A DNA stretch of 64,000 bases. Origin: Ricordea florida (lineage: Eukaryota > Cnidaria > Anthozoa > Corallimorpharia > Ricordeidae). A program made the translations under genes and the position numbers. Shown one piece after another: positions 1-64,000 of the stretch; the first letter of the stretch is position 1; each line of letters starts with the position of its first letter. The notes below the pieces were generated by a model. The model worked only from the letters and a program-made list of their open reading frames with translations, made no database searches and was not told the DNA's origin. The stretch lies in the NCBI GenBank assembly GCA_949710005.1, contig OX453275.1:3007473-3071472 (forward strand), in the 5' to 3' direction.

Positions 1-627
1 TTTTCTTCTCTCCTCGCCTAAGTGGTATAAATACTTATTTTTTGACTGTTTTGCCGTCCACTGAGTGCGGGACCGGTGAAGTCGGGAAAATCGAAACGGT
101 CAAATTCAAGATTTACCTTCTAGTTTTCTGGGGAATGAAGGTCAGGAGCCCCAGATTGATCGCTTTTAAAGTTATTTCAACCTTTTCCCCGCGCGCTCAA
201 GATATAAATTCTTGCAGTGATATATCGAATGCACCGGAGAGAGAGCTTTTGGAATGTTCAGTTCAAGGAAACGAGAGTCAAGGTAAGAGGAAATGTAGTT
301 TTCGAGTAAATGCAAATAGTAAGCTTAACGATACTGTTATAAGCTTACAGATAAGTATTATTCATCCCTATCAATTCGGCTGGGATGCTTTGTTTTCACA
401 TTGAATTTTTCCAGCAAAAGAGACGCTTTCTTTTAATGGAAAGAGTTATGTGTTTTTACAATTTGTTCGCCAAATAAAGGTCACGGCGGCCTTGTTTTGC
501 AGGTTTTGAGAACCTGCAATTTTGAGCCAGACTACAAGTTTGATTATCTGTGGGGATACAATATTTTTATGGTATGTAATAGGGATCCTAAAGGTCTCAT
601 TGAGGTCTGGAAATAAATTCTGTGCAT
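1..627. other. No supported gene
   Basis: I see no convincing coding sequence here. A 120-codon open frame at 42-404 has no recognisable domain or splice context. There is a TATA-like string near 25 and a short hairpin near 500-520. The stretch lies beyond the probable polyadenylation site of the minus-strand gene to its right. Confidence 0.4.
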
Positions 628-651
628 TTTATTGTTCTGTTGTGCTTTATT
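628..651 (-). terminator. Candidate polyadenylation signals of the transposase-like gene
   Basis: On the minus strand two AATAAA hexamers occur close together (plus-strand TTTATT at 628-633 and 646-651), about 650 bases past the stop of the 1307-5053 gene. They would give an AT-rich 3' UTR of ordinary length. No transcript end is visible, so this is an inference from position. Confidence 0.3.
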
Positions 652-1306
652 CCATTCAACACATTATGTAACTTTCCTTTATAAGGTGATAATCTTACAT
701 TTGTGCACTGTATCATATTATACACACTTTTTGTGTCATTCTAACCAATATTGCCATATTTAAAATATTTTAAAGCCTGAAATATGGATTACAACTGCTC
801 TACAATGTACTTACATAAATGATAAATATTACATAATAAACTAAATTATGTTCACTGAAAATTGTAGACTGTTTAGCAACTACAGAAATATAGTCATTAC
901 ATTTTCCTTTCCACTGCAGTCATGCATTAAAAAAAGTCAGAGGTACTGACATTAAAAACACAACCATTTTTCCTTGAAATTATATATTTACAATTTACAC
1001 CATAGGAACCCACACCATACTGTAGGTTTGACTTGTCACAAACTGTATACTTAATTTGAATCACGGATAAAACCGTGAAAATGCAACAACGTCCCAGCAT
1101 ATTTGATTTTGCTCACTCCACTTTAACAGATTTTTTGAATAAAATTCTATTTTGAATGAAAAAGAAAACACTAGGCTATGATACAATTATAATGATTTCT
1201 TTTTTTCTCAGTTATCTTACTTCAGCTTGACCTTTCATAGCATGGCTCCAGGAATTATTACAATGCACAATAATCAAATTTCAAATAGAGCCACCCCTTA
1301 CATGAC

Positions 1307-4300
1307 CTATTCTTCATGCACAGGTAATGGTGTAACATTAATGTCTAAAATGGGAGCAGGAGAAGGCTGGACAGTGTTTGGCAGGTTGTGAATGAACAAC
1401 TGGCAATCCCTTGGTAAGTCATGTGTTGGAAATTCTTGTCCATAATCCCATATCTTGAGAGCTGCAAGTTGCATCAGAGGTGGAACCTGTCCAGCAGTTC
1501 TGACTTCTCCAATCACAGTTGGCTTGAATGACCTCTGTTCTTCCAATTGTGTTGTTCCTTTGGTGGAAGCTTTCCACCGAAGTTCAAGTTTGCGACCTTC
1601 TGCCTTAACAGACTGGATCATGCTTTGTGTGTCACTGTTAAGTTTTCTTGCTTCCCAAGCTTTCGGATAGACATCTTTAGCTGTTAGGGGCCCATTGGTT
1701 TTGCATGTTCTGATGGCATTTAAGTTCTTTCTTGCCTCTTGCAGAAGGTCTGAGGTCAGCATGTGTGCATATGCCTTCATTCTCTCTTCATGTACTTCTC
1801 TTGCTGCTTCAGTTGTCCTGCTGTTGGTTTTTCCACTGTGAAGTGTATTCTCAACAAACGTTATAGAGGCTTGTTTTGTCAGCTCTGACATGTTTTCTCG
1901 GAAATAAAGTTGTGAAAGGTTAAACTGTCTTTCAGCAATGACATTGTTCACAGGCACACTGAAAATGTGTTTGGCATAGAACTCAAAAAGGTGGGGGTTA
2001 GCCTCTTTGCTAATTAGAGGGCTCTGAGCTGATGCAGCCAGTGTTTTAATCTCATTCAGAAGTTGTGGTTGCTGCAGTTTCCAAATACTGGCCCATTTGA
2101 TGAGTCCAGTTGTGTCCTTAGACACCAACGTGTGAAGATTTTGTCCATGAACATGGACATTGTTTGCTAACCTGTTTTGTTGTTTGCTTTCAGGCAGCAT
2201 GATGGGAACTTCAAGCACCTTCAAAACAGAATACCAGAAAGGACTTTGGTATCTCTGATCTGCCCCTATTCCAAATAACTTGGGAAAGGACAACCACTCT
2301 GCTCCATGGTCTTTAATCACTTTGAGTGCTTCTTGTAACATTGGCCTTTGCACTTCACGACAAAAGTGGTTGATGGCTGCAGGGTCCTTAAGTGACATCT
2401 TTACCTGCTGCTCAGTTAAAGGGAAATATGCCGATGAGGATGTTAACATTTTGCTCAATGTTTCATGATGTTTGAGGACAGTTGCAGGCCATAATCGTGC
2501 AAGGTATCCACTAGAGAAACCAAGTTCCTCATCACTTGCTTGTGATGCATTAAGAGATGGAATAATGAACTTGTCAAGGAACTCAAACAGAAACTTAATT
2601 TCAACTTGGATCATGGGACAAGAGCTCAGCTTGATGACATTTTGCCACACTAAGTAGTGGCTGTCTGATTTTGGCATTTTCCGCAGGAGACACTCTGCAA
2701 GCTGAAGACATGCTTTTCCATACTTCAAATGCCACTGAAGAGTCTCGTAATAATATGTCCACCTGGTGTCAATAAAGGACTGAGGAAGGGGTGGCTCTTT
2801 ACTTAGGATACCCAACGAAACATACATTGATTTATACTGACTAGGGCGCTCGTGATGGAGCCAAGCTACCTTATAAAGCAATTGCAATACATGGTTGTTG
2901 TTCATGTCACCCTTAGCCCCAAACCCAGCCTGACACATCCTTCTTAACATAATGTTTAGGATGTGGGGGTAACATCCAACAAAGAACATTTCCTTCCCAA
3001 AAGCTCTTGAATTATTTGCTATTAAACCATTAGTTGTCCCCTTTTGGGTAGAGGCATTATCCCCAACTAAGCCTGAGACATTTGATATGCCATATTCATC
3101 ATGAACAACATGGTGGTCTACATCTGACTGGTGTTTTCCTGATCCACTTGCTGTCAAACTGTTAGCAAGGACATAAGCCCTGGGCTTATTAATCTCTGGG
3201 CACCAGGTGTGGACACCTACAATGTGCCGTTCTTCCCCACCTTTGTTGGAGTCATCACTCCAAACATGAAAATCATATTTGCTACTTGCAAATCGTTTTT
3301 GTAAAATTAGTTTATCTGCCTCCCCTAAAAGAATATTCCAGTCTGCCAGTGTGGTTGGTGAGACAACCACATTCATAGGGGGGCTACAGTTAAATAAAAT
3401 ATTAAAAATAAGATGTAATGCAATAGGTGTCTTTTGACTAGACAACAAACATGCATGCTGTAAATATCTCATGCAAGCCATAAACATTATTGTTCTCTGA
3501 TTTGAACCATTGTTCCCATGGGCAAAGGTATCCACAAGGGAATACCTAAGTGCCTTATTTACAATTCCACCATTTTCCTTTAATTGTCTTTTCAGTTTTG
3601 TGGAAGCTGATTTTGCCCCCCTAAGTTTGTTGCTGATTTGTGTTATTTTCAATCCAGTAGACTTCAAAGTTCTTTCACACTTTTTCACTTTACTTTGTAG
3701 CTTCGAGACATCCTTCTTCAGGTCATTGTTTTTTCTTCTTAGAAATACTGAAAACACGAAAAGGTAAAAATATTATTATCTAAGTTTAAAACAATCTTGA
3801 GTTTTCTTTAAAATAATAAATTTAAGGCTCCATATGAATTTTTGTTACCAAAGTCCCCAAAATTGATCCAATTTTTGGGTGGGAGTGCAAACAAATAAAT
3901 ACCTTCTGTAACATGAAGTAGGTCAGAAACTTTTTACGTATCCTTGTACCAGTAAACATGTTACTATTTGCGGACTTTAACAACTTGAAAGCCAAGCTAG
4001 AATACTGTATACACATTGTTTATTGCAGTGAAAGCGGCCGTTTCCTCGGCGGTTCGCATGTCAAGTCTAGATTTTGCCCTGTAAACTGAACGAAAGGTAG
4101 ACTTTTAATTAACGACAACAACACTTTGAGGAAATATGCGGCTGATTACATTTAAACTGTAAAATATTTTTTACACGTTTTTTGTTTAAAAGTCTAATGA
4201 AAATGAACCCACTAAAGAACAAGGTACTGGCTTTCAATAGCCGGCCGCAAAATCTACATAACTTATGAGTATCTACTTTTAAACATTTTGAAAGGGCTGA

Positions 4301-5053
4301 AGTGAGCAGGCTTTCTCAAAAGAGCATGGAGCACCGAATTAAATCTTGTTTACTGTCTACCCAGGAGCTGAGAGACTTCTTGCCTTTAATTCGAGCCGCA
4401 AAGCGGAGATGTGTCTGTTTCACAGTCTGCTTCGTAAGTCGAGGAATCACTGCGTCCATTAACTCGCCAAAATTGCCGCTTCAAACTAAAGTTTGATATT
4501 CAATAGAAAGCAAAACCCAGGCTACCGAACCATTGATTTTCTTGTGTTTTACGATCGTTTTATTTTCTTGTTAAGAGCTACTGAAAGCGGATAATATCAT
4601 TACATAAGCTGAAGTTAAATTTCGTGACAGCATCGATCGCGCAATTTGTTTGTCACGAAAATTTTCAAGTGTATGTAGGAAAGCCACTCTCTGCGGCTTT
4701 CAACTCGAATATTTTCAAGAAACACTGTTCACGCATTAAGATAAGTTTCATGGCTTCTTGAACCAATACTTACCTATGCTTCGTCGTAGAGTTTGTACTG
4801 TCCTTTTCAGACCGGCGTTTTCAAACTGCAGACGTTTACACTCTCTCTGGAGTTTGTCGATCTTTTCATCGCACGAAAAATTATTCGCTTGCACTCTGAC
4901 ACCGCTTGTAGTTGTTTCTTTCTCTTTTTCGACATTTTCTTTCTTCCTCTTCACTGACGGCTGATTTCTGCGCGAAAATTGGCTACCGTGAACCCTTTTG
5001 TGTCCCATTTGCTCGACATTTTTGTTGCAAATTATTTGTTTGAATGTAAACAT
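1307..5053 (-). CDS. Transposase-like protein, two exons, hAT-type RNase H fold
   Basis: Two exons, 5053-4774 and 3747-1307, are joined across a GT/AG intron (donor GTAAGT at 4773-4768, acceptor TTTCAG just before 3747). The phase-1 junction restores one frame of 906 residues. Exon 1 has a true ATG and a basic, Lys/Glu-rich coiled coil that continues into exon 2. Acidic stretches SDDS (about residue 257) and GDNAS (about 323) could be catalytic Asp residues of an RNase H-like core. A C-terminal segment with NVIAERQFNLSQ (about residue 710) resembles the hAT dimerisation region. The reading frame is intact. I saw no terminal repeats or zinc finger, so it may be a domesticated transposase or one copy of an uncharacterised cnidarian family. 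The role is inferred from fold-level motifs only. Confidence 0.6.
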
Positions 5054-5269
5054 TAGGTAATGAGCCCGAGAGTTCCTTTGAACAGCAGGTTCCCAAAATA
5101 AAGTAATCAGCGCATGTCTGAAATTTTGGGGGGGTTAGGGGTCTGAAGGGTGGGGTACCGTTCCGTGAAGGCTAAAATTATAGGAATAGGGGATATTCGG
5201 ACCCCCCATAATGGGGCCTCCGTACTCTTATAAGTCGCCAAACATTTTTTTCATCCAACCATTAGATCC

Positions 5270-5790
5270 ACCGTTTTCTTGGATACTTGTGTTTACAAAG
5301 GCAACAGATTTAGGCAAAGATCTATCCTTGACGTGCGAACTCACTACAAGCCGACAGAAACATTTCAGTACACACATTTCGCTTCCTGCCACCCACCAGG
5401 GGTCAGTAAAGGCTTCATCAAAGGCGAAGCACTTGGCCAGTGCTTCGAACAAACTCTTCAAAAAATACTTTTTTAAAAAGAGAATATTGTAGCATTCAGA
5501 TCACGCCTTTACGCGAGAGGTTATCCAGATAATCTGGTAAATGAAGTCCTCTCAGAAGTGAAATTCGAACAGAGAAAGTCGGCTCTTAATTCAACAAAAT
5601 AAAAGAACGCACAACATAATTCTTCCTTTTGTCACACAATACCACCCAGCGGTGCCTATTTTAAAGAAAATCTTATTGAGCAAATGGCATTTAATACAGG
5701 ATCAACCTTTACTGAGTGAGATATACAAAGAGCCTCCCATCATCTCGTACAAAAGAGGAAAATTGCTTAAGAACGTACTCGTGAAATCCA
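5270..5790 (+). pseudogene. Degraded retroelement fragment, probably Penelope-like
   Basis: Three successive plus-strand frames read as parts of one reverse-transcriptase 3' region. The first (about 5279-5476) includes HYKPTETFQYTHFASCHPPG, the second (about 5516-5600) includes YARGYPDNLVNEVLSEVKF, and the third (about 5620-5788) includes LPFVTQYHPAVPILKK and EPPIISYKRGKLLK. This order matches the end of RT and the linker found in Penelope-type elements, as I recall that family. Frameshifts separate the parts and there are internal stops. Nothing upstream or downstream extends it, so it is a dead, truncated copy. The class assignment is moderate; the coding ancestry is clearer. Confidence 0.5.
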
Positions 5791-5903
5791 AACTCTAAAG
5801 GCAAAGAAGCTACACTTGCGAACAGCAGGAGTCGTGTAGGCCTGTCACAACTTTTTTTAAACAAGTGGAATAAATTTCTTTGAGCGGAAATTGGGGTTTA
5901 TTT

Positions 5904-6000
5904 AACAACTATTCACCGAAGTGGGGGTGGCTAGTGCTGGATATTTACCGAGCCGGTAAATATCCAGCACTAGCCACCGACACTGAGGTGAATAGTTGTT
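5904..6000. repeat. Foldback MITE with perfect 25-bp hairpin
   Basis: Outer arms AACAACTATTCACC (5904-5917) and GGTGAATAGTTGTT (5987-6000) are inverted. Inside, 5926-5950 and 5954-5978 are perfect reverse complements separated by three bases. The perfect stem suggests recent amplification. The element at 34196-34300 has similar ends. Confidence 0.75.
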
Positions 6001-6522
6001 TTAGTATATACTAAAACAGTGAGATAAGTGTACACAAAAAAAAGAAAAGGGGTTGGAAAATGGAGGACTTCTCAAATGATAATCCAACGCAGCGCCGATC
6101 GCCGTTAGGGATTTTTTGTTGTAATTACTGCCGTACGTCTCGTTTTCTCGCTGAGAGAAAAAATTTTGTTTAGTTCTAATGGCGACATTTCATCACATGG
6201 AATTGCAAACCCTTTCTGTATTTGAAAGCATTCTGTAAAAATTTAATTCAACTTTGGTTCTCAAGTAAACAAGCGACATCAAATTTGGTTATGCAAGATT
6301 AATTTGCATTTGTAAACAAAACCTTTCTCGTTGCTTTTTACCGCTAAACTCCGGGTTAAAAACATAAGCCATTACCTCTGAACACGGCCAAGCCAAATTT
6401 AATCGCTTTCTGGGAGTTTCCATGGACTGCTTCGTTGTTAATTTGGATGATTTCTTCGCTTGTCATGCATACAAACCATGTTCGCGCGGCAGAGTGAAAA
6501 ATTCGCAAGTTGCTCGGAGGTA
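6001..6522. other. Intergenic, no gene seen
   Basis: AT-rich sequence with no long or motif-bearing frame. It separates two foldback elements. Confidence 0.4.
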
Positions 6523-6837
6523 ATGCACCTATCAATGTTAAGCCGGCGGGGGGGGAGTCAGGGCATGGGGTGGGGATTTGACATTTTTGAAAAATTTGCC
6601 GTCAAATTCCCTGCCCACGGGCAAATCATTCCAGTCAAATGCAACCAAATTTCCCCACCCCGGGCTGCACATCGCTGTCAAATATCCCAAGACTGGCAAA
6701 GAAAGATTCAAATATTCCCTCCGCCGGGAGAACAAGGTCAGTCAAATGCCCTACCCCAGGGCCAACAAAGAAAATCAAAACCCCACCCCATGCCCTGACC
6801 TCCACCCCCCCCGCCGGCTTAACATTGATATGTGCAT
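6523..6837. mobile_element. TIR element with GC-rich ends (MITE)
   Basis: The left end ATGCACCTATCAATGTTAAG followed by GCCGGC and a G run is mirrored by the complement at the right end, with inverted similarity over about 50 bases (6523-6575 and 6780-6837). The interior repeats a CCCCACCCC/CCTGCCCACGGGC-type word. Reading frames here come from that simple repeat and are not genes. Non-autonomous and of unknown superfamily. Confidence 0.65.
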
Positions 6838-6967
6838 AAATAGCACAGGATATTCGGAGTTTGACTCGCCAATCAGAGCGCACCTTCAACGCTATCCACT
6901 GTAAAATATTGTACACGAATGTACATTTTGTAATGTAAAATTATACACTCTCGTTCCAGTACCTTCC

Positions 6968-7666
6968 CTTAAGTACGGTGGCCCATATAGGACATGAGCA
7001 ATTTTTTTTTCGATTGAAATTTTAACTCAAATTTCAGTTACAAAAATCCGTATTGTGTAATTGTCTAAGCGTACAACTCGGATTTATACTAAAAAATCTT
7101 AGTTGTAAACATCGTTCAATGTACAACTCGGATTTTTGCGATAGAAATCCGAGTTGTGTTTTTGGAAATTTAACAACTCGGATTTTTGCGATAGAAATCC
7201 GAGTTGTGTTTTTGGAAATTTAACAACTCGGATTTTTGCGATAGAAATCCGAGTTGTGTTTTTGGAAATTTAACAACTCGGATTTTTGCGGTAAAAATTC
7301 GAGTTGTGTTTCTGGAATGTTCACAACTCGGATTTTTGCGGTAAAAATGCGAGTTGCAAATTCTGAAAATTTAACAACTCGGATTTTTGCGGTAAAAATG
7401 CGAGTTGCAATTTCTGGAATGTTCACAACTCGGATTTTTGCGGTAAAAATCCGAGTTGTGTTTTTGGAAATTTAACAACTCGGATTTTTGCGGTAAAAAT
7501 CCGAGTTGTAAATTGAACGATGCTTACAACTAAGATTTTTTAGTATAAATCCGAGTTGTACGCTTAGACAATTACACAATACGGATTTTTGTAACTAAAA
7601 TTTGAGTTAAAATTTCAATCGAAAAAAAAAAATTGCTCATGTCCTATATGGGCCACCGTACTTAAG
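6968..7666. mobile_element. Foldback element with long TIRs around a hairpin array
   Basis: CTTAAGTACGGTGGCCCATA at the left is the reverse complement of the right end at 7647-7666. Inverted similarity extends about 150 bases inward on both sides. Between the arms lies a tandem array of 50-bp units (next entry). There is no coding capacity, so it would be mobilised in trans if at all. Confidence 0.8.
7123..7509. repeat. Eight tandem 50-bp units, each a hairpin
   Basis: Units start at 7123, 7173, 7223, 7273, 7323, 7374, 7425 and 7475. Each reads ACAACTCGGATTT, a short TTGCGnTAn loop, then AAATCCGAGTTGT, followed by a 12-15 base spacer such as GTTTTTGGAAATTTA. The array is therefore a string of near-identical stem-loops nested within the larger inverted repeat. 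Confidence 0.85.
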
Positions 7667-7754
7667 TGCATCTAGGCTCGCACTTTCTAACCTGTGGTTA
7701 CCACTAGTTATACATTATAATGTTCAACTGGCTCTTACTCAGGTTCCACTCGGT

Positions 7755-7925
7755 TCGTCGCAAAAACAGAATAGAAATTGAATCAACGTCAATTTCTGTT
7801 CTTTCTCGCCAATTTCTGTTCTGTCTCGCCAATTTCTGTTTCGTTTTGTTGGGATGCTCTAAATTCCGTTTTGTTCACTCAATTTCTGTTCTGACTTTCT
7901 AAATTCTATTCTGTTCGTTCAATTT
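7755..7925. repeat. Short tandem AATTTCTGTT-type repeats
   Basis: The word AATTTCTGTTCTG recurs at roughly 20-base intervals with variable linkers (TCTCGCC, GTTCACTC, GTTCGTTC). It is a degenerate low-complexity repeat. The open frames across it are products of the repetition. Confidence 0.5.
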
Positions 7926-8209
7926 CGGTTGTATTTTTATTAGCAAAGAATTTGATAAAAAGTAATAGCATACATGTTCTTCATAACAGAATTTGAAACA
8001 CGATATTGGTGGTTTGAAGTTCACATGGCACGTGATAAAAAGTAAAATCGAAGACACTCAACAGACGAACTCAAGAATCTGGCATATGATAGATTTCTAC
8101 CATGTAAAAAACCTTGCAAAGAATTAGATCTGTGTAGTTTTTCATGCATGAAATATTCGGATAAATGTTTCAACCAAATTGATAGAGCTTTGTATGGAGA
8201 CGCCATGTT

Positions 8210-8233
8210 TGTGCCCCTACAAGGGGCACAAAT
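8210..8233. repeat. Short perfect hairpin
   Basis: TTGTGCCCC and GGGGCACAA flank a five-base loop (TACAA) just outside the copia insertion. No U-run follows on either strand and no gene ends here, so I assign no role. Confidence 0.5.
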
Positions 8234-8289
8234 ATGGCGGCAGTAAAGTGTTAAAAACACCTGTTGTTGAGTTTTGCCATAAAATCGAT

Positions 8290-8294
8290 ACCTT
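8290..8294. repeat. Target-site duplication of the copia element, left
   Basis: ACCTT directly abuts the left LTR (8295) and is repeated at 12636-12640 directly after the right LTR. Five base pairs is the usual duplication for Ty1/copia integrases. Confidence 0.85.
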
Positions 8295-8526
8295 TGTTGC
8301 AAGCGTGGCCATTTGTTCTTCGGTGGATTGAAGACTCCAAGATCAACTGTAACCAAACATTTATTGTTCTTCTTTCACGGACATTCGCACTGACTAGAAG
8401 TTACACGTGGCTATGAAATATATACATGGTGGCTGATGCAATACAGCCTCGATTTAATGTTAATTTGAATGACATTTCCTGTACGTAAATACTTCCGCTC
8501 TATGTAAGTTGGGTTTGCATCCACCA
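8295..8526 (-). repeat. 3' LTR of the copia element
   Basis: 232 bp, starting TGTTGCAAGC and ending CATCCACCA on the plus strand. It is near-identical to 12404-12635. I see two differences by eye: G/T within TCACGG versus TCACTG, and C/A in the terminal CCACCA versus CCAACA. On the element strand a purine-rich GAGTGGGGG tract lies immediately upstream, as a polypurine tract for plus-strand priming should. Confidence 0.9.
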
Positions 8527-8554
8527 CCCCCACTCAATCACAACTTTGCAACAC

Positions 8555-11500
8555 TTATGGAAGCAGTCTATTAAGTTTAACCCTAGTTACAGGCTTAGTA
8601 AAAATGTCTGCAACATTATTTTCTGTTGGTACATATGTCAGCTTGAGGTTTCCATTCTGGATCTCTAATCTTAAGAGGTGGTATTTAACATCAATATGCT
8701 TTGATCTCTTATGATGCACAGGATTATTAGCCAGTGCTATTGCCCCTTGATTATCTACATACATGCGAATAACCTCACAAGGGGGACCCACTAGATCAGC
8801 TAATAGTTGCCTAAGAAATTTGGTTTCCTGGGTAGCCATGGCTAATGCTACATACTCAGCTTCACAAGAAGACAGTGCTACAACTGACTGCCTTGTACTC
8901 TTCCACGATATCAGTGAGCTTGCACTACATAACTTAAAAGCATATCCACTGATGCTACGTCTATCACTGGATGTTGCCCAGTCTGAATCACTGTACCCCT
9001 CTAGTTTCACTTCAGGCCCTTTTACAAACTTTAAGCATCTATCTTGAGTACCCTTTAGATACTTCAGCACTTGTTTTGATATGGCATGTGCCTTCATTGT
9101 CTTTGATAGATGCTGAGAAAGATATGTGACTACATAACACAAATCAGGTCTTGTGCATGTCATGAGGTAAATCAAACTTCCAACAATCTCACGATACAAA
9201 CCTACATTTTCAAAATTGCTTTCATTAACTGTACTGCCCTTATTTACACCCAGCTCACATGGGATTGCCTTTGGCTTGCATTCTGACATGTTGAACCGAG
9301 ACAAAATCTTTTCTATGTACTGGGTTTGGTTCATTTCAACATACCCATTTCCACACTTGAATTGGATCCCTAGAAACCATGATAGAATACCCAGATCTTT
9401 CATTTTGAATTTCATCATAAGACATTCTTTAAATTCTTTCAACACATCTGTGTTGCTACCTGCAATAATTATGTCATCAACCCATACAATTAAAATTACT
9501 TGACCACTTTCAGTAGTCCTGACATAAACACAAGGATCCACTAAGGATTGTACAAACTCTTCTTGTGTTAGATAGTCATGTAACATACTGTTCCAGTTTC
9601 TCCCACTTTGTTTCAAGCCATACAATGATTTCTTTAGCTTGTAAACAAGTTTTTGTCCATTGGCCCCTTTTTGTTCATAACCTTCAGGTTGCTCAACGTA
9701 CAACTCACAGTCAATAGGTGCATTCAAATAAGCAGTCTTAACATCCATCTGATGGATAACCATACCTTTTTGAACAGCTAATTGCATTAACATTCGAACC
9801 GAAGTTAAACGAGCAGTTGGAGAAAATGTCTCATGATAGTCTATACCTGGGGCCTGGGAGTAACCCTTTGCAACAAAACGGGCTTTGTACTTTTCCTCTC
9901 CATTGGGACCTAATTTGATAGTATAAACCCACTTTCCCCCCACTGAAGTTCGATCCTCTGGTAGGGAGGTGAGTTCAAATGTGTCATTATCCCATAGTGA
10001 ACTTAACTCTTCATCCATAGCAACTTTCCACTTCCCAGACTCTGGGGATGTGATGGCACATTCATATGACTGTGGAACATTTCTAGCTGTGTAACAGTAG
10101 TCAACTGTAAAATTTGCAAAATCATCAATTGCATGATCAAGTTCCTCCCCTGTTGCATAGTCATCAAGGTATTTTGGTCTGACATGCTCCCTGGTAGGGT
10201 AACACTTAACACTTTCTACCTTAATCTCAGGCTTTTGCATTTCAGGTTCTTTGTACTCAGCTGAATCAGATAACAATTCAACACTTTCCTCTTTATGGTC
10301 AAATCTCTCACTGAATTTGACACATCTGGCTTTCTTGATGGTGTTTTGATCAGGGTAATAAACAAGAAATGCAGGACTGGACCTATCATAACCTATAAAA
10401 ATGCCTTCCTTAGCTCGAGCATCTAATTTGGTTTTGTTCTGTACATAAGCGTGACACAATGAACCAAATACATGCATGTTGGACAAATTTGGTTTGGTAC
10501 CTGTCAAGCACTCATAAGGTGTTTTACCTGTTCTGGAATTATAACATCTGTTGCGGATATGTGCTGATGTCATGACAGCATAGGTCCATAACTGTTTAGG
10601 TAACTCTGCTTCGATTAACAGACACCTTGCCATATCAAAAAGCGATCGCCAAGCTCTCTCAGCTGTCCCGTTTTGGTGGGGTGAATAGGGAGCTGTAAGC
10701 TCATGTTTGATGTGGTTATCTAACAATAAGGATTTGAATTGATCACTAACGTATTCACCCCCATTGTCAGATCGTAATCGTTTGACTGTACCAAAGGGTG
10801 CAGTATCAGCCAAGAACTGCTTCGTTGCTGTGATGGCATCACTCTTGTTCTTTAGGAAATATACCCCAAAGGCACCAGAAAAATCGTCCACAAAAACCAT
10901 TGCATAATTGTGACTATCCCTTGACCCTGGTGTGACAGGACCTGCTAAGTCAGTGTGTACTAACTCGAGAGGTGCAGTTGCACGACTATCTGGCTCTCTA
11001 TTTCAAAACTGTGACATCTTTCCCTTTTCACAAGTGTCACATTCAGGCTTACCCTTGGGCTTTGTTGTTATTTTCATCCCCTCAACAACATTTTCTAGTT
11101 TAAAAACATCATGCATGTTGCAATGCCCCAATATTTTGTGCCAAGTTTCCGCACTGTACGCACCATTACTGGAATCGGCATAGTTGAGGTAATACAACTT
11201 CCCATATTTCTTCATAGCAAATTTGGTGTCACCTGGTGTACTTAGCTCAGCAGAATCTGGTGTCAAGTGTATGGAATTTCCCCTATCAACGGCAGATTGA
11301 ACAGAAAATATGTTCTGTTTATAACTAGGTACATATAAAGCGTCTTCAAGAAAGACTTCATAGGGAACACCCCCTACGTCATGCAGAGTAACTTGTGCCC
11401 TGCCCCTGGCAGACACAACACCACATGCCCTACTGCCATCAGCTAACTCTATGTAATGATTTTTGGGTTTGAAATCATCATAAAAATGTAAAAATTTGGG

Positions 11501-12421
11501 CTTATCATTGAGAATATGAGCAGGAGCTCCTGTATCTACTAATAAGGAATTTTCTCTTGTTACGTTAAGAGAGTCTACAGTCACTTTGAACGCAAATGAA
11601 GCGCCCCTCTTATCGTCACTCACGGTTTTCGCTGTGTCCTTCTTGCGACAAACATCTGTGTTGTGTGTCTTGGACTTGCAGTGTCTGCACCATCGGTGAT
11701 TAATCTTCTTCCTTTGTTCCTTTATGCGACATTCACTTGATTTGTGACCAGGTTGACCGCAGGAGTAACATGTTATATGGCCGTTCGATGCTGAATGTTT
11801 CTGTTTACAGTTCATAACATTGTCCTCTCCAATTTGTGGCGACATATGAGATCCTTCGGTCTCTTCATAACTCCTAAGGGCCACTTTGAATTCTTGAAAC
11901 TGAATCTTGTCGTCGCGCTGCGAAACAATGGCGGAAAAGGTTTTGTATTCCAAAGGTAATCCTTTCAGTACCATGGCAATCAAAAGGCTGTCGCTCACTG
12001 TCTCCCCGGCGGATTTGAGCAATGTAGCTGCTGTTTCGGCACGTAGAACATAATCTGTTATGCATTCGTCTTGGGCTTTCTGCAGTGAAGTTAGTTCTGT
12101 ATACAATGCAAGAACACGTGGTTTGCTTTTTCCCATGTAATGGTTCCTCAATATTTGGAGGGCTCTTCTGCCATCGTCCCTCGCATCCCTTATAATTAAG
12201 GACAGGCTTCGATCGTCCAAGTACTGGATCAGTTGAGCGAAGGCATCAATGTTCTTTTCCGTTTCTGTGTCATCTAGCTCACCTTCGGCTAGGAGAACAT
12301 CGTACAACTTTTGAAGTCTCATAAGTCCTAGGAATTTTACTTCCCAAAGTTCGTATTTCGTAACATCACCGTCGAACATGAGCCTTCTCCTGGGCCCATA
12401 ACCTGTTGCAAGCGTGGCCAT
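8555..12421 (-). pseudogene. copia gag-pol polyprotein with one in-frame TGA
   Basis: One frame of 1288 sense or nonsense positions from ATG at 12421 to TAA at 8555. In order: Gag (UBN2-like) region; zinc knuckle CYSCGQPGHKSSEC (about residue 218); a second Cys/His cluster; aspartic protease LLVDTGAPAHI (about 295); GAG-pre-integrase WHKILGH; a TGA codon at position 473 (11003-11005); integrase core with HTDLAGP, DNGGEYVS and SPHQNGTAERAW; copia reverse transcriptase with VWVDDIIIAGS; RNase H with DSDWATSSDRRS. The frame is the same on both sides of the TGA. The stop therefore looks like a point mutation, though suppression cannot be excluded. The ATG lies inside the 5' LTR and the primer binding site is part of the frame. 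Confidence 0.88.
12390..12403 (-). other. Primer binding site complementary to initiator tRNA-Met anticodon arm
   Basis: Immediately inside the 5' LTR the element strand reads GGTTATGGGCCCAG. From memory this complements the anticodon stem-loop region of eukaryotic initiator tRNA-Met (CTGGGCCCATAACC). That is the half-tRNA primer described for Drosophila copia, not a 3'-CCA-end primer. The same bases encode Gag residues near position 7. Confidence 0.7.
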
Positions 12422-12635
12422 TTGTTCTTCGGTGGATTGAAGACTCCAAGATCAACTGTAACCAAACATTTATTGTTCTTCTTTCACTGACATTCGCACT
12501 GACTAGAAGTTACACGTGGCTATGAAATATATACATGGTGGCTGATGCAATACAGCCTCGATTTAATGTTAATTTGAATGACATTTCCTGTACGTAAATA
12601 CTTCCGCTCTATGTAAGTTGGGTTTGCATCCAACA
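12404..12635 (-). repeat. 5' LTR of the copia element
   Basis: 232 bp with TGTTG...CAACA ends, followed by the ACCTT duplication (12636-12640). On the element strand it should contain the promoter. It also contains the gag start codon at 12421-12419, eighteen bases before its inner edge. Confidence 0.9.
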
Positions 12636-12640
12636 ACCTT

Positions 12641-12979
12641 ATCACTCGAGTGACTGTATACACTCAAGGTAACACTTGCTTAAATGCAAGAGCTCTTCCA
12701 AAAGCAAAAAACGTTCAAGAAAAGTCATCTTTTCACCTACGAAACAGCCTTTCCGGACAGAGATTTTATGTCACGCAAGGCGAAAGCTTGAAATTCATGC
12801 GCACGCTATTACAAAACGAGGAAACCTATCGAGCTAAATATTTGTAAATCGACGAGTTTACAGAAGGGTCTTTTATCTGATAAAGCTAAAAATTCAAAAG
12901 GATTGGCAATTTCCTATTTTGAAATGTTATTACGTTACATGAAAACCGAGAATTGGCGGAGATGACCCCTCATATTATG
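12641..12979. other. Unique sequence between copia element and duplication arm
   Basis: No gene recognised. A 65-codon frame at 12650-12847 has no domain. It continues the flank interrupted by the copia insertion and ends where similarity to arm 2 begins. Confidence 0.4.
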
Positions 12980-13533
12980 ATTGGATGGGGTCTGTCGATT
13001 ATGTTGATGAAGAAATGCACGCTACTTGGATGGACGATCGTGATTTGGGCTTCTGAGTTTGGCTTGGCTTTCTCTCAGCTTTTCTTGAAGGTAATCTAAA
13101 TTTATCGATGTATTCTCATGTGTTTTTTGACTATTGCTTTAGACAGTCGCGGCGATTGCCGAAGTAAGGTCTTGAGGCAGTAATGACGAACAGTTTATTC
13201 GCATGTGAGCCAGACTCACAGCTACACTGTTATAACTCCTCGCATGCGCGCGTTTTTTCAAAAAACTCCAAAATTTTCGAGCACGAAAAGCCATTCTGAT
13301 TCGCAAAACTTAGCTGGGCCAGTTACGCCGGTGTTTCACGGTTGGCGGTTAGAATTCGGGTAAATTATATGGCCGTTTTGGCGGTAAGCTGAAAAATCGC
13401 GAGTATGAGCTGGGTGTCGACATGAGTTTGTCGCTGGTTATAGTTTGTAGCAGTTACTCCTGTATAACTGCAGAATACCCTTCCAGATCGATGAACTTCT
13501 GCGTAGCCTGCTACGCGGTACTCAGTGAATATG

Positions 13534-13665
13534 ATGTAGTTCAATTTTTTCTTTGGTTCAAATTTTATTTTCCTTTGTTTTCTGATATGGTAATTTTTAA
13601 AATTAGTTTGAAATAAAGGAAAATAAAATTTAAACCAAGGATAAAATTGAACTACAACAAATACA
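13534..13665. repeat. Hairpin MITE, copy 1
   Basis: Inverted arms of about 50 bp begin GTAGTTCAATTTTTTC and end with its complement, surrounding an AT-rich centre; the arms include TTTATTTTCCTTTGTTT. Four copies of the family occur in the window, two per duplication arm. Confidence 0.75.
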
Positions 13666-13679
13666 TTACATTTATGTGC

Positions 13680-13995
13680 ACGGCATACCGCGTACCGCGT
13701 AGCCAGCCTCTAGTAGACCTCAAATTCTTGGATTTATTTTTTTACCGCGTACCGCGTAGCTGGCTTTTAGGAAAACTCAAATTCTTGCATTGATTTTTAC
13801 CGCGTGACCGCGTAGCCAGCTTCTAGAACTCGCATTCTTGCACTGATTTTGTACCGCGCACCGTAGCCAGGTTCTAGGAGAACCCAAATTCTTGCATTGA
13901 TTTTGTATTGCGTACATTGTATTGCGTACATTGAACCTGTAGCCAGGTTCAATGGGACATGAAAGTCTTTAATTAATTTTGCACAGCGTACCGGC
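13680..13995. repeat. CGCGTACCGCGTAGCC tandem repeat
   Basis: About five degenerate units of roughly 55-60 bp, each with a CGCGTACCGCGTAGCCAG core, a TTCTAGGAGAAC-type part and AAATTCTTGCATTGATTTT. The mirror copy is at 45550-45860. Confidence 0.7.
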
Positions 13996-14046
13996 CGCGC
14001 GCGCACAGCCACAGTTTTCAGTAACGCGGTAAATGTGGAAGAGTAT

Positions 14047-15400
14047 ACTACTCTATGGCGGCCCATTAGTGCCATAAGAGAATTCGCTGAATTCATTAAA
14101 AACTGTGAAATTTATTTATTTATTTATTTTATTTTTTTATTTTGTTGTTGTTATTAAAAAAAAAGAGCTCGTGGACCAGCAGTGCCATAGACCACACTGC
14201 TGTTCGGGCGGGTTGTCAGCACGAGGATAGTACTGTAGCTGTCTTGGAATAAATCATGTCTTTGAAGCGTTAACAAGAGTGGAACAAATACAAGGAGCAA
14301 ACAAGCAGGAAGCGAAATGGAACTAGCAAAAAGACGATTCACTACATGAGTTTATAACCGTGCAAAGACTCAGCTCAAATGTCGAAGGTCGTGGCCAAAA
14401 ATACACAAGAATTGGACCTGTAACAAAGCGCCAAGAGCGTTCTCTAGCAAACATCAAACAAGCGTGTAAACAACACTTCAAGTCAGAGCTTGATTGTGAC
14501 GTTTGGGCTGGAGAAAGAGGTCCTTCGTACACCGAAGTATCCCAGATTAAACATTGGAAGCTGGAAGATAATTCATGTGCGTTTTGTTGAGCGTGAGGTT
14601 CAAGTCAAGGCAAGCCATTCTCGAGCGATGACAGCACAGCCTGTAAAGAGTGAAGTCCCTTGAAGCCACAAGTAAATAGAGCAAGTCATAACAATGGGGT
14701 GACAGGCCTGCACAACTCCCATCCACGTGTAATAGCCGGTTATAGCTTTTCTCTAACGAGTATATCCTTTATGGATCTGCCCCTTTTGTACGAGACAATA
14801 GGGGGATCTTTGAATATTCTTCAAAGCAATGGTTATTGTTGGATTAAATGCCAGTTCTGCATGAGTATTTGCTTCAAGTTAGGAACTGATGGGCGATATT
14901 GTGTGACAAAAGGCAAGATTCGCGTGTCTTGTTTACGTTTCTGTTATAGGGCAGCTTTTCTCTCCTCAAATGTAATTTCTGCGAGAGTTGTTGAATCAAG
15001 AGTTTCAAGATACCCTCTTTCGATGAGATTTGTTTTAAATTGTGAAACAGCATAGTTGACATACCTTATGTCAAAATGCTCCAAACACCGAGAAAGAGCG
15101 CATACTCCAAGCATACATAGAGTACTTCACTGAAATTAAGTCTAATATCTCTTTCTATTTCAAGTTTTGCTTTACATATGTTTGAAGATCGCTTTTTAAT
15201 TCGAAATCCTCTTCCCCTTCTTTGTTCCTGATACGCACCATTTTTGTCTTTCTTGCCCAAACAGCAGTGTGGTCTATGCCACTGACGGGCCACGAGCTTT
15301 TTTTTTTAATAACAACAACAAAATAAAAAAAAAAAAATAATTTTACAGTTTTTAATGAATTCAGCAAATTCTCTTATGGCACCAATAGGCCACCATGGGT
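14047..15400. mobile_element. TIR transposon present only in arm 1
   Basis: Left end ACTACTCTATGGCGGCCCAT and right-end complement ACTACCCATGGTGGCCTAT start inverted repeats that stay similar for about 190 bases (14047-14230 and 15250-15400). GTAT occurs on both outer sides. In arm 2 the site is uninterrupted (near 45,520), which defines both ends. The interior has a short frame (14360-14590) that looks coding in composition but matches no family I know. There is no transposase, so it is non-autonomous and of unknown class. It inserted after the duplication. Confidence 0.75.
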
Positions 15401-17027
15401 AGTATTCTCCAGTTACTCCCAAACTGCCAGTAACTGTATTCATGTTAACAGTTATTGTTTCGTACAACTCACTAGTGCTTGGGATAGTTTTTGCTTGGCA
15501 AACCGACTTTGAGCTTGCATTCCACATGTACTGAATAAGAATTACCGTTTTTTACTGGGTCAGTATCATGGGTGACAAATAACTCATTAATTTCGGCGCG
15601 AAATTTAACCGTAATCAAATGGTGACAAGTGAAATTAGGGAATAATTCCCTAATTTCACGAGTTCACCATTTGATTACCTATTAATATCATGGGTGACGA
15701 ATTACGTTAGCAATCGTGGTTTTTTGACATCTTTATCCTGGATCGTATTGATCGAGATATCTACTCTCTCAAATGTTTAGACCTTAAATTTGGCTTATAA
15801 AGTTCAGACTTTTTCGGCAAAATACCTGTTAGAATCCTTGATTTTCTCTTGTGTGTTCAGGTTTTCTAAAACGTCTTTTTGAGCCCTGAGATCTTCATTC
15901 ACGGCTTTTTAAAACTTCGTCACCATCTTGACACTGAGACGTACGGAAGGGTTGCTATGGCCATTTTGTAATTTCACATGTGAAATTACAAATTAACACT
16001 GAAATTTCGTGCCAAAATTAAGGAGTAATTCGTCACCTATGATACATACTAATTTATAATTTAACGTGTGAATTAATTACAATTTTGTTATGGCAACTTC
16101 TCCTACGGTGCCAAGATAGCGTCTAGGTTGGAAAATGTTCAGGAGTAATTTGTCACCCATGATATTTCAAAATAATGGTTTACTCGTGAAATTAATTTCA
16201 CTTGCGTTTTGTCCAAAATCCAATAATTTCCCTCCGAGTTTTGTCCAAATTCTAATAATTTTTCCGATCTTTAGGCGAGGAAAACCAATTCTTTCACAGA
16301 TATTCCCGTAAAAAGGTAAAACTTTCCAAAATTGGGACTACATTGCAGGAACTGTATTCAGTGATTGGCTGTTTCTTTTACTTGTCGCCTGATTCCCGAT
16401 GAAATATCCAAATTCCCAGAAAAATTATCTTCTCTCGAAACAGTCCTAGTTAGATTTTTCACCGCCTGTCTAGGTGGGATGAGTGTATGTAATCGCATGG
16501 GCCTGTGGGCCATTTACCATTCAATTGTATTTTCAAGGGTTTTGCAAAATGTAGAAAACTTTGAAAATACAAGTAAGATAGTTGTCATTACCTGTTTATT
16601 GCATAAATGGCAAAATTATTGATCAAAACTGCGACAAAGGACAATCGATTTAACTGATCAATTGGTTCAATGAAGATTTTATTCTGAAAATTATAGCAAA
16701 CACAGTTTCAAATCTATGCTGCCAACTGAAATCGTGACAGTTACTAAGCAACTGTTAACCAGTCAAGATCAACTAATCATGCCCTCTTGAATACCTATAG
16801 TACCCTGCTGAAAAAAATGCCCTCTGTGTGAGCCAATCAGCATTATGCAACTAAGAAGTGTGGCCTGTTTTCATTGGCATATAATGATATTTTGCATGGT
16901 AATCATACGGTTTTTGAAAGTGAATGTATATGAAACACCATATGCAGAGTAATATGCAATGACATTGATTGATCATCGCAGTTATGTACACAACTTAAGC
17001 AGATGCAAAATTAAAGCCTGAAAAGTT
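15401..17027. other. AT-rich intergenic repeats of arm 1
   Basis: No gene is supported. The stretch contains a near-perfect palindrome at about 15615-15679 (AGTGAAATTAGGGAAT and its complement in the centre) and several short GTGAAATTA/TAATTTCAC pairs. Arm 2 lacks about 15.62-16.05 kb, suggesting another small insertion of a repeat family. An 85-codon frame at 16365-16622 has no domain. Confidence 0.4.
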
Positions 17028-17103
17028 GGCTTGATAGCTCAATTGGTAGAGCACTGCACCATGAGTATCGCAGAATTCATGGGATAGAATCCCATTCAGG
17101 CCT
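17028..17103 (+). tRNA. Degenerate tRNA-like repeat
   Basis: Acceptor ends GGCTTGA and TCAGGCC can pair and the A box (TAGCTCAATTGG) is near consensus. The B box reads GGATAGAATCC rather than GGTTCGAATCC, and the anticodon arm carries an insertion. It is best read as a dead copy of the repeat at 17210. The flanking AATTAAAGCCTGAAAA, complemented further on, suggests a dispersed tRNA-derived repeat. Confidence 0.4.
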
Positions 17104-17209
17104 GAGTTTTTTGTTTTTTTTTTTTTCAGGCTTTAATTTTGCATATTCACTTGCATTCTTCTCCATCTATGGGTATATTATAAACTCACAACACGACCAG
17201 CTCCCAGTT

Positions 17210-17282
17210 GGCTTGATAGCTCAGTTGGTAGAGCACTGCACCGGTATTGCAGAGGTCATGGGTTCGAATCCCGTTCAGGCCT
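17210..17282 (+). tRNA. tRNA-like element, Thr(GGT)-like anticodon
   Basis: Cloverleaf: 7-bp acceptor stem (GGCTTGA/TCAGGCC), D arm GCTC...GAGC, anticodon stem CTGCA/TGCAG with loop CCGGTAT, T arm with a perfect B box GGTTCGAATCC. The A box TAGCTCAGTTGG is also consensus. The loop would give anticodon GGT, but position 33 is C instead of the near-universal T. A working tRNA is therefore doubtful and a tRNA-derived repeat is more likely. Mirror copies lie in arm 2. Confidence 0.5.
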
Positions 17283-17482
17283 GAGTTATTGTCAGGCTGT
17301 AATTTCGCATCTGCCGAAGTTGTGTACATAACTAGTACTGTGATGATCAATTAGTGTCATTATACATACGGTTTTTCTTATTCAATTTGGGATTAATTTG
17401 CACAGATGAGCTTTTTGAAAAACTCACAATTCCAAATTGAACAAGAAAAACCATATATTTACTTACTAATAATATATAATTA

Positions 17483-17612
17483 TGTTGTAGTTCAATTTTT
17501 TTCTTGGTTCAAATTTTATTTTCCTTTGTTTTTGTGTATGGTAATGTATGATAATGAGTTTGAAACAAAGGAAAATAAAATTTGGACCAAGGGAAAAATT
17601 GAACTACAACAT
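17483..17612. repeat. Hairpin MITE, copy 2
   Basis: Same family as 13534-13665: GTAGTTCAATTTTTTTC at the left end and the complement GAAAAATTGAACTACAAC at the right. It lies about 390 bases before the first exon of the GTPase gene. Confidence 0.75.
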
Positions 17613-17836
17613 ATACTTGAAAAAAATATTGGCTAGAGGAAACCTTTCTTAATTGAATGTAGCCATTTTTTCTCACTCGAGAAAACTTTTTTCAAAGTTT
17701 CTGCAGTTCTAAAATTTTCATCATTTTATGTGATATCATTGGCTTGGAAAATTTGCTATTGTCTTTCAGCCAATCATAATCCAGAATTTTGATGTGTAAT
17801 TTACATTGGTGTTACACTTTTTGCACTATTGTTACA

Positions 17837-17867
<31 letters not shown>

Positions 17868-17997
17868 ACAAGTAAGTTTAACATGTATATGATTAGGGAA
17901 TTAATAATATTTCAGTAGTGAAGATGACTGACTGAATGGTAACTAAAATTTCAGCATCTTAACCAAGCCTGAAAAGATGATAGGAGATAAATGAAGG

Positions 17998-20900
17998 ATG
18001 GAAGAAACCCAAAGATCTCCAAAGGCGTCCTCGTCCCAAGCGAGCAGTGCGGATGATTTAATGGAAGGTCAGTTGGTTCTCATGATTAAGCTACAACAAT
18101 AATATTTATATAGTACATGTACATTCTGGTAATTGGTGAGTCTCGTCACATAGTTAAAGTATGCAACAGTCAAAGATTCTTTTTTTAAATAGGTAAAGAC
18201 TCTGCAGCTTGTGGTGCCATCCAATCTAATGGAGTACAAATGTGGAAACGGAAATCCTCTGACAATGTTGCCAGTGGAGAAGGTGAATCTAATGGAACAT
18301 TTACATTATAATATAGTCAAATACTGTAAATTTGGATTGAATTTGATGCAAGAAACCCATTTCTGAATGGACTGCAAACAGTCTCTGTGTGCGGAAAACG
18401 ACACACCATCTCACAGTAGGAGGGTGAGGCATGGGTAATGCGGCATGCAGCATTCTCCCCATTGCCATAAACTCAGTGTTGTGCCTAATTTTCTCCTTAG
18501 CTTTAACGTTGGTACGGCCAGGGTCTGAAGCAAAAAGTCAGACTGTTCACAGTCTAATTTCTAATATGCATTTCTTTATTATAATAATATTTTGATATGT
18601 TCTACAGTTATTTTGGATCTGTTTATGGTTATTTATGTAATTATGTATCCTTTCTTCTCTATTTATTTTGTGCGTACTATTCTTTGTTGTCTTTGTACCA
18701 GGAAATAAGAAGCCCTTTGTGTCTTCTCCAGAGTCTCAGTTTGCAGAGTCAGGTAAAATGACTACCATGACATGTAATTGCATTGAACAATAACTTTTCT
18801 TGAGTGAAAAAATGGGTTGTTATGATACGGCTATTGCTTATATGAACAATTCAGTACAATTGCCCTCTTTTGTTCTTTTCCAATCAGAAGTCTCATTTTG
18901 AACCAATTTTACAGTGGAGCAAATCTGCTTTCCATATTTCTATTTTGCTCTCCCAGAATTCTTGAACATTTCATGTACTGAGAAATGATGCAAGGAAGGA
19001 GCAAAAGTGTAATGGATTTGTCAAAACGTCCCTTGTTTAGAATGGACACATCAGGCTGATATTGTTTGTTTGCTTGGTCTGTACTGTCACAACCTAATAT
19101 TCCCCTGCCATTGTTATCTGGGCTGTGACAAGTGACTTTCTTTAAATGTATTTGAGATAATTGTGAATTTCTTGATGTAATAGATATTTGTCATCAGCTG
19201 GCCTATAGTGATTAATGTTGAACCTTTGCTGTTTCTGAATTTCAAACATGCACGAGGGAACTAGGATGTAAGGGAAAAATGTGTTATTAAAATTATCTCA
19301 CATTGTATCAGACAGGTACAGACATGTATCCTTTATTGTCTTCATTTAACAGATAAAGAATTCACAGCAGACATAGTCTTCGCATTGGACTATTCAGCTA
19401 ATGTCTCTCAGGAAGATATTGACAAGCAAGTTGACTTTGTTGAGTGCCTGGCTAGTAGCTTGAATGTTGCTCCAGGAAAATCCAGGGCTGCTGTAATTAC
19501 ATATGGGGATTCTGCAATAACAAGGATTAGATTTGATCCACACAATTCAAAACCTTTCACTGTCCGTGGATTGCTGACTAGAGAAACAGTTGGCAGCAAG
19601 AGTGGAAGGATAAGTTTGGCATTAGAAGAGGCAGCCAGTGCTTTTCAGGTTGTGGAATCTGAAAATGTCAGTACACTGAATGGAAATGAGCACAAGAAGC
19701 TTCTTTTCCTTATCACTGCTGAAAGTGAAAGAGATGGGACAGAATTAGAAGCTTGCATTGTGCAATCAGAGCACCTGAATACCAGAAACGTGCAAACCAT
19801 GATTGCCCCTGTTGGGTCACAAATAGATTTTAGAGGGCTTGGGCAGATAGTTAAACGTCCCCAGTGTGTGTTCCCTTTTCTATCATTTGGTGATATGACA
19901 GCTTCAAAAGCACAGTGCATTAAAGTTGGTGTCAAGACTGCCTTAGGTAAGGAGTTTATCCATTTTTCACCACCCTTCCTTCCCAAACTCCGTTTTTCTC
20001 TCCCTCCGCCTTGCTCTCTTTCTCTTACCCTCGCCCTTTACACTGGCTTTCCTTTGTTCTTTTCTACAAACATTCATTACCTCCTTAAAAACCTTCCCTT
20101 TTCATGTCCCTCCTTCCTTGTTTTTTCCCCACCCGCCATCCCCTCGGGTTTTTTTGCCTTCCCCTTTCTTTCAACTACCTATGCCTGTACCTGTTTGTTT
20201 GGCTGCTCTCTCCCCCCCCCCCCCCATACTATCCCTTTATCTCTTTCTCTTTGTCTAACTTTATTGTAGTTATCATTCTATTCTTCTTTTTTCTGTTTGG
20301 CAGACATAGTCGGCTATGCAAAGAAAAAAGCGATGGCATTCAGTGGCGTAACACCAGAGCATGACCTTTGGGAGAAGATAAGTCATTTATCACTTGTAAT
20401 GGAAGGAACATGGTATTTGCTTTATCAACAGGATGACAAGTTGTCCAAAAAGAGCAAAACTGAAATGAAGAAAGTTGAAAAGTTAATCAGTGAGAGTATC
20501 GATAATTTTCATTCCAAACTTACTTCAGAAAATAGCATAAGTCTTACTGTAGCTGTTTTAGGGCTTCAAGGGGTTGGTAAAAGCTACATGCTAAATTTTC
20601 TTTTAAATTCTGGGCTACCCGATAACGTTAGGATGTCTGACGGTCCATTGCCTTCGGGTCCAGGAGGAAGTCAGACCCCGGTGCCTGTCCGCCTTAAGTA
20701 CGGAAATAAAGTGCAGGTGTCTTTACACAAGAAAGTTGTCCACCAGAAACCTGATGTTTGGTACTCGAACGATGATCTAGGCCCAGACACCCTGGCGTCT
20801 GTGAATAACATAATGAAGGAGAAGTTCATGGAAGTCACGGCCTTAGATGATGCAGCCTTTGTAGAATTTCAGGGGCCTTTCCCAATTTTTCAGTATTTAA

Positions 20901-23900
20901 AAGAGAGGAAGTGTTCAAGTTCTGGTCATCTTGTGTTAGACGTCGACGTGGTGTTTGAAGACCTTCCGGGCCTCGGGGATAAAGTTGGAGATGACACAAT
21001 TGATGTTCAGCTGAGCAAATCTGATCTGATTTTCTTCTTTGCTGGTGGTCACTCTGGGCGCCCAGTCTCATCAGAAGATTTAGGTACTATCTTTAGAATG
21101 CACGATAAGTTCGAATACGTATTAAGGCCGAAGCTTGTTCTCATCGACAACCCAGGCAGAGAACCCGTGACCGCACACCATTTGTTCCAGTTTGAAGAAG
21201 ACCAGGAGGCCTTTCAAGTTCGTTACAAGGAACAGAGAGAGAACCTTAAAAGGGCGTGGTCGACTTTGTTGTCCACTGAAGACGGGAACATCACCCAGAG
21301 GTACAAGAAAGTTAAAGAGAAGCTCCCTCAGCTTGGGGGAGAGGATCTTCTGGAAAGGTTACAAGAGGAAAGTGATGTTATTGTGTTTCATCCAAACAAT
21401 CCTGATTTTCTAAAGACCTTAAAGGATGTAATTAACAACCATATAAATACTGTCAGGACAAAGAACAAGTTTCATCCGTTTCTAAAGAAGGTCCATTGGG
21501 CTGCCAAGAAGCTTAAAACCCAACTAAACAAATCGTGTGCCAGTGTCAAAAAAGTTGCCCAGAGGGTCGAGGAAGTAAATGTCAAAGTTAATTATCCAGT
21601 CTTTGAGATTTATTTTGATATTCGAAAAGCGGACATTCTTGCGGAGTCTTTCCTAGCCGAGAAAAATGTGCTTTTCAGTGGTGACGTAGAAAACCTCAGT
21701 ACCATTTGTGACGAGTTTTTGAGATCAGAAGAAACCTTGACATTTGTTTTAACTGCCGTCGAAGATTCTCTGGAAATGTTTAGAAAAAAGTTGATCACTG
21801 CAGTAGAAGACGCTTACAGTGCTGCTTCTCGAGAGGTTCCTGAAGATCACAGAGAATTGGCTGAGATGCTAAGTGAAGGTAGAATACATAGCTCTTGCAC
21901 AGTTAAAGCTCGGGACTATGTTTGTCAAGTAATTGAGTCCAAAAAGTGCAAAAATCGGGTTTCATTTCGAAAAATAAAGACGGATTGGACGCGTTATGAC
22001 GAGGAAAGTAGGAAAGGTCTTTGCATTAAATTTCTTCACGACCTACTTGAAAAAATGTTGAACATTGTGATGCAATCTTCTCGAAACTTACAGCGGAAGA
22101 AACACTCCCCACTTCAGCTAGTGGAATGTCTTAAAAGCGATGTCGAGGAGTTGTTTCGTGTGGTGAGACCTGCAGGTCGACTTAATCTTCTCAAGTTTCT
22201 TTCCAAGAACATGAGTGTCGTTATTGATGTTTGCAGGGAAGAAATTCGCAACGTCAACCCACATCCTAGTTATGAAAGTTCTCTGTTGGACCACACCACA
22301 CTTCCTGACCAACTCAGAGAAGCATCAAGTAGCTCATATGAAAGACAAGCCACAGAAAACCACATACGAATAATAGAGGAAATGACCAAGATCCTGAAGA
22401 TGCCTAACAAGAAAGTTGATCCTGTCCGCAGGCTGGAGCAGTTGCTAAAGCTTCAGAAAAATGCTTTAGTGCTGGGAGAGCCCAATATTGTGGAGAAGCG
22501 TACACTTTGGCCAGTTGCCCTAACAAAAATCCTTAGTGACAAGGATCATTTTGCAGTTGAGCTCGACCCTGACTTGGTACAAGATGTTGATTTACAAGAC
22601 GCTGCAGTGTGTAGCCTCATGAAGAAGGCCAGGGAACGGCTATTTGCCCATCAGGTATCTCGTGTTTCCTGCTGTATTGTGGAAGATCAATCGCTTCCCG
22701 AAAATGAGATGCATCTGGAGAAAAGCGAGGTTCGCGAACGGTTTTGCCTTGAGGTACGGATGACTGTATCCATGCAAAAAGATCTTGAGACTATGCGGAT
22801 GACGTTTGTCGATCCCGCAAATACTCTGGCACCTATTTTCATCCCAACAATCCGCCCTGGCCCACAGTCCAACATAATGGGAAACTACTACCTACAAGAG
22901 GATCCGTGGAGCGCCACGGAGGAAGGCAAAGAACGAGATGAAACTGCGCAGGAGGGCACACTTGAGTTCAACATATTTCTTGTTGTGGAAAAGCAGCACT
23001 TGGTAGATCTAAAGCGGACGATTGCCATGAAACTAGTACCCAAAGACAGACAGATAAATTTGAGGTATGTTGTTCTCCCACAAAACGGTCGTGGAATTGG
23101 CGTGACCAGGTCGATCATCAAAAGCCTTGCAGAATGCTTAAGCTTTCGTTTGTACTGGACAGTTGATGATGACATCAAACAAATGTACGAGTTTAATGAA
23201 AATGACCATCGTTGGCACAAATGTACGTTCGGCAGGGGCCTTTTGTTTGGCCAGCGAGTCTACCAAGAATGTTTGAGGAAGACTGTTAACCCCTTGTCAA
23301 GCAATCAAAGGGACGACCTCTGGGACGAATTCGTTCAAGACTGGCCATCATGGGCAAAGAAAACGAAGAACGCTGCCCGTTCGCTCTTGTTGAACGACAA
23401 GAATTTTGCGGAGGTACAGACGAATGTAGGACGGTTAGATAGCCCATTCACCATGGATAAGGTTTCAGTTGACTGCGGACAGGATGAAGAGAAGAAAAAA
23501 CAACTAAGCTGTCTGCAACAAACGTTTGTTGACAGATGGAAGAAAAAGATGTTTCACGATAATATCAACCCCATTGCTGGCGTGGCACTGGCTCATGAAT
23601 CTACCAGGAGGTACGACTACATGGCCAAGTACCCCTCCGAACATTACATGCGAAGTGAACTACGATACCAAGTGGTACTAAACAACGCATCTGCGCTACA
23701 AAGGATGAACTTCGTCACTGATGACATCATTTTCAACGATGAAGAATTCCAAGTGCAAGATAAGGACAAACGCAACAATCCCCACTGGGGAGTGCGAGGC
23801 AGCGATAGGTCGTTTTCTCGGGCCCTTGCAGTGCGCGGTGTTATTGGCTACCAAGTAATCTGTATCACTCACAGTCACCAAAAGCTGACCAATGTCTTTG

Positions 23901-24001
23901 AAAAAGTTGGCCCTTCTTATGAAAGATCTCAATCCCCTTACAGAGCAGAAGTCGAGGAAGGTAGTGAAGATGAAAGTGAGGCCATCGTAATACTCGACTG
24001 A
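17998..24001 (+). CDS. vWA - dynamin-like GTPase - GREB1/TAGT-type glycosyltransferase fusion protein
   Basis: Five exons: 17998-18067, 18193-18282, 18702-18752, 19353-19946 and 20304-24001. All introns are GT/AG and phase 1, giving 1500 residues. Residues 1-70 are Ser/Lys-rich. Exon 4 is a von Willebrand A domain with a MIDAS-like DIVFALDYSAN. The last exon opens a dynamin/SLIP-GC-like GTPase: P-loop GLQGVGKS (about 355-362), DLPG switch motif, and KLVLIDNPG in the place of the base-recognition motif. A long helical region follows. The C-terminal 350 residues contain YVVLPQNGRGIGVTRS and YWTVDDDIKQM (about 1186-1225), which resemble the TET-associated glycosyltransferase fold of GREB1. Large inducible GTPases often act in immunity, but that role is inference. 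Arm 2 holds a pseudogene copy. Confidence 0.85.
19947..20303 (+). other. Pyrimidine-rich intron 4 of the GTPase gene
   Basis: About 300 bases are almost only C and T, with a run of more than 12 C near 20215, ending in the acceptor TTTGGCAG. The arm 2 copy has the same bias. It separates the vWA exon from the GTPase exon. Polypurine-polypyrimidine tracts of this length can form non-B DNA and are assembly-prone. Confidence 0.6.
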
Positions 24002-24860
24002 TACTTTGCGCTACATTCAGACCTACCACAAGTCAGAACACTCTCTATACTGAGACCGCTGACTCTCAGCAACTTGGAAAATGGTATTTTAGCATATGTC
24101 TCTTGTCAGCTATACGTTGTACGCCCTATTTTTTAAAGAAAGATGATTTGATAACTCACCCCTACTCTCCAATCGCAAAATGTAGCTTTTACCAATCAAC
24201 CCCTCATTTTCCTGGTGTTGATTATTTTTCTTTTTGATTTGGGAAAGAACCGAAAAGACAAAGTTGTTTTTTGTTATATTTTTGTTTCTGTTTGACTAAA
24301 AGTCGATGTGTCCAGGACACTACAACTTTTACTATTTTACTATTATTTACCATCCAAACAGCTTTTATATAGTGAAGGCATATTTACTGTAGTTAAGCCT
24401 ATTAACTGGGCTTTTTTTTGTTCCTTTTTAAATGTATTTTATGTATGCTTCGATAATAGAAGTTGCTACAGTCTGGAATGTAATGTAACCAGCTGCAAAT
24501 GTTGCATTGCTTTTAGTCAATTTGAAAAGTCTTTTCATTATTTTAACAATTTTTCGACGCAGTACCTTTACCTTTTAAACTGAGCTGCCTTTCTCGTTTT
24601 TTAATAGTATATTTCCCCCGCTGTAATGCACTAAGTGCAAAAAAAGCATTAGAATGTGATACTAAGAATCATAATTATTTCAACTAAGTTGCCTCGTTTG
24701 TGATCGCTTAAAAATTGTTAATATTTTAAATTGTTTTTATCAATGTAGCATTTTTACTCTAGATGTTAAATGTTTTATTTATGAATGTAATTTCACATAT
24801 GCACGTATTATGAACGAGCTTGTATAGCTCCCGGACTTAACGTGTCTAAATAAAAAGCAC
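24002..24860 (+). other. 3' UTR of the GTPase gene
   Basis: AT-rich sequence after the stop, conserved as its reverse complement in arm 2 as far as about 24,775. An AATAAA near 24846 is the best polyadenylation signal. Short frames here have no domain and are not conserved as coding. Confidence 0.5.
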
Positions 24861-24973
24861 AGTGTAGTAAGTATAGTATATAGTAGTTCAGTAGCAGTAA
24901 CAGTTGAAGTACAAATGGTATAAAAAGAAACAGTGTTATCGGTAGAAATAAAATTATTGAAGGAATTTTGTAG

Positions 24974-25055
<82 letters not shown>
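24974..25055. repeat. (AGT)n microsatellite
   Basis: About 27 uninterrupted trinucleotide units (TAG/AGT/GTA depending on phase), just inside the spacer from the edge of arm 1. Confidence 0.9.
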
Positions 25056-25228
25056 ATTTTGCCTACACTACCCAGGAAAGCATATTAACAACAGTGTACA
25101 TACAGTACTGTAGTACTGATTTTGCCTACACTACCCAGGAAAGCATATTAACAACAGTGTAGATACAGTACTGTAGTACTGATTTTGCCTACACTACCCA
25201 GGAAAGCATATTAACAACAGTGTAGATA
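25056..25228. repeat. Three tandem copies of a ~62-bp unit
   Basis: Each unit includes TTTTGCCTACACTACCCAGG, AAAGCATATTAACAACAGTG and a TACAGTACTGTAGTACTG stretch that is itself partly palindromic. The third copy is truncated at its end. It follows directly on the AGT microsatellite. Confidence 0.8.
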
Positions 25229-25777
25229 GAGGGGCCTGCAGGTCAGCAAGGACCTCAAAGCTAATTCATTGCAAACCTGCCATCAACTTAACAGAATACT
25301 CTCGATCACAAAAGATTGAAACTCCTAGAAAATAGTGAACTGCCAAAGATAAATTAACTCAAAATTTACAAAATAAATTTTGTTGGATGAGCGAAGTGCT
25401 GACCTAGATTGATTCAAATCTGTAACGAATAACTATATATACCTAATGACGCTACCCACAATCCCTTCAATTCGGACCCTGTCCTGTGGTCCGTGCCCGC
25501 AAAATAGCTATTTCTGCCTTCTACACTGTCAGAAATGTCATTTTCAAGATTTTTTTCATTCAAGAGTTGTATATTGATACTGTAATAGATAGCAGAGTAA
25601 TACGCTGTGTTTGTCAGGACCCCTGTAAGATGTTTTTGTTTGTTAGTAAGTTTTTCTTTGTTAGGCGTTCTTGACACCACCTTGATGCCAGTTCAAACTT
25701 TTGGTCTTGTCAGCACTTTTAAAAATCTCGTTCTGTGTAGTTGATTCAAGTAGAAATAAATCGCATTAAACTTTTAG
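25229..25777. other. Spacer sequence before first visible LRR exon
   Basis: No gene recognised. Small frames on both strands (25414-25680) overlap each other and carry no domain. It may be intron of the LRR gene if that gene starts further upstream. Confidence 0.35.
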
Positions 25778-26419
25778 GTCTCTAAACATGAACAAGCTGA
25801 CCAAACTTAACCCACATCTTTTGAAAGACACAAGAAGCTTGGAGTTTCTGTGAGTAACAACCCGTGATTCTTAAATCAATTAATTAATGCTTCGTTAGCC
25901 TGCTCATCTCAGACGCAAGAGAAACACGGCCTTTAGTGTTCTAGGAACCCGATTCCCTTGTCAAAGTTTCAGAAGAAATTGGCGATTCACTAAAGGCAAA
26001 CCACAGCCGAACCTAGTCCCAATGAAGAAGACACTATACGGGGCCGTCATCGGAAACGTGGGGTCGGTGAATTGAAACTGAAATGTCTGATCGTCAACCT
26101 GGTCGCAATGTGCAATTTTATTTCAACTTAAGGAATTTTTACTAGTTAATACGGTAACAGAGGCCACATGTCCTAACAGGGTTGAAGTGAAGGAGATGTA
26201 GGGGATAACCTGATAACCTCGGGATGAGCACTAACCGTATGTTTCACTCAAAATATCTTATAACTTTATAAGTGTCTGGCAAATCTATGTAATGTTTTCC
26301 TTGTTTCAACAGATTCATGCAGCACAATGAGATTACAGGAATTCCTCACTACTTCGCTAACTCCACAGCCCTGCGATACATGTTAGTATTCGCGCGTCTT
26401 GACTTTCCGCTACCTTACA

Positions 26420-26462
26420 ATCTTCTCCATCTACGGGTATATTACAAACTCACAACATGACT
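26420..26462 (+). repeat. Fragment of the repeat that flanks the tRNA-like elements
   Basis: CTTCTCCATCTACGGGTATA followed by TTACAAACTCACAACATGA is nearly the same as the stretch before the tRNA-like element at 17210 and its arm 2 copies. This supports a dispersed repeat family and not a unique tRNA locus. Confidence 0.6.
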
Positions 26463-26929
26463 AAGCACTGAATCTATGACTATTGCAAAACGGTTAAAGA
26501 AATCTGAAGATTTAGGCAAACTCAGAAAAACGTTGTTCGGATGCTCTACCAAATTCAAATCTTTGTAATACCTTCGATCATTTGCCCCATGAACCTTGTT
26601 TAACGAGTCTCCTATAGCTGATCAGGGGTAGAGTGTCCGAACTAGTACTCGAGAGAGAGTACTTGAGAGAACTTCGATTTGTCTTTTGTACAAGGGAAGT
26701 GCCGAAAAATACATCTTGTTAAAATTCTCCAGGCTCAAGATATACTGCCTTTATTACTTCTCAAATGGTTTACTTTCTCTTCTCCCATGGTATAGTATCA
26801 AAAAGAAGGGCTAATGAATGATATGTACATATATTACCAGATTAAGGTCGGCGTATACAGGTAAAACGTAGGTGACTCAGAAAAGAGATTTGTGTATTGT
26901 CGTTTAGGATATTTTATTTGCCCACTCAC

Positions 26930-27365
26930 TCATCCCTTAGGACGACACTAGACAGGGGTAAAGGAGCTTCACAGCCTCGCCCACTCATCCCCTAAGAAGA
27001 CACTAGACAGGGGTAAAGGAGCTTCACATCCTTGCCCACCCACTCATTCCTTAAGAAGACACTAGACAGGGGTATGGGAGCTTCACAGCCTCGCCCATCC
27101 ACTCATCCCTTAGGACGACACTAGACAGGGGTAACGGAGCTTCACAGCCTTGTCCACTCACTCATCCCTTAGGAAGACACTAGACAAGGGTAAGGGAGCT
27201 TCATAGCCTTGCCTACTCATCCGCTAAGAAGACACTAGACAGGGGTAAAGGAGCTTCACAGCCTTGCCCACTCACGCACCACTTAAGAAGACACTAGACA
27301 GGGGTAAGGGAGCTTCACAGCCTTCCCCACCCACTCATCCCTTAAGAAGACACTAGACAGGGGTA
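26930..27365. repeat. 59-bp minisatellite, left part
   Basis: About eight units reading roughly GGGAGCTTCACAGCCTTGCC, CACTCACTCATCCCTTA, AGAAGACACTAGACAGGGGTA. It lies in an intron of the LRR gene and is continued at 29489 beyond a LINE insertion. Confidence 0.9.
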
Positions 27366-29488
27366 CTTAAGTAATATGAAAAAAACATGGAAAGGCATAA
27401 ATGAATTATTAAATCGCTGCAAAAGAAAGTGTAAATCTGTTAGTAAATTAAAAGACCCAGATAACAACAATAACCCAACTAATGATTCCTCGCGTATACC
27501 TAATATCTTTAATAAACATTTTTCAAATGTTGGGAACATTTCAGCAAGCAAATTACCACCGGCAGAACGTCCCTTTACAAAGTACCAACGAAACTCCACA
27601 TCGCCAGAACTTTCGTTCTTCTTCAGACCTGTAACTCCATCCGAAATTCAATTTCAAATTTTATCTATACCAAACAACAAATCGCATGGCTTATACTCCT
27701 GTCCTACTCAACTTCTTAAATACTCAAGCGAAGTCATATCTCCAATTCTTTCAGAAATTCTCAATATTTCGGTCTCTCTCGGGGCTTACCCCCATATTAT
27801 ACCTATCTTCAAAGCTGACGACGAGACCGACACTTCTAATTATAGGCAGGGGCTCCTGTTATAGGCCAATTTCATTATTATCAAATTTCAATAGAATCTT
27901 CGAAACAATTATGTACGACAGAATGAGAGACTTGATTGAAAAGCACAGCCTATTATATTCGTCTCAATATGGTTTTCGTCAAGCTCACTCAACCCAACAT
28001 GCTATTCTTGATATGGTAGAAACTATACAAACCAATATGGACAAAAAACTCTTTTCATGTGGTGTTTTTATTGACTTAAAAAAAGCCTTTGACACTGTGA
28101 ATTATATTATTTTACTTGATAAACTAAATTATTATGGCTTCCGTGGAATTGTCAATCAATGGTTTTCCTCTTATTTATCAAATCGTACACAAAGTAGTGA
28201 AATCGGCTCTCATATATCTAGTAAACTAAATATCAGTTGCGGCGTACCCCAAGGTTCTGTCCTAGGTCCACTTCTCTTCTTGCTTTATATAAATGATATC
28301 CAATATTGTTCCAGCAAACTCCAGTTTTTCCTTTTTGCTGATGACACTAATGCTCTTCATGCTCATAAAGATTTAAAGACACTGGAACTAACAGTAAATA
28401 CAGAATTACATAACTTGTATAACTGGCTGACTTCAAACAAACTTTCTCTGAATATTAAAAAGTCAAACTATGTAATTTTTCGTCCATACCAAAAAAAACT
28501 CAACTACGATCCCGAGGTTAATATTTTTGACAATGAAAGCAATAAAAAGGTTACCCTTGAACGTAAAAACTTTATTAAATATCTTGGACTGTTAATCGAT
28601 GAAAATCTATCTTGGAAGACCCATAATTACTCTGTTGCAAAGAAAATAAGTAAAACAATTGGGCTAATTGCGAGATTAAGACATATTGTTCCCACTTGCA
28701 CCCTTCTAAATATTTATCAGTCACTAATTACACCTTATCTAAGTTATGGTCTTATCTCTTGGGGCAACGCGTGTAAAACTTTCCTTGACCAAATTCTTGT
28801 CCTTCAAAAACGTGCACCGCGTTTAATATATTTTGCTGAAACAAACGACCACGCAATACCTTTTTTTGTAAATGCAAAAATTCTACCTTTACAGTCTCTA
28901 TATTATGAATCCGTTTGTAATCTTATGTATGATATAAATAAAAACACTGCTCCGGATGATATTTTGAAACTTTTTTCTCGAATTTCTAGTGTTCATACTT
29001 ACAACACACTTGCCTCAACTTCTGAACATTTTTATACTAAAGAATCTCGACTCAATGCTTTTTCACGTGTTGGGGTCAAAATTTGGAATGGGATACCTCA
29101 AATTCTTAAAGAAAGACCGAAAAAAGCTTTTAAAAGATCACTAAAAGAAATTCTACTCGATATCCTTGTAACTGAAGACTCCTATCATATTGATGTGGAT
29201 ACGATCATCGTGAAAATGAAAAAGTAATTCTCTTTTCTGTTATTTTCATTTCATTTTAATTTTAAAATTTCACTTTAATTGTCCTTGAACTTAAGTTGAA
29301 TAGTATCTAATTAATGTCAAATATATATACGTATATAACGTCCAATTTCTTTGTATTTGTCTAGTTTGTATGTAAATTATGTAGCCTGGCCTGCCTCGAA
29401 TAGCCTTGATAACTGCAGGCCAGTCCCAATGTATCTTTTATCATATATTTAAATAAAGTTGTTGTTGTTGTTGTTGTTGTTGTTGTTA
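27366..29488 (+). mobile_element. 5'-truncated LINE inserted in the minisatellite
   Basis: The insertion falls between GGGGTA of one minisatellite unit and AGGGAGCTTC of the next. It begins part-way through the RT protein, so it is 5' truncated. It has a short 3' UTR, AATAAA, and a (GTT)n tail at 29459-29486. A tail of short repeats instead of poly(A) is typical of CR1/L2-like LINEs. I see no clear target duplication. Confidence 0.85.
27376..29227 (+). pseudogene. Non-LTR reverse transcriptase, frameshifted
   Basis: Two overlapping frames (27376-27864 and to 29227) form one RT. The first ends at FKADDETDTSNYR. The second continues with PISLLSNFNRIFE, GVFIDLKKAFDTVNY, CGVPQGSVLGPLLF, and the catalytic FADDT, then thumb and C-terminal helices. 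The break is an insertion of about 19 bp near 27850-27868 carrying a second TTATAGG, consistent with a short tandem duplication. There is no endonuclease domain because the 5' end is missing. The family is CR1/Jockey-like by RT motifs. It cannot be autonomous. Confidence 0.85.
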
Positions 29489-30112
29489 AGGGAGCTTCAC
29501 AGCCTTGCCCACTCACTCATCCCTTAGGAAGACACTAGACAGGGGTAAAGGAGCTTCACAGCTTTGCCCACTCACTCACCCCTTAAGAAGACACTAGACT
29601 TGCCCACTCACTCACCCCTTAAGAAGACACTAGGCAGGGGTAAGGGAGCTTCACAGCCTTGCCTACCCACTCATCCCTTAGGAAGACACTAGACAGGGGT
29701 AAAGGAGCTTCACAGCCTTGCCCACTCACTCATCCCTTAAGAAGACACTAGACAGGGGTAAGGGAGCTTCACAGCCTTGCCTACCCACTCATCCCTTAGG
29801 AAGACACTAGACAAGTGTAAGGGAGCTTCACAGCCTTGCCTACTCACTCATCCCTTAGAACGACACTAGACAGGGGTAAGGGAGCTTCACAGCCTTGCCT
29901 ACCCACTCATCCCTTAGGAAGACACTAGACAAGTGTAAGGGAGCTTCACAGCCTTGCCTACTCACTCATCCCTTAGAACGACACTAGACAGGGGTAAGGG
30001 AGCTTCACAGCCTTGCCCACCCACTCATCCCTTAAGAAGACACTAGACAGGTGTAAGGGAGCTTCACAGCCTTTCCCACTCACTCACCCCCTAAGAAGAC
30101 AAGAGACAGGAC
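29489..30112. repeat. 59-bp minisatellite, right part
   Basis: About eleven units of the array seen at 26930, with one partly deleted unit near 29590 and a higher-order duplication (units near 29.77-29.87 and 29.88-29.99 kb match each other best). Confidence 0.9.
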
Positions 30113-30317
30113 TGAGTAAAATCGGGTCGGTGAATTGAAACTCTTTTAAGTGACATTAATTAATTATTTCAAACCAGTTTGGGTTCCAAACTATCTATGA
30201 TGACGAAGTCCCTTTATGAAATTGCCTGTGTTGATAGTCTATCAGTTTCATGAACAACAACAATCTAACCCTAGTTGGGCTCCACACATTTGCAGGCGCA
30301 TCAAATCTCGATATGTT

Positions 30318-31021
30318 GTAAGTATTCTAATATTTGTATAGGAAGAAATATTTAATTATAACTGAAGGGTCGTTCACTGAAACGTTTATCAGCCTGCACA
30401 TCTAGTTATGAAAGTCTTCGTCATTGATGAAGATTGTCGAACTGGAGGAAATTCTGTCGTTTCACTTCGTTATGAAACTTGCAGTCATACATGGTCTCTG
30501 AGGTTTTTAAGACAAGTTCCATTGGCACTTAATGGTACAAAGCACTAATTCTAAGCTTGCCACAAAAATAACTCATTCGGAAGTTTGATAAGTGCATGGT
30601 ACAAGCGACAAGCGGGAAGAAACAAGAATGGACGAGACAGTAACGATTGTTTTTCTTTTAACCTCTGGGTAGCAGAGTTTTTCCTTCCTCAAAATACCTC
30701 ACTTACAAATATGGAGGGAATCGGATGTAACGCAATTTTTTTACCAGGTAAAACCGCCAAAAATAATTTGAAAAAAGATTGTCAAAGATTTTCAAAACAA
30801 CAAAAGAAACATGATAACAACAATTCATGGTCGTCGCCACGAATTTAGCAAATACTGGGTTCAACCCCGCCGCAGTTCGAGCTCGCGAAAGAATTACGAA
30901 AAAAACTGAAGTTGGAAATGCATTAATTTAGAGATATTTGTTTGTTAAAAATAGAAAAAAAATACGAGAAGATGAGAGGTTTTAAGTTTGGTTCAAAATA
31001 GAGGGGTGTTCAAAACAACAG
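30318..31021. other. Intron of the LRR gene
   Basis: No gene seen. An 87-codon frame at 30585-30848 has low-complexity Lys/Asn composition and no domain. Confidence 0.35.
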
Positions 31022-32214
31022 AGCTCTAGATGCTGCGACGTTCGGTTGCATGCATCCATTGCTGAATTTGCCAATATTCCTGACAAGATCAAAATTGTTT
31101 TCGTACCTGAAGGTCACGGCGGGAACACTGGATGCCTTTTCGTATGTTCAGTGGCCCGAAGCGCTGCTTCAACTGAGTAACTACGCCAAGTTTGTGCAGC
31201 TGAATCTGGTGCAGAATGCTCCGCTTCACTGTTTCAGAGGCAACCTCAAGATGAACGCTTGCGTAGGACTGTTCCTCACTGTAAATTTTTACACGTTTTC
31301 TACCGACGACCAATGAAGGAGTCATTGCCAAAACGTCTTTTTATTCCCTAAACGCAACCTCTTTGACCCAAAAACTTTGGTAAGACTACTTTTTGGCATA
31401 GTGTTATACAGCACGTCTTTCCATGTTAAAATTTAACGAAATTACATTTGCATATTTTTGGTTGTTTTGCACTCACGTTAAGCATCATGATCCGTCTCTT
31501 CTTTTGTCCATTTCAGGACGTAGCCATGAAGGATTGTACTTACTACCTGAAGATGGACTACAGTGTTAAATGCTTCGACAAAACGTACAATAAAAGTACG
31601 TTAACGCGGCATACTTTGGCTCGATATATCCAGTGCTTTTTCCTTTCTTTATTGTGGTGGTGCTTTATTGGTTCTACTACCGACCGCAGATCAAAAACCG
31701 CGATAAAAACCCTGAACCACAGCGGTATGAGATTGTCGAGGGCATGCGCTTTATTTACGAGAACTACAACGAGCGCTGCTGGTACTGGGAAATAGTTGAA
31801 ACGGTCAGGAAGTTGATTCTCACTTCCGGTCTAGCGTTGATTGGTGCCGAGGGACGTACGTACATCGGAATGGCAGCAATGGCGTCTGGCTTCTATGCTG
31901 TTGCACATGCGCAGGCCCGACCAATTCCAGACAAGTTTGAGCACCTCTTACAGCTGGCTTCTCTTGTGGCCACGTTTTTCAACTTGAGCGTTGGCGTTCT
32001 TTTACGAATACCATCCGAAATGGTGAACTACTCAATCGAGAAGGACAAAGATTCCCTTGGGGTCACTGTGCTTTTGGTCACCGCTAATGTCCTGGTGACC
32101 GGATTGATAGTTAGTAAGTAAAGATTTCTGTATTTCATTGATCGTAACTATTCATCAAGTGACTTTTGTTTGCAACCACCACTCACGTGACATCAGTTGC
32201 AACCATCCACCGGC

Positions 32215-32318
32215 CTATGCACTGGGCTATTGGCTGCCCAAATTGCATAAAAAGATAATTTACGGTCTATGCACTGGGCTATTGGCTGCCCAAATTGCAT
32301 AAAAAGATAATTTACGGT
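32215..32318. repeat. Two perfect tandem copies of a 52-bp unit
   Basis: Units at 32215-32266 and 32267-32318 both begin CTATGCACTGGGCTATTGGC and end ATAATTTACGGT. They lie in an intron of the LRR gene. The perfect identity suggests a recent duplication. Confidence 0.9.
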
Positions 32319-33544
32319 ATTAGAAGTTAGCAAACTGGTTAAATGTTGCTATTTTTCTATTATTTTCAGTCCGTTACCTGGTGTCGCTGGGTCAAAGTCT
32401 TTACGCAGTAATCAAGAACCCACAGTGCAACTGGGAATGCTGTCTGAGCGGGATTTTATCGGTGCAGGACGCTGGCTCGAATCTTACGGGCGTCGGTGGT
32501 GATATGGGAGTTCAGGATTTCAAGGGTAATCTTTCTCAAGGAAACGACTTCACGGTAAAACAGACATGCTCATGCGTAAAACCAATGATAATGATAATGA
32601 TAATAACAATGATATGAATAATAATATAATAATAACTTTATTTTCGTGTCAACATGTTCTCGGTAAAAGCATGTCCATCCTAAGACGAATTACATTGAAT
32701 CAGTCTGAAAGAGATGTACGATAATTGAAAAGTATGGATTCATTATTGCAAGGCTAAGTCTCTGGTTCGTTTTACGTATTCAAAATTGAAGACTGCACAT
32801 GGCTCGTATATGACATGTATGCGACTCGTATGTGCTTGTAAATGACTCGTTTGTGACTCGTTTGTACTCGTATACTCGTGAGAGAGTCGACAGTTGCAAT
32901 ACGAAGTCGTATGTCAACTGTATATACTCATAAAAGACAATGGAAAGGTTCATTTTCTTTTGCTTCAGGTTCCCACAATGGGAAGCACGGTTGGTGACAT
33001 AGGGATCTTAGACTTGGGAGTGGAAAACCAGGGAGCCGCCGAAAACGAGGAAGAGGACACTAAAAGGAAGGAAGACATTGAGAAAAAACCAGCAGATAGC
33101 TCTGGGTATGATGGTTGTGACTCACAGGAAGGATCGGTAAGCCCGACCACTTTAGAAAGTCCGAGGTTAGACAAACCTTGCCCTTCGATAGACAGCCCAG
33201 ACAGCACGCCAAAACGTACGGCACAAGACGACAGCACTGATGAGAAAGCGGAGAGCTTAAGTCATAGCAAGGAAACTTTATTAGAGGAGCAGAGTGGAGT
33301 TCCAGAGGTGAAGATCAAACCTGGCCGCTATAAACTGCCGTTGGATCACCCGGTTGCCGCTTCCAACCTAGCCCTCGACACCAAAGATATTGACGTAAAA
33401 CAAACGAGAAGCGAAGCGATCGTGCTTGAAATTGTTGATGAAGATCTTGCAAAGAAGCCCGAAAAGATGGCGAAGATAGACGTGATTGGAGCAAAGACTA
33501 ATGATGCTTTGGAGTTGGACAACATCCAAGAAACAGGCTTCTGA

Positions 33545-35404
33545 TGTTATTCAGTCATTCACGAGATTGCAATTCTTTCCTCTCGTAGGGATAACGATAA
33601 CTTTCAGCAGACGAAGACGTTCGATAGCACAGCTTGTTAGACAGTCTTATTGAGTCAGCAGCACCTCAGAGTAATAATGATCAAAGCTAGATTTCAAGTT
33701 TTTCTCTAACACAGAATAGAAACATGAATGATAAGACATGCCAATATATTGCACAAAGTTATATGATGTTTAAATCCTATCATTGTAATTGTTCCTTCCC
33801 AAGAAGGAACATATTGTTTTTGCTTCTCGGTGCCTAATAAAATAGCATACCAACGCAAAACTCTTTTCGAATAATTTCGATTCCGTCAAACAAAATTGTA
33901 GCTAAGAACTTGTCGCGGTGAACTTGGACGGGCGGGAATTGCCAGGTATCACGGAGAATCAGGTGTGATTGACGGTGATTTACTGGCAATAATCAAATTT
34001 AGTAGAAATACTCAGGTGATTATACAAAATCGCGCGCTCTGATTGGTTCGCTATCTCGGATTATCAGGCTATAATCACCTCGACGAACAAAATGGCTGCC
34101 AGTCGTTCGCGCGCTTTTGATGAAATAAAACTTTTTCGTGTTGTAAAATGCTTTTCTTTTCTTTTTTGAAATAATCACCTGTGTATTTATACTAAAACAA
34201 TTATTCGCCTCAGGCTCAGTGATTCCCGGTGAATATTCACCTCGACTTCGTCTCGGTGAATATTCACCGAGAATCACTTCGCCTTCGGCGAATAATTGTT
34301 AAGTAAACTGAAATGCAATTCAGCGAATAAACCAATTACAATAGAGTAGCTAATTGCAGAAAACGGGATACACGCAATGGTAGTCACGATACGAGAATGC
34401 TTGCGTGAGCGTAGTTGCAAGCCTACAAACGATATTGATAACCTAAAGACGCGAAAAACCTTCTTAAGACGTGTAACTTAATGAAACTTAAACTATACGA
34501 AGTTCTTTAAACTAAATGTGACGCCCTAACAAAACGCAAAGGTAAACTAGTGAAGCCACATGGCTTTATGGCTTGTAACCTTAAATAATATCGCGAAGAA
34601 AGTCGCACTTAAGGATTCTCGTAGTTCTTAGATGGTCTTATAAGGTAAGGATATTGCAGTACTTACACATCGGTTCCCGCTTGCACTCTCAAGGCCAGGG
34701 GTAACTTTAGGATCAAAGGGCTGAGTGACTTGTGCTCTGATGGCTAGAATGGATACTGATGACTGCTGAAGAGAGGTCGCTGTGCTGACTCTTGTATCTT
34801 TACGTGGGAAACTAATGACGTCACTTTAAGGGGGGCAAACTTGGCGAATTAAAAGGAGTCACTTGTTAATAATTAGAAGCCGGTTAGGAGAAGGAGATTT
34901 GTCACAAAAATAATTTCGGTTTACACGACCTCACCAAGAAGCTAGACCTGCTCCAGGCTAGCTGAACCTCCCGCAAATTGTGCGCTTCCCTTCCAGTTAA
35001 CCAGGCGTTTTGTTCCTAGTTGAGGCGTTTAGTTCAAGAAACTACTGGTTTGTTGACTTGTCCGCAGCTTTTTATCATTTACTATTGTATGCAAGCAAAC
35101 CTCTATGAATCAGAACGCCAACTTCCATAATCGCGTTTCCAAGGAAATGGTTACGAATTCACCAGTGGTTGGGTGCGAAACGACATGGGATTGAGTACGA
35201 ATCTTCCGAATTTGGGTACGAAACGACTCTATGCTCTCTTGTGTTCTTCTAAGTTCACGCGTTTGTCCATTCCCTGATATACGCGCGCCTTGTATGAGCG
35301 GTAGGATAGTAAGATATCATTCTACAGTAAGACAGCAATCACACCAGCAAAACTATTTATTTGTCATTGAAGTAAAACATTCCTAAGGGCGTAGAAAGCA
35401 AAAA
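33545..35404. other. 3' UTR of LRR gene and repeat-rich spacer
   Basis: AATAAA near 33836 is the likely end of the LRR transcript. From about 33,930 to 34,310 there are palindromic GGTGATT/AATCACC and GGTGAATATTCACC words. No gene is supported from 34.3 to 35.4 kb. Confidence 0.4.
34196..34300. repeat. Foldback MITE
   Basis: AACAATTATTCGCC at 34196 is mirrored by GGCGAATAATTGTT ending at 34300. The centre contains two GGTGAATATTCACC palindromes around CTCGACTTCGTCTCG. It is related in its ends to the element at 5904-6000. Confidence 0.7.
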
Positions 35405-36132
35405 AAAAAACATTTAACATCTAGAGTAAAATGCTACATCAGTTGATAAAAACAATTTAAAATATTAAAAATTTTTAAGTGATCACAAACGAGGCAACTT
35501 AGTTGAAATAATTATGATTCTTAGTATCAAATTCTAATGCGGGGGAAATATGCTATTAAAAAACGAGAAAGGTAGCTCAGTTTAAAAGGTAAAGGTACTG
35601 CGTCGAAAAATTGTTAAAATAATGAAAAGACTTTCCAAATTGACTAAAAGCCATGCAACATTTGCAGCTGGTTACATTACATTCCAGACTGTCCCGACTT
35701 CTATTATCGAAGCATACATTAAATACATTTAAAAAGGTGCAAAAAAAAGCCCAGTTAATAGGCTTAACTACAATACATATGCCTTCACTATGTAAAAGCT
35801 GTTTGGATGGTAAATAATAGTAAAAATAGTAAAAGTCGTAGTCTCCTGGACACATCGACTTCTAGTCAAACAGAAACAAAATTAAAAAAAATATACTTTT
35901 GTCTCTTCGGTTCTTTCCCAAATTAAATGAAGGGTTGATTGGTAAACGCTACATTTTGCGATTGGAGAGTAGGGCTGAGTTATCAAATCATCTTTCCATG
36001 AAAAGTAGGGCGTACGACGTATAGCTGACAAGAGACATATGTTAAAATACCATTTTCCAAGTTGCTGAGAGTCGGCGGTCTCAGTATAGGGAGTGTTCTG
36101 ACTTGTGGTAGGTTTCAATGAAGCGAACAGTA

Positions 36133-39100
36133 TCAGTCGAGTATTACGATGGTCTCACTTTCATCTTCAGTACCTTCCTCGACTTCTGCTCTGTAAGGGG
36201 ATTGAGATCTCTCATAAGAAGGGCCAACTTTCTCAAAGACATTGGTCAGCTTTTGGTGACTGTGAGTGATACAGATTACTTGGTAGCCAATAACACCGCG
36301 CACTGCAAGGGCCCGAGAAAATGACCTATCGCTGCCTCGCACTCCCCACTGGGGATTGTTGCGTTTGTCCTTATCTTGCACTTGGAATTCTTCATCGTTG
36401 AAAATGATGTCATCTGTGACGAAGTTCATCCCTTGTAAAGCAGATGCGTTGTTTAGCACCACTTGATATCGTTGTTCACTTCGCATGTAATGCTCGGAGG
36501 GGTATTTGGCCATGTAGTCGTACCTCCTGGTAGATTCATGAGCCAGTGCCACGCCAGCAATGCGGTTGATATTATCGTGAAACATCTTTTCCTTGCATTT
36601 GTCAACAAACTTTTGTTGGAAACAGCTCAGTTGTTTTTTCTTCTCTTCATCCTGTCCGCAGTCAACTGAAACTTTATCCATGGTGAATGGGCTATCTAAC
36701 CGTCCTACATTCGTCTGTACCTCCTCAAAACTCGTGTCGTTCAACAAGAGCGAACGGGCAGCGTTCTTCGTTTTCTTTGCCCATGATGGCCAGTCTTGAA
36801 CGAATTCGTCCCAGAGGTCGTCCCTTTCATCGCTTGACAAGGGGTTAACAGTCTTCTTCAAACATTCTTGGTAGACTCGCTGGCCAAACAAAAGACCCCT
36901 GCCGAACGTACACTTGTGCCAACGATGGTCATTTTCATTAAACTCGTACATTTGTTTGATGTCATCATCAACTGTCCAGTACAAACGAAAGCTTAAGCAT
37001 TCTGCGAGGCTTTTGATGATCGACCTGGTCACGCCAATTCCACGACCGTTTTGTGGGAGAACCACATACCTCAAATTTATCTGTCTGTCTTTGGGTACTA
37101 CTTTCATGGCAATCGTCCGCTTTAGATCTACCAAGTGCTGCTTTTCCACAACAAGAAATATGTTGAACTCAAGTGTGCCCTCCTGCACAGTTTCATCTCG
37201 TTCTTCGCCTTCCTCCGTGGCGCTCCACGGATCCTCTTGGAGGTAGTAGTTTCCCATTATGTTGGACTGTGGGCCAGGGCGGATTGTTGGGATGAAAATA
37301 GGTGCCAGAGTATTTGCGGGATCGACAAACGTCATCCGCATAGTCTCAAGATCTTTTTGCACGGATACAGTCATCCGTACCTCAAGGCAAAACCTTTCGC
37401 GAACCTCGCTTTTCTCCAGGTGCATCTCATTTTCGGGAAGCGATTGATCTTCCACAATACAGCAGGAAACACGAGATACCTGATGGGCAAATAGCCGTTC
37501 CCTGGCCTTCTTCATGAGGCTACACACTACAGCGTCTTGTGAATCAACTTTTTGTACTAAGTCAGGGTCGAGCTCAACTGCAAAATGATCCTTGTCACTA
37601 AGGATTTTTGTTAGGGCAACTGGCCAAAGTGTACGCTTCTCCACAATATTGGGCTCTCGCAGAACTAAAGCATTTTTCTAAAGCTTTAGCAACTGCTCCA
37701 GCCTGCGGACAGGATCAATTTTCTTGTTAGGCATCTTTAGGATCTTGGTCATTTCCTCTATTATTCGTATGTGGTTTTCTGTGGCTTGTCTTTCATATGA
37801 GCCACTTGATGTTTCTCTGAGTTGGTCCGGAAGTGTGGTGTGGTCCAACAGAGAACTTTTATAACTAGGATGTGGGTTGACGTTGCGAATCTCTTCCCTG
37901 CAAACATCAATAACGACATTCATGTTCTTGGAAAGAAACTTAAGAAGATCAAGTCGACCTGCAGGTCTCACCACACGAAACAACTCCTCGACATCGCTTT
38001 TAAGACATTCCACTAGCTGAAGAGGGGAGTGTTTGTTCCGCTGTAAGTTTCGAGAAGATTGCACCACAATGTTAAACATTTTTTCAAGTAGGTCGTGAAA
38101 TAATTCAATGCAAAGACCTTTCCTACCTTCCTCGTCACAACGCGTCCAGTCCTTCTTTAATTTGCGAAATGAAACCCGATTTTTGCACTTTTTGGACTCA
38201 ATTACTTGACAAACATAGTCTCGAGCTTTAACTGTGCAATAGCTAAGTACTCTACCTTCACATAGCATCTCAGCCAATTCTCTGTGATCTTCGGGAACCT
38301 CTCGAGAAGCAGCACTGTAAGCGTCTTCTACTGCAGTGATCAACTTTCTTCTAAACATTTCCAGAGAATCTTCGACGGCAGTTAAAACAAATGTCAAGGT
38401 TTCTTCTGATCTCAAAAACTCGTCACAAATGATACTGAGGTTTTCTGCGTCACTACTGAAAAGCACATTTTTCTCGGCTAGGAAAGACTCCGCAAGAATG
38501 TCCGATTGTTGAACACCATAATAAATCTCAAATATTGGATAATTAACTTTGACATTTACTTCCTCGACCCTCTGGGAAACTTTTTTGACACTGGCACACG
38601 ATTTATTTAGTTGGGTTTTAAGCTTCATGGCAGCCCAATGGACCTTGTTTAGAAACGGATGAAACTTGTTCTTTGTCCTGACAGTATTTATATGGTTGTT
38701 AATTACATCCTTTAAGGTCTTAAGAAAATCGGGATTGTTTGGATGAAACACAATAACATCACTTTCCTCTTGTAACCTTTCCAGAAGATCATCTCCCCCA
38801 AGCTGAGGTAGCTTCCCTTTAACTTCCTTGTACCTCTGGGGGATGTTCCCATCTTCAGTGGACAACAAAGTCGACCACGCCCTTTTAAGGTTCTCTCTCT
38901 GTTCCTCGTAACGAACTTGAAAGGCCTCCTGGTTTTCTTCATGCTGGTACAAATGGGGTGCGGTCACGGAGTCTCTGCCTGGGTTGTCGATGAGAACAAG
39001 CTTCGGCCTTAATACGTATTCGAACTCATCGTGCATTCTAAAGATAGTACTTAAATCTTCTAATGAGACTGGGCGCCCAGAGTGACCACCAGCAAAGAAG

Positions 39101-42100
39101 AAAATCAGATCAGATTTGCTCAGCTGAACATCAATTTTGTCGTCTCCAACTTTATCCCCGAGGCCCGGAAGGTCTTCAAACACCACGTCGACGTCTAACA
39201 CAAGATGACCAGAACTTGAACACTTCCTCTCTTTTAAATACTTAAAAATTGGGAAAGGCCCCTGAAATTCTACAAAGGCTGCATCATCTAAGGCCGTGAC
39301 TTCCATGAACTTCTCCTTCATTATGTTATTCATCGTTCGAGTACCAAACATCAGGTTTCTGGTGGACAACTTTCTTGTGTAAAGACACCTGCACTTTATT
39401 TCCGTACTTAAGGCGGACAGGCACCGGGGTCTGACTTCCTCCTGGACCCGAAGGCAATGGACCGTCAGCCATCCTAACGTTATCGGGTAGCCCAGAATTT
39501 AAAAGAAAATTCAGCATGTAGCTTTTACCAACCCCTTGAAGCCCTAAAACAGCTACAGTAAGACTTAAACTATTTTCTGAAGTAAGTTTGGAATGAAAAT
39601 TATCGATACTCTCACTGATTAACTTTTCAACTTTCTTCATCTCACTTTTGCTCTTTTTGGACCACTTGTCTTCTTGTTGATAAAGCAAATACCACGTTCC
39701 TTCCATTACAAGTGATAAATGACTTATTTTCTCCCAAAGTTCATGCTCTGGTGTTACGCCACTGAATGTCATCGCTTTTTTCTTTGTATAGCCGACTATG
39801 TCTGCCAAACAGAAAAAAGAAGAATAGAATGATAATTACAATAAAGTTAGACAAAGAGAAAGAGATAAAGGGGACGGTGTGGGGAGGGAGCGAGAGAGCA
39901 GCCAAACAAACAGGTACAGGCATAGGTAGTTGGCAGAAAGGGGAAGGCGGAAAAAAAACAGAGGGGATGGGGGAAAGGGAAGAGACCAAGGAAGCAGGAA
40001 GGGAGATGAAAAGGAAAGGTTTTCAAAAAAGGAGGTAATGAATGTTTGGAAGAAAGGACAAGGGAAAGCCAGTGGAGGGGCAAAGCCAGAGAAAGCCAAT
40101 GGAAGGGGCAGGGCAAGAGAAAGAGAGCAACGAGGAGGGAAAGAAAAACGGAATTTGGGAAGGAAGAGTGGTGAAAAGTGGATAAAATTCTTACCTAAGG
40201 CAGCCTTGACACCAACTTCAATGCACTGTGCTTTTAACGCTGTCATATCGCCAAATGACAGAAGAGGGAACACACACTGGGGACGTTTAACTATCTGCCC
40301 AAGCCCTCTAAAATCTATTTGTGACCCAACAGGAGCAATCATAGTTTTCACGTTGTTAGTATTTAGGTGCTCTGATTGCACAATGCAAGCTTCTAATTCC
40401 GTCCCATCTCTTTCACTTTCAGCAGTGATAAGGAAAAGAAGTTTCTTGTGCTCACTTCCATTCAATGTAATGATATTTTAAGATTCCATAAGCTGAAAAG
40501 CACTGGCTGCCTCTTTCAATGCCAAACTTATCCTTCCACTCTTGCTGCCAACTGTTTCTCTTATCAGCAATCCACGGACAGTGAAAGGTTTTGATTTATA
40601 TGGATCAAATCTAATCCTTGTTATGGCAGAATCCCCATATGTAATTACGGCAGCCCTGGATTTTCCTGGAACAACATTCAAGCTACTAGCCAGGCACTCA
40701 ACAAAGTCAAGTTGCTTGGTAATATCTTCCTGAGAGACATTAGCTGAATAGTCCAATGCAAAGACTATGTCTGCTGTGAATTCTTTATCTGCTAAATGAA
40801 GACAACAAAGGACACATGTCTGTACTTGTGAGATACAACGTGAGATAATTTTAATAACATGTTTTTTCCTTACATCCTACTTCCCTCGTGCATGTTTAAA
40901 ATTCAGAAGCAGCAAAGGTTCAACATTAGTCACTATCAGTCAGCTAATGACAAGTAGCTGTTACATCAAAAAAATAATAATGATCTTAAATACATATATT
41001 TTAATGAAGTCATTTGTCACAGCTAGACAAATAATAATGGCAGGGGAATATTAGTTTGTGACAGTACAGAGCAAGCAGACAAACAATATCACCCTGATGT
41101 GTTCATTCTTAACAAGGGACGTTTTGAGAAATCCATTACACTTTTGTTCATTCCTTTCATTATTTCTCAGTACATGAAATGTTCAAGAATTCTGGGAAAG
41201 CAAAATAGAAATATGGAGAGATTTGTTCTGTTGTAAAATTGGTTCACAATGGGACTTCTGATTGGAAAAGAACAAACGAGGGCATGTTTTCAATTGTTCA
41301 TATAAGCACTGGTAATATGCATATATCATAACAACCATTTTTTCACCCATGAAAAGACTTAGTTGTTGTTCAAATACAATTACATGATGGTAGTCATTTT
41401 ACCTGACTCTGCAAACTGAGACTCTGGAGAAGACACAAAGGGCTTCTTATTTCCTGGTACAAAGACAACAAAGAATAGTACGCACAAAATAAATAGAGAA
41501 GAAAGGATACATAATTACATAAATAACCATAAACAGATCCAAAATAACCATTAAACATATCAAAATATTATTATAATAAAGAAATGCATATTAGAAATTA
41601 GACTGTGAACAGTCTGACTTTTTGCTTCAGACCCTGGCCGTACCAATGTTAAAGCTTATAAGGAGAAAAGGCACAACACTGAGTTATGGCAATGGGGAGA
41701 ATGCTGCATGCCGCATTACCCATGCCTCACCCTCCTACTGTGAGATGGTGTGTCGTTTTCCGCACACAGATACTGTTTGCAGTCCATTCAGAAATGGGTT
41801 TTTTGCATCAAATTAAATCCAAATTTACAGTATTTGACAATATTATAATGTAAATGTTCCATTAGATTCACCTTCTCCACTGGCAACATTGTCAGAGGAT
41901 TTCCGTTTCCGCATTTGTACTCCATTCGATTGGATGGCACCACAAACTGCAGAGTCTTTACCTATTTAAAAAAAGAATCTTTGACTGTTGCATACTTTAA
42001 CTATGTGACGAGACTCACCAATTACCAGAATGTACATGTACTATATAAATATTATTGTTGTAGCTTAATCATGAGAACCAACTGACCTTCCATTAAATCA

Positions 42101-42156
42101 TCCACACTGCTCACTTGGGACGAGGACGCCTTTGGAAATCTTTGGGTTTCTTCCAT
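36133..42156 (-). pseudogene. Pseudogene copy of the vWA-GTPase-glycosyltransferase gene
   Basis: All five exons are alignable to the arm 1 gene: 42156-42087, 41961-41872, 41453-41403, 40788-40195 and 39801-36133, with the same exon lengths (70, 90, 51, 594) and intact GT/AG sites. Three lesions break it: an in-frame TAA in the vWA exon (about 40478-40480), a 29-bp deletion in the GTPase domain near 39338-39346 that shifts the frame, and a TAG at 37678-37680 where arm 1 has a Gln codon. The remaining frames are still closely similar over their length, so decay is recent. It could still be transcribed and spliced. Confidence 0.88.
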
Positions 42157-42286
42157 CCTTCATTTATCTCCTATCATCTTTTCAGTCTTGGTTAAGATGC
42201 TGAAATTTTAGTTATCATTCAGTCAGTCATCTTCACTACTGAAATATTATTAATTCACTAATCATATACATGATAAACTTACTTGT

Positions 42287-42317
<31 letters not shown>

Positions 42318-42536
42318 TGTAACACTAGTGCAAAAAGTGTAACACCAATGTAAATTACACATCAAAATTCTGGATTATGATTGGCTGAAAGACAATAGCA
42401 AATTTTCCAAGCCAATGATATGACATAAAATGACAAAAATTTTCTGCAAACTTTGAAAAAAGTTTTCTCAAGCAAGAAAAAATGGCTACATTAAATTAAG
42501 AAAGGTTTCCTCTTGCCAATATTTTTTTCAAGTTTA

Positions 42537-42664
42537 TGTTGTAGTTCAATTTTTCCCTTGGTCCAAATTTTATTTTCCTTTGTTTCAAACTCATTATCAT
42601 ACATAACCATACAAAAAAACAAAGGAAAATAAAATTTGAACCAAGAAAAAAATTGAACTACAAC
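42537..42664. repeat. Hairpin MITE, copy 3
   Basis: Arm 2 counterpart of 17483-17612, with GTAGTTCAATTTTTCCC and its complement at the ends. Confidence 0.75.
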
Positions 42665-42856
42665 ATACATATTATTACTAAGTAATCATATGGTTTTTCT
42701 TGTTCAATTTGGAATTGTGAGTTTTTCAAAAAGCTCATCTGTGCAAATTAATTCCAAATTGAACAAGAAGAACCGTATGTAATGACACTGATTGATCATC
42801 ACAGTTATGTACACAACTTAAAAGCAGATGTGAAATTAAAGCCTGAAAAAAAACTC

Positions 42857-42929
42857 AGGTCTGAACAGGATTCAAACCCATGACCTCTGCGATACCGGTG
42901 AATTGCTCTACCAACTGAGCTATCAAGCC
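42857..42929 (-). tRNA. Degenerate tRNA-like repeat, mirror of 17210
   Basis: Minus-strand GGCTTGA and TCAGACC ends and a GGTTTGAATCC B box remain. The 5' side of the anticodon stem has changed so that it no longer pairs well. Probably a dead copy. Confidence 0.4.
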
Positions 42930-43024
42930 AACTGGGAGCTGGTCATGTTGTGAGTTAGTAATATACCCGTAGATGGAGAAGAATGCAAGTGAATATGCAA
43001 AATTAAAGCCTTAAAAAAAAACTC

Positions 43025-43097
43025 AGGCCTGAAAAGGATTCGATCCCATGACCTCTGCGATACTGGTGCAGTGCTCTACTAATTGAGCTATCAAGCC
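43025..43097 (-). tRNA. tRNA-like element, Thr(AGT)-like anticodon
   Basis: Minus strand: acceptor GGCTTGA/TCAGGCC, anticodon stem CTGCA/TGCAG in slightly altered form with loop CCAGTAT, B box with one change. Anticodon AGT would be threonine, again with C at position 33. It mirrors 17028-17103 but is better preserved. Confidence 0.45.
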
Positions 43098-43104
43098 AAC
43101 TTTT

Positions 43105-44204
43105 CAGACTTTCATTTTGCAGCTGCTTAAGTTGTGTAAATAACTCCGATGATCAATCAATGTCATTACATATTACTCTGCGTATGGTCTTTCATATATA
43201 TTCACTTGCAAAAACCGTATGATTACCATGCAAAATATCATTATATGCCAATGAAAACAGGCCACACTTCTTTGTTGCTAAATGCTGATCCGCTCACACA
43301 GAGGGCATTTTTTCAGCAGGGTACTATAGGTATTCAAGAGGGCATGATTAGTTGATCTTGACTGGTTAACAGTTGCTTAGTAACTGATACGATTTCAGTT
43401 GCAGCATAGATTTGAAACCATGTTTTGCTATAATTTTTACAATAAAATCTTCATTGAACCAATTGATCAGTTAAATCGATTGTCATTTGTCGCAGTATTG
43501 AACAGGTTTCGATCAATAATTTTGCCATTTATGCAATAAACAGGTACCGTAATTGCAATGTATCCCAATGACAACTATCTTACTCATATTATCTTACTGA
43601 TGATGGCAAATAGCCGAAAACGTTTGGTTTTTACCTTTTTAACTTTACAAAAATCTTTTAACATTTTAGCCTTGAAAATAACATACTTTTTTTTATCAAG
43701 AGAACATTATGGAGATATCTTACTCATATTTTCAAAGTTTTCTAAATTTTGCAAAACCCTTGAAAATATAAGTGAAATGAATGGTAAATGACCCACAGGC
43801 ACAAGCGATTACATACACTCATCCCACCTAGACAGGCGGTGAAAAATCTAACTAGGACTGTTTCGAGAGAAGATAATTTTTCTGAGAATTTAGATGTTTC
43901 ATCGGGAATCAGGCAACAAGTAAAAGAAACAGCCAATCACTGAATACACTTCCTGCAATGTAGTCCCAATTTCGGAAAGTTTTGCTTTTTTACGGGAATA
44001 TCTGTGAAAAAATTGGTTTATAGGTTTGAAAATGTTCAGGGATAATATTTCACCCATGATTAATAAGAAATCAAATGGTATACTCGTGAAATTAGCGAAT
44101 AATGTCCCCCTGCGGTTTGAACAAAATCTTATAATGACCAATAATGTCCCTCCCCTAAGGCATGGAAAAATTATTAGAATTTGGACAAAACTCGGAGGGA
44201 AATT
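43105..44204. other. AT-rich intergenic part of arm 2
   Basis: Mirror of about 16.2-17.0 kb. No gene is supported. Frames such as 43558-43791 have no domain. Confidence 0.4.
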
Positions 44205-45131
44205 GGCATAGTCTAAAACATGGACTGGACTCTGGACTCCAGAAAAAATTAAAATTGTACAAGGTTGCACAAAAAAATAAAAATTGTACAAGGTTGGCAC
44301 CACAGGGGGATCTGTCACATAACGCTCCCCATAATCTTTTCATCTGAAAACATATTCAGCCGTCAATAATCGTAAATGATCCAAAAAGGCATCGGTCTAA
44401 CAGTTACCTTGAAAGATACGGGTAATAGAAATGTCGCAGTTGTTCTGTTTAAACTGGTGCGTGCCGACAGGAGGTGGTTATCATAACTTAACTACAGTTT
44501 TTACAATAAAGAAAATCGTTCAGTTGACACCCAGAGCATGTGTACTGGTAAATATTGTAATAGTATGCTAACGTATAGTCACGTTTTAATATTGAAACTG
44601 TCGCAATATATCCTATGACGATCATTTCAATATGTTTTAGGGGTTCGCTAACAATCAGCAATTGTTTTCTATCATACACCCCTTTGCACCATAGATATAA
44701 AAACAAAACACTTTGCCAAAAATGTGCATGCACCCTCCCTCCTCCACACCGCCCCCACCCCCACCCCCCATTTTATAGTGAGGCAAAAACCCGGTGTTAT
44801 ACACAAAAAATCATGTTTACAACCCAGCATCTTTATTCAATATTCTGTAGATTTTTTTGTTTTTTCAATTTATTTTTTCAATTTTTTTTTTTTTTTACCC
44901 GGAGGTGGTAGCATTACGTGACATTCTAGAAAACAGCTGTAACACTTTAATTAGTTATTATTATGTCTTATATTAAATACTCGTGTCACGTGACATGTGG
45001 CTCAAAAGCCTGTGTTATGAACCACAATTTTAATTTTTTTTTTTTTTTAGTTTTATTTTAATTTTTTTTTTGATATTTTTTGTAATCTGGAGTCCAGAGT
45101 CCAGGGTCCAGCCCAGCTTTTAGACTATGCC
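44205..45131. mobile_element. TIR element present only in arm 2, 9-10 bp target duplication
   Basis: The ends GGCATAGTCTAAAA and complement (right end at 45131) begin TIRs of about 45 bp that include GGACTCTGGACTCCAG. GAGGGAAATT (44195-44204) and AAGGGAAATT (45132-45141) flank it, and arm 1 carries a single uninterrupted GAGGGAAATT at the same point. A 9-10 bp duplication points to a Mutator-like (MULE) non-autonomous element. No transposase frame is inside. Confidence 0.8.
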
Positions 45132-45549
45132 AAGGGAAATTATTGGATTTTGGACAAACCGCAAGTGAAATTAATTTCACGAGTAAACCATTATTTTGAT
45201 TTCCTATTAATATCATGGCTACACCTGAACATTTTCCAACCCAGGCACCATCTTGGCACCGTAGGAGAAGTTGCCATAACAACATTGTAATTTCACACGT
45301 TAAATCATAAATTAACGGTTAAAGTTCGCGCCGAAATTAAGGAGTAATTTGTCCCCCACGATATTGACCCAGTAAAAAACCGTAATTCTGATTCAGTACA
45401 TTTGGAATGCGAGCTCAACGTCGGTTTGCCAAGCAAAAACTATCCCAAGCACTAGTGAGTTGTACGAAACAATAACTGTTAAGATGAATGCAGTTACTTA
45501 GTTTGGGAGTAACTGGAGAATACCCTTCCACATTTACCGCGTTACTGAA

Positions 45550-45860
45550 AACTGTGGCTACGCGTACGCCGTGCAAAATTAATTCAAGACTTTCATGTCC
45601 CATTGAACCTGGCTACGCGGTACGCGATACAAAATCAATGCAAGAATTTGAGTTCTCCTAGAACCTGGCTGCGGTGCGCGGTACAAAATCAGTGCAAGAA
45701 TGTGAGTTCTAGAAGCTGGCTACGCGGTCACGCGGTACAAAATCAATGCAAGAATTTGAGTTTTCCTAGAGGCCAGCTACGCGGTACGCGGTAAAAATGC
45801 AAGAATTTGAGGTCTCCTACAGGCTGGCTACGCGGTACGCGGTATGCCGTGCACATAAAT
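45550..45860. repeat. CGCGGTACGCGGTA tandem repeat, mirror copy
   Basis: About five units with GGCTACGCGGTACGCGGTA and AATCAATGCAAGAATTTGAG parts, reverse complement of 13680-13995. Confidence 0.7.
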
Positions 45861-45874
45861 GTAATGTATTTGTT

Positions 45875-46004
45875 GTAGTTCAATTTTATCCTTGGTTTAA
45901 ATTTTATTTTCCTTTGTTTCAAACTCATTATAATAAAATTAATTACCATACCAGAAAACAAAGGAAAATAAAATTTGAATCAAAGAAAAAATTGAACTAC
46001 AACA
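45875..46004. repeat. Hairpin MITE, copy 4
   Basis: Arm 2 counterpart of 13534-13665. Confidence 0.75.
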
Positions 46005-46717
46005 TTGCGTAGCAGGCTACGCAGAAGTTAATAGATCTGGCAGCAGGGTATTCTGCAGTTATACAGGAGTAACTGCTACAAACTATAATCAGCGACAAAC
46101 TCATGTCGACACCCAGCTCATACTCGCGATTTTTCAGCTTACCACCAAAACGGCCACATAATTTACCCGAATTCTAACCGACAACCGTGAAACACCCGTA
46201 ACTGGCCCAGCTAAGTTTTGCGAATCAGAATGGCTTTTCGTGCTCGAAACTTTTGGAGTCTTTTGAAAAACGTGCGCATGCCAGGGGTTCGCTGTGAGTC
46301 TGGCTCACATGCGAATAAACTGTTCGTCATTACTGCCTAAGACCTTACTTCGGCAATCGGCGCGACTGTCTAAAGCAATACTCAAAAAACACATGAGAAT
46401 ACATCGAGAAATTTAGATTACCTTCAAGAAAAGCTGAGAGAAAGCCAAGCCAAACTCAGAAGCCCAAATCGCGATCGTCCATCCAAGTAGCGTGCATTTC
46501 TTTCTCAACATAATCGACAGACCCCGTCCAATGCCCCCTGGGAGATTAGTCATTCCGCCTGCCAATATTGGTTTCCGTGGCAGGCAGTGTCACGCAAGTA
46601 AGTAAACATTTCAATCCTCCGGGGTGGGGCTGGGTCACTGTGCAAATGTTGCGGTGAGGTGAACTGCTGAGAGTCCAAAAACATTTCGAGAGACTAAGAA
46701 GTCAGTTAGTGATGATC

Positions 46718-46832
46718 CCGGGGGGGGGGGGTACTCGATATATCCCTGGGTGGGGAGGTGCGGCACGCCCCCTCATACCCTGACCCTGTTTAAGACAAAT
46801 ATCGCGGATTTTCCAACCCTGTTTAAGACAGA
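46718..46832. mobile_element. Left half of a TIR repeat split by the Polinton
   Basis: It starts CCCGGGGGGG...GGTACTC and contains ACCCTGACCCTGTTTAAGAC and a second CCCTGTTTAAGACA. The matching half, ending with the complement CCCGGG, is at 61950-62424. The Polinton target copy ACAGA is its last five bases (46828-46832). Confidence 0.7.
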
Positions 46833-47064
46833 AGTAGTAATAAAAAGCGGTTTCTGAGACAAAAAAAAATAAAAAAAAAAAAAATAAAAAAAAGTTTCTG
46901 ATTAAGTTTATAAATTGTTCTGCGACATTTGAATTAGTATGGGTAATCCTTTCTTAAGTTTTAATTTTCGCCGGACCGGGACTAGGATAAAAATAAAAAA
47001 TGATAAATATATGTGATTTAAAAAGAAGAATAATGAAATATAAAATGGAGAATTTAGAAAGATT
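46833..47064. repeat. Left terminal inverted repeat of the Polinton
   Basis: Begins AGTAGTAATAAAAAGCGG and is the reverse complement of 61719-61949, with only small differences in A-run length. It includes an A-rich run, a GGACCGGGACTAGGATAA stretch and the start codon of polB (47045). Polinton ends usually start with AG, as here. Confidence 0.9.
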
Positions 47065-50000
47065 GAATGTTCTACAATTGAAAGAACTTGCCAAAGAGCG
47101 GGGTATACCGAGATATTATTTGTTGCGTCGAGCTTAACTTATTGGTGCACTTAATATTGAAAATCCCCAAAACCAATTACAAAGATTAAATGTGCCACAA
47201 TTGAAAGAACTTGCCAGAGATCGTGGTATTCCTGATTATTATAGGCTGCGTAAAGCTGAACTTATTGTTGCTCTTAATAATATTGAAAATCCACCAAACC
47301 AACAACAAAGACCCGCTACTACACCTAGAAATAATATACCAAACCAACCGCAAAGACCTGAGATTAATGTTCCAATTCCACCACCCCCCAAACCACAAAA
47401 GCCATCAAACAAAACTTTTAATTGGGGAAATTATTCATTTAAGGTTATGGATAAAGATGAGTTTTCCAAAAAGCTTGCAGATTTAACCAATGAAAATATC
47501 ATAAAACTTACTAATAACATCAATCAAAAACCAAGAACTAAAGAAGATGAAAAAAATGTGAGAAATGAATTTTATGATAGAGTAAGAGATGAATTGAAAG
47601 AAGAAAAAGAATTCAATATAGAAGAACAACAAACAGCATTGAGGGGATATCTGAAAACTTATAGGATAAATGGAAAGAAAGGTTATGGGCCAAAAGCGTT
47701 TTTAAATAATATCAAACCAAAAGTTCTTGATCTAATTAACCAGAAAAAGAAACCGATCAAGGTGAAATTTATATTTACGTGTAAGTTTATAAAAAAGAAT
47801 CCCGCAACAAGAAAGATTGATGAAAACTTAGGGCACTTTCGTTCAAAAGTAGAAACGATTACTTTATCAACTGATTTATCTGAATTATTCAATATGATGA
47901 CAAATCGTCAACTTGAATTGATTGAAAAGTTTCAAAATCAAGGTTCTGGTTGGCAATTCGATCAAGTTGAAAACTTTGATATAAACATTGACCCCTTCGA
48001 GCCGCTTGTTGGAAGTTCATATATTGAATTACCACAAATATTAGCAAAAAAGAAGGCTATTATAAATGTTAAGAATGAAAATGATCATGAGTGTTTTAAG
48101 TGGGCTGTAACCTCTGCAGTTTACATACAAAAAATTCATCCAGAAAGACTAAACAAAAAAATGATGGAAAACTCAAAGAACTTTGACTGGTCGGGAATGG
48201 AGTTTCCTACCTCACTAAAACAAATTAACAAGTTTGAAAAACAAAACCCCTACTACACTATTAATGTTTACGGATATGATAAAGGTGATGTATGTCCACT
48301 AAGAATAAGTAAAAAACAAAAAGGTTATCTAATCAACCTACTTCTAATATCAGAAGGTGAAAATAATCACTACTGCTGGATAAAGAATATTAGTAGATTG
48401 TTAGCCTCAAAAGTTAGTAAACATAAATCAAAGATGTACTTTTGTCCTAGATGTCTAAACGCATTCCAGTCAGAAACTTCATTGGAAAAACATCTTGAAT
48501 ATTGCGAAACAAATGAAGAAGTAAAGATTGTTATGCCTATGGATAAAGATGGAAATCCTAAGTTTATTAATTTTAAGAACTTTATTAAAAAAATGCGAGT
48601 ACCCTTTGTTGTATATGCGGACTTTGAGTGCTATCCAGAGAAAATATACACCTGCTCGCCAGATGAAAGTGAAAGTTTTACAAATCAATACCAAAAACAT
48701 AAAGCATCGGGATTCAGTTATCTCATAAAATCTTTTGATGATAAAATATTTCCACCCGAGCTTGCACAATACACCGCCGAATCCTCAGATGATGATATCC
48801 CGCAGATATTTGTAGATAATTTGGAGCAGGATATTAAAAAAATTTACAATAAGTTTAAATATAAAAAGAAGGTGGGGGATATGTCAGAAATGGATAAAAA
48901 AGACTATAAAAACGCCGCTCGCTGTCACATCTGTGAGAAAGAATTGGGAGAAGATAAGGTATTAGATCACTGCCATCTTACAGGAAAGTATAGAGGGGCA
49001 GCTCATAATGAATGCAACTTAAATTACAAGATTCCAAAGTTCTTCCCAGTAATATTTCACAACCTATCTGGATATGACGCTCATCTTTTTATAAAGAATC
49101 TTGGTAAAACAAAAGGCAATATAAACTGCATACCTAATAATGAGGAAAAGTATATTTCTTTTACAAAACAGATTGTGGTTGATACATTTACAAATAAAGA
49201 AGGTAAGCGTGTTGAGGTAAAACGAGATATTAGATTCATAGATTCATTTAAATTTATGCAAACAAGTCTGGATAAATTGGTAAATAATTTACCAAAAGAA
49301 TCTTTCAAAAACTTAAATATTTTCTATGAAGGTGAGAAATTAAATTCATTGTTGAGAAAAGGCGTTTTTCCATATGATTGGTTTGACAGCTTCGATAAAC
49401 TAAACGCAACTCAACTTCCACCTAAAGAAGAGTTCTACTCAAAACTCAACGATGAAGATATAACACAAGATAACTACCAGCATGCTAAAAAGGTGTGGGA
49501 AACCTTCAATATGAAAACAATGCGGGAATATCACGACCTATATCTTAAGTCGGATGTATTACTTTTAGCAGATGTATTTGAGAACTTTAGAGATGTTTGT
49601 CAAAAGAATTATAACCTTGACCCCGCCCAATATTATACTGCACCAGGACTAGCTTGGGATGCTGCATTAAAGATAACAAAGGTGAATTTGGAGTTGCTGG
49701 CTGACATTGACATGCTACTTATGATTGAAAAAGGTGTTCGGGGTGGAGTATCCATGATATCTACTAGATATGGTAAATCAAATAATCCATATATGGGCGA
49801 ATATGATCCAAAACTACCTACAAAGTATATTACATATCTCGATGCAAATAACTTATATGGTGGGGGAATGAGTAAACCGCTGCCCACTCATGGTTTTAGA
49901 TGGATGAGCGAAGAAGATCTTAAAAACTGGAAAAATATACCATGCATAATCGAGGTTGATTTAGAATATCCCAACCACCTTCACGACTTGCATAATGATT

Positions 50001-51061
50001 ATCCTCTTGCTCCAGAGAGACTTACAATTAATAAGGTTGAGAAATTGATTCCAAACCTAAACAATAAGGTAAAGTATGTTGTTCATCATGAAACCCTTAA
50101 AGTTTATGAAAGACTAGGATTAAAAATAACAAAGATTCATAGAGGCATTACATTCAAAGAGTCAGCTTGGTTAAAACCATACATTGACTTGAATACAAAC
50201 CTCAGAGCTAAAGCAAATAATGATTTTGAGAAAGATTTCTTCAAACTTATGAATAACTCCGTATTTGGTAAAACAATGGAAAACATTAGAAAAAGGGTGG
50301 ATGTACGATTAGTTACGAATGAAAAAGATTCGAAAAAATTAATATCAAAACCTAACTATCAGCATCGCACAATCTTTTGTGAAAATCTTATAGCCAACCA
50401 CATGAAGAAAACAAAGTTAGTATTCAATAAACCCGTTTACTTGGGTATGTGCATTCTGGATCTAAGTAAAACAATAATGTACAACTTTCACTATAATTAT
50501 ATTAAATCTAAATACGGAGAAAAGGCAAAGCTGTTGTTTACAGATACGGACAGCCTTGCATATGAGATAGAGACAGATGATTTCTATAAGGATATCAGTC
50601 CTGATGTTAGAGAAATGTTCGATACCAGCAATTTTCCTAAAAACCATCCATCAGGCATCGAGACAGGCATAAACAAAAAAGTCATCAATATGTTTAAAGA
50701 TGAGGCTGGCGGTAGGCAGATAACTGAATTTGTAGGCCTACGAGCAAAGCTTTACTCCTACAGAATGGATGAGGGTGAAGAAGAAAAGAAATGTAAGGGA
50801 GTAAAGAAGGCGGTTGTAAAAAAGGCCATAAGATTTGATGATTATAAGGATTGTCTATTCTCCAGGAAAAACCAGATGAGACAGATGAATGTAATAAGAA
50901 GCCATATGCATGATGTTTACACTGAAAATGTTAACAAAGTTGCGCTGTCTTGCGATGATGATAAAAGAATAATTTGCAAAGATGGAATACATACTTTTGC
51001 CTACGGACATTATCGGGTAGAACCCGACAAAACAGAGTCCGGCGGTAATTGTGTATCATAA
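47045..51061 (+). CDS. polB: Protein-primed family B DNA polymerase of the Polinton (one early in-frame stop)
   Basis: The frame starts at ATG 47045 inside the TIR, meets TAA at 47135-47137, then is open to 51061. The open part from 47138 has no nearby ATG (next Met at about 47446). N-terminus: two copies of a SAP/Rho_N-like motif (LKELAKERGI..YY..R.), the first holding the stop where the second has a Glu codon, then a Pro-rich linker. Numbering from 47045: C2H2-like YFCPRCLNAF (about 465), exonuclease VVYADFEC (522), endonuclease VII-like CHICEKEL...DHCHLTGKYRGAAH (625-660), NLSGYDAHL, polymerase A motif YLDANNLYGG (931), NNSVFGKTMEN (1068), and TDTDSLAYE (1165). It replicates linear element DNA with a protein primer. 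Its end overlaps the integrase tail by 52 bases. Confidence 0.9.
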
Positions 51062-52008
51062 GGTACAACTTGTAATTCTTCCCTTACAAAACCTCGTCTA
51101 GGCCCATCAATTAAATAATATAAAACCGGCTGATTTGGTGAAATTATACTTTTATAAATATTATAAACTTTAATACTCCAAATTGGATCTGTAGCGCGTC
51201 TTTTTTCTCCACCTTCAAGCTCGCCGGGAGATAATAGATATCTAACTTTAACCTCTGGTGGTAATCTATCCTCATCAAGACCAACAACTCGTTGATAATT
51301 TTTAGTTTCAATATTCACCTCTTTCTGTTTTATAGCCTTAACGGGCTCTTTACCAGTTATTCTAGTTGGTGTATTATTCAAAGTTTTTAGAATATCTGGC
51401 AATCTTTTCACCCATACTCTAGATCTGGTATCACTTATCATTTCCTGCGCATATTGATGACTAAATAATCTTTCACCTAATATTCTGTTTGCTCTTTCAA
51501 CAAATGCTTGAGCTCTATGGTTTCCAGCTTCACTTCTTTCTATGTTAACATTATGATAATTCATAAGTTTTGTAACCTCACCCATAAATTCTTTTCCAGG
51601 ATCAACCATTAATGTTTTAGGGTATTTCAATCTTCTAGAATATATTTTTGTAAAAGCTTCTGATATCTCTCGACTTTCTTTTGAGGTTAATGGCTCCGCA
51701 TCTTTATATCTCGAGGCGATATCAACCACAACTAACGCATATTTATATGTTTTTCTTCCAACTCTATCATGCGGTAAAAATAATAAATCTGCTTGGTGAA
51801 TCTGATTTGGTTTATCCACAGTCCAATGCGGCCTAGGTATATATTTTGGTGCCGGTAGATATATTTGCCATATTGCTTGTTTTTGTAACCATTTTTTAGC
51901 CACATTTTCACTTACTTTCGCCTTCTCAGCTAATTTAGGAATTGCAGAATATCCTTTCCAATATCCTTCAGTTGAATAATATATTTTTGATATCTTTTCG
52001 TTACTCAT
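51010..52008 (-). CDS. Polinton integrase (retroviral type)
   Basis: 332 residues from ATG 52008. An N-terminal helix-turn-helix-like region (KLAEKAKVSENVAKKWLQKQ) precedes the rve catalytic core: D in HQADLLFL, D in LMVDPGKEFMG, and E in AFVERANRIL. This matches the D,D-35-E pattern of retroviral and Polinton integrases. The C-terminal part (KVRYLL...GFVREELQVVP) is SH3/chromo-like. It would cut and join the TIR ends, which gives short target duplications like the one seen. The gene is convergent with polB and shares 52 bases with it at the 3' end. Its start is 33 bases from that of the next gene, so the two share a divergent promoter region. The frame is intact. Confidence 0.92.
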   Translation of the reverse strand: MSNEKISKIYYSTEGYWKGYSAIPKLAEKAKVSENVAKKWLQKQAIWQIYLPAPKYIPRPHWTVDKPNQIHQADLLFLPHDRVGRKTYKYALVVVDIASRYKDAEPLTSKESREISEAFTKIYSRRLKYPKTLMVDPGKEFMGEVTKLMNYHNVNIERSEAGNHRAQAFVERANRILGERLFSHQYAQEMISDTRSRVWVKRLPDILKTLNNTPTRITGKEPVKAIKQKEVNIETKNYQRVVGLDEDRLPPEVKVRYLLSPGELEGGEKRRATDPIWSIKVYNIYKSIISPNQPVLYYLIDGPRRGFVREELQVVPYDTQLPPDSVLSGSTR

Positions 52009-52013
52009 TTAAG

Positions 52014-52041
52014 GATTAACCAAAGTATCTTATAAATTATA
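52014..52041 (+). promoter_or_regulatory. 28-bp leader, first copy
   Basis: Starts GATTAACCAAAGTATCTT and ends AAATTATA, directly before ATG 52042. The identical 28 bases recur at 52245-52272, two bases before the capsid ATG. It lies between divergent start codons (52008 minus and 52042 plus). Confidence 0.65.
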
Positions 52042-52236
52042 ATGGAGGAAGAAAAAATAAATTTTAGCGAATACCAAATTAATATGATGAAAAAAATTAT
52101 AATTTCAAAAATTCACAATATGGAAGATGGTGATGAACTTTTTAATGTAATGCTTGTAATTGAAGGAGTAAGAGAAAGTTTAGTAAAATATATTGAAGAA
52201 TTAGATAATAAAAAATACCAATTCAGATGCCTATGA
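52042..52236 (+). CDS. Small Polinton protein, 64 residues, unknown
   Basis: An acidic, helical protein (EEEKINFSEYQINMMKKI; later NVMLVIEGVRESLVKYIEEL) with no family I recognise. The start is supported by the 28-bp leader that also precedes the capsid gene. It sits between the integrase and the capsid gene. It could be a small regulator or accessory structural protein, but nothing in the sequence decides that. Confidence 0.6.
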   Translation: MEEEKINFSEYQINMMKKIIISKIHNMEDGDELFNVMLVIEGVRESLVKYIEELDNKKYQFRCL

Positions 52237-52244
52237 GGTTTAAA

Positions 52245-52272
52245 GATTAACCAAAGTATCTTATAAATTATA
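52245..52272 (+). promoter_or_regulatory. 28-bp leader, second copy, upstream of the capsid gene
   Basis: Identical to 52014-52041. It is preceded by TTTAAAG, so the TTTAAAGAT motif found before other Polinton genes overlaps its start. ATG 52275 follows two bases later. Confidence 0.65.
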
Positions 52273-52274
52273 CA

Positions 52275-53513
52275 ATGACGTCTGAAAAAATTAATCCAAA
52301 CAGAATTCCTAGAGAGCCATTTGGTTTGAAGGCAGAATCAACATTGAATCGAATTACTCTCAATCCATCCTCAGCTAGCCCTGGAGAAACATTATATATA
52401 AATATTCCAAAACTTTCTGAGAATTTAGTGATTGTACCAGGAAGTGTATCTCTATTATTTGATTTAGATGTAGATGAGCATGCTAATAATACACTTGTGA
52501 ATAATGTAGGTAGTAATCTTGTATCTAGACTTAGAGTTCTTTTTGGTGGTGAAACATTACAGGATACTCAAAGATATGATCTTTTTCAAACCTATCACGA
52601 CTTATTCTTAACAGATGAAGAACGCGAAGATAGATTAAAACAAGGTATTTCTTCTGAAAACATGAGAAAGCTAAGGACAAATGCGGGTGATAAGAAAACA
52701 CAAGATGTTAAGGCAGTGACTCTTGCATCAGTACATAACACCAAGTATCGTATACCACTAAACCATCCTATTCTAAACGATCATGGAGTTTTTTACCCAA
52801 AAGCTCTAGATCATCATCTAATATTTGAGATTACACTTGCTCCAGTTAATGATATTGTTGTTTATTCTGACACTACTAAGACTCCATCTTATTCAATCAA
52901 AAACCTTGAGTTAGAATATTCTTCCATTTCAAGTGAATACTTGGCTCGTGAGGCACAAGCAGCTTATCAAGTCGGCAAAGGGTTTTTTTATGAAAATGTT
53001 ACTCTACACAAAACTTTTACATTTTCTATAGGCGGTGATGGTGTTATAAATCAGCATATTAATCTACCCAGAAGATCAATGACAGGGATATTATGTTTGT
53101 TTACATTACCAATTGCAGCAGGAGCACGTAACTCTGAATTTTTTTACAATCCAGGTATAACCTCAATTAATATAGATGTTGATGGTGTTCCAAATCGTTT
53201 ATACTCTAAGGGGATGATACCATCAGATCTATGGGAGTCAGTAAAGAAACGTTTTGGACTGACCGAAGGGAGGCAGTCGGTAAAGGAAAAGGATTTTTAT
53301 GCTGATAAGTTTGCTCTTTGGGTTGATATGAGAACTCACCCTGATAATGGTATTCATGGAGGTGGTCTAGCATTAAACAATACACAAGATGGTGTAAAAC
53401 TAGAAATTAAAAGAAAACAAAGTGGATCTGGAACTATAACCTGTCATATGTTTGTTGTAGCTGATGCAATGATGGAGATTATGAATTCAGGTTTACGCTC
53501 CATTAAGTACTAA
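52275..53513 (+). CDS. Polinton major capsid protein (double jelly roll)
   Basis: 412 residues, intact. The sequence is beta-rich with features I associate with Polinton and virophage-like major capsid proteins: an N-terminal PREPFGLKAESTLNRI, a LRVLFGGETLQDTQRYDLF strand-turn region, FYADKFALWVDMRTHPDN and a C-terminal MFVVADAMMEIMNSGLRSI. It is followed 20 bases later by the packaging ATPase, the usual capsid-ATPase neighbourhood. It would form the hexon trimers of an icosahedral capsid. The length is at the short end for the family. The fold assignment comes from sequence resemblance and context; structure prediction would settle it. Confidence 0.8.
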   Translation: MTSEKINPNRIPREPFGLKAESTLNRITLNPSSASPGETLYINIPKLSENLVIVPGSVSLLFDLDVDEHANNTLVNNVGSNLVSRLRVLFGGETLQDTQRYDLFQTYHDLFLTDEEREDRLKQGISSENMRKLRTNAGDKKTQDVKAVTLASVHNTKYRIPLNHPILNDHGVFYPKALDHHLIFEITLAPVNDIVVYSDTTKTPSYSIKNLELEYSSISSEYLAREAQAAYQVGKGFFYENVTLHKTFTFSIGGDGVINQHINLPRRSMTGILCLFTLPIAAGARNSEFFYNPGITSINIDVDGVPNRLYSKGMIPSDLWESVKKRFGLTEGRQSVKEKDFYADKFALWVDMRTHPDNGIHGGGLALNNTQDGVKLEIKRKQSGSGTITCHMFVVADAMMEIMNSGLRSIKY

Positions 53514-53533
53514 ATTTAAAAAAATATTATGTT

Positions 53534-54175
53534 ATGATACAAAAAATCATGGAAGAACTACAAGAAAAAATACCATTCCATTGTATCATATCCGGCCCAA
53601 CAAATTGTGGAAAAACAAAGTACCTCATTAATCAGCTAAGAGGACCATTCCGAAAAATTTTTGATTACATTGTTTTAATATGTCCAACTTATTCTAAGAA
53701 TAAAACCTATAATAATTTTGCTCGAGGAGATAAACATTTCTATGTATTATCACCAGATGCTAGTAACATTGATGAGATTAATGAATTGTTAACTGATTGT
53801 CAAACTTTATTCTCTGGAACAAATACATTAATAATTTTAGATGATTGTGCTGTATCTAATGATTTGAAGAAGCGATCAAACAAGTTTATTGATTTAGCAT
53901 TTTCTGGAAGACATCATGGATTATCAGTTTGGGTTCTCACTCAGCAATTAACATCTATTGCAAAACCATTTCGAGAAAATGTAGCTTGTGTTGTTACTTT
54001 CCATAACCCATCGCAAAAAGGTATGAAGATGTTTTTTGAAGATTATGGAGGAGATATGGATTATGAAACTAGTAAAAAGTTTGTTAAACTCCTGAAAACT
54101 GAAAAATATTCTAGACTGTGTTTATCTTTAAGACACCCATTTAATTGCTATTTAGAGATTCCTGAAGTGATTTAA
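53534..54175 (+). CDS. A32/FtsK-HerA-type genome-packaging ATPase
   Basis: 213 residues, intact. Walker A is GPTNCGKTKYL (about residues 22-29) and Walker B is TLIILDDC (about 97-104). A downstream VWVLTQQL gives the sensor Gln typical of the A32-like branch, and SGRHHGLSVW precedes it. Such ATPases pump DNA into preformed capsids of Polintons, virophages and large DNA viruses. It follows the capsid gene and precedes a cluster of unknown late-type genes. The length fits the compact Polinton version. Confidence 0.92.
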   Translation: MIQKIMEELQEKIPFHCIISGPTNCGKTKYLINQLRGPFRKIFDYIVLICPTYSKNKTYNNFARGDKHFYVLSPDASNIDEINELLTDCQTLFSGTNTLIILDDCAVSNDLKKRSNKFIDLAFSGRHHGLSVWVLTQQLTSIAKPFRENVACVVTFHNPSQKGMKMFFEDYGGDMDYETSKKFVKLLKTEKYSRLCLSLRHPFNCYLEIPEVI

Positions 54176-54201
54176 AAATAGTAAATTTATCACCATAAAA
54201 G

Positions 54202-54753
54202 ATGACAAACGTTGAAGATTACATTGAAGAAGAAAAGACTGTAGGAAAAACAGAGGTAAAAGATAATGATGATAATGAACTTGAAATAAAACAAGAATCA
54301 CTAGCAATTCTAGCAGCTCTTGGAACCACAAAGGAATATTTAGGAGTTGAAATGAGTTTGGGTGATATAAAAAAATTATCAGAAAAAGATGTAGAAAAAT
54401 ATTTTAATCGATATCAAGCGGTAATGGGTAAAAAAATTAACGGTGGATTGGTTGATTCATCCCTTCAATTAGTTTCCAAACTTATTTCATATTTAGTTCC
54501 CGTGGATGATATAGAAGCTCTTTGTGCGGATTTGAAGAATGATGATTTGGTTAATCGCGAACTAACAAACATTGTAGGGCTCTTAGCATTGAAAGCAGGA
54601 AGATTGACAGCACTTGCTAGCGGTATATTTCAGGTTGCTAAGCATGTTAAAATAGGAAAAATACAGCAAGTTACAAGTACTAATACAGATGATTATAACA
54701 AAACTGAGCAGACTACTAAGCAAGATGCTGCTGGTACTGATACTGTTTACTGA
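54202..54753 (+). CDS. Unknown Polinton protein, 183 residues
   Basis: An acidic N-terminus (DYIEEEKTVGKTEV) is followed by a mostly helical body with LAALGTTKEYLGVEM, SEKDVEKYFNRYQAVMG and a mildly hydrophobic C-terminal stretch (IVGLLALKAGRLTALASGIF) that could touch membrane or pack as a helix bundle. I do not recognise a family. It lies between the ATPase and the membrane-protein block and is intact, so a structural or morphogenetic role is plausible but unproven. Confidence 0.65.
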   Translation: MTNVEDYIEEEKTVGKTEVKDNDDNELEIKQESLAILAALGTTKEYLGVEMSLGDIKKLSEKDVEKYFNRYQAVMGKKINGGLVDSSLQLVSKLISYLVPVDDIEALCADLKNDDLVNRELTNIVGLLALKAGRLTALASGIFQVAKHVKIGKIQQVTSTNTDDYNKTEQTTKQDAAGTDTVY

Positions 54754-54769
54754 GCATACTATTATTTTA

Positions 54770-54818
54770 TTTACATATCATTCCTAAGTGGTCTAAAGAT
54801 TTCTTAATGATATGTAAA
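54770..54818. promoter_or_regulatory. Intergenic stem-loop with TCTAAAGAT in the loop
   Basis: TTTACATATCATT (54770-54782) and AATGATATGTAAA (54806-54818) are perfect 13-bp complements. The loop holds TCTAAAGATTTCTT, the motif shared with other gene starts. It could terminate the upstream transcript and mark the next start at once. Confidence 0.5.
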
Positions 54819-54821
54819 ATA

Positions 54822-55262
54822 ATGTCTGAACAAAATGAACAAGTTGAACAAATTACAGCTGATCCCAAACCAGAAAATAAAGATACAAAAAAACGGGAAA
54901 AAGATCCTAAAAAAGTAGCAGCTGGTAAAAAATTAGCTGAATATAATAAAAAAGCAAAAGATGCATTAGCCAGGGAAATGAAACGTGAAGAGCAAATTAA
55001 AAGGGAAGAAGAGACCCTACGAGCCGCGGTGCAAAATGAAAATGTAGAAAAGACAAATAATGAATCGAAAGCGTGGCTACCGGAACTATCTTTTACAACA
55101 GTATTATCAATTGTTGGAATAGGTTTTACAGCATTTGATATGTTTATGAGATATTATAAAAACAGAATACCTGATTTATCTCAAGTTCCTCAAATACCGT
55201 CGCCATCAAATATTCCCTCTCAACCACAAACGCTAGATCGACCAAAAATTGGAATGATGTAA
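54822..55262 (+). CDS. Lys/Glu-rich single-TM Polinton protein
   Basis: Start chosen at ATG 54822 because the TCTAAAGAT leader has the same spacing to it as in the neighbouring genes; an in-frame ATG at 54807 would add five residues. 146 residues: a charged, coiled-coil-like N-terminal half (KKVAAGKKLAEYNKKAKDAL, REMKREEQIKREEETL), one membrane helix (FTTVLSIVGIGFTAFDMFM), then a Pro-rich tail. The N-half could bind DNA or protein. I do not know the function. It is intact. Confidence 0.65.
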   Translation: MSEQNEQVEQITADPKPENKDTKKREKDPKKVAAGKKLAEYNKKAKDALAREMKREEQIKREEETLRAAVQNENVEKTNNESKAWLPELSFTTVLSIVGIGFTAFDMFMRYYKNRIPDLSQVPQIPSPSNIPSQPQTLDRPKIGMM

Positions 55263-55272
55263 TTATAAATTA

Positions 55273-55325
55273 TTTTTTTACTACATAAAGCCATTTAAAA
55301 GTTTCTTACTGATGTAGTAAAAAAA
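55273..55325. promoter_or_regulatory. Intergenic stem-loop with TTTAAAAGT in the loop
   Basis: TTTTTTTACTACAT (55273-55286) and ATGTAGTAAAAAAA (55312-55325) are perfect 14-bp complements. The loop carries TTTAAAAGTTTCTTACTG, a variant of the motif in the loop at 54783-54805. ATG 55328 follows immediately. Confidence 0.5.
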
Positions 55326-55327
55326 TC

Positions 55328-55546
55328 ATGTCAAACGAAAACAAACTTGTGAAAACTGTTACTGATTCTGCAGTCCTTATTGGATTAGCAGCTGGTGTTG
55401 GATATGTAGCTAAAAAGGCTATGAAAGAATCATTTATGAACGACCCCTCCTCAAGTATTACAAATTATGCAAAATGGGTAGCTGTATTGTCTGGTAGTAT
55501 GTACCTAAAAACATATTTAGAGGAACAAAAGATTTTACCAAATTAA
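55328..55546 (+). CDS. Small membrane protein, 72 residues
   Basis: A helix rich in Ala/Gly/Val (SAVLIGLAAGVGYVAKKAM) and a second weak hydrophobic stretch (YAKWVAVLSGSMYL) suggest one or two membrane passes. It has a good start context after the leader with TTTCTTACTG. It ends nine bases before the next start. Family unknown. Confidence 0.6.
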   Translation: MSNENKLVKTVTDSAVLIGLAAGVGYVAKKAMKESFMNDPSSSITNYAKWVAVLSGSMYLKTYLEEQKILPN

Positions 55547-55555
55547 AGAATAATA

Positions 55556-55954
55556 ATGGCATTTGTTTCAATAGCAATGATGGTTGGAGGAGCAGTATTA
55601 AACTCAACAGCATTTGTTGGTGGGTCATATCTCGCAAAATATTTATCAGGAAATAAAACTGATACAGAAAAAATAAGACACGATAAAGCAATGGAAAAAT
55701 ATCAAAGAGATTATGCAGAATATCAGGAAAAAAGACAAAAACTAATGGATTGGAAAATGAAGAAAAAAGATGAAAAATATCAAGCATCAAAAAATATTTC
55801 AAAAACAAATGAACAATTTGCATTATATAACCAAATGCATGAGCCAAAATTCTCAGATTATTATAAACCAAGCGATAATCAAAAGACTGGAGAAATGTTA
55901 TATGTGGGTGGTGGTATGTTAGCTCTTGGTTACACAGTTAGTAAATTTTTATAG
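55556..55954 (+). CDS. Membrane-anchored coiled-coil protein, 132 residues
   Basis: An N-terminal hydrophobic segment (FVSIAMMVGGAVLNSTAFVG) is followed by a long charged helix (HDKAMEKYQRDYAEYQEKRQ) and a second hydrophobic segment at the C-terminus (GEMLYVGGGMLALGYTV). It follows the 72-residue gene after nine bases, so the two are probably co-transcribed. I do not recognise the family. Intact. Confidence 0.6.
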   Translation: MAFVSIAMMVGGAVLNSTAFVGGSYLAKYLSGNKTDTEKIRHDKAMEKYQRDYAEYQEKRQKLMDWKMKKKDEKYQASKNISKTNEQFALYNQMHEPKFSDYYKPSDNQKTGEMLYVGGGMLALGYTVSKFL

Positions 55955-56003
55955 TTAGTTTGCTTTGCTCGTTTAAAGATTTCTTACTGATGAGTAAAAA
56001 ATC

Positions 56004-57380
56004 ATGGAAGAAGATATACCATTATTAGATTTATCAGGAGATAATGATGATGATTATGATGATGGTGATACTCCCCCCGCAGGTGAACCTCCCAATCGTC
56101 GACCGGGCACTCCGCCTCTAAGTAGAGATTTAGTCGATGATGATAATGATGATGGTGATGGCGCATTTCACCAAAGTCCAAATACATCTACATCTGTTGA
56201 TCAGGGCTATCTTGGTTATTCAGAATATATGGCAGAAAGAAAACGGCTTCAATGGGAAATAAAAGATGAAGAGAAAAAACCAACAAATATTATAGAAAGA
56301 GATGAGGAATATGATAGAATGAGAGAAGCAAGACAACAACTTAAACGTTATTTGCCAGACTTCAATCCAGACGACGCAACATTTAATGTTGAATTTGAGA
56401 AAGATGGAAGTATATCAGGAAAATTTAGCAATAATCCAAGAGCAGCAAAACATATAATAATTGATAAAGATGGAGTTCTTAAGCTTGAAGATTTACCAAA
56501 AACAATGAGAAAAGCTCTAGGCGCTGATTATGAAACAATGCTGGAAAAATATAATAATTCTGAGTCAGAATTGAGAAAATCTAATGAAAAAATTAGAGAA
56601 TTAGATAATGTATTGAAAGAAGCCAATGAAAAAATTTCAGATTTAGATAGTGCATTGCAGGGCTTAGACTCTGCCTCAAAAGTAAATCTACAAGAAATTG
56701 CTCAACATGAAGAAAAAGTAAGAAGGCTTGGTTTAGTAATTGAAAGCCAAAAAGCAGAAAAAGAAAATATGGAAAGAGATGCTTCAGAAGGTAAAAGACT
56801 TTTTGATAAAACCGCTAAACAGAATATAGAGTTAAAAATACAACAAGATAAAATTTTGAAAGAAATAAAATTATACAAAGAAGAAATAGATAAATATAAG
56901 AAGGATAAATTAAATGCAGCAAATCTAGAGCGAAGCAATGAAAGATTAAAATCTGAGATTGATAAATTAAGAGAGAAAATTAGAAATAAAATAATTTCAA
57001 GCGATGAACAAATATCAGAAATTCAAGCTAGAAAAGATGAAATACTTAAAAATTTACCATTACGGGAGCGACTAAAGTATATCTTCAAAAAGTATGGTTT
57101 TACAGTTTTTTCTGTTATTGCTGCAGTAGGTGTTATAATTGGTGTTATAGTTTCTAATCTTTCTAAAGGTTTATCAACATTAGGAAAAGGTGTAGGGAAT
57201 GGTTTGAAAACTATAGGTAAAAAATTAGGTGAAATATTACCAGGAATGGTTGGTGCAATAGTTAGCTTTCTATTCAAAACAGCCGGGCAAGTTATTGGAT
57301 TTTTAGGTGAAAATGCTTGGCTCTTGATAATGGCTGTGGTTCTATATTTTGTGGAAAGTATAAAAAAGAAGAGAAAGTAA
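56004..57380 (+). CDS. Long coiled-coil protein with C-terminal membrane helices, 458 residues
   Basis: An acidic low-complexity N-terminus (Asp runs at residues 10-22 and 46-52, Pro-rich linker) is followed by a folded region (about 110-170) and a coiled coil of about 170 residues (around 175-350). Two or more hydrophobic helices near the C-terminus (FTVFSVIAAVGVIIGVIVSN, VGAIVSFLFKTAGQVIGFL, WLLIMAVVLYFV) end in a Lys-rich tail. The start follows TTTAAAGATTTCTTACTGAT by a fixed spacing. The layout suits a spike, tether or fusion-type structural protein, but no family is recognised and I assign no function. Intact. Confidence 0.65.
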   Translation: MEEDIPLLDLSGDNDDDYDDGDTPPAGEPPNRRPGTPPLSRDLVDDDNDDGDGAFHQSPNTSTSVDQGYLGYSEYMAERKRLQWEIKDEEKKPTNIIERDEEYDRMREARQQLKRYLPDFNPDDATFNVEFEKDGSISGKFSNNPRAAKHIIIDKDGVLKLEDLPKTMRKALGADYETMLEKYNNSESELRKSNEKIRELDNVLKEANEKISDLDSALQGLDSASKVNLQEIAQHEEKVRRLGLVIESQKAEKENMERDASEGKRLFDKTAKQNIELKIQQDKILKEIKLYKEEIDKYKKDKLNAANLERSNERLKSEIDKLREKIRNKIISSDEQISEIQARKDEILKNLPLRERLKYIFKKYGFTVFSVIAAVGVIIGVIVSNLSKGLSTLGKGVGNGLKTIGKKLGEILPGMVGAIVSFLFKTAGQVIGFLGENAWLLIMAVVLYFVESIKKKRK

Positions 57381-57418
57381 CAAATTTAAAGATATCATGC
57401 CGTTCAGTAAAATACAAT

Positions 57419-58015
57419 ATGGAAGAATACAATAGAATTTATCCTGGATTACCTAATAATTCAGATCCAGTCAATTTCAGACTACAAAAATCAAGTGAAG
57501 TATTACAAAATCTTGAGAGAGAAATTAAACATTACGAAGATGTAAGGAAAAAATACAATAGAGCGAGAGGAATATTTACAAAAATCAGTGTTTGTAGTGG
57601 AGTGCTTTCAGTTATTCTATCCGCAAGCGGATTGGGAACTTCTCTTACTGGTTTTGGTGCTATTATTGGTGTTCCGTTGGGCGTTGTCGGTGGAATTTGT
57701 GGTGGAGTATCTGTTGGATTTGGTGCGGCATCAAAAAGACTTTCAAATAAAGTTAGCAAACATGAACAGACTGTTTCTATAGCGAAATCAAAATTAAACA
57801 CCATTAACGACTTGGTTTCAAAGGCTTTGAAAGATAATGTTATATCTGATCAAGAATTTTCCATAATTTTAGCAGAGTTGGAAAAGTTTCAAAAACTAAA
57901 ACTAGAAATCAGACAAAAATTTAGGAGAGATACAGAAAAAAACTTAAACATGTCACAGATAAGAAGAGAAGTTCGAGCAGATCTATTAAAAGAGTTAACC
58001 ACTCCCGCTCATTAA
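57419..58015 (+). CDS. Two-helix glycine-rich membrane protein, 198 residues
   Basis: Start placed at ATG 57419. The upstream part of the frame overlaps the preceding gene and looks non-coding, and TTTAAAGAT lies at about 57386-57394. A coiled coil (LQNLEREIKHYEDVRKKYNR) leads into a Gly-rich hydrophobic hairpin (VCSGVLSVILSASGLG, IIGVPLGVVGGICGGVSVGF), then a second helical region (KSKLNTINDLVSKAL, FSIILAELEKFQKLKLEIR) and a basic tail. The pattern resembles pore- or membrane-remodelling helical hairpins. The family is not known to me. Intact. Confidence 0.65.
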   Translation: MEEYNRIYPGLPNNSDPVNFRLQKSSEVLQNLEREIKHYEDVRKKYNRARGIFTKISVCSGVLSVILSASGLGTSLTGFGAIIGVPLGVVGGICGGVSVGFGAASKRLSNKVSKHEQTVSIAKSKLNTINDLVSKALKDNVISDQEFSIILAELEKFQKLKLEIRQKFRRDTEKNLNMSQIRREVRADLLKELTTPAH

Positions 58016-58024
58016 AAATTTCAT

Positions 58025-58153
58025 ATGAGAAAACTGATGTGGGTTGTAATTGTTTTGCAGGCATTAGAAATACTATTGAAGATTAATACTTTACATCTTA
58101 TTCTTAATCTAAAGACCAGATTATCTGAAACACAAAGAATAAGATGTTATTAG
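58025..58153 (+). CDS. Possible 42-residue hydrophobic peptide
   Basis: A short frame from ATG 58025 with a leading hydrophobic stretch (LMWVVIVLQALEILL) fills most of the gap between two Polinton genes and overlaps the next start by ten bases. No homologue is recognised. The overlapping start and membrane-helix composition are the only support. Confidence 0.25.
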   Translation: MRKLMWVVIVLQALEILLKINTLHLILNLKTRLSETQRIRCY

Positions 58154-59757
58154 ACGATTTCAAAACCCGATACCCAAACTCAAAAATCAATAAATTTACA
58201 TTTGTGAATGATTCATATGGAGGATATATTAAGTGGAAAGTTAATGGAATAACAATAATGTCTAATGATGATCCTACTGGGAAAACATGGACTGAAAATC
58301 TTTCTAATAATTTGAAAACATTATTATGGCAAGATTTAGGATTAGAAAATAAAGTTAAGGTTAGTTCATTTCCAAAGAGTTTATCATTTACAAATCAATC
58401 TTATCCAATACCTGGAGTTAAATTCGATGACATGGCACCCGATGTAACAAAAATGCTAAACTTTTTAGATATATATGTTTCAGATACAAAGAAATTCACT
58501 GCTCCTATGAGAAACATATTTAAATCACAAGTTATATCATTTTATAGCGGTAAAGAGAGCAGAACTTGGTTGAATAAACCTAATATTAATCATTGGCCTC
58601 AACAACTAAATATGGCAGTATGGTGTGCAACATCTGGATGCGGAGTTAGCTTAATTGAAAGTTTAAATTACCCAAAAGTTATTAGTAGTTTTATGAAGTT
58701 TCATGTGTATTTCACAATAAGAAGAATATTGTATGAAATGAGATTACCATTGCCGGGCGAACAAACTTTTTCTTTAAAAAATAATCCATACAACAAAAAT
58801 GCATATAATCGATTATGTGCTGAATTTGGCCTTAGTAATAATCAAGACTTTAAGGGATTAAATAAACCTTTAGCAGACTTTAGATTTAAAGGTGGAACAA
58901 ACAACGGATTGGGGGATGTATTTATTAATTATGGAAAAGGATACATACCTCCGGGAGAAGTTCATGGTAAAGGAGGAGGAAATCAAAATGTTAGAATTAT
59001 AAGAAATTATGATCCTGAAGCTAATATATGGCCAAGCGATTCAGCAAAATTTTCAGATGATGGAGGGAAGAAAATAGATGGTAATTTAATCTCATTGCTT
59101 CGAAATATTGAATTTGAGGATTTCAAATATGCGTGGTTTATACCAGAAAGCGGTCATGGAATAACAAAGGCCGGTTTAGGTAGATTGAATCGATCTGTTG
59201 AAGCTTTTGTTTACTGTATATTAGGTGCACAAGTTAACACTAGAAACTCGATTTATGGTAATGGTGGAGGAGCAATCGAGACACAACAAGAATTCTTAGC
59301 TTTATTTGAGAGTAGTGTGATTGAGAATGACATTTCTAGTTCTATCCAAAGATATCAATTAGCTGTACAAGAAGCAAAATTACGGCTTGATTTAGCTATT
59401 GCCCCAGGTTTGTGGTTGATGCCAAGTAATATGATAATCAACACTGAAAGCGTTGTTGGATATAATAACAAACTTATGAAAGCGACTAATGATATGAAAT
59501 TTGGAGTAAATAATTCGCTAAACGTGGAATCAAAACCGGTTGGAATAAGTCATAACATAGGATCTTCAAAGTTAAAGTTACCTCATTCAATAGTTGAGAC
59601 AAATCCGAAACCAAAAATCTCTCCAACGCAAAATGAAAAGCCTGCCAAAGGCTCAGACTCGCTACGCGTAAAGTCGGACGTGACCACGCAACATGAAGAT
59701 AATATATTAGCATTTATAATTGTTTCTAGTGTATTTGCGTGGTATCTATTTCGGTAA
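58144..59757 (+). CDS. Large Polinton protein with C-terminal TM, 537 residues, unknown
   Basis: A soluble mixed alpha/beta body with LNMAVWCATSGCGVSLIES (about residue 155), YIPPGEVHGKGGGNQNVRII (about 276), YAWFIPESGHGITKAGLG (about 337) and GAQVNTRNSIYGNGGG (about 360) is followed by a Ser/Lys-rich stalk and one C-terminal membrane helix (ILAFIIVSSVFAWYLF). The design (ectodomain or tegument domain, stalk, anchor) suits a virion surface or internal membrane protein. It is intact and preceded by TCTAAAGAC. I do not recognise a named family. It is not an adenain-like protease by any motif I can see. Confidence 0.65.
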   Translation: MLLDDFKTRYPNSKINKFTFVNDSYGGYIKWKVNGITIMSNDDPTGKTWTENLSNNLKTLLWQDLGLENKVKVSSFPKSLSFTNQSYPIPGVKFDDMAPDVTKMLNFLDIYVSDTKKFTAPMRNIFKSQVISFYSGKESRTWLNKPNINHWPQQLNMAVWCATSGCGVSLIESLNYPKVISSFMKFHVYFTIRRILYEMRLPLPGEQTFSLKNNPYNKNAYNRLCAEFGLSNNQDFKGLNKPLADFRFKGGTNNGLGDVFINYGKGYIPPGEVHGKGGGNQNVRIIRNYDPEANIWPSDSAKFSDDGGKKIDGNLISLLRNIEFEDFKYAWFIPESGHGITKAGLGRLNRSVEAFVYCILGAQVNTRNSIYGNGGGAIETQQEFLALFESSVIENDISSSIQRYQLAVQEAKLRLDLAIAPGLWLMPSNMIINTESVVGYNNKLMKATNDMKFGVNNSLNVESKPVGISHNIGSSKLKLPHSIVETNPKPKISPTQNEKPAKGSDSLRVKSDVTTQHEDNILAFIIVSSVFAWYLFR

Positions 59758-60001
59758 TCGGTCAAAAACCTCCCTGCGAAGCGGAAATTTCACGTGATTA
59801 TCATTGTTTTTGGATTAGTGTTCACGTGTAGAACAATAGATTGCATACTTTTACGACATAGCAACAAGCAAAATGTAAAGTGGATTTGAAATCGAAAAGT
59901 AGATTTTATGTTTACTTTTAAAAGGTCGGTTTCTAACGTCGCTCAGGAATGTGATTACGTCAATGGAAATTTAAAGATGAATATGTTGTAATCAAACAAA
60001 A
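59758..60001. promoter_or_regulatory. Intergenic region with TTTAAAGAT before the minor capsid candidate
   Basis: It contains two TTCACGTG words and, at about 59971-59979, TTTAAAGAT 23 bases before ATG 60002. No coding sequence is seen. Confidence 0.4.
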
Positions 60002-60637
60002 ATGTTAAGCATTACCATGTATGAGTCCGAAACTAGGATTTATTTCGATCCACCACTGAAAAATCTTCGAGAGATACAGCTACTAGATTGTAATATACAA
60101 ACCAAAAGATTGATTAATTTCAAGGATCAACAGATATTATTCAATGATAAGAATCAAGCTCTCATAATAATTCAACCCAGTACATATTCATTGCGTGATA
60201 TTCAATCGATCTTTCTTAATGACACTGATAAGGCAAAGATAACAATAATTGAGACTGATACTGTTGACTATCTATATTCAAATAAGAACTTTAACATTAA
60301 ACTTACGAGAGGGTTAGCGGTTGGTTTAGGTATACCCGAAGTTATAAATCCAGGTAAATTATACCCCATAAATATACAGATTAAGGAACCGTTGAGACTT
60401 ATGTGTAGCATAGTGGATAATAAGTTGTCATATATGAATAACACTAAATATGGAGAACTTGTGAAACTCTCACCATCAAACCTACTTGCAAACATTCCCT
60501 CAAAGGATTATCCAACAATTCCGGTTAGAAAATATGATAGCGTTATAAACCACTTTGATTTAACCCTCTTAGACAGTGAATGGAAAAAACTTGATCTGAA
60601 GGGTTCTCCCATAACTTTTAGTTTAAGATTCAGATAA
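60002..60637 (+). CDS. Probable Polinton minor capsid (penton-like) protein
   Basis: 211 residues, beta-rich, intact. The N-terminus (ITMYESETRIYFDPPLKNLR) is followed by a central strand set with NIKLTRGLAVGLGIPEVI and a C-terminal YDSVINHFDLTLLDSEWKKL then DLKGSPITFSLRF. The size, beta content and this ending are what I would expect of the single-jelly-roll minor capsid protein that caps Polinton vertices. I rely on general resemblance, and the core set lacks another candidate. An accessory virion protein is the alternative. Confidence 0.5.
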   Translation: MLSITMYESETRIYFDPPLKNLREIQLLDCNIQTKRLINFKDQQILFNDKNQALIIIQPSTYSLRDIQSIFLNDTDKAKITIIETDTVDYLYSNKNFNIKLTRGLAVGLGIPEVINPGKLYPINIQIKEPLRLMCSIVDNKLSYMNNTKYGELVKLSPSNLLANIPSKDYPTIPVRKYDSVINHFDLTLLDSEWKKLDLKGSPITFSLRFR

Positions 60638-60686
60638 TTTTTTTGTTATGTAACCATTTTGAGTTATATAACATAATTATATTCTA

Positions 60687-61253
60687 TTATTCGTCAGGTA
60701 AAGAATTAAAAATTTCTTGCTCCTCAATATCATAACACCAATCCACAACTCTTTTGGGTTGCCATGCTACAACCAATAAATCATTATGTAAATCTTTGTA
60801 AAATTTTCTTTTATGTAATATCTTAAAAAAATCCATTTCTATCATGACTTTAAATGAATCAATAATAACATTATTAATATTATATTCTATCTGTTCATCA
60901 TCATCTTCATCAACATCATCATCGCCATAAAGAAATTTCATCATAAAATCATATTTTTCTTCTTCTCCATTTAGATAATATATTATATCATTAATAAACT
61001 TATCATTAGACACCCCATTCCTGAAAAAATTTTTTATATCGTAATAAAAATTAAAATAAAACATATGACCATAATTGATTTCAAAATAAATTTTCTCATT
61101 ATTTTTATAAATAAAACCAATATTTTTTGAGATCTTTTGTAACAAATCTTTCTTAATTGAATCTATAAAATCATTAACACAAAGTCTTTTTTCATTAAGA
61201 TAATTTAACTTAATAAATTGGTTTTCATCATACATTTCATCCATTTCATACAT
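60687..61253 (-). CDS. Unknown protein with WQPKRVVDWCYDIEE motif, 188 residues
   Basis: Start ATG 61253, with TTTAAAGAT on the minus strand about 30 bases upstream. Rich in Asn, Lys, Phe and Tyr, with an Asp/Glu run (about residues 110-118). The C-terminal LLVVAWQPKRVVDWCYDIEE resembles the WxPxRVxxWCxDxEE-type ending of proteins in large algal and amoebal DNA viruses, as I recall them. That points to gene exchange with giant viruses or a shared ancestry. Role unknown. Intact, facing the minor capsid gene tail-to-tail. Confidence 0.6.
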   Translation of the reverse strand: MYEMDEMYDENQFIKLNYLNEKRLCVNDFIDSIKKDLLQKISKNIGFIYKNNEKIYFEINYGHMFYFNFYYDIKNFFRNGVSNDKFINDIIYYLNGEEEKYDFMMKFLYGDDDVDEDDDEQIEYNINNVIIDSFKVMIEMDFFKILHKRKFYKDLHNDLLVVAWQPKRVVDWCYDIEEQEIFNSLPDE

Positions 61254-61281
61254 TTTAATAATTTAATTTTTTATCTTTAAA

Positions 61282-61737
61282 TCATAATTCATTTTTTAAT
61301 TTTATTCTACATTCCTTACAAGAAGCTTTTTGTTTACCATGTTCGCATATTTGTGATCCTCCACACTCTTTACATTGTTGTTTTTGTTTCCCGTGAGTGC
61401 ATATTCCTTTACCTCCACATTCTTTACACCTATACTTTTGTTTCCCATGTTCGCATATTTGAGGTCCGCCGCATTCTTTACACCGATACTTATTTTTATT
61501 GTGTTTACATAATTGTGATCCTCCACATTCTTTACAAAAATACTTACACTTTCCATGAACACAAATATATTTATCATTAATAATAACTTTTGAGATTATC
61601 TTAATACTCTCTTCATCCATAAATTTTCCAATCTCTTTGATTAAATTTTTTTTATTCATTATATAATAACCTTTAATCTTCAACTCTCTAGCAATATTTC
61701 TCAATTGCGGTACATATAATCTTTCTAAATTCTCCAT
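61282..61737 (-). CDS. SAP-like plus Cys/His repeat protein, starts within the right TIR
   Basis: Start chosen at ATG 61737 inside the TIR, the same start and first codons as polB; upstream in-frame codons would add 15 residues. 151 residues. The N-terminus (YVPQLRNIARELKIKGYY) is a SAP/Rho_N-like unit resembling the two in polB. Then come five tandem units of about 16 residues, CxHGKxKxxCKECGG, with regular Cys and His that could bind zinc. Similar CKECGG/CEHG repeats occur in giant-virus and algal proteins, as I recall. DNA binding is a reasonable guess. Intact. Confidence 0.7.
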   Translation of the reverse strand: MENLERLYVPQLRNIARELKIKGYYIMNKKNLIKEIGKFMDEESIKIISKVIINDKYICVHGKCKYFCKECGGSQLCKHNKNKYRCKECGGPQICEHGKQKYRCKECGGKGICTHGKQKQQCKECGGSQICEHGKQKASCKECRIKLKNEL

Positions 61738-61949
61738 TTTATATTTCATTATTCTTCTTTTTAAATCACATATATTTATCATTTTTTATTTTTATCCTAG
61801 TCCCGGTCCGGCGAAAATTAAAACTTAAGAAAGGATTACCCATACTAATTCAAATGTCGCAGAACAATTTATAAACTTAATCAGAAACTTTTTTTGATTT
61901 TTTTTTTTTTTATTTTTTTTTGTCTCAGAAACCGCTTTTTATTACTACT
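61719..61949. repeat. Right terminal inverted repeat of the Polinton
   Basis: Reverse complement of 46833-47064. It ends CCGCTTTTTATTACTACT and is followed by ACAGA (61950-61954), the copy of the left flank. Confidence 0.9.
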
Positions 61950-62424
61950 ACAGAATTCCGATTTTTGATACCCTGTTTAAGACACTTAACCCGAAACCAT
62001 ACCCTGTGTAAGACAATAGATATCGAAACTCTTTCTAATTTAATCCATTGGCAATCACAAAACTATTTACAGCTCGATCAACAGAGTAACGAGGAGCTCT
62101 TTATGCTAAGTATACGGAGTTTACATCAAGCACTGAACGACTTTTTTAGGGTCTAGTGTAATCAACGGAAATTTAATGTGCCTGGTATCAATGCAAAGTC
62201 AACGGAAGTCAATATTAATTAACATTAGAGCTTGTAAAAATTTTGCTGTTTATCGTCCAAGAAAAGATATCCTGTTTAAGACAAAAATTGATAAATCGAT
62301 ACCCTGATTAAGACAAAAAATGATAAATTCGATACCCTGTTTAAGACAAAAATCCCGAAAAACATACCCTGGCTGGCCGCACGTCCCCATTAAGCCCTAA
62401 TAAGGGAGTACCCCCCTTCCCGGG
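61950..62424. mobile_element. Right half of the TIR repeat split by the Polinton
   Basis: It contains several ACCCTGTTTAAGACA-type words (near 61970, 62000, 62268, 62300 and 62335) and ends GGGAGTACCCCCCTTCCCGGG, the inverted counterpart of the left half at 46718. The two halves are unequal, so the host repeat had an asymmetric interior. A frame at 61920-62156 has no domain. Confidence 0.65.
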
Positions 62425-62962
62425 GGTGATGGTCCATCCCTAACCAAACATTTCTGGTTCCCCTAACCTATCCTAGTTTAATCTGTTTAAAAACATAAGC
62501 ACAAATCCAAAGTGCCCATATCTAACAGTACACACTAACCTCAACCTCCCCTTTCCTAAAGGTTTCAAAACTAACTTTGGCGTGACTCGCGCCATAGAGT
62601 AACAGCGGGTAACGGCCCGTTTAATAAAGGGTTGCAACATTTGACCAACATTCGTTCAACAAAGGCTGAACGGACGCGAAAACAAAGTTGTGCGGAGGCC
62701 GTTCAAACGGTTCCAGCATTGCGCCAAAAAAAAGAACCAACACTTTCTCGACATTTGATTGCGAGGAACTAAGAACTGGAAACAAGACTGTTTCGTCTAG
62801 ATAGTAGCTAAACTACGAGCCGCCGTATTGATTTGTCGATCACTGAGGGGGCGCCGAGCGACTCGTAAATGTTTGGCAGGGCTAATCGCCGAGTTTTGTC
62901 GTGGTAGTCGCGACTAAAAACATCCCACAAACAGGGACGCTTTTCAAACTCATCGATTAGGG
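62425..62962. other. Intergenic, no gene seen
   Basis: No supported coding sequence. It includes TTCAAC/GTTGAA-type words that recur at 63.82-64.0 kb. Confidence 0.35.
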
Positions 62963-63606
62963 ACCGGTCATTATTTATGTGGGGGGGGGGGGGGGGGGTG
63001 GGGGGAAAAATGATGGGATGGGCCAGGCCTATTTTTGTTAGAGAAAAGGGGTGGGCCAAAAGAGAATTTCACGATAGCCTTAAAAGATGTACATTCCTAT
63101 GACTGGAGAACACTTGTAGAGAAGGGGGAGCTTGACACTCTGAAAGTCCCCGAGTTGGACAAATATATTGAGCATAATAAACTTAGCAAGAACGGAAAGA
63201 AAATTGACAAAATCAAGCGAATCACAGTACACTATTATGAAACTTCAAAGGAATCTACATTTCCTTCCAGCGTCAGAGTTGGTGAGGACAGTGATGAGAG
63301 TGACAGTGACAATGACCTTGTTTTGTGTGATAAAAGTGAAAGCGAAAGTGAATCAGATGATGACAGTCATACTTTAACAATACATAAAGGCACAGAAACA
63401 AGAACTGGCCGCAAAGTAGGACACTTGTCCACAAGATATGCTGATTTCGTTCAGTGAACAGGAACTCCTTATAGAGGTATAGATTGAAGGGGGCTGGGGG
63501 TGGGTCACCTCTTAAATAAAGTTATATGGGGGTGGGTCACGCTTTTTCTTTCATGCTAAAACAAAAAGAATCCCCTCCCCACCTCCCCACATAAATAATG
63601 ACCGGT
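62963..63606. mobile_element. TIR element enclosing a SAP-like ORF
   Basis: ACCGGTCATTATTTATGTGG at the left is mirrored by CCACATAAATAATGACCGGT at the right. Inside the left end is a G-run of about 20. The ends GGTGGGCCA/GGTGGGTCA are partly inverted as well. It encloses the 63035-63457 frame, probably a remnant of its coding part. Confidence 0.7.
63035..63457 (+). CDS. SAP-like acidic protein fragment
   Basis: 140 codons open to TGA. The coding-like part begins near 63065 (ENFTIALKDVHSYDWRTLV). A SAP-like helix pair follows (LKVPELDKYIEHNKLSKNGK then KIDKIKRI), then a Ser/Asp/Glu-rich stretch (DESDSDNDL, SESESESDDD) and a short basic end. No true start is evident because the frame runs out of the G-rich TIR, so the 5' part is missing. 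Probably the last exon of a transposon-encoded protein. The function may involve DNA binding. Low certainty that it is expressed. Confidence 0.45.
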   Translation: MLEKRGGPKENFTIALKDVHSYDWRTLVEKGELDTLKVPELDKYIEHNKLSKNGKKIDKIKRITVHYYETSKESTFPSSVRVGEDSDESDSDNDLVLCDKSESESESDDDSHTLTIHKGTETRTGRKVGHLSTRYADFVQ

Positions 63607-64000
63607 AGGTCATTTATTTCTTCGGTGCTCAATTTTCTGGAAACCTGAAAAGCTCTACAACCTTTCTCACCTAAGTTTCGTTTAGTGCTCGGCAGCTTTG
63701 GATTAGATTCCATTTGACTTCCATCTTCGGGAGAATCTTTCCAGTTTACGTGAACGATTCACGCCGTAGTGACTTTTGCAGCCTGATGTGAGCGTGCTGT
63801 GTTGAACAGAGTGTTGAAACGGCTTCAAATCATTCGACATTTTCGACAACAAATTAAAGGAAAAGTTGAATCAATGTTAAATGAAAGTTTAAATCGATTT
63901 AAACTTGATTCAACACGCTTTTAACAAGCTTTCAACAATGTTGGACGACCTGATCAAACGCAGGGAACATTTGGTTCAGCAAAGTGTTGAATGCACGTTG
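63607..64000. other. Repeat-like flank, no gene seen
   Basis: It contains TTTAAATCGATTTAAA (palindrome, near 63890) and GTTGAA/TTCAAC words spaced irregularly, similar to 62.64-62.72 kb. No coding sequence recognised before the window ends. Confidence 0.35.

Follow-up and report, generated by a model that had tools for sequence, protein, structure and literature searches.

How can two genes at opposite ends of a mobile element, encoding unrelated protein bodies, come to begin with the same codons? The question is raised by a Polinton-type element of 15,117 bp (46833-61949) in a 64-kb stretch of Ricordea florida DNA (hereafter the window, meaning the whole stretch analyzed). An earlier note on this DNA had claimed that 46833..47137 is a terminal inverted repeat (TIR) supplying the promoter, start codon, and first codons of both terminal genes, namely polB at the left end and a gene for a Cys/His protein at the right end. 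We followed this claim through the window and through related proteins.

Structure of the element and its shared gene starts

The element has TIRs, polB, an RVE integrase, a capsid-like gene, and an A32-like ATPase, as do Polinton/Maverick elements, and it is a Polinton in which both outermost genes read inward from within the TIR (Table 1). No maturation protease was found among the element pieces scanned with Pfam, which were a subset of the element's ORFs. ACAGA stands on either flank, a 5-bp target duplication to which a sixth base belongs only if it is shared with the left TIR; for vertebrate Mavericks, excerpts of PMC8097293 give a TIR length of 46-1,447 bp and target duplications of 6 bp. 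ACCCTGTTTAAGACA-type repeats lie on both sides of the element (46783-46833, 61964-61996, and 62266-62371), as if it had been inserted into an array of such repeats. Elsewhere in the window, judging by eye from the ORF list, a host-like gene region is present twice (19265-24001 and 36133-40876), its copies closely similar and inverted relative to each other; a copia-like polyprotein lies at 8555-12451 and a LINE-like reverse transcriptase at 27346-29227.

Table 1 Coordinates of the features in and beside the element
Feature	Position	Strand	Basis or remark
Left target-duplication copy, ACAGA	46828..46832	.	6 bp (ACAGAA) if next base is shared
Left TIR	46833..47064	+	231/232 vs right TIR; stops 20 nt into polB frame
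Promoter-like box TTTAAAAA	47017..47024	+	Begins 28 nt before ATG 47045; motif picked post hoc
polB frame start, MENLERL..., first Rho_N unit	47045..47137	+	In-frame TAA 47135-47137 interrupts
polB frame continuation: second Rho_N unit, proline-rich linker	47138..47446	+	Domain scan, 36.3 bits
polB ORF, 1204 aa	47447..51061	+	11 aligned relatives 67-84% identical
RVE integrase	51010..52008	-	PF00665 rve 37.2 bits, cut-off 32.6
Major capsid protein candidate	52275..53513	+	Capsid_N 23.9 bits, just below 24.0 cut-off
A32-like packaging ATPase	53534..54175	+	Pox_A32 46.3 bits, cut-off 22.8
Right-end gene: Rho_N domain, then CxxC / CxH repeats	61282..61737	-	ORF and domain scan
Right TIR	61718..61949	-	Counterpart of left TIR
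Promoter-like box TTTAAAAA	61758..61765	-	Begins 28 nt before ATG 61737; motif picked post hoc
Right target-duplication copy, ACAGA	61950..61954	.	Flank comparison

A position-by-position comparison of the element ends found 231 of the 232 TIR positions identical, with an exact run of 178 nt (46887-47064). The longer inverted arms, 46833-47098 and 61684-61949, were 95% complementary; identity over 47045-47098 was 80%, with all mismatches beyond 47064, and it dropped to 42% at 47099-47134 and to 26-30% in the following stretches. ATG 47045 of polB and ATG 61737 of the right-end gene are the same TIR codon. Both frames open with MENLER, the next codon being common in its first two bases only (about 6.7 exact codons), and the match ends 20 nt inside the ORF begun at 47045. 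The claim of one ATG with the same leading codons for both genes was thus borne out. That this shared ATG is the true start is our inference, because further in-frame ATGs lie 45 and 12 nt upstream in both arms (47000/61782 and 47033/61749). The TIR itself reaches 47064, and position 47137, where the earlier note had placed the end of the region, is the last base of an in-frame TAA that breaks polB in the window copy.

Rho_N (PF07498) scored above the Pfam gathering score of 24.9 in both terminal genes, with 29.0 bits in the right-end protein and 36.3 bits in the second unit of polB; the stop-interrupted first unit of polB scored 21.0 bits, below that threshold. polB has two tandem Rho_N units (a 103-nt repeat, 81%) and the right-end gene has one. 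The exact repeat does not cover the whole Rho_N unit, the remainder of which is similar but diverged between the two genes. Of the SAP/Rho_N-like N terminus previously described, the Rho_N part was upheld in both genes, and SAP (PF02037) stayed below its cut-off of 23.9 in the polB pieces (15.6 and 18.0), with no listed match in the right-end protein.

A candidate expression signal in the repeats

The two ATGs share their upstream region, including the box TTTAAAAA at the same distance from each, and the box is a putative common promoter. The more general motif YYTAAARA occurred within 70 nt upstream of 12 of the 14 start positions tested in the element, 9 of these 12 at 28-36 nt, compared with a mean of 0.87 and a maximum of 6 in 2,000 composition shuffles, a count that overstates its strength because the motif was chosen after inspecting the same regions. 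The starts without it were those of the integrase and of the ORF at 47447, the latter probably not a true start. A longer form of the box, like TTTAAAGATTTCTTACTGATG, was present at 54792, 55294, and 55972. YYTAAARA is a post hoc candidate for a promoter motif used across the element. It was not general in distant polB loci, where it lay upstream of 3 of 23 ORFs of at least 120 codons. Sigma-70-type promoters in the TIR were near chance (3 found and 1.8 expected), and that model is unsuited to a eukaryote.

N-terminal tags in related proteins

We collected the best 120 of 1,613 matches to the right-end protein and the best 120 of 826 matches to polB, the latter including records named Nematostella and Exaiptasia; three polB records that begin after the shared N-terminal stretch (hereafter the tag) were left out, giving 117. 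The first 80 residues of P0121, a query that itself targets the tag, gave 108 matches, one named Oculina, which by pattern comprised 25 Cys/His proteins and 76 polB-like proteins or fragments, with 7 left unsorted. Of the 222 proteins listed from the right-end and P0121-head searches, 137 contained two or more Cys/His units, and 38 of these 137 had a polB-type tag, as judged by a profile built from 109 of the 117 polB N termini. These 38, together with P0251 and P0276 added by eye, form the right-end set of 40, which represents the best-scoring proteins among the matches listed and not a census. P0336, first considered a further type of body, contains DANSLY, a polymerase-like motif, and was grouped with the polB-like proteins. 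In P0060, a right-end Cys/His protein is followed by a C-terminal stretch that by eye resembles the window ORF at 60687-61253; a fusion or a lost stop may account for it.

Among the 40 right-end proteins, 26 shared 30-84 gapless N-terminal residues with some polB of the 117 compared, and 21 of these 26 had at most 5 mismatches to the polB tag. Right-end protein P0243 and polB P0236, whose longest contigs are equally long, were identical over 77 N-terminal residues and then parted into their Cys/His and polB bodies (YTCKERRG versus VINRFTGW). Eight right-end/polB comparisons with equally long longest contigs, an indirect sign of origin from one contig, which may hold several elements, gave 34, 35, 25, 35, 28, 30, 29, and 0 identical residues of 35. 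Three of the five right-end proteins involved had such a partner at 34 or 35 of 35, and the other two reached 28-30 and 0; the value of 0 involves P0175, a polB record without a visible tag. The depth of sharing varied, from about 7 codons in the window element to 41 or 77 in relatives, and a junction after APVKS (about residue 74-77) recurred in several right-end proteins of one clade.

The remaining 14 right-end proteins shared only 2-9 gapless residues with any of the 117 polB proteins. In P0059, P0295, and P0325, the tag lies in another register (22-26 of 35 identical); in the other 11, among them the proteins that most resemble that of the window, the tags have diverged. P0325 (285 aa) joins a Rho_N head to part of the terminal protein (TP)-like region of polB and to Cys/His repeats. 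As for relatives with the motif on one gene only, which the earlier note had named as evidence against its reading, the tag was not visible in four of the 117 polB records (P0152, P0175, P0220, and P0221) and half visible in P0159, a pattern that fits truncation and true absence equally well.

When viral contigs were scanned with four queries (polB and the right-end protein of the window, the polB alignment, and P0178), no relative could be confirmed. The Cys/His alignment matched 15 loci in these contigs, at which tblastn with 11 window proteins (E 1e-3) found, beyond Cys/His, only an ATPase-like match on L013/L014, and a search for the tag pattern found no match; where matches reached toward the tag (L010, L022, and L024), the upstream frame lacked it by eye. 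L013 and L014 belong to a single IMG/VR contig (34,654 bases), on which the Cys/His gene and the A32-like ATPase match lie at mirrored positions, as if it were an inverted double genome. A scan of genome contigs found distant polB relatives at 9 loci labeled as bacterial MAGs; by eye, no Rho_N tag lay upstream of polB in the 7 of them inspected, two of which (L005 and L009) are cut off there.

Phylogeny of the tags and alternative explanations

A tree was built from 154 tags (114 polB and 40 right-end, the window's own included) over about 34 columns; the P0011 row was mis-cut, P0091 was omitted, and the rows are not independent. Tags that had always stayed with their own gene would be expected to give a single change between the polB and right-end labels. 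The label changed 25 times, compared with a mean of 32.5 and a minimum of 27 in 200 shuffles, and it changed 22 times among 25 hand-picked right-end rows with deep tags. Some gene-specific signal remains, because 25 changes fall below every shuffle; we attribute it mainly to right-end proteins resembling that of the window. The label of polB clade, with 6 polB rows and the window's 2 left unassigned, changed only 3 times over 106 rows, compared with a mean of 28.8 and a minimum of 23 in shuffles, so the tree is not merely unresolved. In addition, right-end body types 2 and 4, defined by pattern, occurred with tags of both polB clades. Because 25 label changes stand against 3 clade changes, the N-terminal tags, as read from these alignments, appear to follow the element more than the gene. 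The check for concerted evolution that the earlier note had proposed thus came out in its favor for the N termini, at the level of proteins; taken as a whole, the interpretation in that note was supported in part.

Several other histories could produce shared tags. A single past duplication could have carried the 5' end of polB to the right end, the matched pairs then being recent copies without ongoing homogenization. The recurring APVKS junction speaks for such an event, as does poxvirus ITR expansion, in which copying of one end of the genome onto the opposite end truncates or duplicates genes at the boundary (excerpts of PMC10230479); the likeness lies in end being copied over end with boundary genes affected, whereas poxviruses have another replication system, much longer repeats, and copying of whole genes rather than of a tag. 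However, in several right-end body types the tag goes with the polB clade, the label changes 25 times rather than once, and types 2 and 4 bear both tag clades, which makes a single duplication unlikely. Separate acquisition of a common Rho_N/SAP module by two unrelated genes, with selection on a shared target keeping the two tags similar and a TIR boundary falling in the genes by chance, would agree with the presence of a Rho_N/SAP-like motif on another body in P0340, which indicates that such heads are not confined to these two genes, and with the window Rho_N match persisting in both genes past the homogenized stretch. We consider it quite improbable nonetheless, given that DNA identity runs unbroken from the noncoding leader into the codons, that tags including their linkers are identical over up to 77 residues, and that the tag tree separates polB clades far better than genes.

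Most of the related records are unnamed predictions, and the predominance of polB-like proteins or fragments among the P0121-head matches (76 of 108) could suggest that the right-end proteins are chimeras of polB starts and Cys/His ORFs made by gene prediction or assembly. Yet the same architecture stands on one continuous DNA sequence in the window, and 15 of the 38 tagged clusters contain at least two member sequences; artifacts of this kind are therefore a very remote explanation.

Comparison with known elements

Yeast and mitochondrial linear plasmids are protein-primed, with inward-reading terminal genes and ORFs that start in or near the TIRs. The element resembles them as a presumably protein-primed linear element with inward-reading terminal genes, although we know of no linear plasmid in which a common N-terminal domain on unrelated bodies tracks the element. 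Relative to other Polintons and Mavericks, the difference here is a pair of outermost genes that begin within the TIR and carry a common Rho_N tag, a feature of which we found no mention in the excerpted text of PMC8097293 and PMC11071308. The latter, in the same excerpts, holds that Polintons replicate by protein priming and describes a TP-vOTU-PolB architecture for polintons and cytoplasmic linear plasmids. A structure model of the related polB P0127 shows that domain order, with regions like the Y-polymerase little finger (142-259), OTU (268-393), and phi29 polymerase (460-1176), in a polB model of low overall confidence (mean pLDDT 55.5). Our polB differs in the extra Rho_N head ahead of the TP-like domain; neither SAP nor Rho appears as a word in the main text of PMC11071308. 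Foldseek with the right-end protein model returned no significant match (best E 0.87).

A shared terminal tag was not found in the titles and opening abstract text of open-licence literature among the matches listed, and the portions of PMC12721341, PMC6211774, and PMC10583447 at hand do not address it.

Proposed mechanism and implications

From the sequence comparisons, we think it likely that TIR homogenization drives the concerted evolution of an N-terminal Rho_N tag on polB and the right-end gene. The common upstream sequence, the presumed start codon, and the opening codons of both terminal genes lie in the TIR, and the process that keeps the TIRs identical would equalize polB and the right-end Cys/His gene at their 5' ends as well. 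When an end is restored from the opposite end, the gene starts within the repeat are copied too; such copying would explain why the DNA of the leader and opening codons is exactly identical, why unrelated bodies bear matching tags, and why the depth of sharing varies. Occasional longer copying would make the Rho_N tag evolve in concert and leave the bodies unrelated, and the tags of relatives would likewise lie in their TIRs. The homogenizing agent may be protein-primed replication or recombination of the ends, with panhandle repair during replication, host gene conversion, and terminal recombination as candidate processes. Panhandle repair during replication has a precedent in adenovirus.

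The Rho_N head may bind nucleic acid and act at the element ends, a plausible role because in the model the tag precedes the terminal-protein-like domain. More tentatively, and with some doubt on our part, the TIR could serve as a domain-copying device that rewrites the head of polB, comprising promoter, start, and Rho_N and sometimes also a portion of the TP region (as in P0325), onto any gene at the far end. This would yield a matched end-binding pair, in which priming at the ends falls to a Rho_N-TP-polymerase and recognition of the same ends to a zinc-ribbon-like partner with Rho_N, the two being kept compatible by concerted evolution.

If TIR homogenization does act in this way, the end repair or replication of a linear element can bind two unrelated proteins to one domain and one expression signal, and end copying can give rise to new fusions at the far end. 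The divergence of tag versus body in paired elements would offer a direct route to study TIR homogenization, and the small Cys/His protein would be a candidate partner in protein-primed replication of Polinton ends.
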